A DNA stretch of 57,773 nucleotides. Origin: Heterotrichella gracilis (taxonomy: Eukaryota; Sar; Xanthophyceae; Tribonematales; Xanthonemataceae). The stretch lies in contig JAULBX010025674.1 of NCBI GenBank assembly GCA_032358255.1, forward strand, positions 1 to 57,773. The letters run 5' to 3'. A program made the position numbers and the translations under genes. The first letter of the stretch is position 1; every line of letters begins with the position of its first letter. Of this stretch, positions 1 to 57,773 are shown one piece after another. The notes below the pieces were generated by a model that was given only the letters and a program-made list of their open reading frames with translations, did not search any database and was not told the origin of the DNA.

Positions 1-1
1 A

Positions 2-40
2 CCCCCCCCCCCCCCCGCCCCCCCCCCCCCCCCCCCCCCC
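2..40. repeat. Poly-C tract closing an intron
   Basis: An almost pure run of C, interrupted by one G at position 17, directly precedes the AG acceptor of the first visible TRRAP exon. It serves as an extreme polypyrimidine tract. A run this long is also a place where sequencing or assembly may be wrong in length. Confidence 0.8.
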
Positions 41-44
41 GCAG

Positions 45-3000
45 TCCACCGCGGTCGAGGGCGGCCCCCAGGCCACCTTTGTGCAGCAGAAGGTGCACGA
101 GCTCATGACGCAGCACCTGTCCCTGGCCTGCGACTCCAACAACGCGCTGCACACCAACGAGGCGCTGCTGCGCAGCCTGTCCTGCACCCTGGAGATCCTG
201 GCCACGCTGGCTGAAGTGGCGCCCGAGTACGTGCAGAAGTTCACGCCCACGCTGGTCAAGCTCATCAACCGGATCGCGCGCGACCACGCGTCGCCAGGCG
301 GGCTGGTGCTGGCGTCGCCAGCGGCCAAGGGGAGGAAGTGAGTTGTCGGGGGGGTTAGAGGATGGTATATGCAATGTCAGGACAGGGTTGAGTGGCGCAG
401 GCTTGTCAAGGCTGGCTGCTGGGATTTGGCTGTATCTTTGGAAAGGAATTCATGTTGCTACCTATACCCCTGCCAGGGCAGGCCTGAGCAGCGGCCATTA
501 TTGACCACCACCCTCTTCGCTTCAAACTCTAGATGCCAGACCCTAAACAACAAACCCTAACCCTTTGCAGGCCCCAGCGGCCCCGAGTACCCCACCCTCC
601 AGTCACCACCCACTTTCCCTTAAAACCCTAGATGCCAAACCCCAACCCCTACCCCCCCGCAGAACCGACGCCGATGGCGGCCCCGAGTATGCCACCCTCC
701 AGTTCATCACCCGCCTGGCGCTGCGCATCACCGCCGGCAGGGTGCTGGCCAACCCCGAGCTCAAGAAGATGTTCCTGCAGACACTGGTGCTGCTCATCAC
801 AGGTAGGCGTGGCAATGCCAGCAACCCTGAACCCTAAACCCTGCCTCTTGTCATCTGTACATTCTGCAACCGTTTGCCTCCAAACCACTGGCAAACGAAA
901 GCTCACGCTGTCAGAAGTCTGTGGCTGATTTTTCCATGTATGAACGGCGCAAGATCCTGCATGGTATGCCTTTTTGGAGGTGCGTTCCTGACGTGGGTTT
1001 TTGGTGCTGCTCGTCACAGGCAATGCGGCGCGCCACACCGACGCGCACATACTGCTGGAGATCCTGACCATTGTCCGGGATTGGCTGCTGGCGCCCGAAC
1101 CCCAGCCGGGGGCGGGGCTGACTGTGAAGGAGGCGGTGCTGTTTTTGCAGCGCCTGGCGGGGCTTGACCGCATCGGGGCCACTGAGGGCGCTGTGAAGGA
1201 GGAGTGGGAGGGCATCTTCCTGGACATGCTGTACAGGCTGTGCAGCAAGAAGGACGCGCCGCAGGTGTGGGGGAGGGAGGGGGGTGAAAGGAGGAGGGTG
1301 TTTTCTTGCCAGGCGCGGTGCATACGCGGGGTTGCATGGCAGAGGATTGTGACCACCCTAGTGCAAATCCGAGCCCTACACAAAACCCTCCAGGGCCATG
1401 CTCACCATAACCCTATCAAACCCTACATCCCCCTCCCCTTGGCGCGCCATGTTGAACTGCAAAATTTGACACCTTTTCACCACTCAGGGCGATGCCCTTG
1501 CCAGCGAGCCTCTCGGCCCCTCGGAGCGCATGCTCATCCCCACCCAAACCCTACCGGAACTTAGCTCTAAACCCTCCACCCAACCCTCACAGAACGACCT
1601 GCTCTTACCATAACCCTGACTTCTCTCCACTCCTTCCCCCCCGCAGAACGACGCGCTTGCCGGCGAGGTGTTTGACCGCGTTGAGCGCATGTTCATGCTG
1701 GGCGTGAAGGCGCGCGACCCCGCTGTGCGCGCCAAGTTCTTTGCGCTGTACAACGCCGCCACCCCCCCCAGCCTGCACGAGCGCCTCAAGTACATCGTGA
1801 CTGGGCAGGAGTGGGAGCACGTGGCGCACACCTTCTGGCTCAAGCAGGCGCTGGTAGGGCTTGCGGCAGGGTTTTGGCCAGGGTTTGCGCAGAGTTTGTG
1901 GTGTGCGTTCGCCAAATGAGCACCCCTTACACCGCATATGCATGCACACACACCATCTCCCCCACAGGTTCTCCTCCCTGCCACCCTGGTCTTGAAACCC
2001 TAAACCCTACACCCTACACCCCGCAGGACCTGCTCCTGGCCACCCTGGTGCTGAACGAGCCCATCACCCTTGCGCCAAACAGCGCCCAGCTCCCCTGCCT
2101 GCTGGCCAGCACACGCCCAGCGGTGTTCAGCCCACCCAGGGAACAGGCGGTGGCGGCGGCAGTGGTCGCAGGCGTGGCGCCGCTGCCTGCTATACGGGTG
2201 GCGGTGCCTCCCGGGGGTGGGGCGGCGGTGGATGGTGGCGCGGCAGGTGGGTGGTGGGGCCGGTGTTGGGCGGCGATTTGTTGTGTTGATGAGGGGGAGG
2301 GGCGGCAGCAGGATTAATCTAGGTGGTGGTTGTGGCTGCAGTGGGTATTGGAGGCTAGAGGGCAGCTAGAGGGCAAATCCCTCAGGGTACCTGGTATTCG
2401 CCACAGGCTGTTGTGGTTGGATTTCCCTCCCGTTCATTGCTGCGTGTGGCTTCCAGGTGATGCTGCCCCCGCCCTTGCCGCTGTCGCCAGCACCTCTGGC
2501 GCGCCACCCATCGCCGGTCCAGAGGATGGCGCTGCGGGTGCGTCAGCGCAGCATGGGGGTGCTGTGAAACTAGAAGCAGGGGAGGAGGCCACCCCTGTGC
2601 AGCAGCAGGTCAAGGTGGAGGGTGAGCCAGGGGGGGGACCAGGCGTGGTCGCACAGGGGGTGAAAATCGAGGATGCGGCCATGCCGGATGCCCCGCCCGC
2701 CGCCGACCCCGCAAGCACACCCCAAGGGGAGGCGCAGCCGGTGGTGGGGGTAAAGGAGGAGGAAGGCACCGCCGCCACCCCCGCCCCACCCGCCGCCGCA
2801 CCCCACGTCGGTGACGCCGTAGGCACCCCACCGGCTGCCGCCGCCGCGCCCACCCCACCCCCCGCCTCCACCCCACCCAGGCCCACCTTCTCTGGGGTCG
2901 CCCTCCCCGACAGCATGGCCACCCTGCTGCAGAACCACGCGCAGTTCCTGGAGGCCTCTGGCCACCTGCGGGTGCACCACCTGCTGGACAGCATGCGCGA

Positions 3001-6000
3001 GGTTGCGCACCACGACGCCTACGTGGCGCAGCACCTGTGGGTGCTTGTGTTCCCCATCGTGTGGGCCAGCCTGCAGAAGGAGCAGCAGATCCAACTGGCC
3101 AAGCCCATCATCGGGCTGCTGTCCAAGGAGCACCACATGCGCCAGGCCAGCATGCGGCCAAACGTGGTGCAGGTGGGGGCCGGGGCAAGGGGTGGTAGTG
3201 GCGGCGGTGGTGGTGGTGGTGGTGGTGGTGGTGGTGGTGGTGGTGGTGGTGGTGGTGGTGGTGGTGGTGGAGCGGGTGGCGTTGTTGTTGTTGGGTGTGC
3301 AGCTTGCTCCCCGGCTCTGTCTTGGCACTACCATTCTGAGTATGCATAATGGGAAGGGCTAGCACCTTGCATCCACCAGTACCTCACTTGACCCTCCTCT
3401 CTCCCCCGCAGGCGCTGCTTGAGGCCATCAGCCTGAGCCAGCCCCAGCCCAAGATCCCCTCGGAGCTGGTCAAGTTCCTGGGCAGGACATTCAACGCCTG
3501 GTACATCGCCATACCGCTGCTAGAGAGCCACGTCACGCTGTTCCCGCAGGTAACCCTAAACCCTACACCCTAAACGTCACGCTGTTCCCGCAGGTGAGCG
3601 GTGGCATGCCGATGGGTTTTGTATGGTAAATTGTGGATTTTTTGCTCCATGGTGTGCGGTGGTTCAATGGAATGGGTTTCGTCTGGTGAAATGTGTTTTG
3701 TTGCTCCATGGGGTGTGGTGGTTCAATGAAACCACGCGCTTGCTCCGAACCCCCACCACTACCCCACCACAACAATGCAGGATACTCGGTGCGTTATGGA
3801 GCTGGCTGCCCTGTACACCCCTCTCCATGTACTTTGGCCAATACCCTAATCAAAACCCTAATGACACCTCTCACCTCCCTCTCTGACCTGCTTTTGCTCC
3901 AAACCCTGCACGGAAACCCTATAACCTAACCTCAACCCCCCACGCCACCCCCACCTGCAGGAGACTCGGTGCTTTGACGGCCTCGCCGACCTGTACACCT
4001 CCCTGTCTGAGGACGACATGCTGTGCGGGCTGTGGCGCCGCCGCTGCGCCACCGACGAGACGCGGCTGGGCCTTGCGCAGGTGCAGCACGGCAACCACGA
4101 GGCTGCGCAGGCAATCTTCCTGGAGGCAATGCGCAAGAGCTTGAATGGGGGCTTTGCGCAGTGTGAGTGGGGTGAAGTTGCTGTGCCGTGGGTTGGGGTG
4201 TGTGCAGTGTGTGCGTGGGGTTGGAGCTGCCCTGGTTGGGGGTGCTGTATGACCATGCACATGATTGTGGCAGGTGCTGGCCATATGCTTTTGCCCTTGC
4301 CCCTCTCGCCCGTCCTTGGTGGGGATTCTCAAGGGCAGCCTCAAGGGCGAGATGGGCATGTTAGACGAAAGTTGTGTATGCCCCACCCCCCACACCCCTT
4401 CGCATGGACTCACTCACTTCCCTTCCCCTCTCCCCAGCCGGCATCCTCAAGGGCGAGATGTGCATGTGGGAGGCGCAACACCTCAAGTGCTGCAGCGAGC
4501 TGTGCCAGTGGGACGTGGTGGCAGACACTGCGCGCCAGAGCGACAACTACGGGGTGCTTGCTGACGCCCTGTGGAAGCTGCAGGACTGGTCCAGCCTCAA
4601 GGGGGAGGCGCTGCCAAAGGCGCAGGTGGGTGGGGGTGGGGTAATAGGGTTTTAATTAGGGTGGTGGGCTGGTTTAGTGTGCAGGAAAGGTGGTGCTAAA
4701 CATGCATGATTTCCCGTACTGCCCATGATAAATACAGCTAACACCCCCATTGCTGGAGTGCATGCAAGTATCCGTGCACCCCCCCGCCTTCCCATGCAAT
4801 AACCCACCACCTCCCATCCTTCCAGGTTGAGGACTCCCCCTGCCTGTCCATGCTGCGTGCCAAGGTGACCCTGTACGAGGGCGACGTCATGGGTGGGGAC
4901 AGGCTGGTGTCGGCGGGCTGCCAGCAGGCGCTGCAGAGGTGGTGGGCGCTGCCAGAGGTGGGTAGGGGGAGGGGATGGTGTGCGGGGTGGTGGTGGGGGT
5001 TGGTGCCAGCAGGGCTGCGGAGTTGGTGGCTGCTTGGTGCTAGGGTGGTGGCTCTTGGGGTGGGGTTGGGGTGGGGTTGCCAATGAGTGCACATGGCACC
5101 AGCGTCTGCAGCAAGGGGGCAGACAGGAATGCCTGAATGTTCAATGAGTGGAATCAGGTGCTGCCGTATGCAGTAATGTGCGCTGGATTATATGCCGGAG
5201 TCTTGCTGGAGTGGGGGCCCTAAGTGTGGCGCAGGGCCGCACATGTGGCGAAGGGCCTAAGGACGTTTGTGTGTGCTCCCTACGCAGGTTGGCATCGGTC
5301 CCCAGCTTGGCCTGCTGCAGCAGTTCCAGCAGCTGGTTGAGCTCCAGGAGAGCACGCGCATACTGGTGGACCTGGGGCTGGGGGCGGGGGGCAGGGACAG
5401 GACAGACCACCAGTTCGGGGACCTAAAGGTGGGGGCGGGGGTGCAGGGTAAAACGGTGCAAGTGAATTGGCCCCAGGGCTGCGGGTACTATAAATTGTGC
5501 GCCGCCGATATGCACAGCCACATCCCACCAAAACCCTACCAAGATGTCCATATAACCCTACCAACTCCTTCCCTCCCATCAGGAGGGCATCCTGGAGACC
5601 TGGTGCCTGCACACGCTCTACTAAAACCCTGCCTCAACCCTACCAAACCCTACAACAAAACCCTACCAAAAAAACTACCACACTCTACCCGCAGGACATC
5701 CTTGAGACCTGGCGCCTGCGCACGCCCAACGACTCCGACTCGGTGCGCCACTGGTCGGATGTGCTGCTGTGGCGCAACTTCATCTTCAACGTCACCATCA
5801 ACGCGTTCGAGCACTCGGCCGACCCCGGCCTGACTCAGCTAGGGTTTAGGGATAAGGCCTGGAGCGTGAACCGGCTGGGCAACATCGCGCGCAGGCAGGG
5901 CCACTACGATGTGTGCGTGCGGGTGGTCAACACGCTGTATGGGTACAACGCCATGGAGGTGTCGGAGGCGTTCAACAAGATCAAGGAGCAGGTGGGGGGG

Positions 6001-9000
6001 CGGGGCCTGGGCCCTAGACCCTTAACCCTAGGCCCTGAAAACCCTAGACCTAGCTTAAACACAAACCCCTGGACCGGCACATAAAAAAGACCTAGAACCA
6101 ATTAAAAAGACTGATAACATGCCCATGTCTATTTACTCTATCCTGTAAGACAATTCACGAGTCACAAGCACAATTAGTCACAATGCTACCATGCCCCCCC
6201 CCGCCGACCTCACCTCACCATTCCCCTTTCCCCCCCGCAGGCCAAGGCCTTTTTGCCTCAGCCCCAGGAGCGGCTGGCTGGCCTCAACCTGATCAACACC
6301 ACCAACCTGGACTACTTCCCGCACCAGCTGCAGGCGGAGCTGTTCCACCTCAAGGCAATGTTCCTGCAGGTAGGGGGGACCTGCACCCTGCAGTCTAACC
6401 CTACAACATGCAACAATACCCTTAAACCTTTGGAATTGTTTTCTGCACCAGCTGACATTTAAGGCTTGCGGGTAGGGTGTGCCTTGGAATCCATGCTTCA
6501 ACCCTCTCCTTCTCCACCTGATTCCAAGATGCATGCCATTTTTAGTAGTAGTAGATACTTAACCTTCCTTCCCACTCGACGAAATTCGACCCTGCACCGC
6601 TGGCATCACCCTGTGCGTAAGCCCAAACCCTACACCTGAATCTCACCCCCACCGCTGCACAGGCCCTGAAGGAGCCCGACGCCGCCTCCTCCGCCTTCTC
6701 CACCTCCCTCACGCTGTGCGCCACGCTGCCCGAGGCCTGGGTGTCGTGGGGCGCGCACTGCGATGCGCAGTTTGAGGAGACGGGGCGCACCAGCGCCACC
6801 TGGCTGGAGTATGCGGTGTCTTGCTACCTGCAGGTGGGGTGGGGTGGTGGATGTTTGGTGGGTATTCGGTGGGTGGTGGTGGGTAGAGGTCGGCCTGCGG
6901 CGACCTGTCTCCATCCAGGTGTTGTGATGGGGTTCTTCTGGCAGATAGACCTCCACACCAGCCCAGCCTGCGGGCAAGAGCTCTTCGACAAACCCTGAAC
7001 CCTAAAATCCTACTGCAGGGAGTGCGCCTCAACTCTTGAGCCCGCCGGCAAGATCCTCCCCTTATAACTTTAAAACCCTAAAACCCTAAACCCTGCTGCA
7101 GGGCGTGCGCCTCAACTCCGAGCCTGCCCGCAAAATGCTGCCGCGCGTGCTGTACCTGCTGTCCTTCCACAATGACAGCGGCACAGTGGGCGCTGCGCTG
7201 GACAAGGCCACCGACATCCCCGTGTGGGTGTGGCTGCCCTGGATCCCGCATATGCTGACCAGCCTGCAGCAGGCGGAGGCGCCGCACGTGAAGAAGATCC
7301 TGGTGCAGCTGGCGACCGCGTACCCGCAGGTGGTTTGGTGGGGGTTGGGGGGTGATGAGAGGGTACTAGTGCTGCTGGCAGCGGCCATATGTAAGGGTTG
7401 GGGTTGGGTATGGATGGGCTGTGACAGGTTTGCTGCAGGCGGTGGCTGCATTGCCAACCCGCACCTTACTCCTACGTCAACCCTTCACGATTGCCCCGAT
7501 TGACAAACCATGTGTATTGTTGCATGTTGCATATAATCATGCATACATACATGCGTGGCCCCAACGGGATGCATCCACCGATATCATCATGCCCTCCTTT
7601 CAGCTCTTATCCATGCCCGCCCCTCGTGTGGCAGATACCTGCGCACCATTCTCATTCCCTCCCTGTTTTCTCCTCCCCGCAGGCCATCTACTACCCCCTG
7701 CGCACCTTCCTCCTGTCCCTGCGGGACAACGCCGTCAAGGCGGTGCAGGAAGCGGCGCGTGCGTCGGCGGTCAAGGGGGGGGATCCGAAGAAGCAGACAC
7801 CCCCCTTGGCGCCACGGCCCTCGGCAGCCAAGGCGGCTGCGGCTGAGGGGGTGCGTGGCAGGGGGGAGGTGGAGGAGTGGGGATTGCATTGATCATGTGA
7901 CATGACTATTGGTTCATGTCTGAATTCGCTGCTGGGTGGTGGGGGTGGGGTGCCAGCGGTGTGCATGTGCTTGTGGGAAGGACCGGTAAGCTTATAAGCC
8001 CTGTAAGACCCCTGACCAATACCCTTCTTGCTGTACCACAGGCGGCTGCACCAGACGGCCCCAAACCCGAGGGTGCGGCCCCGGAGAGCTCCACCCCACG
8101 CGCAGCCACCCCACCAGCCAGTGAGGACACCCCCATGGCGGAGGTGGCAGCGGCCGGTGGTGGTGAGGAGGGGGCAGCACCCAGCGCTGCAGCGGAGGGT
8201 GCTGGTGCTGGGACATCTGGTGGTGGTGGTGGTGGGGAGGCGGCGGCAGCGGGAGGGGAGGGGACCGGCGCACCAGGTAGGGTTCGGCACCATTGGGGTG
8301 TCTGTTGCTTATAAGTTTCTGCCAAAGGGTTTGAAGGTGTGTGCATCACTACGACTGCCAATACAGCTGTCGGGCACCGCAAAACATGCATCACCATTCT
8401 CAGCAGCTTGCCACCCAAAACCGCATAAGTTGGCTGCCACCCACCCCTCACCCACCCCAACCCACCCCTCAGGCGCGCCGCCCGCCACCCCCGCCGCCAC
8501 CCCCGCCCCCGAGCCCGCCCCTTCTCCCCGCTCCAATGAGAAGCCCCAGGAGGTGATTGCATTCGAGGCAGGCAAGGAGGTGATTGAGCAGCTGCGCCTG
8601 AAGCACCAGCCAGTGGCGGCTGTGCTTGAGCTGGTCCTCACTGACCTGGGGTCAAGGTTTGTGCCTCGGGCTGAGGAGCGGCTGCTGGCGGTGGTGCACG
8701 CGCTGCTGCACAGGTGAGGAGGGTTTTCGTAGGGTTTTGGTTAGGGTTTTGGGGTGGTGGGTGTGTAGGGTTTGTGCCCTGGGCGTTGGAGCGGCTGCTG
8801 GCGGTGGTGCACGCACTGCTGCACAGGTGAGGAGGGGGTTTGGGTAGGGTTTTGGGTAGGGTTCCGGGGTGGTGGGTGTGTAGGGGTTTGTGCTCCGGTG
8901 TGTGGAGCGGCTGCTGGCGGTGGTGCACGCGCTGCTGCACAGGTGAGGAGGGGGTTGGGTAGGATTTGGTGGTGGTAGTTGCGAAGGGTGTTGGTGGTGG

Positions 9001-12000
9001 TTGCGAAGGGTTTTTGCCAAGGTTGTGGGCAGGGTTGGAAGGCGGTGGTGATAGGTGTGTAGGGTTTGCTGTGAAGGTTGCAGGATTTGAACGCAGGAGC
9101 CGCTGCGCACTCTATCCCTGCGTGCTTGCGCCTCCCCTCTTGCCACTTCTTATCAAGCTCCCCCCCCCTTCCAACCATAACCCCCCCCACTCCACCCCCA
9201 CCCCCCCAGGTGCTACAAGCTGTAGGGTTGAGAAGAAGGCGGCTTTAAACCCTAAAATCCCTCCTAGCCCTTAACCCTAAACTCCACCCCCACCCCTCCC
9301 AGGTGCTACAAGCTGCCCTTCTCCAACCAAGCCGAGGTGCCCGCCAGCCTGAAGAAGGAGCTCCAGGGGGTGTGCAAGGCGTGCTTCGACGCAGCGCCCC
9401 AGCAGCGGCACGGGCGCACAGTGGCGGAGTACCGGGACCAGTTCACTCGGGACCTGGACCCATCCTCCCCCGCCTTCCCCGCCACCCTGGGCCAGCTGGC
9501 GGGTCGCCTCAAGGCGTGGCGCATCACGCTGCAGAGCACCGTGGAGGACACCATGCCCGCCTGCCTGCGCCTGGAGGAGGAGAGCAAGTCGCTGATGGTG
9601 GGTGGTGGGGGTGGTGGGTGGGTGGGTGGGGTGTTGCAAAGCACTGTGAGGGGGGTACTGCCTGGCTGCCACAGGCTGGAGGGGAGAGTAAGGCGCTGAT
9701 GGTGGGTGGGGAGGGTGGGGTGCGGTGGTGGTGGAGGTGGAGGGGTTGGCTAGTGGGGTGTTGCAGAGCACTCTGAGGGGTATAATGCCTGCATGCGGCT
9801 GGAGGAGGAGAGGTTGGCGCCTTTGGGGGGTTGGGTGGTGGACAGTGTGTGTGTGTGTGTGTGTGTGTGGTTGGTGCTGGTGGTGGTGGGTGGTGTGGTA
9901 CGGTGACAGACGGTCTAAAGGTGGTGATGAACCAGTATGTGGTATGCGCCCTCCCCTCAACCCCCACCGTCCACTACACCCCCTCCCCCTCCCCCCCACT
10001 CCTCCCACAGGACGTGAACCTGTCTGACGTGGAGATGCCCGGCATGTACATGCTTGGCCACGAGCCGCTGCCCGACTCTGCGGTGTATGTGGAGCGCATC
10101 GGCAGCGACGTGGCGGTGGTACGGCGGCACGGCAACTCCTTCCGCCGCCTGGCCTTCCACGGCAGCGACGGGAGGGTGCGCTACTTCATCGTGCAGACGG
10201 GGCAGCACTACAGCGGCGGTGCGTGGCGGTGGGGGTTGCCCTAGTGGCGGGGACCTGTGCTCTGGTGGTGGGGATCTGAGTGAACCCTAATGGTGGTGGT
10301 GACTGTGGGAAGGACCTGACTGTCCGTCGTCCATGCGACGCCTGACCCCTATACTCTTCCACCCCTGCACCCGAACAGGCGCATGGCCTCCCTCCCAATC
10401 TTCCCCACTCCCCTCCACCCCTCTCCATTTTTTCTCCTCCTATACCTGAATGCATCACCTCACGCTCCCCCCCTCCCCCCTGCAGACGAGCGCGTGCTTG
10501 GGCTGGTGCGCATGCTCAACGCGCAGCTTGCCCGCCACACGCAGACCAGCAAGCGGCACCTGCGCTGGCACACGCCGCTCATCGTGCCCGTGTGGCCCCA
10601 GGTGAGGGTTTGCCTAGGGTGTGGCTAGGGTGTGGGTAGGGTTTCAGACCAGCTGTACCGCACATCGTGCCTGTGTGGCCCCAGTAAGGGTGTGGGTAGA
10701 CCAGCAGTACTGCCGTCGGGCCCGTGTAGCCATGTGCTCCCGAGAGGGGTTGGGTGTCAGCGTGTGGTTACACTAGGCTTGCGAGCTGGTGCTATGTGCT
10801 GCGTGTTGCACCACGCAGCTATATGTGCGCATGACTCGAGTGGCCCCCCACACCTACCTAGGGTCCTTCCTCCCCATGCTTACCCTAACTGTCCCAGGTC
10901 CGCCTGTTCGAGGAGGAGCCCTCATACACCACCTTTCGGCAAGGCCTACCTAGGGTTTTCGTTACCATACCCATACCTTAAGCTAGGGTTCTCCTCCCGC
11001 AGGTCCGCCTGGTTGAGGAGGAGCCCTCCTACACCACCTATGGGGAGGCCTACGAGGTGAACTGCCTGCGGTACGGGCGGGAGCCTGACCAGGCCATTGT
11101 GCACTTCAAGAAGCAGTGCTCCGCGCCCAACGGGCAGATCATCTCGGACCCCACGGGGGCGATGCGGCTGCAGGTGGGCCGCAGACCCTAAACCCTACAT
11201 GGGCAGATCACCTCGTGACCGTGCGGGGGCTGTTTGAACATGCCTTTCACAGAAGAGCAATTTGTAAGTAATCGACAATGAGAAATGTCTTCCTGACCCT
11301 CTTCTCAACCCTGCCTAAAACCCTGACCCATCACGTGGACCCAAATGCGCCCACTCCTCCCCCCCTTGCAGGCCTACCTTGAGGTTGAGAAGCACCACTT
11401 GACCGAGAACATGTTCAGCCAGTACATGTACAAGACCATGCCCACCTGCAACCACCTGTGGGTGTTCAAGAAGGAGTTCACCATGCAGAGCGCGCTGTCA
11501 GGTGTGGCAGCGCACAGAGAAACCCCTAAACCCTAACTCCAGATTGAGACCCTAGCTGAACCCTAGCCACATGGTACACGCGGCACGAAACCCTGTGCGC
11601 TCATGTGAGCACGCACTTGGACCGCCGGCAAGACCCGCCGCTGGGTGGGTTGGCAGGTGGCCCATGACGGGTTAATGCATTGGATTGCAGTCCGCTACTC
11701 GCAGGTGTGCAGTAGTACAGCCAAGGTAGCAGTCACCCTGGGGTGCAGCTCCCTCCTTACAGCTGCCTTCTGGTTGCCATGCCAAAAGCACTTAATTTGT
11801 CAGATCGTAGCGTTTACCCCCCTTTCCTCCCCTGCAGCCTCGCTGTGCTACATGCTCCTTGTGGGCGGGCGGGCCCCCAACAAGATCCTGTTTGCAAAGT
11901 CCTCCGGCAAGGTGTTCAACACAGAAGTGGTCCCGCTGTACGACTCCAAGGGGGTGCTGGAGCGGGTGGAGGCAGTGCCCTTCCGCCTCACGCGCAACAT

Positions 12001-13027
12001 GACCTCCTTTTTCACGCCCTTTGGGGTGGAGGGCATCTTCCTGCCGTCAATGGTGGCCACCGCTCAGGTGGGTGGGTGGCAGGGGTTAGGCTGGATGGGG
12101 CAGGCCTCTCTCAGGAAAATGTCAAAAAAAGTATGCCTGAATGGCGCCAAAACAGCCAAACCCATATCCCCAGCACTGCCTCCACATCCTCCTGTGTCCC
12201 ATGTGAGTGCACAGCGTCTCTCCCCCAAGCACACACCTCCCGGACACACCACGTGGCTCCAGGGGAACCCGCAAACCTGCTCGCTTTCCCCCCGCATTCC
12301 ATCATCTCCCCTACTCTCGCCACACGCCGATGCACCCATTCCCCCACACACCCACCCCACCCAACACCCCCACCCCTCACCGCAGGCCCTTCAGCAGCCG
12401 CACTCCAACGCTGCCGCGTGCCTGGCCATGTTCTACCGGGACGACCTCATCGTGTGGTCAAGCAGGCGCGCGGGGCGCAGCGGCGGGGTGGCGGGGGCCA
12501 GCGCAAGCGGGGTGATCAAGCGGGACGGGCTGCGCGCGCTGGTGCAGGCAAACGTGGACAAGACGCTGGACAGGATTGCACAGGTGCGGACCAGGGGTGT
12601 TGCTGCTGGCAGGCAGCCCCGTGCTTGTGTTGGTTGGGAGTTGGTCGGGAAGAGGGGTTGGGGTTTTGCTGCAGCTTGGGCAAATCTCCAGCTCAAGGTG
12701 GTGGAGGGTTGGGAGGGTGTGTGAGTGGACCCAGTAGAGGGCACGCACTAGCGGGTGCTGCCAACTCCGGCAGTGGATGGCGGCAGTGGTAAGGTGTGTG
12801 CCCATGTGGAACACCCCGTGTGCGCGTTTGTCCCTCCCGCCCCCACGTGCACTTTCCATACCTGACGCCTCACCCCCCTCTCTTCACCCTTGCAGATGGG
12901 CCCCCAGCCTACCGAGGAGGGTGCTCCTCCCGAGTCCATCCAGCGTGGTGCGGCTGCGCTCATGGGGCAGGCAACAGACCCGCGCAACCTGTGCAGGATG
13001 GACCCCACCTGGCAGCCCTGGTTCTGA
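45..13027 (+). CDS. TRA1: TRRAP/Tra1-type PIKK pseudokinase, 3' part (5' partial)
   Basis: This gene encodes the scaffold subunit that recruits SAGA and NuA4 histone acetyltransferases to activators in the nucleus. I read 26 exons whose phases agree throughout: 45-337, 663-802, 1020-1264, 1647-1853, 2027-2246, 2457-3172, 3412-3549, 3961-4162, 4438-4625, 4826-4957, 5288-5428, 5695-5991, 6241-6369, 6663-6833, 7102-7329, 7683-7850, 8042-8276, 8473-8713, 9303-9597, 10011-10218, 10486-10601, 11003-11173, 11372-11501, 11838-12067, 12386-12583, 12896-13027. They give about 1,856 residues. HEAT/FAT repeats come first (for example ADALWKLQDW in exon 9 and PHVKKILVQLATAYPQ in exon 15). A PI3K-like fold follows from exon 20 to exon 25, with VPFRLTRNM and FYRDDLIVW. 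The C terminus is FATC-like (NLCRMDPTWQPWF). I see no HxDxxxxN or DFG-type catalytic motif, as expected for TRRAP. Exons 6 and 16-18 contain Ala/Pro/Gly-rich inserts that the family usually lacks. The 5' end lies outside the window. Confidence 0.
521..710 (+). repeat. Exon-edge echo: start of TRRAP exon 663-802
   Basis: A unit made of intron end plus exon start occurs twice. The upstream copy has CTAGATGCCAGACCCTAAAC, then TTTGCAG, then a decayed copy of the exon start (570-607). The downstream copy has CTAGATGCCAAAC, then the real acceptor at 661-662 and the real exon. CCCTAAA-like units sit in both copies. Confidence 0.75.
803..1019 (+). other. Intron bounded by direct repeats of exon sequence
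   Basis: The exon sequence before the donor (784-802) and the intron end before the acceptor (1001-1019) are nearly identical over about 19 bases (GGTGCTGCTC followed by ATCACAG or GTCACAG). The base stretch GGCAATGC follows shortly after both. The intron is therefore framed by two copies of one segment that carries an AGGT, the arrangement predicted when an intron arises by tandem duplication of exon sequence. Confidence 0.75.
1484..1690 (+). repeat. Exon-edge echo: start of TRRAP exon 1647-1853
   Basis: At 1484-1535 an acceptor-like CACTCAG is followed by a diverged copy of the exon start, including the stretch that encodes ERM in the real exon (GAGCGCATG). A shorter fragment, CACAGAACGAC, lies at about 1587-1598. 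The true exon starts at 1647. Confidence 0.7.
1965..2060 (+). repeat. Exon-edge echo plus CCCTAAA run before TRRAP exon 2027-2246
   Basis: A copy of acceptor and exon start (CAGGTTCTCCTCCCTGCCAC, then CCTGGTCTTGAA) lies at 1966-1996. It is followed by CCCTAAACCCTACACCCTACAC and then the real acceptor and exon (CAGGACCTGCTCCTGGCCAC). The telomere-like stretch separates copy and original. Confidence 0.75.
3205..3271 (+). repeat. (GGT)n microsatellite in a TRRAP intron
   Basis: More than 20 consecutive GGT triplets follow the donor at 3173 within the intron between exons 2457-3172 and 3412-3549. It produces long poly-Val, poly-Gly, poly-Trp, poly-His or poly-Thr open frames that are not genes. 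Confidence 0.95.
3528..3600 (+). repeat. Duplicated exon end and donor with CCCTAAA spacer
   Basis: The 3' end of exon 3412-3549 and its donor (GTCACGCTGTTCCCGCAGGT) occur at 3531-3551 and again at 3576-3596. Between them lies TAACCCTAAACCCTACACCC. Using the second donor would read through an in-frame TAA at 3571-3573, so the first donor is the functional one. Confidence 0.85.
3770..3835 (+). repeat. Exon-edge echo: start of TRRAP exon 3961-4162
   Basis: ATGCAGGATACTCGGTGCGT and the following CTGTACACCC repeat, with changes, the real acceptor and exon start (CTGCAGGAGACTCGGTGC and CTGTACACCT). Several CCCTAAT/CCCTATAA-like units lie between echo and exon. Confidence 0.7.
4318..4362 (+). repeat. 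Exon-edge echo: start of TRRAP exon 4438-4625
   Basis: GGGATTCTCAAGGGCAGC followed by CTCAAGGGCGAGATGGGCAT copies, with a small internal duplication, the real exon start GGCATCCTCAAGGGCGAGAT. The echo ends about 75 bases before the true exon. Confidence 0.7.
5580..5694 (+). repeat. Exon-edge echo and CCCTA-rich spacer before TRRAP exon 5695-5991
   Basis: TCAGGAGGGCATCCTGGAGA and the following bases copy the real acceptor and exon start (GCAGGACATCCTTGAGACCT). Read in the exon's frame, the copy runs into TAA after CACACGCTCTAC. About 60 bases of CCCTA units (AAACCCTGCCTCAACCCTAC and similar) separate it from the true acceptor. Confidence 0.75.
5840..5851 (+). repeat. Telomere-like TAGGGTTTAGGG inside a coding exon
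   Basis: Two G-strand telomere-like units lie in frame in TRRAP exon 5695-5991 and are read as part of LTQLGFRDK. The exon stays open, so the short insertion is tolerated in the protein. Confidence 0.7.
6940..7101 (+). repeat. Exon-edge echo and CCCTAAA array before TRRAP exon 7102-7329
   Basis: CTGCAGGGAGTGCGCCTCAA at 7013-7032 mirrors the real CTGCAGGGCGTGCGCCTCAA at 7096-7115. The echo has a TGA in the exon's frame directly after. AAAACCCTAAAACCCTAAAC (7071-7091) lies between them, and further CCCTGAACCCTAAA precedes the echo. Confidence 0.85.
8658..8955 (+). repeat. Triple copy of exon end, donor and G-strand telomere-like intron start
   Basis: The last ~56 bases of exon 8473-8713, its donor and the first ~50 intron bases are repeated three times with periods of 113 and 116 bases; donors are at 8714, 8827 and 8943. 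Each copy has GTGAGGAGGG; the first two then have GTAGGGTTTTGG-like G-strand telomeric units. The first donor keeps the frame; reading past it gives TGA at once. Confidence 0.9.
9205..9302 (+). repeat. Exon-edge echo and CCCTAAA array before TRRAP exon 9303-9597
   Basis: CCCAGGTGCTACAAGCTG occurs at 9207-9224 and again at the real acceptor (about 9299-9316). In the exon's frame the upstream copy is followed immediately by TAG. AAACCCTAAAATCCC and TTAACCCTAAAC lie between the copies. Confidence 0.85.
9525..9835 (+). repeat. Triple copy of the 3' part of TRRAP exon 9303-9597
   Basis: The segment that starts near CAGAGCACCGTGGAGGACAC and runs to the donor GTGGGTGG recurs in degraded form at about 9638-9705 (AAAGCACTGTGAGGG, then GGCGCTGATGGTGGGTGG) and about 9762-9825 (GAGCACTCTGAGGGG, then CTGGAGGAGGAGAG). 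The copies lie in the downstream intron. Confidence 0.8.
9845..9869 (+). repeat. (GT)n microsatellite
   Basis: About twelve GT units lie in the intron before exon 10011-10218. Confidence 0.95.
10578..10740 (+). repeat. Copies of the end of TRRAP exon 10486-10601 with G-strand telomere-like units
   Basis: The exon end ATCGTGCCCGTGTGGCCCCA recurs as ATCGTGCCTGTGTGGCCCCA (10665-10684) and more loosely as GTCGGGCCCGTGTAGCC (10715-10731). The intervening DNA carries GGGTTTGCCTAGGGTGTGG and GGGTAGGGTTTC. Confidence 0.8.
10895..11035 (+). repeat. Exon-edge echo: start of TRRAP exon 11003-11173
   Basis: CCCAGGTCCGCCTGTTCGAG with about 45 further bases, ending near GGCAAGGCCTAC, copies the real CGCAGGTCCGCCTGGTTGAG and its continuation ending GAGGCCTACG. 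CTAGGGTTTTCG and CTAGGGTTCTCC flank it. Confidence 0.85.
11095..11230 (+). repeat. Copy of the end of TRRAP exon 11003-11173
   Basis: After the donor at 11174 and ACCCTAAACCCTAC, the bases GGGCAGATCACCTCGTGACC copy the exon's GGGCAGATCATCTCGGACCC; the resemblance continues to GGGGGC. Confidence 0.75.
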
Positions 13028-13115
13028 GCGGGCCAGGCGGGTGGGGGGTGGGGGCCGATGGGACGCGGCGATTGTGTTGTGGGATGTGGAGACCCCCTGG
13101 CAGCCGTGGATCAGA
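13000..13115 (+). repeat. Copy of the TRRAP 3' terminus after the stop codon
   Basis: The end of the coding region (CCTGGCAGCCCTGGTTCTGA type) is followed about 75 bases later by GACCCCCTGGCAGCCGTGGA. The second copy carries no stop at the corresponding place and lies in the presumed 3' UTR. Confidence 0.55.
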
Positions 13116-14920
13116 GGGACCTGCGCAGAGGGCTGAGGGGCAGCGGTATATGTGCTGTGGTATATATCTTCAAGATTGGTATACTATCAGGCAACTGGCT
13201 GTGTCTCGGCAGGGTTGCACTGGGAAACCACCGATGTGGGCAGTGGGTTGGTGGCTGTTGTGGGATATTGGTGGGATGGCTGTGGGAGCCGGGGTGCGGG
13301 ATGGATGGGTGGATGGGTGTGGGGTTGCAGGTGCTGGGGGCAAAAGGGGGGGCCGGGGGTGTGCGTTTGGGCACACAGGGGTGGGCGGGGGGAGCCGCAT
13401 CGTTGCTGTTCAGCAAGTGTTTTATGCTTTGGCAGTTTTTGTGGGTTTTAAAGGGAATATCCGGACTCCGGACGAACGAACTCTGATTTAAGTGTGGTTC
13501 TGCAGAAGGCGGCAATACCCTACTAGGGCAGTATGCTGCAAATATTACTCAAAAGCAGGAGGCAAGAGTGGGTTGTACTAGACATGCACCCAGCAACACA
13601 CTGGTATTTGGTTGCTCATTTGGCTCTGTAATTGCTTGCAAGTTTTATGTGCCCTTGGCCTTCATGGCCTTAAGGGCCTACACTGTCATCAAAACGTCAA
13701 TGCATGTGGCATTGCGCAATGGGCAAGGCTTGGCGTGCTTGCAAACGTGTCAGGACACGTGGCGAGGAGGGCCCGCGTTGGGGATACAGGTTTGATTGCT
13801 GGCATCCCTCCATACGCCCCTGGGTCCCCACGTGTTTTAACCCGCCCATTGAGCACGTGCAGTCATTTACGGACGGAAATGGTCCAGATGAGGTCCTTGA
13901 TCACGGACGGCCGTCGCTCGTGGGTCATTTGAAGGCCAACGGTGCCCCACGAGGCGAAGCAAGCCTGCTAATTACGAGAAATATCGTAAAAATATGTCGT
14001 CACATATTCCTGCAGCCAGCACTCGAGTGCAAGCCCTCGCTGCAGCTTTGAACTTTGGAGCATACGAGGCGGCACGAGCAAACCACATAGCAGCAGGGCT
14101 GGTTGGACCAAGCTCTATTGCGTACCATACAACGGCAACATCACCTGCTTCGTGCGTGTAGAAAGAAAGGCGTCGGTGCAAGCAGTGTGGGTATCACTAT
14201 AAGTTTGGAGGTGGGTCCTTGGATGTATGCCAGCGATGGTCGGGCGTGGTGACAGCTGCCCAAGTGAAGCACGCAGGAGTCAGATACGCGTAGGCCCCTT
14301 CGGCAGCTAGCTACCGTCGACAAGCCTTCAATAGCAGCAGGAGACATTCAGGTGAGGTTCTCGCCAGTGGTGTTGTTGCCTGTGAATGCAATTCTGTTGC
14401 ACGCCAAGGTCGAGCTGGAGTCACCAAACTGGTAGTGGCACATCGTAGTTGGGTACATGGGTAACGCTTTAGGGTCTTGGTGTGACAGACCACGTCCAGA
14501 GCAAAGGTGTTGGTTTTCTCCCACGACGGTACCTTGCGCGGGGTGTGTGGCAGTAGTGTCAGCGACTGGAACCCCACTCCAGTACAGTGCACACCCGGCG
14601 GCGTAGGGCCATCGAGAGCCATATTACCTGCAAGCAACACAGTGCTGCAAGTTTGTTTGTCCTTGTTAACCTTCGCCCATTTGCTTTCCTGGTGGGTTTT
14701 GCAAATTGGAACCTTGTGGTTGCTGTCCACCGGCATGCCTCTTCCAGGAAGAAAAAATCTGCGTATCGCTACACTTGTTGAGTTGTTGATCCCAAACCGT
14801 ATCCAACCTTAAACCGTGTCATCTAAGCACTGCTTCCTATTCCATTGTTGACGTTGAGTGTGCGCTGACGCAGTTCCAATCGACACACACACGTGAGCGA
14901 GCTGGGCGTTCAACGCCACA
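13028..14920. other. Intergenic region between the TRRAP and RING genes
   Basis: No convincing coding exon is seen. The first part is presumed TRRAP 3' UTR, with a TGTAA-like signal near 13627. The last several hundred bases must hold the promoter of the RING gene that starts at 14921. Open frames here lack recognisable protein features. Confidence 0.6.
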
Positions 14921-17150
14921 ATGCAGAGTGGGCCACCACCCAACGACGGCAACCCATGGGACCTATCAGACGCTGGAGGAAACGTAAGTGGTTGAAGTTT
15001 AAACTGTGGCCACGCACACCACGTCCGTTTTGGTGCTTGCATATCATTCTAGAAGCATGCATATACCGTCGAAACTCCAATCGGCCTCACCCTCACAACG
15101 CTTTCTTTTCCACTGGCGTCAGCGCCTTCGCTTTTGGTCACAAAACGAAACGCCTTTTGAGCTCACTAACCCCTGCCCCGTTCTTGCCACAGCTTGGAAG
15201 CAGTCCAGAGGGCAACGCTCTGCTACCCACGCTACCGTCCTACCCATTCCGGCAAGGTGCCGAAGTCGGAATCGACGTGGAGGCGGTGCAGATGCCAACA
15301 AGTCTAGGTGACGCGCTCCTGGGCGACCGCGAGCGTGGCTCCCGCAGGTCTGAATCGGCTTCCTCAAGCAGCGACAGCAAGCGGAAGCAGCGGCCCCAGC
15401 AGCAGCATGTGCAAGCCCCCCCCTCCCACGCTCAAGGCGTGGCAGCCAGCAGGGCAGAGGGCGCGGCATGGCAGCCCGCCCCCCCGCAGCCAGGCGGCGT
15501 GCACGACGCCGGTGGGCTGCCAGAGCAGCGCGACCCCCCCCGCAAGTCGCGGCGACGGGCGGCGGTGGGCAGCTTCGACGCGGCGGTGGCTAACTTCCAG
15601 TACCCCAGCAGCACCCAGCGTGAGCTCCAGGCGATGAGCGAGCTGGTCCCGCTCGACTTCCAGCCAGGGGTGCTGAACGAGGCCTTCTCCCTGCCTCCCA
15701 TGACATACCTACCCGCAAGGTCAGTCTTCAGCCCAACCGCGCTGCTGCTGTGTGGGGGTGGGGGTTTGGGTGTGAGGTTTTGTGGGCAGGGTGGCTATGG
15801 GTGCACCACACCGTGGTGGGGTAACCCTTGTTAGAACCTGGTAGATTTGATACCCGAGGTCATTCTGCGCCATTCACACCGCTTCATTGTGCCTGCCCTC
15901 ACATGGCGCAGGCTTGCGAGCGCGCTGCTACTTGGTGCACGCCCCTTGGCCCTTTCTCAAGAGGGCACCTCACCTCACACTGCACATACACTCTCGCCAT
16001 GCCCTCCACGTTCCACCATCCATGCTGCAAGCGACTCCGGTGAGCTGCATTTAGCCTTGTCCTAGGGGTAAGAGTGACAGCCCTTGCACAGCTGTGGTAA
16101 CCTCGTGCCACCTCTCTTGCAGGGAACCTGCTGGAGGGGAGGCCTGGCTGGACCCTCGATACCCTCACCAGGGTCAGGATATGCTCAACAGGGGCCCATC
16201 AGGAGACACCCCTCCGCCACAAACGGTGTGTGCATTGATTAGCTTTGCGATGCGTTGGCAGTGAACAGGTCATCACATTACACAATACGTGGGCTAAGTT
16301 GCACAATGTGTTGCTGCTACCTGTGTTGACCAACTGCACGCATCCAACCAGTACAGCCTGGTTTTGATGCAGCGTGAGCCTTTGTTGCTTCTTAACCACA
16401 CAGTGCCCCCCTGGCCGCACTGTTTTGGCCCCAGCATTGCCAGTCCACTGCACAGCATCCAAGCTGGACAACCTCCCCTCTCACGCCCCGCCTCCCCTGC
16501 CCCCCCTGCCAGGCTGGATCACTCGATGCCGAGAACATCTCCACACCCTTGCAGCTAGCGGGTGACACCCCTGGCCGCATCAACCCCCTCAACATTGCGC
16601 CTGGCCACCAGCTGGGCCCAAACCCTCTATTAGGGGATCAGAGCTCCATGTTTGCGGATCAGCTGGCTGCCGGCGATCCCTTCCCGGGCGGTTTCCCCAT
16701 GCAGGGTTTTGAGCAGGTGGCGGATCCCCGTGGGATTCCCTGGGACCGAATGGGGTTGGCGCAATATGAAGCCGACCCATTCACCTCACTACTCCAGCAG
16801 CAGCAGGCACAGGTGATGCAAGGGATGGACCCCATGATGGGGATGGGGCCGGGGGATGCCAGTATGCTAAATATGGGGATGGGGATGGGGATGGGTGGCA
16901 CAGAGTACCTGGGGACCCAAGGGGGGCTACCATCCAGCATGAAACTGGCGGTGGCACAGGCTGAGCTGGCGGCCTATGTTGCCGTACGAAGGCAGCAGCA
17001 GGCGCAGCAGCAGGCGCAGCAACAGTACCAAAGCCGTGGGCAGCTGCAGGGGCAGGGGCAGGGGCAGGGGTTCGATCCCCGGCAAGACCTCCTACCCCTG
17101 CAGCAACAGCCTGGGATAGGCGCTGAGGCAATGGCTCCCGCACAATACAT

Positions 17151-17183
<33 letters not shown>

Positions 17184-19165
17184 GCACATGCAGAGCGGCG
17201 GCATGGGGATGGGGATGGGGATGAGCGGCAGCTTGGGGATGGGAAATTCAACGGCGGGCATACTCGTACAGCAGATGTCCATCCCCGGGACCCAGGGCCA
17301 GCTCCCGACTGACCCCCGCCGCAGGCCGGCGCAGCAGCGCAGCAGCAGTTTGCCTCGTGCGTTCCCGGGCCCGGGCTCAGCAGGAGGGCAGTTCCAGGGG
17401 GGCTATGCACAGGTGGGTGTGCGGGGAGGACGGCACCGTGGGGCCTAACAAAAGCACCTAACACATGCTAATATTTTATTGTTTCACCTGTACCTTCTGG
17501 CTCCACACAGAGCCATGTGGTATGTTGTCCTGTTGCCGTGTGCAAGTGTTTTGAATGCTGGCATGATGTACAAGTGAAACTTACATACCTTGTCGAGATG
17601 TAGTGCAGGGCAGCATCTATACACTATGATTTAATGCCAGTCCATACTCGTGCTTTCGTCACAGCGTGTAAGATTGCATGCAAGCCACCACAGCCCTGTC
17701 TCCTTCTCACCAAGCAGCCCCTTACACCCGCAGAATTTGGAAAGCAGCGCCATGAGCGGAGGCGCATCCCAGGGGCCCGCCTCCACCGGCTCACCAGCCA
17801 ACCCACCCTCCTTGGGACAGGCTGGAACACCGCACTCTGTGGGCCAAGCTGGGGCCACGCAGTCCCCCGGCCTCACCCGCAACCTCCAACACCTGCAGCT
17901 GCAGCGCTCGGTGTCCCAGGGGCGCTCCTCCGATTCCCCGGGGATGGAGGTTGCCTCCAACGCGGGCCCCGGGGATTTGGCCCCCGTGGTGCAGCAGCGC
18001 CTGGTGCAGCTGATGATGGAGCGGGACAAGGCGACCAACCTGCTGGAGGTGGCCAGGGAGCTGCTGGAGGTGAGGAAACCCTAAACCTAAAACCCTAAAC
18101 CCTCAACAGAGCGGGACACGGCCACCAACCTGTTGCCAGGGAGCTGCTGGAGGTGAGGAAACCCTAAACCCGACACCCTATTGGGCAAGCCCTGTAACCC
18201 TGGCGGGGAAACCCCTGGAACCCTGGTTGCAGGCAATGCAGCAGTGCACCCACATTACCAGCCAGTTTTCAATAGTTTGCGTTCCCCAGCTCCGCCTGCC
18301 ATCACACCCACTTTCCCTACATGACCTACGCGTGATTCCTCTCCCCTGCCCATTCACCCCCTCCCCCTCCGTGGCTTGCAGAAACACTACACCCTGAACG
18401 CTGCACTCAAGTTCAACGCTGACGAGGCCAAGAAGAAGTGCCAGCTGTCGGACTCTGCTCTCACCAGGGCGCTCAACCTGCTGGGATGCAACGCGTGCAA
18501 GATGGTGAGGCGGGGATCTAAGCATGAAAGAAAGGAAGGGGACCCCACAGAGGCGGAGTTAGGGGACCACTGGCTCGAACCAGTGCATCGCAACCAGCCA
18601 GAATGGTGTAGACATTTGCATGCGCTGCCCAGATGTGGACATAATGTGCAGGGTGTGTAGGGAAGGGTACATCGTGCATGCAGTGCACGTTGTGATGCAT
18701 GCATGTTCATGAGGGTTCCATGTGGTGCATCTAGGTTCTCTGTAATACACATAGGGTCACGTGTTTTACCTCAAGGTAGGGTTACGTGCAGTTCTTGGCA
18801 AGAATCTTCGATTCATTGCACAGCCGTCTGTGAAAGCCAACCACCACCCTAGGCGGCAGCATCGCAGTCCACGCCTTCCAACCACAACCACCCCAATAAG
18901 CGTGAGGGTTGGTGTTTATGAAGAATTCTTCATTACGATAATTGCATGTATTGATATGCATATGCAAGCCCCATGCCCTCGCCCCTCCCTCCTCACCCAT
19001 GCCCCATTTACTCCCCTGCAGAAAAAGCGGTGCATGCTCTTCCTCCCCTGCAACCACATGACCCTGTGCAAAGACTGCAGTGAGGCAGCCCTCACCATCG
19101 AGCCCAACTGCCCCACATGCCACAAGGAGGTCACAGCAAAGCATGAGGCCAGGTATGCCACCTAA
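14921..19165 (+). CDS. C3HC4 RING-finger protein with long Gln/Met/Gly-rich middle region
   Basis: This is a probable E3 ubiquitin ligase. Seven exons agree in phase: 14921-14983, 15193-15719, 16123-16225, 16513-17412, 17734-18069, 18382-18504, 19022-19165, giving 731 residues. The start is the ATG at 14921 (MQSGPPPNDGNPWD). The middle is low-complexity: a basic stretch (KSRRRAA), repeated MG units, a run of about 11 Gln, and Ser/Pro-rich parts. Before the RING a short helix-rich segment contains VQQRLVQLMMERDKATNLL. The RING at residues ~679-720 has the spacing C-x2-C-x11-C-x-H-x3-C-x2-C-x10-C-x2-C. Only eight ligands are visible, a C3HC4 type like BOI/XIAP-class RINGs. The protein ends soon after the RING. 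An intron divides the RING after CNACKM, exactly as in the neighbouring gene at 22463-24337. Substrates cannot be inferred. Confidence 0.85.
16870..16897 (+). repeat. Met-Gly coding minisatellite
   Basis: GGGATG units repeat within the RING gene's large exon and encode MGMGMGMG. A second array of the same unit lies at about 17200-17245. Poly-Gln from CAG/CAA triplets is at 17150-17184. Confidence 0.9.
18044..18180 (+). repeat. Copy of RING-gene exon end with CCCTAAA array
   Basis: The end of exon 17734-18069 and its donor (GAGCGGGACAAGGCGACC to GAGCTGCTGGAGGTGAGGAA) recur at 18107-18162 with a small internal deletion. AAACCTAAAACCCTAAACCC separates the copies, and another AACCCTAAACCC follows the second. 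This shows the exon-edge pattern is not confined to the TRRAP gene. Confidence 0.85.
18540..18605 (-). repeat. Dispersed repeat, copy 1 (in RING-gene intron)
   Basis: On the minus strand it reads CACTGGTTCGAGCCAGTGGT, then CCCCTAACTCCGCCTCTGTG. The same core is found at 20441-20645, 20701-20897, 22670-22745 and 35850-35950. GGTTCGAGCC resembles a Pol III B box, and the opposite strand has GGCGGAGTTAGG, which resembles an A box. A tRNA-derived SINE is possible but the spacing between the boxes is too short for a proven case. Confidence 0.6.
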
Positions 19166-20440
19166 GGAGGGGAGGTTTCAGCTTGCCCATGGCAGAGAGG
19201 TTTCGGCTCGTAGTGGTAGGTCTGTGTGCCAGGTGCAGCCCCAGGGTTTAGGGTTTGCTGGAGGGAGGGAGTGGGTGGGGGGAGGGAAGTGGCTCCTCGC
19301 AAAGGGATAAATGAGGGCCACACCACCCCGGGGCTGGCATGCAACCAGCGCAAGGGAGGGAGGGGGATATGCGCAAGGGGAGGGAGGGCGAATGCGCTTG
19401 TGGGTGCAAAGGGGGGGCAACTGCGACTACAGTGGGGAGAAAGGGGGGGGATGATGTTATGTCCTAACTTATTCAAGTCTTGGGGGCGCAAGTAATGTGG
19501 GTGTCATTTTGCCTCGGAATAATATATACCGCATTTTGAAATTGTTTTTCCAAGATTTGTCTGTCTGTTTTTTTTTAGTGCTACAGCTGTCACTTCTTGC
19601 GCTGTGTCGCACGGCAGTGGTGAGGAGGAAAATCCAATTTGGGAGAGTGGTTGTGGAAGGCCATTTCGCATTTGAACAATTCACTTTCAAGTTGGTTCTA
19701 GACTGTGCTTGCGTTTGCAGCGCGCAGCAAAAAGGATCCCGCCCCCACTGAGTGGGTTGCAACGGATGCTAGGTACTAAGGCTTGGGATTCAAATAATTG
19801 CTCAGCAAATGCATTCCTCCCGTTTGCTGTTTGAGAGAAACTTGTTTCTGGCATTTGAGGCATCTCGTGAACATATGATCAGCAGCAGGTTGGCAGTGCT
19901 TATTCGTAAGGACTGGGACCACGCAAATTTGGTTGGTTAAGGCTTATTTCAGTGAACATTGCTCATCAGTGAGGGCAACTCAGCTTGGTCCAATACGGTG
20001 TTTGCACTACGTCAAGTTGTATTTTCCACCTGGCCAGGGCGGCGGGATCTGCCCTGGGCACTGCATGCAATAGCAATTTGAGTATGAAATATCTTCAATT
20101 TCTTGAATTAAGTCTTAAATATTCTTTGATATATATTGTGAAATTGTGTTTGACTGGTATACATGCAGACTGCACTGAGTGTAGAACCTCTAGAGGTCAG
20201 ACCTGAGTCCTAGGCCCCGGGGTCCTAGGACGGTGCGGCACTTGCAAGTCATGACAATGTGCTGCTCTACATACTAGTCTCGGCCCGCCTGGCAGTGCTA
20301 TAAGCCTTAGGCTATTCCCAAAGCCTCGGTATTTTTTCCAAATCGTTACAGCAGTCTCTTGAATACAGTATAAATCTTTTACAGTGTCTGGTGGTGACTG
20401 GTGGCAACTGCCTTTCATTTCATTTGCACGGTGCAATGCT

Positions 20441-20645
20441 GCAGGCTACTTTTCTCTGGCCGGCTGGCTGTGGTGCCCTGGTCCGAGCCAGTGGTCCCCC
20501 AACTCCGCCTTTGTGATACACGTGCTGCGCAGCATCCCCTGTCTTTCTTTGTAACAGTACTCTCTCACAACTTGATGGGTTGAACCCATGGTCCAGGACA
20601 CAGTCTGAGCCTGTCACTGACAGGTGACTGTGCGTCGCGCATGGC
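20441..20645 (+). repeat. Dispersed repeat, copy 2 (first unit of a tandem pair)
   Basis: The unit starts GCAGGCTACTTTTCTCTGGC and contains GTGCCCTGGTCCGAGCCAGT, a CCCCTGTCTTTCTTTGTAAC stretch and, near its end, GACAGGTGACTGTGCGTC. It aligns with 20701-20897 along its length, with substitutions and small indels. Confidence 0.8.
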
Positions 20646-20700
20646 GTGGCACCAAATTGGATGGCAGCTTGAGGAAGCCTTCAAAAGGAACTCCAAGATG

Positions 20701-20897
20701 CAGACTACTTTTTGTCTGGCCGGCTGGCTGCCACAGTGGTGCCCTGGTCCGAGCCAGTGGTCCCCCAGCGCCGGCGGAACCGCCTTTGTGCCACACGCAG
20801 CGTCCCCTGTCTCTCTTTGTAACAACAGTTCTCCCTCTGAGTCACAACCCATGAACACAGCCTGACACTGGCAGGTGACTGTGCGTCCCGCATGGCA
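20701..20897 (+). repeat. Dispersed repeat, copy 3 (second unit of a tandem pair)
   Basis: The unit starts CAGACTACTTTTTGTCTGGC and contains GTGCCCTGGTCCGAGCCAGT, CCCCTGTCTCTCTTTGTAAC and GGCAGGTGACTGTGCGTC. It is about 260 bases from the same points in copy 2. Confidence 0.8.
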
Positions 20898-22462
20898 TTA
20901 TTGCACCCGCAGGAGCCTCCAATTTGGGAAAGAAACTCTTACAGGTACACGACGCCCCAACGGTGGCACCTTGTGGCACAATAATGGATCCCTGGTGCGA
21001 GCAGCGCCCTTACCTAGCTTGTAGAGCACTGCTGGCTTCTCATGCGCACATTTGACGTTGTCAAATATAAAATACTAAATTTTAAGTAGTAATTACCCTC
21101 CTTGCAAGTTCCTCGCACATATGGACTGTTTTGGGAATAACCCGTCACACACAGGGTATGTCTGACTTCAGAAGAAAACCAGTACTGTGTTATAACTCGT
21201 CACACAGATAAATCCCAGCTCAACATTTAATGAACGTTTAGTTAATCCGCGCTGCAGTATTCTTTGTACAACGTAAAATCATATCTCTAGCGTTGTTCGC
21301 AAACTTTGTTGGCAACACCCAATTTGGCACGCTGACAGCCCCTCCCCTTCATAAGGAAAGGGATGGCAAATAATCCGGAGAGGAATTGGGTAACCAACGT
21401 ATGAAACATGTTGCTATAATCTTGCACTGCAGTGGTGAGCTTTGAACGAGCTCCAAACTTGAAGGAGGAAGGGTAGCAGCTTGCTGTGGGTCACATACAT
21501 ATATATTGCAAAAACACACAGGATGATAAGTATCACTACAAGCTAAGGGGCTTCTGAACATCCAACTGTGGGCTCTGAGGTCAGCTATGAAGTGCACAGC
21601 CATGGAAGGTGCAATGATCCAAACCGGTGACTGGTGTTCAAAGCACAGTGCCCTTGTAAGTGCGTTTGCCTGTCAAAGAAATACAGCACTACCGTATCAT
21701 AGCATAGCCAAGTGGCCAAAATGCACGTCATAGAATTTGCAAAATGTCCACCGTGTCCCGCTGAGCGGCAGCACAGGCTGCAAATGGACAGGGGACTTTA
21801 TTGAAGGCGCCAAACGCCTGAAATGTACTGCAGGAAACTGGGCATGCCATGACTCCAGACAGCCACTGCCTATCAAGGTTATTATTCAAAATGACTTTGC
21901 ACGGATTATGGCGTGTGCACATAACGCCAATGTAAACAGCGGAACGTAGGTGCAGACAGTACCACAATAAAAACACTACCTGATGTCACAACATCTCACC
22001 TCAGCGGTGGGTCTCGCAAGTGCGTTTCATACCCGCTCCATGTGGGGAGGGCCTGGCTAGACAGGCCGAATCACCCCCCAGACAAAAACACAAATTTGCC
22101 CTCCAATCATCAGAATTTCATGCCATCTGTGGATGTGGAGCTGGCCACAACATTCCTGCACAACTGTGATAGTAGCTGATGGTACTAGCCGGAGTTTGGC
22201 ACATTTAACCTCGCTCTTGCGTGTGGTTTTACTGATGGAGGCTGTCTGATGCAAGCTTGTACAGGGCTGTGGGCTGAAGGTCTCAACTGATACGTCAACG
22301 GGCCAGCGGCTGGCAAAAAGGGCTGTTGATGCGCCTCCGCCTAGGCGCGCCTGAGTACATGTTACCAACTTCATATAAAAATCAACACCAGCTGCCAGTT
22401 CCACTGACCCCATGTGAAGGCCAGGCCTATTGGCCTTGTGGGCTGTTCTCCCCTTCCCAGAA

Positions 22463-24337
22463 CTAGTACTCCACCTCCTGGAGGCAGGAGATTGGCTTGT
22501 TGCACCGTGGGCAGTCGCGCTTGCCCTCCGCAAAGTGCGCCAAGATGCAGCTCTTGCAGAACACCAGGTGGCGACAGGGAAGCACAATGACGGAGCGCTG
22601 TTGCTGCAGCAAGGGAGGGTCAGGGGCGTCAGCGAATATTAGGCATGGGAGTGGCTTGGCACACAGCCCTCCGCCACAGAGGCAGAGTAGGGGACCACTG
22701 GCTCACACCAGGGCACCAGCAAGAGCGCGGCATTCACTAGTCTGCACAAAGTGATAGTGCAGGCTCGAGTGCGCACCATTTTGCATCCCTTGCATCCCAC
22801 AGTGTCCAGGCACGACAGGAGCAGCTTCTTCATCAGCTTGTTTTTCAGCTTGATATCACGGCACTCAGCCTCAACGGCCTTGAGGGATTTGGAAGTCACC
22901 TGTGGGATTGCACACAGAGGTGTCGACCAGACTGTGGAAGGGCAAGTTGTGGATAGGTAAGGAAGTGTGCAAACTGCCGTGCAACACATTTTCACTGAGC
23001 TGGCACTGCCAATGCACAGGCAGCAAGTGTGTGTCAAGGGGGGATACAGCTACAGCCTAGCGGCAACTCATCATGAATGCAATTGACATTTGGGGGTTGG
23101 TGTTCACAAGTATCCAGCTAGTTGGCAACCCACCAACAGTGTTTCAACCCACACTTGCTCACCTCCAGCTGTTGTTCCATGGTTATCGCCAAAGAGAGAG
23201 CTTTGTTCCTGTCCTGCTCAAGGGACTGCTGCTGCTGCCCATGTCCTGGGGTCTGCTCTGGGACTGGGGTGGTCTGGGCAGGGAAGACAGGTTCGTGCGG
23301 CGAGAACGCAGGGCGATTGGCTTCCATCCGCCGGGAAACTTCACACTTTGTCAACTGCATACCATGTCCACAGGTGTGTAAGCACACACTTGCTGTCACT
23401 AACAAGGTGACGGGCCCTGGTGGATACCAACACTGGCAAGTGTCGACTTACACTGCTATTACGACTGGACGGGTCAGTCGTTTGGGCTGGGAAGGTGGTG
23501 GGCCGCACAGCACCCAGGCTGAAAGATAAGTCTTCTTGGATACCCTCTAGCTGTTCCTCTGACCTGCGGCAGGAAATGGGCAGTGTTGTTGGTGTCCTGT
23601 TTTGGTGTGTTGATCGCTGGGTGGGCTGTTCCCCTAGCACCCCTTCCACCCAGCTGAACCGTTCTACAAGAAACAAATAGGTGCTATGTACTGGCAATGC
23701 TACACGACAGGATACGCTAAGCCCTAAGGTGTCGATTCACTGCGACACAACACACCCAAACCCCAGACAACGCTTCTGAGAAGGACTTTTTGCACAGGAC
23801 ACCTGGCGAGGACGACGAGTCAAGAGGTCTCCGGCAGCGGAGCAAGAAGATCATTGCTATACACAGAAGTGGCCTGGTTTATCTATACTTCCAACCACAT
23901 AAACAAAGGTTTCTGGGTTGCCGTTGCCTCCCGTTAATGCGCCAACCGGGCAGCACCAGTGGTGCCAGCAGCACTAACGGCACAGATACCCATGAGCCGC
24001 TGTAGCTTTACCTTGCCGCGAGCGAAGGTTCGGGGAAGAAGAACTCTGCTGCGATGCCACCCGGGAAGTCGCACGTTCCGAAGCGCAACTCCTCGCGCTC
24101 CCGCTTTAGCCTGGCTGCCTGGAGGTCGCCCTGGCCGGCTTGCCGGCACTTTTCAAAGGATGGTTCACCCTCTACAAAGCTAGCGCTGAAGTGGGACGCC
24201 TGTCCAGAAGGAACAAAGCAACGAGTAGCAGGACCACCTGGTTGCTGCGGCAAGGAGCTATTATCCTGCGGGAAGAACTCCATGTCCCCTGGCAACGAAG
24301 GAGGCCGTGCAAAGTGGTGAGGTTGACTCCAGGGCAT
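22463..24337 (-). CDS. C3HC4 RING-finger protein, paralogue of the 14921-19165 gene
   Basis: This is a probable E3 ubiquitin ligase. Exons, written in minus-strand order: 24337-24012, 23828-23803 (26-base micro-exon, uncertain), 23663-23452, 23354-23163, 22899-22777, 22603-22463. They join in phase to 339 residues. The first exon is rich in Phe, Pro and charged residues (MPWSQPHHFARPPSLPGDME). A Gln-rich coiled segment follows (QQQQSLEQDRNKALSL and TMEQQLE). The C-terminal RING has C-x2-C-x11-C-x-H-x3-C-x2-C-x11-C-x2-C, with LPCRHLVFCKSC and DCPRC, and the protein ends with LQEVEY. The penultimate exon is 123 bases, phase 0, and ends GCKGCKM. That matches the 123-base, phase-0 exon ending GCNACKM in the other RING gene. 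The link from exon 1 to the third exon is the weakest part; a start at 23854 is an alternative. Confidence 0.75.
22670..22745 (-). repeat. Dispersed repeat, copy 4 (in RING-gene intron)
   Basis: On the minus strand it has GGTGCCCTGGTGTGAGCCAG followed by TGGTCCCCTACTCTGCCTCT. It lies in the last intron of the minus-strand RING gene, matching the position of copy 1 in the last intron of the other RING gene. Confidence 0.7.
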
Positions 24338-25307
24338 TCGATCAGCTCAGAGTCTGCGCAAACGGCAAAATGTTACTGTTGTGGTTCTGCAAGGCTGTTA
24401 CCTGGCGTTTCCGTGAATAACAGATATGCAAGTGCTTATCACCATGTGCGCAAACCGGGCTGGTGCTGGTTTCTATACAAAACTGAGCCAAAAGCAAGAG
24501 CCCAGCCTGTGCAAGGCGACTCCAACCTCGCCTCAGCGGTGACGTAAGCAGCAGGCACTCGATGACTATATGAGCGTCAAAACCACATGGGTGCTTGCCA
24601 TGTGATCAGACGACAGACGCCATATTATGTCATGTTGGGCTACTGATCTGGCAGTGTACCGCTTCAATGTGCACCTCGGAAGCAAAGGTTACCACCACTG
24701 CACACACCCACAACGAGTTTGTAATTCTTGACGTCACCGTGTTTGTAATGTGGTTTACTCGAGTCGTGCGCCATTGCTCTAGCCTTGTCTAGGCCAGTGT
24801 ACCGATCATACGGTACCGATGCATGCATGCATGTGCCATTTTTTCCCAACCGGGTACACAGAAGTACATATGGTTGCACAAAGGACAAACAGCTGGAAAA
24901 AGCAAGGGATGCACCACCTTAAGAAAAAATACAGTTATATCTACACCTTCAATCCGTGTGGTAAGGAGCATTTCACAGCACACTTCATAGATCCAGCATG
25001 CGTGGCAACAGCCACTAGGCACGGTGAGCGGAAACCCAGCTGTGGCTCCATCCCTGCCAGCCCAACAGACTGTCCCTTAGTGGAAAGCCTGGAGAAAGCC
25101 TTCCAGCCTGGGAAACCACTTAGCGGTCACCGTGCCCCGCACACTGCGACAGATTAAGGAAACATTGCCTGGAAGTAAAACATAGGATATCCAAAAATGT
25201 AAACAAAGTACGCCCACAGCCTAACCCCACCTAATTAGGAGTAAACACCCCTATCTCCCAAGCTCACCCACGTCACTGTTAATCCACTCCCCTGCGTGCA
25301 CATGCCG
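24338..25307. other. Intergenic region with presumed RING-gene promoter
   Basis: About 970 bases between the start of the minus-strand RING gene and the end of the GT14-like gene. No gene is recognised. A TGCATGCATGCATG tract lies at about 24821. Confidence 0.6.
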
Positions 25308-28300
25308 TTACAAACCGCTGGTGACTCCCCTGCCTGCAAGGGCTCTACCCGCTGCTTTCTTTCGCCGCACTTTCCTGTTTTTCTGTAAAACCTTGCCCCC
25401 TGCTGGCGCACCGCCACCTTCTGCCCGATCCTGCTGCTGGTGGTGGTGCTGTTGCACGCCACACCCCCGGGTGGTGTCTCTCCGGCTGGGGTTGATCACC
25501 GGGAGCAGCGCCTCAGGCTCACACCGCGTGAACAGCATGTACAGCTGTGCAGCCGTCTCCCGCCGATACTTGCGGGCCACCAAGGGGCAGTCAATGCCCA
25601 AGCCTGGGCGCACGCCCGGCACAGGCGGCGGCTCGAGCGCCGTCCAGTTGCCCTCACATGCGCCGGTCTCGTTGAGGGTGGCATTGCTGATGTGGAGAAA
25701 CAGGCCCTGGGTGAGGTTCTGCGCTGCCTGCGGGGCGCACAGGGGATCATGCACCCGCCGCTGCTCCAAAAGCCTGTGGGGAACGGAGGAGAAGGGCATT
25801 GAGTCATCGCCAACTTTACCTCGCACGTATAATGGACCAAATTTGGCCCCTGGCTTTGTGCCCTGACGCAAAAAACACACAAACACACACAATATCAGAT
25901 GATGCATGTCACATGTGCTTGACGCAGTGCGCCTGGCAAACGCATTCAATTGTTCATGCCACTGCGAGGACCCTACACAGGGTTACTGTTCGGCTTCGGA
26001 GGGATGGATTGGACCTTCCACCCCAAGTGCTTGCTAGCTCTGGTCTGACGGCTGGCGAGGGTCACCAATATCCAGCAGACGTAACTGGCAGCCGTGTGCA
26101 GGCCCCTAAGACACTATCTGCTCAGGGTGTGCCCGACCCATCACAATTACCACGCAGTGCATGCAAGATGCAACGAAACCTCCATTGCATGAAACCGCAT
26201 GCTATCACCCTACTTCAAACAAGACCACTGCTTCCTGTCCGCTGGCCCACCCAGTCATGTTTCCTCCCCACTCACATGCGCATGTCCACATCCTTTGCGC
26301 CATACTCCCTCGGGTGCCAGCCCTTGCCAGTCCAATCAGTGTAGGTCCCCCTGCCGGAGCAGTCCGTCTCGTTGTCTAACCCGTGCATTGCCAGGGTGGT
26401 GGCAAAGTAGTGCTCATCACTCACGCAGTCCCGGTGCCTGCACGTGGCGGAGTGCAGGGATTTGAGTTAGCAGCGAACACTCTGAATATGCACTGTCTAT
26501 CTGTCAGCGTGCTATCGGCTGTGGCAAGCCACATGCGTTGGCTTCAGACTGAAGCGCAGCGAATTGTGTGTGCTTGCAAGTCAGGCGCTGCATATTAGGT
26601 ATGCAACGATTGTGTGAAACTGCAGTAACTGTATCCCAGATCCTCATGTTCAAGCAGTTGCTACACCTCAGGTTACGGAATGGGTGTTTGAGCATTGATG
26701 CATGTGGCCCCAGATGCAGGCAGTGCATCCCCACCTACGCAGGTCAGGATCCCAGCTGACCGTGCACAGCTTGCTGAAGGCCTCGCTGATCAGCGTGTCG
26801 TCCCCGATGACCTGCGCGTGGCGCCGCTGTAGCACTATCCACTGGGAGGACTTGCGCCACACAGTCTCGTTCACTCCGTACTTGAGGAAGGAGGGGCCCC
26901 AGCGGCGCGTGAACGTGTTGTCAAACTGCAGGGTGCAGCGGGTGTGTGTGAGCACCAGGGCGTGCGCCACGCGTGTGCGCATGCACACCCGCCAGCATAC
27001 GCCGCGCACGCATAGAAAAGTGGCTGCATGCGCTTGCACACACGACAGCGCTTGGCGACAGTGCTTGCATTATCAAGCAGGCATGCATGCATGCTCTCCT
27101 CTATGGCCACCAAATATAATCTTGTGCATGGATATGGGATATGCATGCGGTGCAGTATCCAGTGCACGCTGCCCATAAAAGAAATCAAGCAACAAGTACA
27201 TTCATTCTCTTATTTAGTTACTTATAGAAAATCAATAAATACTCCTATAAAAAAGATCTATTGATTTTCTTTATTGTTTTCTCATTTTCTGTTTTGAAGT
27301 ATTGGTGCAGTGTTTCCCCAATGTCATGAGATTGTGCACATGGCAGACGCCACATGCGTGTGCACATGGAATACATGCACGCACCGAGTCGGGGCATGCA
27401 TTGATGCGGCTCTTCTCCATCGCCATCATCTGGGCGTACATGGTGCCCGCATCGTACAGGGGGATATCAGACTCGGACAGCAGCACAAACCACTGGTTGC
27501 GCGGCTGGAGCAGGGCGTGTTGGATGAGCAGGCGGGTGGCCTCTGCCAGCGTGTGGGTGCCCCATGCTGGGGTGATGCGGTGGGGGATGAGGGTGTCGTG
27601 GAACAGGCTGCGGGGCGGGTAGCCTGCGGCGGTGGTGAAGGGTGCAGGTGGGGCGCATAGCATGGTGAACTATAGCATTAAATCACAGGGCAGGCTGTGC
27701 GGCAGGCGCTGTGGTGGTTTGGATATGTGTCTTTGGCAGAACACCATCCCCCATGCAGGTGCGACCCTCCATGAGGCCAACATTCGACACGACCACAGGG
27801 CAAAAACCAGTGCCAAAGCCCTCTAAAATAGTACGCATCCCACCAATAACAACGACCAAAATCCTTTTTCGTGCTGGCGCACCTTGGTAGGCGGGCGGCG
27901 CATGCACATATATGTTGTACAGGAACTGGCGACGGTAGATGGCACGCGGCGAGCTGCGTGGAAGGGCAGGGTTCAGCCAACATGCCTGCAGCAGTGCAGC
28001 CCGTGTGTCGCCTGTGGAGCAGTTGGCGGAGGCCTGCAGGGAGGCGGCTGGCACCAATCCTGCGTGAAGGGGGGTTTGATAGCGTCCCTTAAATGCAGTG
28101 TTGATAGCCGAGGCATCATAACGGCCCCCAAAACAGTGTGCATGGCAGCAGGGAGAGCGGTGGTGGGTGGGTGCGCTGAACTGCTGCGTGAGTAGGTGTG
28201 TAACCCCCGCACCGTGCGCAGCCCATACACCTGCTTGTACATGTGGCTGAGCAGCATTGCGATGCCCTCAGTTGATGCCTGCCGGTGGAATGCAGGGTAG

Positions 28301-29212
28301 TGTACGGCATGCAGAATTCGCCATGCGTGGGGAATGCCGGAACTATGTAGTCGTGATTTTTAGAACCCACAGGGCTGTAATGGCACAATACCTGCTATCT
28401 TGTCCAGCCATAGCCCCCAGATGGGCTCCAGAGGCAGGTTGCCCCTCACCAGGAACAGGAGGGCGATCTGAGGGACATCCAGGGCCTCAGCACAGCGCAG
28501 CTGCAAGAAGACACGAGGCGAGCTGATGTGGGTTGTGTTTGCCAAGAGACGTATACCATGCAAGGGAGGGCCAGAAGACTTTGTGGCCTGATCACTGGCA
28601 GGGCTGTGCACTTGCTAAGTAGTTGCCCAGACAAACAATTGTAAATTTAACCACTGGCATGTCTTGCAAAGTACTCGAGTGCTTTCACCATAACTTAAAT
28701 TTGAACAGCGACGAGGGTGGTACTGGCAGCCAGCAGAGGCCACAACGAACAGATCTGCTGATATGCATGCATGCATATGGCAATCAGTGACCACCGTGAT
28801 CTCGAGTACCCACGCTCACCACAGTGGGCACAGCATCTTCCATTCATAGATCGGTTGCACGGCCTACCTGGTGGTCCGTCTCCCCTGCAGGAAGGGACGC
28901 TTTGTGCCCGTCACTGTCCTCCCAAGGCTGTGCTGCAAGGACGGTGTTGGCAGCAGGGGTGCTGCCAGAGCCATGTTTTCTTGGTTTCTTCTTGTAAACA
29001 CGCTTCACCCGCCTCCACCGTTTCCTTTTGGCTGCTGAGCTGGAAGCTAACCGTCGCTGGTTCACGGTCAAGGCTGGCCCATTTTCAGGTCCCTTGCCCG
29101 AAGGAAACGCCGCTGGCAATGTGTCCCGGTTAAAGGTTGATCTGTCGGAGCCTTGTGCTAGAGAATAAATTGGAACCAGAAGACATAGCAGCCAGACTGT
29201 CCAGGTGCTCAT
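25308..29212 (-). CDS. GT14 / DUF266-type core-2/I-branching glycosyltransferase-like protein
   Basis: This is a likely secretory-pathway glycosyltransferase; donor and acceptor are unknown. Seven exons agree in phase, in minus order: 29212-28868, 28500-28392, 28059-27883, 27623-27385, 26925-26735, 26437-26276, 25773-25308, giving 562 residues. It starts with a signal peptide or anchor (MSTWTVWLLCLLVPIYSLAQ), followed by a basic linker. The family core is clear: IALLFLVRGNLPLEPIWGLW, then NIYVHAPPAY, FHDTLIPHRI, TPAWGTHTLAEATRLL, FVLLSESDIPLY, WRKSSQWIVLQRRHA, and CVSDEHYFATTLAMHG. The DEHYF motif and LLSES are characteristic of plant DUF266 proteins. About 45 residues with two Cys are inserted between the first strand and NIYVHA. 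The C terminus ends in a Gln/Lys-rich tail (QHHHQQQ). It is divergent from PLATZ, with about 1.2 kb between starts. Confidence 0.87.
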
Positions 29213-30387
29213 GTCTTTGTCAAGCGGTTGTTAACTCCTTCTGGCAACTCCATGTGTGTGGGGGGCATGTGACACTGCACGTACATCACCTCGCCCCAGC
29301 ATCAGTTCTTATGTGTAAGAACTCTATGGATACAGGTACAGTCTCAGCAATCACACACCAGTATACGCGCACCCATAGGTTGCACACTAGTGCACAGCCA
29401 AGACAAATATCACAAACAACCCAAACCACATCGGACACAAGTGGGTGTGGACATATTAGTAGTCTTAATCAACACTCCAGCTGAAAATATCTACGACTCC
29501 TATCGATAGGTGGGACAGTTCCTGCAACTTAACGTTGCAGTGAACCTGTTTGGTCCTTGCCAAACACTTGAAAGCCTTGGCCCAATTGGTCTGGAGGGTT
29601 GTACCGGATGGCCTTGTCAACAAATCCCCACATGGGTAGCAAATGCCAATTGCCGGTACAAAAGTGCGCATCATATGATGCATGTGCCCGTCAAAAGCCC
29701 AAAAGTCGAATGACATCATTTGTGGTGGAAAATTGGCCTCTTCGAGCAAGCAAAGCTGTCAAAACGCACGATTCCTCAATCCAGCCGGATCGAAAGCAAC
29801 GCCGATCCATATCGCACTCTGCATATCTTTGTAGTGCTGGTGGATGCTTCTATCCAGGAACACAGGAGTGAAAGCAGCACTAATGGGCCGAAGTAACTGT
29901 CCACTTCTCCTCAGGCTCGAGTCTTGCCCTCCACTAGCATGTCCCAGACCGAGCTCTGCGAAAGTCTAAACGCTCAACCACCAGCCGGCATCAGTCTTCC
30001 CTGCAGGTAAACTCGAATACCTTCTACTCAATGAGCAGGATGCTAGCTGGTTTAGGGCTGTTCACCCTTCGTGTGCTATGTGCAGTACACAGAACCCCTT
30101 TGGGGCCGGGCCCGCTCCAGTGGAATGTGGGCTCCCAGTACACCTCCTGGAACCGCCGTGCCACGTCCTTGTTGCACATCACTGACGTTCAATTGCTTGC
30201 AAACCGCACGCTGCATTCACAACGAACAATACACAATAATACTCTCTTGGTTGAGCCCTCACACCGGCACATACCAGTCCACTTGCAGACGACTTGAGTT
30301 GCCAAACGCTCCTCTGGTGCAGGGGTCCACCAGTGGCACCCGCCAAGCACCAGCAATAGTGAGCTGAGAACCTGAGGAGTTGATAGC
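29213..30387. other. Divergent intergenic region (GT14-like gene and PLATZ)
   Basis: This 1.2-kb stretch separates the starts of two divergent genes and must contain both promoters. Open frames on both strands (for example 30401-30790 minus) show no recognisable domain; one of them overlaps the antisense of PLATZ exon 1. Confidence 0.65.
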
Positions 30388-33300
30388 ATGGAGGCTGTTG
30401 TCAGCAACGGGAGCAAACAGTCACCCAGTGCAGACGGGCCAGTTCCGGGATGGATGAACAACCTACTGGGCTGCGCCTTCTTCTCATCATGTGAGACCCA
30501 CTGCCACAGCAAGAAGAATGAGGTGCGCGCAAGCAACACAACACCGTAGCTCTGCAAGGGGTTCTGAAGTGACGAATGCCGGGGGCAGCGGCCAAAGTCA
30601 GTTGGCAAAGCCACGATGGCGGAAAAGGGTCCATTGGGTTCCAAAAGCGATGCACCCCAAACTTCGAAATTGTACGCAATTGCACCAGCGTTCGCACACG
30701 GCGCCCATGCACGACGGCGACGGTCGTTGCAACCTGCGAAGTCACCCTATCCTTGCCACACAACACGGCAGCTACAGGAGTTCTGGCCATTGCACCCCAC
30801 CCGCGGTGCAGCGGGCGGACGTCACGTGCCTGATCGCTGGCGGGATCCCCCGCGTTTTGTGTGCCCCTATTCCTTGTACTAGCGGGTGCTGCAACACGAT
30901 TCGCTCATTTTTACAGTTAGTGCCGTAAAGCTGTGAGGCGGCCATCCTGCCGTTCAGCATTGCCAAGGACTCAGTGTACCGAGTCGTACCAGACTGCTAG
31001 CCATATTAGGCACAAATGTCTGCCAACGTTGGGGGTGTGCTTATGCGATACGTGTGCGTTTTGACACCCGCTGCGCCCACCGGCACCCTTCCAGTACCAC
31101 CACCTCCAGGCACACGTATTGAACAGGGCCAGGTCTCTGTGATACTCCTTGGCTGGTACTCTGAGGATTGCTGGTACTGGCCAACCACAGTACTACTACC
31201 CAGCTCTTGGTGGCCTGGCCCTTGTCACCTCTCCAGACACTTTCCTCTCCCACTACCTCCTCACCAACCCCCGCACCCCCCTGCCCTGCAGAAAGTCTAC
31301 TTCTGCACCACCTGTGGTGAGCCAGGCTCCCTGTGCCCACACTGCAAGGAGGATGAGCACGCACAGCATCACCTCATACAGGTACCGCCCGCATACACTG
31401 GGAACCCTACAAACCCTACAGTAACCCTGGAAACCCTATAGACACTGGCAACCCCTTCACCCAAACTGCCGTGCAACAGTGGTATATATTACCCGCCTTG
31501 TGTGGCTGCCATGCTCATGCCACCATGTATCAAACTCAACACCCCAAAAGCCATACCGCAATGCCACTCATACCTTGCTCGTGGCACCACAGTCAAACCC
31601 TGCTCTCCACGCCAAGCTCTGCGTCCCAGCAGCTTAACCTTAACATCATTTACCCTGCTCGTTACCCTAACAGGCTTACTTTGAACCTTGCACAGCACAC
31701 CAACACACCACCCCTCTGGCACAAGCATGCTGCAACCCCTGCACCCTACACCACACCACCATTCCTGCAACACCGCACCCCAAAATTACCAAATCCCACC
31801 CGGCCCCCCTCAACCCCAAACCACCAACGCGCACCCTCCCTGGCCCCCCGCAGATCCGGCGCTACGTGTACCGCGACGTGGTCAAGACATCCGACCTGGA
31901 GCCCTTCACCAACGTGGATGGCATCCAGCGCTACTACGTGAATGGCGCCAACGTGGTGCTGGTGAAGAGCCCCAGCCGGCAGGAGAAGAAGGCGGGGCGC
32001 AAGGGCGACCTGTGCCTCTACTGCAGCTTCAGGACGCAGAAGGACACGCAGTTCTGCTGCCTGTCCTGCAAGGTGAGGGCAGTGCTTGGGCACAAATGTG
32101 TGTGGATGCGGGTCCAGGTGAAACGGGGTCAGAACAACAGATGAAAATCTCGCCACACCCCGCAGGAGGGGTGTTCACTACTATTTTCTATACTATTGTG
32201 TTTTCTACTATTTCTTACTACTATACTTCCAGTATACAATTGTGCGTCCACTTTTACTGGCCAAAATCGAAGTTGAGATTTCCCTCCCCCTGCAGATGTA
32301 CTACGTGCAGCAGTTTGGCCCCCCGCCTCCCAAAGCGACCTCCCCTACCAGCTCGCTGTCGCCCACCCCTGGTGTCCTGGCCAACAGCGGCTCTCCAGTC
32401 CTCAGCCCCCGCCTCGGGAAGGGCAGTCACAAGCGCAAGATCAAGCAAGAGGAGCCAGCCGCAGACGACAACCTGCTGGTGCAGGACCTGCAGGAGGCGG
32501 TGTATGGCATGGTGCGTGGCCTCTGTGTGCGAAGGGCTGCCTATTGGTCTGGCTACCTTGCTAAAATGCATGTAACATGCGTGTAACATGCATGAATTGA
32601 CTAAGAACTTACTGTAGTGGAGTCTGTGCGTGTGATGTGTGTTTTCGTTATAATTGCTGGGGCCAGTGCGGTCCCAGGGAGCTGTGCTAGCCGCGCGTCC
32701 TCCAGCTGCCGCTAACCCCGACCCTAAACTCTTTAACAGTCTGATGGCCCCCCTTGCAGGGCACATGCCCCCTCATCCTGGGCTACTGAACGCCACCCCT
32801 AAACACTCTGCTATTCCCCCCTTGCAGGGCACAGGGCCCCTCCTGCTGCAGGGTGGATCCTACTCCGATGCCCACCCCCAGTCATCGGGGACCGCCTCCT
32901 TCCCCTCCATGCAACCCCAGGGATCCCAGGACCTGCTGATCGCCGCGGCAGCCAAGGACATCCTGTTTGATGAGACGATGGGCATGGGCAGGCAGGGCAG
33001 CGTGAGCGATGTAGCAGTGCAGTCAGCGACCCACCAGCTCACCAAGATCCTGAACCAGGACCCGCAGCTGATGCAGGTGGGGTGGGGGAAAAAACCCTTG
33101 CTAGGGTTTGCAATGGCAACAACGGGAGAACTATCTGTGACATTAGACATGAAAGCAAGGGGAAGCTTGCAGCTGCAGCAGGAGCGTGTTGTGTGACGGT
33201 GTGGGCGGCAGCTGTCAGTCCCGCAGCAGGCTAGGTACTGCTGGGCGCCCTTGTTGTCATCGTAACTGTGCCCGCAGCATGCATGCATGTACCGCACCAC

Positions 33301-34103
33301 CTTTGTACGACGTGCGCCGGGACTCCCACCCTGCATGTTCAATCTGCACTGGTGCACCCCGTTTCCCTGCCCCAGGCCCTGCAGCTCATCTCAACCGTCA
33401 CCGGGATGTACTGCGATGACGATGCAATGGGAGGAATTGAGCCGCCGCTGTCCCAAGGTGTGGCGGAAAGCCTAAACCATGTAAAGCTAATTTCAAGCCC
33501 TGGGTCATGCCGGCGGCTGTGTTCTCTGTAGTGAGCTGTGTGCAGATGTATGTAGTGCTAGCAGCATCTGTACAGTGCCACTTGTGAGGCCAAAGCCCCA
33601 CTTGACATATTGTGCTAGCATGGGTAGCTAAGAAAATAACTGCCCCTAACGGCCATGCCATATTGACATGCCTTTCTGATGGGCCCATGATTGCTGGCAG
33701 CAGCTGATGGCGCTGGCAATGTGTGTCATCGCCCTAAAGTCTGTATTGCATGTGGCACCGTTGCATTGCTGAATGACAGTGCACCTCTCCTGCAGGTGTC
33801 CCCCTCTTCCAGTGCTCCAGCCTGGTGTCTAGCAACACCAGCTACCCGCATGGCCTCCACGCGCTGCCACCTGGCAGCCTGGCGGCAGCCCAGCGCGCAA
33901 TGGCCTCCCAGGCGATGCGCGTGCCGCAGCCCAGCGCACCCATGCTCCTGGTGCCGCAGGGGATGGACTCGTGTGGCCCATATGGGACCCTTGGCCTGCC
34001 AACCAGCATCATGGGGCAGCCAACTGTCGGGGACATGGGCTGTGTGGCCGACAGGTACTTGGCGTATTTTGGGGCACCGGCGGGGTCCACTGGCCTGCTG
34101 TGA
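30388..34103 (+). CDS. PLATZ zinc-binding transcription factor
   Basis: PLATZ proteins are plant-lineage nuclear factors that bind AT-rich DNA through two zinc-binding regions. Seven exons agree in phase: 30388-30522, 31292-31381, 31854-32072, 32296-32511, 32828-33076, 33376-33457, 33796-34103, giving 432 residues. Exon 1 starts at the ATG at 30388 and carries the N-terminal signature PGWMNNLLGCAFFSSCETHC. Exon 2 gives the first Cys/His cluster (CTTCGEPGSLCPHC, then HAQHH). Exon 3 gives the diagnostic IRRYVYRDVVKTSDLE, RYYVNGANVVLV and the second cluster CLYCSF with FCCLSCK. The family core therefore spans residues ~20-150. The remaining ~280 residues are Ser/Pro- and Gln-rich with a short basic patch (KGSHKRKIK), which could be a nuclear localisation signal. 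Exon 1 is only 135 bases and far from exon 2, so it is easily missed. An exon-edge echo precedes exon 5. Confidence 0.92.
31395..31445 (+). repeat. CCCTA-rich telomere-like stretch in PLATZ intron 2
   Basis: Four CCCTA(C/T/G) units with A-rich spacers (GGAACCCTACAAACCCTACA, AGTAACCCTGGAAACCCTAT) lie just after the donor of PLATZ exon 2. Confidence 0.8.
32750..32850 (+). repeat. Exon-edge echo: start of PLATZ exon 32828-33076
   Basis: CCCCTTGCAGGGCACATGCC at 32751 and the following CCTCATCCTG copy the real acceptor and exon start CCCCTTGCAGGGCACAGGGC followed by CCTCCTGCTG. In the exon's frame the copy hits TGA after GGGCTAC. CCCCTAAACACT lies between the two. Confidence 0.85.
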
Positions 34104-34139
34104 TGGCTGGGCGGGCAAAGTTGTGCGGGTGGGGCAACA

Positions 34140-34260
34140 GCTCGGCCAATGAGTAAGTCTGGCCAATGGGTTTCAAGCTTGTAAGGCCAATATGTCTGGC
34201 AAATGAGTCGCAAATAATGGAGCCAATGAGTAAGCCTGGCCAAAGGACTTGCTCAGCGAT
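34140..34260 (+). repeat. Degenerate GGCCAATGAGTAAG repeat
   Basis: Five or six imperfect units of about 17-25 bases begin GGCCAAT or AGCCAAT, for example GGCCAATGAGTAAGTCT at 34143 and GCCAATGAGTAAGCCT at 34222. They lie just after the PLATZ stop codon, so they are probably in its 3' UTR. Confidence 0.75.
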
Positions 34261-35849
34261 GCGCACGGATGGGGTGCAGGCAACAGCTTGGTGAGGTAAT
34301 CAGTACTTTTACTGCTGGTTCAGTGGAGTGGGAAGGTACAGCATATATATCGGGAAGGGAAGGGGCGGTACCGCATACCGCTGGTATACCGCTCATGCTA
34401 GGAGGTGCTTTTCTCTGCGTTCATTCAACTTCGGAAACACAGAGCGGCTCCCAGCAACTTGCAATATATGCAACGAATCCCTATTGATGCTGTTCATTTT
34501 TTCAAGGCCTGTTACAACATCCTGCACACTTTCTGAAACTCGTGAGCGCAAATAATCACAGCACGTTTTGGCAATAATTGTCGCACAATAAAGTAACAGC
34601 ATGGGGTTTCGTTTGACTGAGCATGTTTCTCCGGCTCACGCAATAGCTATGGCAGGATCGAATGCATAGCAAATAAGGTGGGGTCATGTACTACTGCGGT
34701 AGACCTTGCCTTCTTCTTTTTTACACAGTAGAGCCTGTGTGCTGTTCCAACATACTTTTTTCAGAAGCAAGTGTGGTTTTCTACTTGACCCACATTTCCT
34801 TTGTCTTCTTCCCAAACCTTTCATAGCTTTAACCTCCTGCGATCTTGGTAATGGGCTCGATCCACAGGTGTGGGCATTCATTTAAATATTCTCCTGAGGT
34901 GAGCAGGTGTTACTAAGTTTTTTGGACCTACTTGAATCAGTTTAGTCTGTGTAGGCAGCGGTTTGTTGCCACTGCTCGTGGATCAGCCACGCTTTTGATT
35001 TTGATACGAGTTGTAGTAAGTTGACGAGTAGAATTGCTGTTGAGTGGCAATGTCTTTGCGTCAGGTCCGGGTCCTTTTGTCAACTTTTCAGTGTTGGTGC
35101 TTTGCCTTTTGATGATTTAGATCAAACGTCTTGAGTGTGTGCGAGCGTTATATATACGGGACCCAGCCTGCTGCTGGGTTGTGTTTTTACACAAGTATTC
35201 CCACTAGATAAGTTGTTTCAAACAACCTGTGGTGTTTTCATCGTTCCCATAAATTTACTGGGTATGTCAATGAATGTAGCTACATAAGCGCTGGCTACTG
35301 ACCAGCTTAGTCTCACTTTACGGCGTGATCCATCCCACTGGGTGGTGATGTGTACTAGCTATCGTATGACGTGTGTCGTTAAAAATTAGCGGTTGTACAA
35401 TTTTTTACTGTCTAGTCCAATGGATGCCGTTATAGTACTACTAGTAAAACCGCCAACATGTGTATGGTACCAAGGTGGCAGAGAAAAGGCAGGATGGTCC
35501 TGTCAGGTGATCAGTAATTTAAACCATGGTTTGAAACGTGCACGTTCTAATGACTACTTAGCCAATGCAGTGCTGCGTGCGCATGCAAAAGAGTATGGCA
35601 TTTGGTCTGCACAGCGTGGAAGCCGGTATTATTGTTGCAAGATGTTGCAAGTAAGAGTTTGGCAGTAGCAGATAGAGCCAAGCCAATGGCAGTGAGAGGA
35701 TACTGGTATACGATATATGATGTATATGATGTGCATCAGTAATGAAAATTCCTTTCAAAGCCTGGCATTGGGTGTCAACCCTGCTATTGCTGCAAACGGA
35801 CTACCTTTTGCATGCCCTGCATGCTGGTATTGGCGGAGGCCTCAGCTTG

Positions 35850-35950
35850 ACCAGCCGTTCTGGCTGGTTGTGGTGCCCTGATGCGAGCCAGTGGTGCGCA
35901 GTTGAACTCCGCCTCTGTGCGTCCCCTTTCTTTAAAGAAATTCCTTCTTT
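35850..35950 (+). repeat. Dispersed repeat, copy 5
   Basis: GGTGCCCTGATGCGAGCCAG, then TTGAACTCCGCCTCTGTG and CGTCCCCTTTCTTTAAAG, matches the core of the copies at 18540-22745. This copy is 13 kb away, so the element is dispersed and not only local. Confidence 0.7.
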
Positions 35951-37478
35951 CTTGGCATGCCCCAGATTGACTTAAGCGTGTTCAACGTGTTGTGAGTCAC
36001 ATGCGGCATTGTCAGGTTTGGGAAGCATGACTATGGCGGTAATTTACCAACGCTGCGCCTGTCATGGTGGTAGGGACAGTGCTCAGAGTGATCCAACATC
36101 AGGATGAGTCATCCTGGGTAGGTAATGTGATGGTTTGCCTGTAACAGTTGACAGCGGTCACGTCCCTTCACTCACGCCATACACACAGAGGAATGCTTGC
36201 ATGCTCAAGACTTGGCAATGAGTGCACAATAGCCTTACGCCAGCCACTACTGGCCAGGATGCATATGCACAACAGTGGGCCAGCAGCACAACGCAACCTC
36301 AGCTGGCCAAGGGGGAAGGTAGGGCGCACTGGCAGCTACACACCAGGTTGGCAGCAGATCTGGACACTCGGTGGAAAAGGGGACACTGCCTGTCCCCTCG
36401 CTAACTCCCGTTCGTTACCTTGCATAGGAACAAAGTTTTTTGTCACAGCTTGTGTTTTGCTTACGCTGCAGTGCACTGAGAGGTAACCACTGACTTGCGA
36501 GCTGCCAACCGCAGATACCAAGCAGCTTTAACGTGCTTGAAGGGGATGGCGCAGTACACAATGGGTAAGGTTTAAAGCCGTGTGAGATTGCTTGGTGGTA
36601 AAGCAAAGCGGCCGAGCAATGTACCTAGTAACCTATTAGGCCAAGCAACAAACGTACCTTGACACCCAGCGACCTCAGCAGCCTCCAGATATATCCCTTA
36701 CTCTTAGTCACTGACAGGAATGGGCGTATATGGGCAACGCTTGCAGGTAGGCGCTGATTTGCAATGCAGGGTTGGAACTCCTTATCTGCATGCATGCATG
36801 CAAGGGTGCATGCATAAACCATGTTGGTGGACGCACGGAGCATGCGTCAACAGAAGCCAGCAGCCTAGTGTCGGTGCAAGCAGATGCCCGCGTTTGCGAC
36901 GTGGGTTGCACAGCAAAGTTGGTACCAACGCCTAGTGTGTACCACATCCTGAGGAGGGATCTGCAGCCTCCGCTGCCCGCTTTGCGTGGCTGCACAAAGT
37001 GGGCACTGGGTGACAGACAGCTTCCCAAAGGTTTAAACTGGACGGCCTGCGCGCGTCTTGGACAGCAACGACTTCAATTGACCAGCGCAGCAAGTTTTGG
37101 GCAACCCTGATCGTCTGTTACAGTTCACGGTTCTTAGGCCAGTCACTTTGGGCCGCAAAAGACGAGTGCATACGGCATACGCATTCATCTTGGCTCTCCA
37201 CCACGTCATTGCTACAAGGGCGACTCAGATCAGAAACAGATCAGTTTTATATACGCAAACTAACTCTCGCTCAGTGACCCGCTCTATATTTGTCTTTGAT
37301 CCGGAGTACATAGTGAAGACATACGGCCCTGCCTGCTTAGGACTTAATAGTAGGAGTTGCCACTCCTGCTTGGGATTGAAAGCATACGCTTGCGGCAGAC
37401 AACGCCGTAGCAACCCATCTTCGGCGGTGGAAACCGCTGCTCACGTCGCCAGAACGCTGCATCTGGCCTTCATTTGCG

Positions 37479-39495
37479 ATGACGAGTGGGCCTGTGCCTG
37501 TTGGGAGTACCGGTCAACCCGACTGCCTGCTCATCCCATCCACCAACGCAAAACACTCGCACGACGTGCGCGTGGTAGGCTGCGTGCCCCTGTCAGTGTC
37601 ACGCTGCTACCAACTCCTTCGCGACTACGGCAGCTATGCAGACGTGTTCGAGTTCATCACGGTACGTTGTGTAGTACGACCTAAACAGCCTGCCAGCCTT
37701 GGCTGCAATGCCATGCATATGCACAAACTCACATCGATGGACCACCAAGGCCACGTTCTACAGTACCACAGTGGACACACAGTGTTGTTTACTGGGTTGT
37801 TGTTTTGCAGGGTAGCACCGCTGGACAGTTGGGACAAGGCGCTGGAGAGAGTGGGTCCAGTACTGGGGTGTTGAGCGGTTCAAAACTAGTGCAGCTGCAG
37901 AGGAAGGTGCACAACCAGCTCACGTCGATTTCTGGCACAGAGCAGTGGACTATGAAGGCCTACGAAGACCCACACAGACACATGGTATGGACCAGATCCC
38001 TTTTGACCTTATGCGAGCTTTTGAACAGCGGGTGGTTTAGGGGTCGTCTAGGATTGCCACATCTGCAGTCACACGCACACCAGCAGGCTTCTGACCCAAA
38101 ACCCAGCAAGTGGCATCCCAACCCCCCGGTTCTGCCCTGTTCCCATGTTCTTTAAACAACGCCATGACCATTCCCGCACATGCATGCCCCTGCTGCCACT
38201 GAACTCCCTCCCCCTTCGACTGCCAGATCCGCTTCAGTCTGGTAGGAGGGAGTGACGTGGTGCGCGTGTTCGAGTGGCTGTGGGGCCTGGAGGAGTTCTG
38301 CCCCAACCGGTGGGAGGCGCTGCAGCAGCAGGCGCAGCGTGTGGCAGGGGGCCTGCGCCACTTCACTGCATCGGGGGCCAACAGAGGGGCAAGCCTGGGC
38401 CTCAGCGGCAGCGGTAAGGACTAAGTAGGGCCAGGGTCTGCACGCACCTCTGGGTTGTAGCAAAGGATGTGACTAAGCATGTGCATGCCAACTGGTCCCT
38501 TGTGCGCGTTGTAATACTGGCAAACCCGCCCAGCATCGCAGGCAATTGCTATCAGTTGCGCTTTGATGGTAGCAAACTTTCCCCATTGCAAAGAAAATGA
38601 ATTGCATACTTCTTGCATGGCCATGTGATGTGCACCTCGTGGGTAACCAGGCCAACATTTCAACAAATGGGGCATGTGCCGACAATCTTGCAACGTGCTG
38701 ACCGCACCGTGTGGATGCAGGCGCCAGTGGTGAGGGCGGGTGCATCGCCACTCTGCAGGAGATAGTCACATACGAGCTGCCACCCTCAGCCATCAAGCTG
38801 GCACAAGGTGAGGTTACTATACAGAGGGGGCGGTTGGGATGGCTTGTTATCACTATCATTATGACCGTTTGCATGCAGCACTTGTCGCTTACGTGTCACA
38901 TAGGGCAGCATAATCATTGGGAAGCATGGTTGTGGCACCTCTGTTGAGGACTGGGCGTTGCCAGTGCTTCATGGGAACTTGCCGCCACAAGCATCCTGTT
39001 GAGGGTCAGCCATGGCAGCACGCTTTGCATCCCCGTCCTTAACTGGGCTTGGCACCACAAGCTGAACAACACCACACCTGCACCACTCTTTCGACATAAA
39101 CCTGACGCACCCCTTGACGTGCTGCAGATTCCCTTGTGCGGCAGAGCCTGGTCACTATGCACCAGGTGCAACGCGCAGCGGCGCGCCTGGCAAGGGGCGC
39201 AGCCCTCCGTCCCGCCCCACAGGCAGCCATGGCGCCACCACCAGCAGCCAGGCGCGCAGCCACAGCCACACCCGCACAGCTTGGCGGTAGGCAGGCACCC
39301 CTCCGGGCAGCCACCAGGGGGCGTGTGGCGGCGGCTCACCTGCACCTCCATAGTGGCGCGTGCGTCGTGGTGGCAGCAGGGACGGTGTGGGCAGGCAGGC
39401 AGCGGGGGCTTGGCGCACGGGCAGCTTCAGCAGGGTTGCACAGGGTGCTTGGCGCAGGCGCTCTTGCATCGCACGGCGTGGTGCGGTTTGTGTAG
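37479..39495 (+). CDS. START/SRPBCC-like domain protein (may continue into 41811-46038)
   Basis: Exons: 37479-37661, 37811-37984, 38227-38413, 38721-38807, 39128-39495, all agreeing in phase; 332 residues. The start is the ATG at 37479. The order of segments resembles a START/SRPBCC lipid-binding fold. A first strand and helix read VRVVGCVPLSVSRCYQLLRD and YGSYADVFEFIT. Strands follow, with WTMKAYEDP, IRFSLVGGS and FEWLWGLEEF. The late strand is TLQEIVTYELPPS and the C-terminal helix is DSLVRQSLVTMHQVQ. A family match is inferred from pattern only. The last exon is Ala/Arg-rich and less convincing as coding after 39286. There a donor (GTAGGC) at phase 1 would splice exactly in frame to 41806, making one protein of 1,075 residues with the next gene. 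Ligand and location are unknown. Confidence 0.6.
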
Positions 39496-41810
39496 GTCAG
39501 CCCTTCATGCGCCACGACCTGCCCAGGCGCTGGTGCTTGGACGGGCAGATACGGGTCGTGGGGTGTGCCGTGGATTTGGGACAGGGCTTGTACAATATGA
39601 GTGTGCGTGGGGTTGTGTGGGAGAGGGTGGTGGCATGCCCAGGGCCATCCATCTTTGTAGAGTATTAGTCAGCTGAGGGCCACAGGGCTAGCATGCAGAC
39701 AGTATAAAAAATTATTGGCAAATAAAACTGTCAAAGTTTGATATTCAATATCAATTTGGTATTTTACTGAGGTATTGAGGCATTCATCACTGAAGCTTGA
39801 ATGGGTCCTTCCATGACTGTCTTAGGTAGTAGGTAAAGTAATTCAGGCAGATTAACAGATAACCCTGCACAAGCGTGAGTAACATTTACCCTCACACAGT
39901 TTCATAGAATTTACAGAAAGCAAGAAGGGATTTGGCATTGCACGAAGGCGGCGGCGGATATGTCCAATAGCACACAATGTATGCGCTTCAGAAAGACTGC
40001 AGTATCACCACTGTAAAAAGGCACAAGAAGAAGACAAGAACGCTGGCCAATTTGGAAAAGAGGCGGCATAAGAAAGGGGAGGAGTGGTCCTCAAATGCGG
40101 CACAACTGCTTCCACTTAGTGACACGTCGCTCAGACCATGCCATGGTCCATGGTGATGTAGCGCTTAAAATTTGGCTTCACAGTCAGGCTGCCTCGAGGT
40201 GACATCTACAGAGGCTCGTGGACATGCGATTATTAATTATCAAATTTTTTATTTTAGTTGTTATTTTTGTACACCTAAATCCCGGGGATGCTTGGCACAA
40301 TACCATGCAACTCACAATGTCATCCACATCAGGACACGTTCCAAACAGATAAGACCGAGCAAGGTTGCAACTGCTGTACACGCTGACATCTTGTGTTGGG
40401 TCTTGGATCTCTGCAACGTGTCGAATAGGCAACGAGCGGGGCTAGCCTCAGGTGGCAACATCTGCCCAATCCAAGACACAGTGGTAAGGCTGGACAGATC
40501 TCACCTATCGTACGGTGCAAGCCTTCACTTTGTTTCAAGGGCCTAAACAAGTGCAACCCAATGGCGCATTGAAGGGCGGACATCGTGTTGTGCTTGGGTT
40601 GCACTGTGGTAACTACCGAGAAATAGCTAGGATATCGTGGGAATGATCGTTTGTTGCCTGTGTTTGTCTGACGAGTGTTATGCAGTACCGGTATCAAACT
40701 TCGGAATACAGTATTCCTAATCTTCCATTTTATGCACAGTTGCATTTCTGTGCATGTGGGTCTTGTGCATGTATACATGCGGGTTTCAGCAAGCGGGACA
40801 GGACGGTATCGGAACAGTATTGGCCTTGAGGGCGAACATCTGTGCTGAATTAATTTCTGAAGTTGCGTCCTTCCTGCACTTTGGGCCTTGCTTTGATCTA
40901 TGCAGTGTGCTAGTGCCAAGTGCTTCGCTGACATAGCAGGTGTGTTCCTAGGAGTCCAAGTTGCACTCAGCTCACACCTGCTTACAAGTTGAGCGTAAGC
41001 CTTGCAACTGGGTTTTGCTTTTCTAGTTAGCTGGACCTGGCAGGTTTTACTGAAGGTCATTAACCCACCAATAGATCAAGATCATCAGTCACTCAAAGTC
41101 GCATGCGCTGAGCCACACTGCAGATATTTTGGCTATGTAAAGGACCAGTACATGAAGATAAAGCGTAAATTTCAGGCTAAAAGCCAACCAGTTGACCTGC
41201 CAGGGATTTGCTTTTCTAGTGGCCGCAAACTCACTAGTTTACCTGCCACTTTCAAATGGGCAAGCACTACTTACTAGGAAAGCACGCACTGGCCAGCAGT
41301 ATCCACACTTGTATGTATCCTAGATCAACTCATTTCACCCAGCAACTGTGCTGTAAGGTTGGTGAGTCTCAGCGTGGTTGCAGGTGTGCTGCAAGAGGGT
41401 GCGCAACACACAGCACGTACCCATCAACCAAGCTCGCGGCTCTGCACAAGTCTAGGCCAGATCTGACAGGGGCCCTGGTCGAAGAGGAGGCTGCTTTGGG
41501 GCAGCTCAATATCAAGTGCACACCATGGGCGTGCAACTTGCCAAAAGTAAGTCATCCCTGTCCCGCAGTTAGTACCAGCAGCAAGCAGCACAGTGCGTGG
41601 CCATGGCATATTCCTGCATGACACACCGCATACTTTTTTGGTATATCATTTCTCAGTTTTGCATTGTCTGAACAAGGACTAGGGCTAGTGCCTTGCCCCG
41701 CCTTATTGGTCGTGAGTCAACGCTGTGCTCGTGCAGAGCATACAGGCAACACCAGTCAGGCCCCAAGCCACACCACCATCAAGGCGTTCTCTCCACTTAA
41801 AACAGGTGGC
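39496..41810. other. Gap of 2.3 kb: intergenic or one very long intron
   Basis: This stretch is AT-richer than the gene introns nearby, with TATAAAAAATTATTGGC-type sequence near 39700. It has no exon I can recognise. A 243-codon open frame lies on the minus strand at 40329-41060 but shows no domain or signal peptide. Size and composition resemble the intergenic gaps elsewhere in the window. Confidence 0.5.
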
Positions 41811-44800
41811 ATGGACAAATCGCGCAGCACATCCCCACAGCGGCATGCATCTCCTGCCTCCTCGCCTGGGCCCCCAAGATTGATCAGCACCCTGCGCACC
41901 TCCTCCCCGCCAAAATGGAACACTACCCAGCCTGGGAAGTCAAATTCATGCTCGCCTGTGCACCCTACTCGGCCTCGCAGCGCCCCACCCAAGGTGGCAC
42001 ACCGAGCCGCAGACTACCATGCGGAAGATGGGTCCACAGCATTTGACAGGCTTTACCAGGTATGCATGCCCATTGAGAGCAGTACTGGTACCAAGCGTGT
42101 CATGCCATGCCATGCTGATCATCGACGCCATGTCAGAAGAGCATGCACATCCCCCAGCTTGGTTCCTCGTGGCAACATGTCTGTTCACCTGTCACTTACC
42201 AGTGACCTGTGTGTCTTTGCAGCATGCCTGCACCCTACGCATCAAGCTTCATGACATGGCGGAAACTCCCGAGCTCTTTTTTGACAATGTGCAACCATTC
42301 ACCCAGAGCACACCCAGGCTACCGGCTGAACAGGTCAAGAAGTAGGTTTAAATTGCCATGCTCTCTGTGTACATGCTACAGAAATGGCAAAAACTGTATC
42401 AACAGCTCCAGGAGTGCCCAGACAATTTTGCAGATGGTAACCAAAATGATCATGGGTATTTGTTATAATTAGATTCAATTAATCTTTGAGCCAGTGTTCA
42501 TCTGGACCAACCTACAGATGCATGTGCCATCCTGATCAGCATCTACATGCCCATGCACTGCTAAGCTGGCTTTACCCCTAAATTGCTTACATTACAAGCA
42601 ATAATTACATGACGTGGGCTGACCTACTCCAGCAGGACCTCAAGTCGCGTGGGATCAATGGATGGTTCAAACAGTGCCAGGAAAGAGCTGCGTGGCGCCG
42701 CATCTGCAAGACTGACTGCTAATCTGGCTATTTTGCTGGAATGCATGTAACTAACTAACTAACTAACAAGCAATAATTACATGACAAGTCTTTGTTACCT
42801 GCCCATGTAGGAGCACTGCGCGGCTGTACAAGGAGGCATTTGACCGAGAGGAGCGCCTGCACCGCGAGCGCAACGGATACTATGCACAGCTGTGCCATCC
42901 TGACACCCCAATGAGCCCGGTGTCCAAGAACCTCACTACGCAACTGCGCAGCTTCCACGCTAGGCAGCAGGTGCGCCCTGCGAAGCCAACCCTGTGGGGT
43001 TTGAAAACCTTAGCTGCTAGTTTTCTATTTAATTTTGCAGAGGTAGCTTTCCCGCTTGCTGTCAATTCTGGCCGCTTGCCTTCCATTCCGAGAGGCATAG
43101 AATTGCTAGTAAGTAGTCATCAGCTGCTAGTCCTCTGCTGTACCACTTGCCACATTATTGTACATGCACGGCACAAAGGTGATCCACATGGTTCAGAGCC
43201 ACATGGTTTGTATACACCTGTGCATGTCCTCCCTGCTGATGTGCATGCATGCGTATTCCATTGATGGAGTGTTGAGCAAATCTAGTTCCACAAGTAGAAG
43301 TAACCATGGAACACGGGTGCAGGCACATATTGAGAGGAAGCGTGCGCTAGCTGCCAGCGCCCGGCCCCGCGACGAGGATGAGCTGGCGGAATGCACTGGA
43401 ACGCCGCACATCTCCCCCGCAGCAAAGAGTTTGACCCGCACAGTGGAAGATTTGGAGAGATGGTGCGTGATCTACCGTTGGAAAAAGATGTCACGTGTGT
43501 GGAAGTTAGTAATACCCAGTATAAATGCATTTTCGATGAGCAGCAAAGCGCAGCAATAGTGTAGCCACATGCAGCCTGCTCTACCTGTGCCAGCTGTGCA
43601 CAAACGTGCTTTCCATCTGGTTGTCACCATGCTCATTATTGTTTCCATGATTGCAACCATAACATGCAACCCTTGTCCATGGTTCAGGGAGGCTCGGCGG
43701 CAGGCGCGCCTTGCTCGCATGCGCATGGAGCGCGACGCAGAGGACTCGGAGCTGCTGGCAGCGGAGCTCACCTTCCACCCTGCAACCAACCACAACGGCC
43801 TATTGGCAAAGCGGCAGGCAAAGCCACAGGTGTCACCCACAAGGTGGGCATGCAATGGTAGTCAATGGGCAGTGCATGCTTCACGTTGACACCAACTTGA
43901 TACCATGGCAGCAAGCTCTATGTTGCACCGTCCAATCCAGCTATCCCAGCCTGCATCGGATGCACGGTGCCATTGCATGGGTGGTAGTAGCTTAAATCTT
44001 ACACACTTCCTGCACATAAAGGCCAAAATTGGCCATTAAATAATCACCTTGTGGATGGCTGTGCAACGTGTGCTAAAGGAGATAGGCAACCACAGCCATG
44101 TTGCCTACCAATGACTACACTGACTCCCTGTGTGGTGACTGTAGGGGTAGAGCGCACCAGTTGCCAGGGCCCCGCCCCACCACCTCCCCTGCACTGCCGC
44201 CCATGCCCTACGCGTACGAGAGGGCAGTGGAGTACGTGCGGCCACATACCGCGCATGGCTACCATCAGGAAAGAACCAGCAATGTTGCAGCAGCACCAGC
44301 AGCAGCCTCCCAAGTGGAACAACAGCAGCAGGTGGCACCAGCAGTGCGAGACCAGCCATCCCCTGCAGCGCATGTCAGCAATGCTGCTATTAATTGTGAC
44401 ATCTTCACTCCTGAGTCAGGTGTAATTGAGGCTGCGGCCTCGCCTGCCGCCCCGCCAAACCCACCCGCATTGCTGCCACTGCAAGGCGCTGATGCGACCA
44501 TCACAGCGATGATGGCGCAACTCCAGCAGCTCATCATGGCTCACCAGGCAGGGCAGCAGCAGCAGCAGCAGTTGGAGGGGCCATTGTCAGATCAGAAGGG
44601 ATCATTTCCAGATGAGGAAGGATTATTCTCAGATCCGCCCTCGCTGGAGGGGTCATCGTCAGAAATGCCAAATGCTGAGCCAGTTCAAATCAGCAATGGC
44701 TGTGTCTCATCAGATGCAGCTGCCCCCACAATCTACAGTGTTACCACCGCCAGCCCAGAGTCCCTGGCAGCTCCACTCAGCACACCTACCAGTGCAATGC

Positions 44801-46038
44801 CCCAGCGAACTGCAGCAATAACTGGGCCAGTGCAGCCTGCGTTGGTACTGCAACCAGCCCTGGTGGAGGAGTGCAGCACATCTGAAGGCTCAGCCCCCGA
44901 TGCAGCAGAGTGCACCCATGTACAGGAAGAAGCCGAGACCTTGCCAGACGCTGATGAGGCGGGAGATGCTGAGGTGGAGGCTGCAGCAGCAGCTATGGTG
45001 GTACTATCAACAAATGTCGAGGGGATGTTGAATGCCGATGGCGTGCAAGATTCCGGCATTGAGCCAGCACCTGAGCAGGAGCAGGAGCAGCAGGACACAG
45101 AGGAACTGAGCCCTGTCAGCATTTTGCAGAGGTTGGCGGACGGTGTGCAGTCAGCAGCAGGTGAGAGTACGTGGCTTTGAATTCCTGTTGAAGGAATTTG
45201 TTTCATTTTTCTATTACTGAGTATGGTTTTGACATGCAACTCCACAATGCACCAACGCGTGTTGAGTTATTTTTCAAACGACCGCAAACAGCCAGCTGTC
45301 TTACCCGTCGAACCCTCCTTCAGTGCATGCTGTTGCAGCGCATGCTGTCCCAGTTGTTGATGCACTGCAATACAGCCTAGGCATAGTCCTGACGCTGTTC
45401 ATGTTCCCACCACAGAAAAACTCTACCTGAGAGCGTCCTCCTCCAAGCGCCAGTATACTGGCCCAAATGATGAGGCCATTGCCCAAGCAGCAGTAGCCGT
45501 GACCCCAGTGAAGAGCAGCAGCATGTTCATTGTCGCACCAGCAGCACCCAGCCCAGGCAGCCCTGGTGGCATCACTGCCGCGCTGAGCGCCTACCGCACC
45601 CGCCGCCGCAGCAGGCGCAAGCTGTCCGCACCTGCATTCCTGGGGGTGGATGGCGCGCACCTCATTGCCACTATGGCGGCATCCACAGAAAGCGACTCGG
45701 CTTCAACAGCCCCTCAGGCACCTGCAAATGTCCCAGACGCCATTAAATATGAGACAGCGGTGGCACCCACACTGACAGGACCAGAGGAGTTGCCAGTGGG
45801 GGGTGAAGGTGTGGCTGCCACTTGTGAATCTGAGCCACCAGCTGTGGCAGGAGGCCTTGATGAGGATACTTTCCAGGATGGCATGCCCTCAACCAGCAAT
45901 TTGTCTGACGTGGAGGAGGATGGCACCAGCCCGGACCCTGCCAGCAGCAATGCTGCAGAAGTCAACCTGCAACTTGCCCTTGAAGGGCAGGAGCAGCCCT
46001 TGGGCGACCTTTCCCTTGCAGGCGCTGAGCTTGCATGA
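41811..46038 (+). CDS. Protein with paired FxP-type helical motifs and long acidic Gln/Ala-rich tail
   Basis: Seven exons agree in phase: 41811-42059, 42223-42341, 42811-42970, 43323-43462, 43688-43829, 44161-45160, 45416-46038, giving 810 residues from the ATG at 41811. The N terminus is Ser/Pro-rich (MDKSRSTSPQRHASPASSPG). A charged helical region follows: RLYKEAFDREERLHRERNGY, then CTGTPHISPAAKSLTR, WEARRQARLARMRMERDAED and AELTFHPATN. Motifs of this kind (TPHISP, LTFHP among Arg/Glu-rich helices) are common in algal and protist cytoskeletal or flagellar proteins; that is an analogy, not an assignment. The remaining ~500 residues are Ala/Gln/Glu/Pro-rich and probably disordered, with a basic patch (RTRRRSRRKLS) and several acidic stretches. 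It may be the 3' part of the gene at 37479, since its first exon also has a phase-compatible acceptor at 41806. Confidence 0.65.
42748..42767 (+). repeat. (AACT)n microsatellite
   Basis: Four to five AACT units follow GCATGT in an intron. The preceding ~30 bases (TCTGGCTATTTTGCTGGAAT) resemble a segment in a PLATZ intron at about 32550. Confidence 0.85.
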
Positions 46039-47186
46039 AGATCAGAGTCTGTGGAGAAAGTGGCACGCAGATACAGTGGCCCACACCATTGTACAAATCG
46101 ACATGCCTTACGCAAACTTTGACCCACGGGGCGGGCCCTGCCAATGTTGATCCATCACAGCGGTTATGGAGAAAATTCGGAGCAGACGTGCCCTAAACAG
46201 CATTGCAATTTATTTGGGGACATCTATAGCCCACGCGCGTGCACATTGCGGCCATGGTGATGATCACAATGTGGGAGCCATCACAGTCAGTGACTGTGAC
46301 AGCCTGGGACTGAGCAGTCCCAGCACTGCAAGCACCGTCTAGTCACTAGTCACTACTGAGTAGACTGGCAGATCTGGTCACAGGGCCTGGCGTTCAGTAG
46401 AGGGAACAAGCCGTGCGGCGCTGGGCGTGCATAATGCTTGGCGCAGGCATTTGGATACTGGTTAATAGTTTGAATTATGCCTGGAATAGTTTGAATATGC
46501 AGTCGCTGATGCCATGAGCTGCCACCGTGGCCCAACAATACCGACTGAACTTGCTCTTGATGGGCCATTGACACTCATTATGATTGTGTCAACCATGATG
46601 GAGAATTACACATCACATGCGGTGCCCAATGAACCTCACCAATCCACGCCATTGCCCCACAATCCATGAGATAAGTCACGCAAAAACAGGCTGCAACGGT
46701 TGTAGTGACCCCCCATATGGCCCAGCCTGGGTTGTAAAAAATACATCCAAGCACTGTCGAGTACTTGTACATCACATAGAAAGCAATTTTCAAAAGTATT
46801 TCATGCAACCACCTAACAGCACATTTATTGTACCATATGGGTTGATGAAACCATTTTAACTGTGAAAGCAAATAGCAACGTGCTGCACTGGACCAATTGC
46901 AGCCGAATGACAACATATGATACATGTGCACAATTTGCAGAACACGCGCGGTGGACGAGCACCACTTGTCTGGACCCTCATGTGTCTGACCAATAGTATA
47001 CACTGCCACAGCCCACCCCACACCGTACCATGACCAACCGCTGCCCTGCAACCCTGACCCTCACGACCCCCGCACCTCCACCATTGACAGAAAGGTCCAA
47101 GCCGGTGCCAACAGGCGCTTGCAGCAAACCTAGTAATATCAGGACCAGATCACCGCCTGCCAGCTTCAGTAGAATCAAGACGCACT
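46039..47186. other. Convergent intergenic region
   Basis: It separates the ends of the FxP-motif gene and the saposin gene. No gene is recognised; it should contain both 3' UTRs. Confidence 0.65.
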
Positions 47187-49380
47187 CTACTGCAGCTTGA
47201 GAGGCATCATCTCCACCCTGCCTGGTGTGCGCACGCGCAGAGGGCTTGCTGCACAGTAGCCCAGCTTTGCGCAGAGCGCATCTGGGTTCAGGTCGTGCTC
47301 CAGCAGCTCAAAGACAGCTGGCGCGTACTCGTCCACCATGGCGGAGCAGGTTTCCGAGTAGGCGCCAAACATGGAGCAGCTCTGCTTGAAGTAGTCCTTG
47401 ATCTCCTGCTGGGTGTCCTGCCCGAGGGGAAGAGGAGCATGAGACAACCCTAACCCTGACGCATGCATACTGCCGTTAATCCGCAGCATGCGGGGCAAGA
47501 GGGTGTGTGAGCATGCCACCAGCTGCATTGCATTGCCAGCCTGAAGCTCCCACGAGAAATGCACCATCACCCGCAAACGTGCGTACGCATGCAGCCCCTG
47601 AGCCCCTGTACGCACAGGGCCATGCACCCCAACCCCCGACAACAACATGCACGTACCATGCAGTTCGATCCCCCGCCACCCAAGCCACTCACCGGGTTCT
47701 TGATGATGGCAGACATCTCGTACACAAACATGTGGCACTGGTCGCACGCGTCGTTCTGAGCGCCCATCACTGCCTTGTGGAACGCAGCAGCAGTGGCCTG
47801 GAGCAGGCTGGCGGGCAGCGGCTTGGCCAGCGCGGCGGCGGGTGCGTGGCATATGCCCATCAGGTCGCACACGCTGTCTGGGTTGAGTTTCTGGAGAGAC
47901 AGCCACAACGCACCCAGTCATGCGAGTGCCAGTCCAAGCGCTGGGGCGGCGTGCAAACAGTGTGACACCACCGCCAGCACATGCCACCCTCTCAAAGTGC
48001 ATGTGACGGCAAGGATATGTCCACTTCACGTATGCATATGCGAGAATGGTGTGTATGCCCCAGACAACCATGTTGGTGCCTTCCAGTGCCACACAAACTT
48101 GTCCAAGCAGGCGTGTAGCACGTGTCACAGCCCGGCACCGCCACTGCATGAGATGCCAGGCGCCCCACCTGCAGGAGCTGCGCAAGGTTGTCGGCCGTCT
48201 GGTACACAAACTCCTTGCAGGAGCCCTGGAAGGGCTGCGGCAGCTTCATGCACACGCCCACCGCCCGCTCCACCACCTCCTCCTCCAGCTGAGGGTCCTT
48301 GGCCAGCGTCTCCAGCTCGCCCATCAGGAACTGGCACACGGGGCAGTTGACGCCGCCGCCCGGCGCGGCAGCACCCTGCGCAGAGCAAGGGAAGGGCAAG
48401 GCTGAGAATAATGGCGTTTGCAGTGCGGAGTATGGGCTGGAGTCGCGGGGGTGGCTATAGTTTGTGATTGCCTCGAGTACTACCACTTCACAGTGTGTGT
48501 TGGCCCAGGCTTGCACTGCTGACATCATGGCCAGGTCAGCTTGGTGGTGCCTTGCTAGTGGACTCTCATGTTGGTTGCAAATAAGCCATGCAGACAGCAG
48601 CAGGATATTAGAAACGCAGCTGCAGTGCCTGGAATTTGTGGGCGAGCTGGGATCCCGCTGTCCCCACCCCAGGTTGGTGGTTGCCGTACCACGAGTGCAA
48701 CAAGGTCCGGTTGGTACGCGTAGGTTGTGGAGTTGCTGCAGACGCCCACATCCGTGCACAGGATACTTGGAGACAGGTTGAGACGCATCCAGCTGATCAG
48801 CTGGGGGCCAAGCACTGGTGCCAGCACCACGCACTGCAAGGAACACAGCGAGGTGGTAACTGGCCTGTGGTAAAACACCCCAGTCTGGGAACCTGTTTAT
48901 TTGAAAGGCACAAGAGCCACTGAAGAAGCTGAAGAAAGGCAGACAGGCATACCTGGTCTCTCATGTCCGCAGGGAAAAGTGGGCACACTTTGGTTTGAAT
49001 CATCTCCACCTGCAAAGTTGGGTTCAAACTGGTAAGTGGCAAAACGTGCTGGCTTGTGATCCACGACCGCGAGAACCCAGTCAGCTGGACAACAAACTTG
49101 AACCCACCAGCTCAGCTTCTGTCTTGGGCTCTGAAGCGTAATCCTCCACATACTCAACCAGCCATTCGCAAGTTGGGCACACTCCGTTGGCAGCAGAAAC
49201 TTGAGGAGGTAAAGTAACTGCAGAAACCCAATTGTTAGATATACAACCTCCTCACCTCGGAGTGGCGTTAAAAGCATCCACCCAGCCATGCATACCTCGG
49301 AGTGCCATCCCCAACCCCAGCATGCAGCTCAGGAGAAGCAGTGTTGCCCCGACCCTTCCAGGGCACAGCCGTGTCTCCAT
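47187..49380 (-). CDS. Secreted protein with three saposin-B domains
   Basis: Saposin-like proteins bind membrane lipids and assist hydrolases in acidic compartments or act outside the cell. Seven exons agree in phase, in minus order: 49380-49296, 49217-49108, 49009-48953, 48833-48690, 48375-48169, 47890-47693, 47417-47187, giving 343 residues. Exon 1 encodes a signal peptide (core ATLLLLSCMLGLGMAL). Each SapB domain has the six-Cys pattern C-x2-C ... C ... C ... C-x5-C. Domain 1 (~42-116) runs from CPTCEWLVEYVED to CTDVGVC; domain 2 (~143-215) from CPVCQFLMGELET to CDLMGIC; domain 3 (~250-322) from CDQCHMFVYEMSA to CAKLGYC. The first domain is spread over three exons, and each of the other two domains is cut by one intron near its middle or end. 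No transmembrane segment is seen after the signal. The C terminus is short and basic. The start lies 635 bases from that of a divergent MaoC-like gene. Confidence 0.93.
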
Positions 49381-50015
49381 GACGCACTAGTATACTCGCA
49401 ATAAACAGCGAGACAACACTACCCTGCAAAATTCCGAAACTCCCGGAACCTTGTTGCGTTGTGGAGGGGTATTGGGCACTGTCGAGTGTGTACAGACAGT
49501 GAAGGGCAGCAACTACGTGTTTTGCCCAGCGACAATGGATGGGAGTTGACGGAGAAGCTAAACCTCCTTTGCACACAGGGCACTTAACTGTGCTACGCGA
49601 CCCATTCAGTCCAACGTTGGGTTGGAAGCTGTGGCCTTGCAAGGGGGGACACACAATAAAACGCACAAAACGTGGGCGCCACCCCACTGTAGTGGGTGGG
49701 TGGGGGAAAATGTGCGTAAACCCCACCCTCATCCGTTGCAAAACAGTGAACTGGGCTTCTCGCACTGCCATGGTTGCACTCGATGCACGTACCTCACGTC
49801 CATTCCTTCACCATAACCGGAGCAACCCTACTCGGACCGTACCATCTAGTGCCTGCCGCGACACCGCTTGACGTTTTACACGCTACTCGGCCTACTAGGA
49901 ACTAGAACAAAGTTACAATACCGCAACTCTTGCTTTTGTTGGGGTCCTGAATTGGTGCAGTATTTTGGGCAGGCATGCCGTGACCTGCCGCGAGTGGCAT
50001 GTGGTGGGTGTCGAC
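49381..50015. other. Bidirectional promoter region (saposin and MaoC-like genes)
   Basis: This 635-base stretch lies between two divergent start codons. It contains a short open frame starting MVALDARTSRPFLHHNRS at about 49770 on the plus strand, ending at 49871. That could be an upstream ORF or part of an unrecognised transit-peptide exon of the MaoC-like gene. Confidence 0.6.
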
Positions 50016-50805
50016 ATGGTGCGCGTGGGAGACGTTTTGACGCATTCCAGGGTATTCACCGAGACCGAGGTGCAGCACTTCACATCTTTGTCTGGGGATA
50101 AGGGTGCTCACCACTTGGTGGCTGATCCTAAAGGGAGGCTGTTGGCTCAGGGGCTGTTGACAGCAACCTTGCCTAGTCAGATTGGCGGAGCAATGAGCTT
50201 TCTGGGCAAGGAGATACACTGCAAGTAGGTGGTGCTTACCAAAAATATTTGAGGCCAAGACAGTTGCACTGCTAAATGTGTGCTGACACCTGGCAATGCT
50301 TGCAGGTTCTTGAGAGCAGTGCACACCGGGGACGTCATCACTGCTGCAGGAACTGTTCTTGTCATGAAGCCACACGAGAAGGTACAGCGCTGAATTAAGT
50401 CAGTTACATGACACTTATAACCACAATGATTCTGCATCACTGTCATGGTGATGTGACTGGCTCACTCATTTTGTAATGGCATCAAACCCCACATTGTACG
50501 TGTGACTGGTATGGAATCACACAGCATGCATTCTGTCAGTTGAATAAACACTGGTTGTGTGTTTGTGTGTAGACTGGTCTGACACCAGAATGAAAAGAAA
50601 AAACACCTTACAAATGACAAGGCTTGCCTACATGCGCCTACTGTGCCGTTCCCCGTAGGGCACTTACATGGAGTTCGAGACAAGGTGCACCAACCAGCAA
50701 GGGCAAGAGGTATTGCTGCATACCACGAAAGGCATTGCCCTGCATCCTCTGGAACAACTGGAGCGAATGACTGTGGACAGCGTGGAGGCACGCTGCAGGC
50801 TGTAG
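50016..50805 (+). CDS. Single-domain MaoC/hot-dog hydratase-like protein
   Basis: Proteins of this type hydrate or dehydrate (R)-3-hydroxyacyl thioesters, as in mitochondrial 3-hydroxyacyl-ACP dehydratase (HTD2). Three exons agree in phase: 50016-50224, 50306-50381, 50659-50805, giving 143 residues, the usual size of one hot-dog domain. It begins MVRVGDVLTHSRVFTETEVQ. The catalytic region is SLSGDKGAHH, where the MaoC consensus is SGDxNPxH: the Asp and the His five residues later are kept, but the Asn-Pro pair is replaced. LLAQGLL stands where many relatives have HGxL. A family-typical strand follows (FLRAVHTGDVITAAGTVL). No targeting peptide is present with this start; the ATG at 50016 is the first in frame, and an unseen 5' exon is possible. 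Enzymatic activity is an inference. Confidence 0.85.
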
Positions 50806-51029
50806 GTTGGGCCACCTGTACGAGCTGGAGATGGAAACCCTAGAGGGTTTCAACAGAGGCGCAAGTATGTGGAATGCCTCTGCCAAACGCCCGCTGATGT
50901 CCCCAAGCTAGTGTACACATATGTTGCTGTATCCAGACCAACGTACTGTGTCGCAACTTCAAACCAGTTGGGTTGCCAAGCTGCCGAGTGCCAATCTCTG
51001 CTGCCACAAGGCGCGGTTGCACGCTAGAG

Positions 51030-51667
51030 TCACTGTGGTTTCCTCCCTGCTGCCTGCATGATGTGGTCCATCTGCTGCTGCCTTTGCTCCCTTATGTGAA
51101 CCAGTCCCTCGTTGTCAACCAGCCCATTGTCCTCATAGGTCTGTGGTGGGGAGACACTGTTGCGTGCCTTGCTCATGACCGCGTGCAGGGCGTGTACTAT
51201 GCGTTGCAGAGGGGTAGAAACGTAGGAGTGTTTCATATATCACCCACAAAAATTTTGTAACTGACCTTTATAGCTTGCTGCCGGCTGGGTTGCATAGTCA
51301 GTATGACAGCGCTGCCTAAAACGGGCCAGGCCATGAAGTACGCTATCTGCGGCAAGGACAGGAGGCTGTGAAACTTGTAATAAAGAAACAAGATGCAGGA
51401 AACATGCCTGCCTGCTATGGTACACCAAATTATGCAGCCAGGGCGAATATGCACCGACTTGAGCTTGTATGCATGCATATACTATGTTGCATGCATGCGC
51501 ATCAAGGCATAACCCAGGTCACAAGTGAACGCTGCGAGCCCACGACAGAATCGCGAATTCCACACCTTGAAAGGCAGCGTCTGCTTCCGTCTGTAGAATA
51601 AGGTGGCCCCGCTCGCTAACAACATGCCAGCTCCCAAGAGAGCTCCATCCCTCACTGTTAAGGGCAT
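51030..51667 (-). CDS. Small two-helix membrane protein
   Basis: Three exons agree in phase, in minus order: 51667-51566, 51346-51266, 51140-51030, giving 97 residues. I do not recognise the family. The first hydrophobic segment is at residues ~8-24 (GALLGAGMLLASGATLF), followed by a basic stretch (YRRKQ). The second is at ~35-52 (IAYFMAWPVLGSAVILTM). The C-terminal third is soluble and Gln/His-rich (HIREQRQQQMDHIMQ), possibly helical. Clean GT-AG sites, phase 0 at both introns and hydrophobic segments respecting exon edges support it as a real gene. Its 3' end faces the MaoC-like gene, 224 bases away. An organelle inner-membrane or ER protein is conceivable; nothing in the sequence decides. 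Confidence 0.72.
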
Positions 51668-52712
51668 GGTGCCGCAGTTGTCACGTCAGAGGCGTGCAGT
51701 GTGGTGTGAAGACTACTCGGTGGGACAAGGGACTTCGCACAGTCTAGCAAGGGTCTAAACATAAAGGAAGAATATAACTGATTTATCCCCTTAACGGTTC
51801 AGAACCCTTACCAAGGGTAATTCAGCTTTCCAGCTTTGGTGCCCACACTCAGCCCCCACCTGCACATAACCGCACGCAATGCAGACTTGATCATCCCGTC
51901 AGCCCTTTCCAACCAGGAACACCTGTTCTGACTAACAAGCATATGGAAGAAGTATTTTGCTGAGGCTATGCTTTAGGCGTTCCTACAACCTCGCCCTGAT
52001 TAGCTGGCGCCCCAAGTCGTTTAAAATTGGCAGCCATAGCTTCCTATGCAATTCGCCCCAATACAGAAAACTGGCAGGCATTTTTACAACCTCGCCCAGA
52101 TTAACATCCTGGCCCAATTAGCTGGCAACCGTACGTCTTGGCCAGGCCATTTTCACTGAAAGGACTGTGCACGCAATGGATCAACAACGAAACAACAATG
52201 GCCATAAACATGAAAGGGAAAAAATAAAATCTATAGTAAGTGATGAAAAAAACAAGCACACTACGTGGCGTATTATGGTTCCGAGCTTTAGTAATTTCAA
52301 CCAAAAAATTGGCAACACATGCTTCTCACAGCGCTGAAAAAAGGAAAATGCCCGCTATTCCTGTCCCACTGTTTAATTGAACACCTGGGCAACAGGAATA
52401 ACACAGCTTGAGAGACTCAAGGTACATACAATGCAGATATCATTCATCCTTGGTCCCAGAATGGTTAGTTGTCAACACCTAAAACAGTACATACTGGGTG
52501 ATCAATACTGACCTGGCATCATCCTGGAATGCATGTAGCTAAAGCAGACATTTGAGCAAGAAAAAGAAGTGCAGCTGGGATGTACAGGTTTTAGCAGTGC
52601 GCAACTAATGTATACAATGCATTGCTGCGGTAACACACTACCCATGGGGCAGAATCCTCTTTGATCATGCCAACGGTATGATTCATTACCCTCGCAAGAC
52701 AGCCACCCCTGT
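51668..52712. other. Intergenic region between the small membrane protein and the G8 gene
   Basis: No gene is recognised. It contains a short direct repeat: ACAACCTCGCCCTGATTAGC at about 51985 and ACAACCTCGCCCAGATTAAC at about 52086, each near a TTAGCTGGC. The rest is AT-rich and should include the promoter of the 51667 gene and the 3' UTR of the G8 gene. Confidence 0.6.
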
Positions 52713-55700
52713 CTACCACAACCCATCCAGTCCCTTGCAAGCAGCCTCATTCCAATCCCAAGTAGCGTAAGGGTCTGGTTCCTCCCCTTCCCCGTCCTGC
52801 CCTTCACCCAGCGGGGACTGCCTCTGGTCGGGCGGCACACATGCGCTGATAGACTGTGTGGCTGCGCCGGGTCGAGTAGTGATCTCCAAGCTATTGGCAG
52901 AATACAGGTACCGCTGAAGTGTGTCGTCCAGCATGCGTTCGAGTATAGTTGCCTTCACCACGATGCTGATGGTCACGGCACCAGGCGAGCCAGGATCCGA
53001 ACCCACCATGTAGCACGATTCAGGGCAGTCAGCTAGCTCTGACTTGCTGTCCACACGAGGCAGCTTGCTTTGCACAATGGGGTTGGTGGTGATGCTGCGG
53101 GTGCCGGTCATATTGAGCAGGTGGAGCATCACGCTGGCGCTCTCGTACCGCATGCCACCAACCACCAGCCGCACGCTTGCGGCAGCGGCCAGCTTGGCGT
53201 TGTAGACCTGGGGAACAGGGGGGGTTAATGGATTGCATATATGCTTGCATTGTTCATGTAGGGCTTTACATGGCATACGCGTGTAAATGTGCATGCACGT
53301 TCAGTTACTTAGTACATGCGCCTACATTGCAATACTTGCCTGCTATCATCCAATCGTGACCTTTGCAGTGTATTGCAATAATAGCCATGCAACAAAGCGT
53401 CTGGCAAACCATAATGCAAGCTTGCATTGCATTCCATGCACGACACCATTGTGCACATCCATCGTTTAGCGCGGGGATTTGAATGAAATTGCTTCCAAAT
53501 TACCACCAAATAACCCCTACCTGATACTCTTGATTGCACAGCGCCATGAAGTGCCACCACCCATTGCCACCACCATGCGCCTGCCACACCAAGTTGCCCT
53601 GGGAGTTGTACACATCTATCGGCCCTGCATTGCTGATGCCGCTGGCCCCCAGGTGGATGCTGGTCACACACGTTCCTGCGCCATGAAGCAGCAGGGATCA
53701 TTGGCATGCCAAAAGTGCTCATCAACGCGATATGACATCACAGCCTGTACAAGGTGTGTCACATCCATTGCCTGATTGGCAACGATTACTGTGAAATGCG
53801 GGCTCTATATACGGAGTTGGTAAACAGCCAAACTGGCTATGATGCTGTTCAATGCACACCACCAGGTCACAAAAAGCACTTCAAATGTGGCCATCGGCAT
53901 CCCCTGCCCTTCCATGCACATGCCTTCCTCACCTGGTCGGCAAACCACGCCTGATACTTTGGGGGATAGCGTGCATCCTGGCTCCCCGTCGGCCATCAAG
54001 GGGTTCATTGCGCATGGACCCTGAGGGGTGCCTTCGGGGCATGCGCCATAGGCCACCCATGTGGCGCCTGGCACCCCAGTGAAGCTGCCATCTCTGTCAA
54101 TGATAGCCTGTAAGGGGCGAATTTTACATGAAAATGAAGGGAGGACAAGGAGGGTCTTGTCACAGTGGTCAGCGCTGTCTCGGTGTGAGAGGACGCTCTT
54201 GCATCAGCTGGTGGATCTAGTACTTTTCTAGTATATTGTGGAACCAACAGCCACATGCATGCCACCGCCTCCCCACATAGGGCAGGCGCCATGCACCTAA
54301 ATACCCTTCACAGAATTTAAAGAAGTGCTTGGTTTGTGGTCACGTGTGATTGATGTGGTCTCAGCCAGAGCCAGAAAGGCTGATGTATACTTTGATAACA
54401 TGCTAGAGGGTATGCGCCATGATTCAGGCTGGATGAAACCTGTCGGTACACACACTTTGCACTATTCTGTGCCACATTCCATTCTCAAAAGATAGTGTCC
54501 TTGGAGGTGGTGAGCTGTCAATATCTGAAAAGATATGCACACCGGCTGATCAGCAAAAAAATGCCATCGGTGACATCCCCAGTGGTTGGACCATGCTGCC
54601 TGCCTGCCTACCTGCATTGTGTTGTTAGACCCAATGGGCAGCAAGAAACCTGTGTCCTCAAAGCCTGGTTGAGCTGACTCCATACGAATAAGCATTGAAA
54701 TACATGTACCCAGAACACCAGGAAACGCTCCAAAAATGAAATACAAAGTTCCAATATCTTTATGATTTTGTTGAAACAAACCATCTAGTTGACATAGAAA
54801 AAACCTTGTTATACCTGCCTGCCTACCTGCATTGTGTTGTTGGAGCCAATGGGCAGCATGAAGCCTGGGTCCTCAAAGCTGACCCCCGCCACCACATTAT
54901 TTTGCTTCATGGTCACCGCGTTGTTGCGGACCATGGAGAAGTGCGTGCTCCTCTCAGGCCCAGCAGTAGGAAAGCCCACAAAGTGGACCCGGCTCAATGC
55001 TGAGGGGCCATCATAAAAGATGTAGCCCTGCGATGGGGTCGTGGGTATGAGGAGGGATTCTGGATTAGGAGGTCGGGTGTAGGGTGTTAGGAGTTGGGTT
55101 TTGGGTGTGGTGTTTGGCTTGTAAGGCATGCCAGTGTTGCTGCTGGTCCTGACTGGTCACAGGATGGATTGGTGCGCAGCACCCATGTGTGCGTACGTCC
55201 AGGGCATGACATATTCCTCAATGCCACTGCATTACTGCTGTGCTGACATGAAGACGCTGATTCAGCAGACACTGATTCCGAAGGCACACATGTGAAGAGC
55301 CAACAGCTGACCTGCATGCAACAACCTAACCTTCTTCATTCACGACGAAGGCCAACCCCAATTCCACATGATACGCATCCACACTCACATGCATCCCCCC
55401 ACCCTGGCATTCTACCATCCCCAGCTGGGATTGCGCACCCTGGGTATGACCCCCTGTGAATTGTCCCCTCCCAGGGATCGCTTGACCCTTAGCTCTGCGG
55501 GGGTCCGTGCCACACCCCGGTTGGCGCTCACTCCCACCACCACACTGTCCTGGAGCACCGTGTTGTAGGGCGTCCACGCGCCACCACCCACGCCCCCAAA
55601 GTCAGCACACACCATGTTGCGCACCACGTAGCCGAAGGGGGACTTGATGTAGAAGCAGGAGCCAAAGTCACGGGTGCCGATCTTGTAAGCCTGCAAAATA

Positions 55701-57562
55701 TATGCTCATTATTATTTGCAATTCCGGCAAATACTGCCAGATCAGCAAAACATGTGATGCAAATGCTGTGATGTAGTATGAGTGCACAGGCAAAAGGCAC
55801 ATCGCTGCTCAGGCCAGGCGCTAATTGGGTGTCCTTGCAGGCGGGGTGTGTAGGTGTAGCTTGTTTCTCAGGCGTTCCTTTGCCATTGGTATTTGGACCC
55901 CACCAGCTACCAAGAAGAAAATAGCCTTCCACAAGACCGCATATCCTACACAGGTGTGCATTACCAGAGAAAACAGGCGCACGTGGCAAACTCTGAGCAC
56001 TGGGTAGAAAATTTTGATACCCAGCACAGATTGCTGGATGAAAACTTCAGACCACATCAACCATCACCAGTAGAATTCTATAGACCCAACAAAGCCCTAC
56101 ACAGTTTTCTTCCACACCCCCACCTTGTAGCTTTCGAGGATGGAGGGCACCACCGGGTTGCTCCGCATAATCCAAAGGCCACTGCCGCTGGTGGAATGCG
56201 CCAAATTGTCTTTGAAACTCTGTATGGGCCAGCGCTGCAGCAGCCCGATGGTCCTCCCCGCATAGCAAGCTGGCGTGGTGCAGCCTTTCATGTAACCAGG
56301 CAAACGAGTGGGGCAGGTGTCTGCCGCAGGGGGAGGGGTATGCATTCAGACGAGCAGGAGACGCAGTAGAATCAAGGCGCGGTCCACCAAGCTTGGACGC
56401 ACATGCAAATTGCTGTGAAGTTTTTGAACAAGCAGATACCTGAACGAAGGCATGTTAGGCCAGCAATCGTGAATGTTTAGCCAACATTTAAGGCAACCAA
56501 CCCAAGGACCTGTCCCTACCATGTTAGATCCGAAATGACCCACTTTGTTTCCTAATCGAAATAGTGGCCACCCACCTACTCTGCTGAAGTGCGTCTCTTG
56601 ACCCCTGAGCTCAAACCCATATCCCGTGTAATCAGACCCTGCTGCAACATTGCCCACAAATGTGTTGTTTGGGTTGAGCCACCAGAACGATGCAACAGTG
56701 TACATGTCTGAAGCGATGATGCCGGGCCCCACTTTGGTTGATGCTGCTAGGTTGTGTTTCAACACGTTGTCAGTCTCAGCTCCATCCTCCTGTAAGGGGG
56801 TGCAGAACAATTGGAGAGAGAGAGAGGGAGAGATCACAGGCAACATCAGTATGCAGAGATTGCATAGGTTGCATGTGACAAGGCCCATGAAATGGTATAA
56901 GTAATCTCCTGCAGGTCGCTTAGGAGGTGGTGCAGCATCAACACCTGTTGTTTCAAACTGCGGTGGCAGATGCTAGATCTTGCTATGGAGATCCAATGTG
57001 TCCAGGCAAAAAAGCAAATGTGCAGGAATTACGCTGCAACCCTACCAGCATGTATCCATGGCCAAGGTGGTTGTAGCACACGTTGCTATCCAGTGTCAGC
57101 TTGTTGGTGCAGTGGATGGACACGCAGCGATTCCAGCTGGCATGTATTACACACCCCTTTGCCCCCTGACCAGGTGCATCAGACACATTGTGCCAATGCA
57201 GTGGGTAGCGGGCTTTGACGTTGTATTGCCCCACGCGAAACAGCTCCACGTTCTGCAAGGGAGGGGTGATAAAGCAGACAGTAATGAGCGATTTGCAATC
57301 CATAGCTTGCATGTGCTGGCATTCCACGTTGCAACTAGCGCCAAATCATGCGTCAATGGATGGTCACCATCAACATGCAAATTTAATGCTTTATCCATTG
57401 CAATCATCAAAGACATACCAGCTGTCTTGTCCTACACCACAGCAGTGACACCATTCCTAAAACCACCACGTACCTCCAACCACGCCCATCCTCCTATCAT
57501 CACAACGGTGTGAGCCCCAATGCGGTAGTGGGGGGAGGAGCTGTCCAGTGAATCTTGATCAC
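52713..57562 (-). CDS. G8/PbH1 surface protein of the TMEM2/CEMIP/PKHD1L1 type, 3' part (5' partial)
   Basis: Relatives are large secreted or membrane-anchored proteins with parallel beta-helix repeats. Nine exons agree in phase, in minus order: 57562-57474, 57252-57046, 56789-56580, 56234-56124, 55690-55439, 55027-54827, 54107-53933, 53675-53521, 53207-52713, giving about 630 residues. Diagnostic motifs appear in family order: [108 protein letters not shown] and [13 protein letters not shown]. After the beta-helix comes a region with many Cys (YGACPEG, GCTLSPK) and a C-terminal beta-rich domain. No transmembrane helix or GPI signal is seen at the C terminus (ends KGLDGLW), so this end is secreted or luminal. 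The acceptor of exon 56234 has a weak pyrimidine tract. The N terminus, including the G8 domain proper, lies beyond the window. Confidence 0.88.
54600..54900 (-). repeat. Duplicated exon end and donor in the G8/PbH1 gene
   Basis: The last ~55 bases of exon 55027-54827, encoding [17 protein letters not shown], and the donor GTAGGCAGGCAGG recur about 220 bases further into the intron (54609-54665). There they would encode [17 protein letters not shown]. The echo pattern is thus present on both strands and in a gene more than 40 kb from TRRAP. Confidence 0.9.
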
Positions 57563-57773
57563 CTACAAGGAGATGAATGCAGGTGGTCATGGTCATGGTA
57601 TGTACTGACACCACGTGTTGGGCTGCAGCTGCATGCTACTTGGCACAAACTGGTAACAAAAATGAAGGGAATAAAAATAAAATAAAAAAGTAATAGAAAA
57701 CTGAACAGGAACTGCCCGTGGTTATATTAGACGGGCAGCAGGTGGAAGTGGTGGACAAGTTCACCTGTTTAGG

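What the first reader, a model, noticed from the sequence alone, without database searches (positions are those of the whole stretch)
338..13115. Systematic exon-edge echoes: decayed tandem copies of exon/intron junctions throughout one gene
At least thirteen TRRAP exon edges have one to three degraded copies in the neighbouring intron, each including the splice site; the same is seen in the RING, PLATZ and G8 genes. Copies occur at both acceptor and donor sides, and most of those I read in frame carry stops. A tandem duplication that spans a junction leaves the protein unchanged because the extra copy is spliced out. Duplications inside exons would be lost, so a general short-duplication process would be visible only at junctions. 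I know of no standard name for this pattern at such density.
Basis: partly seen in the sequence, partly recalled or inferred. Interest (0 to 1): 0.9.

Follow-up and report, generated by a model that had tools for sequence, protein, structure and literature searches.

The report
Exon edges repeatedly copied into introns
In this alga-like genome short stretches spanning an exon's edge have been duplicated again and again, so the neighbouring intron keeps a decaying copy, and this is seen at exon edges far more than in other neutral DNA, which points to a duplication hotspot and a way introns can grow.

Summary
In TRRAP, 13 of 48 exon edges have a same-strand copy in their own intron; 0 of 48 reverse-complement queries do. 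Across 278 kb, 44 of 552 edges have one against 0.54 expected from swapped introns; exon interiors give 0-3% at a looser cut-off. Ten of the 44 keep full-length tandem copies, whose intron parts differ twice as much as their exon parts (24.5% vs 12.0%), as one frozen and one drifting copy predict. So these are small tandem duplications across the junction; the extra copy is spliced out and decays. The idea of a general process visible only at junctions fails: uniform neutral duplication predicts 34-52 copies in intron interiors and intergenic DNA, and 6 are seen beside 39 at junctions (stricter count 27). Edges with copies more often carry telomere-like heptamers (25 of 44 vs 91 of 508; stratified OR 6.4). 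Best reading: exon edges are hotspots of break-repair tandem duplication. Enzyme and cause of the telomere link are not shown. Closest precedent: one potato gene (PMC4974935).

The parts
577..611 (+). acceptor-side copy of exon 663-802 edge (score 27); full tandem similarity 506-611 vs 604-712
784..802 (+). upstream exon tail repeated in register at the intron's own 3' end (1001-1019): Rogers-type signature, the only clear case in 276 introns
1001..1019 (+). intron 3' end matching upstream exon tail 784-802
1490..1537 (+). acceptor-side copy of exon 1647-1853 edge (score 20)
1971..2008 (+). weak acceptor-side copy of exon 2027-2246 edge (score 17, below the threshold used for counts)
3574..3593 (+). 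donor-side copy of exon 3412-3549 edge (score 20, 20/20 identical)
3781..3824 (+). acceptor-side copy of exon 3961-4162 edge (score 21); the retrained gene finder called it an exon (3781-3828), which I removed by hand
4334..4361 (+). acceptor-side copy of exon 4438-4625 edge (score 24)
4985..5034 (+). donor-side copy of exon 4826-4957 edge (score 25)
5588..5621 (+). acceptor-side copy of exon 5695-5991 edge (score 24), followed by degenerate AAACCCT repeats
7019..7060 (+). acceptor-side copy of exon 7102-7329 edge (score 25); tandem unit about 83 nt
8769..8826 (+). first donor-side copy of exon 8473-8713 edge (score 46)
8885..8942 (+). second donor-side copy of exon 8473-8713 edge (score 48)
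9659..9701 (+). donor-side copy of exon 9303-9597 edge (score 25)
9787..9812 (+). second donor-side copy of exon 9303-9597 edge (score 22)
10658..10684 (+). donor-side copy of exon 10486-10601 edge (score 23)
10898..10949 (+). acceptor-side copy of exon 11003-11173 edge (score 37)
11193..11230 (+). donor-side copy of exon 11003-11173 edge (score 20)
18109..18152 (+). donor-side copy of the exon ending at 18069 in the RING-type gene (score 30), with identical donor GTGAGGAAACCC
32728..32780 (+). acceptor-side copy of 32795-32848 (exon begins at 32828) in the B-box/PLATZ-like gene (score 29)
54599..54664 (-). donor-side copy of the exon edge at 54827 (original 54814-54879) in the reverse-strand gene, 61 of 66 identical, 149 nt from the original

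Best explanation
Exon edges in this genome are hotspots of small tandem duplication (offset 63-394 nt, median 113). A break at or near an intron edge is repaired so that some tens of exonic nt (27-74, 10th-90th percentile) plus the adjoining intron edge are copied side by side. If the copy next to the exon body still has a complete splice site, the protein does not change: the outer copy is spliced out as part of a longer intron and then decays without selection. SHOWN: same-strand, side-specific, edge-specific copies far above chance; contiguous tandem copies in a subset; a 2:1 intron:exon divergence; longer introns; a clear excess over intron-interior and intergenic duplications; association with telomere-like heptamers at the same edge. 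INFERRED: which copy is spliced (from protein conservation, no RNA data); that the events are break-repair fill-in (paired nicks or staggered breaks filled by Pol alpha-primase/CST, or theta-type joining); that telomere-like or G-run sequence at intron edges promotes them.
For: 44 of 552 edges vs 0.54 expected by intron swap; reverse-complement controls 0.4-0.9% and exon interiors 0-2.9% at score >=16 against 9.2% at edges; wrong-side controls 0.4-0.7% at >=16. Contiguous tandem units overlapping by 3-8 nt in three well-delimited pairs and 10-17 nt apart in four. Substitutions 43/358 in exon parts vs 154/628 in intron parts, ratio 2.04, pooled over 10 full-length pairs. Introns with a copy are longer, median 348 (n=37) vs 275 (n=239), p=4e-5. 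Mismatch by codon position 0.129/0.106/0.175; 38 of 39 indels break the frame. 0 of 23 acceptor copies leave under 35 nt of intron before the real exon (minimum 39), against 4 of 21 donor copies (Fisher p=0.044): a working acceptor seems to be required. In RtcB (L021) three copies that the gene finder called as exons (scores 40, 46 and 16) are 7-, 18- and 10-residue insertions against a PDB RtcB chain, so the inner copy is the real exon. Class counts 39 junction (27 strictly one boundary), 5 intron, 1 intergenic, 2 exon, 2 gene end vs 21-33 intron and 13-20 intergenic expected. Telomere-like heptamer 25/44 vs 91/508, CMH OR 6.4, p=2.5e-8; G/C-run skew z 2.8 in a joint model.
Against: 28 of 44 echo pairs have 38-317 nt of non-alignable sequence between the copies, so decay, later insertion or a non-tandem mechanism is needed for those; one young pair (54108-54826) is 61 of 66 identical yet 149 nt apart. 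One of the ten full-length pairs has more divergence in the exon part than in the intron part (6834). 19 of 44 echo edges lack a telomere-like heptamer. On the donor side the C-strand motif is enriched more than the G-strand motif, which does not fit a simple 3'-overhang CST model. Stop- and start-codon edges give 3 of 69 against 5.5 expected at the splice-edge rate, so splice-site targeting is not separated from exon targeting. 12 of the 39 junction hits touch several boundaries. Introns come from a self-trained gene finder, checked by homology in two genes only.
Confidence: 0.65

Rival explanations
1. One reading: tandem duplications arise uniformly; exonic ones are purged, so the visible ones straddle junctions.
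For: Exon-internal hits are 2 after array removal, as many as in the shuffled control, and a frozen exon keeps copies readable for longer.
Against: Predicts 21-33 intron-internal and 13-20 intergenic copies; 5 and 1 seen. Among pairs with identity >=0.8 the counts are 11 junction, 3 intron, 1 intergenic (binomial p=0.003 by target size).
Confidence: 0.12
2. Selection keeps junction copies because they help splicing (backup or decoy splice sites).
For: Excess at junctions; 17 of 20 register-testable acceptor copies keep AG.
Against: AG positions are as conserved as the adjoining exon part (0.85 each vs a mean of about 0.84), GT is kept in only 8 of 15, and divergence follows the neutral 2:1 expectation.
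Confidence: 0.1
3. Telomerase-marked break repair: telomeric repeats are added at a staggered break whose filled-in ends become the two copies, so the telomere-like tract between copies is filler from the same event.
For: TTTAGGG arrays lie at the very start of contigs C70 and C140. Inter-copy gaps hold 20.6 C-strand and 4.8 G-strand heptamers per kb against 10.4 and 1.9 beyond the copies. Telomeric insertion at breaks with flanking duplication is reported in mammals (10 of 155 cases in a table passage of PMC2246262).
Against: The motif is densest inside the duplicated intron part itself (39.8 per kb), so it often predates the duplication. The C-strand bias at 3' ends may just reflect what splicing tolerates.
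Confidence: 0.15
4. Intron gain by tandem duplication of an AGGT-containing exon segment (Rogers model).
For: Intron 803-1019 fits: upstream exon tail and intron tail match in register with run score 16; scores >=12 occur in 0.0001 of swapped pairs.
Against: It is the only intron of 276 with a run score >=8, where about 0.7 is expected by chance; the rest are copies of existing junctions.
Confidence: 0.02
5. Duplicated alternative exons.
For: Some copies keep an open frame and were called as exons by the gene finder.
Against: Copies cover only one exon edge, 38 of 39 indels break the frame, and mismatches are only mildly higher at third positions; the RtcB copies are insertions in a protein otherwise aligned nearly end to end.
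Confidence: 0.02
6. Assembly artefact (unmerged haplotypes or mis-joins).
For: Reads were not available.
Against: Copies differ by 0-35% in their exon parts with a 2:1 intron:exon pattern, and occur in the window and in 11 of 11 sampled contigs other than C1.
Confidence: 0.03

Closest known systems
Potato RdRp junction-crossing tandem duplication (Ma, Lan and Niu 2016, PMC4974935; abstract and passages read)
   Same: A tandem duplication crosses an intron-exon boundary and the splice signals of the copy are inherited.
   Different: One gene, one event, and a new intron was made with a cryptic donor; here the copy is swallowed by the existing intron, at 44 of 552 edges.
Small tandem duplications from CST-guided Pol alpha-primase fill-in at breaks (PMC8355091; passages read), and the rice and plant work it cites (Vaughn and Bennetzen 2014, Schiml 2016; reference entries only)
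   Same: Small tandem duplications at breaks with protruding ends; CST is a telomere complex, which fits the telomere-motif link.
   Different: No preference for exon edges or telomere-like sequence appeared in the passages I read; enzyme dependence cannot be tested here.
Rogers 1989 / Gao and Lynch 2009 tandem-duplication intron gain (known here through passages of PMC4974935 and PMC2891723)
   Same: Tandem duplication plus splicing hides the extra copy.
   Different: That model makes a new intron from exonic AGGT; here existing introns grow (1 of 276 introns fits the Rogers pattern).
Repair-mediated duplications in vertebrates (Pace 2009, PMC2671141; passages read)
   Same: Short local copies, some including splice sites or partial exon/intron sequence.
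   Different: That study removed tandem cases; by its Table 2 as shown, donors were mostly intronic and 4 were partial exon/intron.
Interstitial telomeric repeats inserted at breaks (Nergadze 2007, PMC2246262; passages read)
   Same: Telomeric sequence at break-repair sites, sometimes with flank duplication.
   Different: No exon-edge preference in the passages read; the order of events here is unknown.

Membership tests
Small tandem duplication (break repair type) | two adjacent same-strand copies, unit tens to hundreds of nt | tested here: met
   met in 10 of 44 echo edges (similarity covers 0.8-1.35 of the offset with >=15 nt on each side); offsets 63-394, median 113; 28 of 44 have gaps of 38-317 nt between alignable copies
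Small tandem duplication (break repair type) | short or no microhomology at the boundary | tested here: inconclusive
   copies overlap by 3-8 nt in three well-delimited pairs and are 10-17 nt apart in four others; most are too old to fix breakpoints
Small tandem duplication (break repair type) | dependence on CST/Pol alpha, Ku or Pol theta | not testable with these tools
   needs mutants
Rogers-type intron gain | intron 3' end matches upstream exon tail in register | tested here: not met
   1 of 276 introns at run score >=8
Duplicated alternative exon | whole exon copied, frame kept, coding constraint | tested here: not met
   partial copies; 38 of 39 indels frame-breaking; mismatch 0.129/0.106/0.175 by codon position
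Introner-like element | one sequence family shared between unrelated introns | tested here: not met
   exon edges hardly match other introns: 0.00099 of swapped edges at score >=18; introns were not compared with each other directly
Telomeric repeat insertion at breaks | telomeric repeats present at the event site | tested here: met
   met in 25 of 44 echo edges vs 91 of 508 others; CMH p=2.5e-8
Telomeric repeat insertion at breaks | repeats absent before the event and inserted by it | tested here: inconclusive
   motif both between copies and inside the duplicated unit; needs sister species

The most novel reading that the evidence does not exclude
Telomere-like and G-run sequences that sit at intron edges in this lineage make exon edges fragile. 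Breaks there are filled in by the telomere machinery (CST with Pol alpha-primase, or telomerase-associated repair), which repeatedly copies the exon-intron junction outward. Introns thus grow from their edges, and each conserved exon acts as a frozen reference against which old duplication events can be dated.
Probability: 0.25. Interest if true: 0.82.

Novelty: new variant of a known kind. Interest (0 to 1): 0.64.

Why it matters
It shows a way introns lengthen that leaves the protein untouched, and it gives a datable record of short tandem duplications, because one copy is held still by selection. The excess at exon edges over other neutral DNA implies a mutational hotspot tied to gene structure, and its link with telomere-like sequence is testable. 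It also matters in practice: such copies were called as exons by the gene finder in RtcB and, I judge, in TRRAP.

Tried and rejected
Uniform neutral duplication was simulated under six settings of age, indel share and exon constraint and did not give the class ratio. Reverse complements, swapped introns, exon interiors and wrong-side edges were at or near chance; the upstream exon interiors were slightly above it (3 of 102 at score >=16 in each of two segments, 0.4-0.9% in swaps). Alternative exons and splice-site retention were tested by codon position, indels and AG/GT register. Telomere motif as pure filler between copies is not clean, since the unit itself holds the motif. Stop/start-codon edges: 3 of 69, which does not separate splice-edge from exon-edge targeting. 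An attempt to name the alga by assembly size in the literature gave nothing useful. No related eukaryote genome was at hand, so orthologous introns could not be compared.

Rows dropped: contig C1 (20 kb, bacterial genes) was used in the first gene-finder training and left out of all counts. Of 436 predicted introns, 276 passed the filter (both exons >=60 nt, length 80-1500). Of 65 self-similarity hits scoring >=26, 16 array-like ones were removed before the class count. For the two per-gene counts I removed predicted exons by hand: in TRRAP 3781-3828, 9210-9221, 9675-9714, 9767-9885 and those after 12583, judged by size and likeness to the neighbouring edge and partly by recalled TRRAP sequence; in RtcB the three that are insertions. 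The 1971-2008 copy (score 17) is not counted. Telomere heptamer sets: 8 words, 14 words (densities).
Full report
SETTING. The window is a whole contig (C316) of an unnamed 68.5 Mb, 903-contig assembly. TTTAGGG arrays lie at the very start of contigs C70 and C140. Sample: the window plus eleven 20 kb stretches from C2-C12 (278 kb). A self-trained splice-aware HMM gave 436 introns; 276 passed the filter (both exons >=60 nt, intron 80-1500 nt).

OBSERVATION. The first 60 nt of the downstream exon, or the last 60 nt of the upstream exon, were aligned to the body of their own intron. In the first set (229 introns), 9.2% of either edge score >=16, against 0.4% (downstream) and 0.7% (upstream) in swapped introns and 0.4% and 0.9% for reverse complements; segments 61-180 nt inside exons give 0-2.9%. 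In the final set 44 of 552 edges score >=18, against 0.54 expected by swap, in 37 of 276 introns. Looking on the wrong side of the intron gives 0.4-0.7% at >=16. For TRRAP (PDB chain 9caf_D, E=5.3e-120) 13 of 48 edges score >=18; for RtcB on L021 (E=4.6e-248) 9 of 20 do. In both genes I removed false exons by hand first (see Tried and rejected). Density differs between genes more than chance (dispersion p=0.001): of 39 multi-exon models with scored introns, 22 have no echo edge, 8 have one and 9 have two or more. TRRAP and RtcB are at the high end, so their rates must not be taken as the genome's; 44 of 552 is the fairer figure.

ANATOMY. Copies are partial: exonic part 27-74 nt (10th-90th percentile), offset 63-394 nt, median 113. 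The search started from a 60-nt query, which may favour short exonic parts. In well-preserved pairs the two copies are contiguous, overlapping by 3-8 nt (L025, L021, L031) or 10-17 nt apart (window 6990 and 18019, L013, L031); but 28 of 44 pairs have 38-317 nt of non-alignable sequence between copies. In ten pairs covering 0.8-1.35 of the offset, substitutions are 43/358 in the exon part and 154/628 in the intron part, ratio 2.04, with one pair (6834) the other way round. That is what is expected if the exon copy is held by selection and everything else drifts. Introns with a copy are longer (median 348 vs 275). No acceptor copy of 23 leaves under 35 nt of intron in front of the real exon (minimum 39), while 4 of 21 donor copies do (minimum 3; Fisher p=0.044); a junction placed uniformly in the unit would give 35%. 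The natural reading, on modest numbers, is that only duplications which leave a complete acceptor survive.

NEUTRAL DECAY. Mismatch by codon position is 0.129, 0.106 and 0.175 (they differ, p=0.002; the third-position excess fits silent change in the exon itself); 38 of 39 indels break the frame; in-register stops occur in 2 of 44. AG is kept in 17 of 20 and GT in 8 of 15 register-testable copies, no better than the adjoining sequence. In RtcB the gene finder took three copies for exons; against the PDB chain they are insertions of 7, 18 and 10 residues.

CONCENTRATION AT EDGES. A scan for all local tandem similarity (offset 25-400) gave 65 hits scoring >=26 against 7 in a dinucleotide-preserving local shuffle. 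After removing 16 array-like hits, 39 overlap an exon-intron boundary (27 exactly one, 12 several), 5 are inside introns, 1 is intergenic, 2 are inside exons and 2 are at gene ends; 3 shuffled hits remain, 1 junction and 2 exon. Simulated neutral tandem duplications of the same sizes, placed uniformly and allowed to decay, predict 21-33 intron and 13-20 intergenic hits for 39 junction hits under six settings. The chance of 6 or fewer when 34 are expected is 4e-9; with only the 27 strict hits 23.5 are expected and the chance is 2e-5 (Poisson) or 7e-4 (binomial). For pairs with identity >=0.8 the counts are 11, 3 and 1 (p=0.003). The simulation assumes the same neutral rate in introns and copies, which the 2.04 ratio supports. 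Stop- and start-codon edges show 3 of 69, 5.5 expected at the splice-edge rate, so the hotspot may be exon edges in general.

TELOMERE-LIKE SEQUENCE. Heptamers of TTTAGGG/CCCTAAA are 4.7 times commoner in introns than an order-3 model predicts (479 vs 102), concentrated in the first and last third of introns. They lie within 150 nt of 25 of 44 echo edges but of only 91 of 508 other edges; stratified by locus the odds ratio is 6.4, p=2.5e-8. In a joint model the motif (z 4.7), intron length (z 4.0) and G/C-run skew (z 2.8) all contribute; length is partly a consequence of the copy. C-strand density is highest inside the duplicated intron part (39.8 per kb), then between copies (20.6), then beyond them (10.4), so the motif often predates the duplication, and cause and effect are open.

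MECHANISM. In the passages I read, small tandem duplications at breaks are made in mouse and human cells by CST-guided Pol alpha-primase fill-in, with theta-mediated joining as a back-up that uses microhomology (PMC8355091). CST is a telomere complex, which would fit the motif link. Against a simple form of this: on the donor side the C-strand motif is enriched more than the G-strand motif. I therefore commit to break-repair tandem duplication concentrated at exon edges and leave the enzyme open.

PRECEDENT. A potato RdRp gene has one tandem duplication across an intron-exon boundary (abstract and passages of PMC4974935). Pace 2009 reports repair-mediated duplications including splice sites but removed tandem ones (passages). 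Lehmann 2010 and the Rogers model concern new introns (passages); one of 276 introns here (803-1019) has that signature. Six searches listed no report of many exon edges copied in one genome; I saw the listings only, capped at 20, 20, 20, 7, 12 and 5 rows, and the library lacks most subscription journals.

Noticed in passing
G000 contig C1, 100,001-120,000 (L009, L010): The largest contig seen (894,458 bp) has GC 0.33-0.36, long uninterrupted ORFs and bacterial-type domains in 3 of 4 ORFs tested (TonB receptor plug, histidine kinase, SpoIIE): probably a co-assembled bacterium.
   Followed up: partly
276 introns of the window and of L011-L032: Telomere-like heptamers at intron edges with polarity: AAACCCT 2.04 per kb in the last third against AGGGTTT 0.20, both about 1.1-1.2 in the first third, 0.3-0.4 in the middle. 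Possibly a splicing signal or scars of break repair.
   Followed up: partly
276 introns of the window and of L011-L032: Base skew along introns: G 0.31 in the first third, C 0.33 in the last third.
   Followed up: no
window 803-1019: Intron whose 3' end repeats the upstream exon tail in register (CTGGTGCTGCTCATCACAG / TTGGTGCTGCTCGTCACAG): candidate intron gain by tandem duplication.
   Followed up: partly
window 54599-54664 and 54814-54879: Nearly identical copies (61 of 66) separated by 149 nt of non-alignable sequence: a spaced, not contiguous, junction copy.
   Followed up: partly
G000, 209 exact four-unit TTTAGGG matches (overlapping matches counted; only the first places listed): Many of the listed telomeric arrays lie tens of kb inside contigs.
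   Followed up: no
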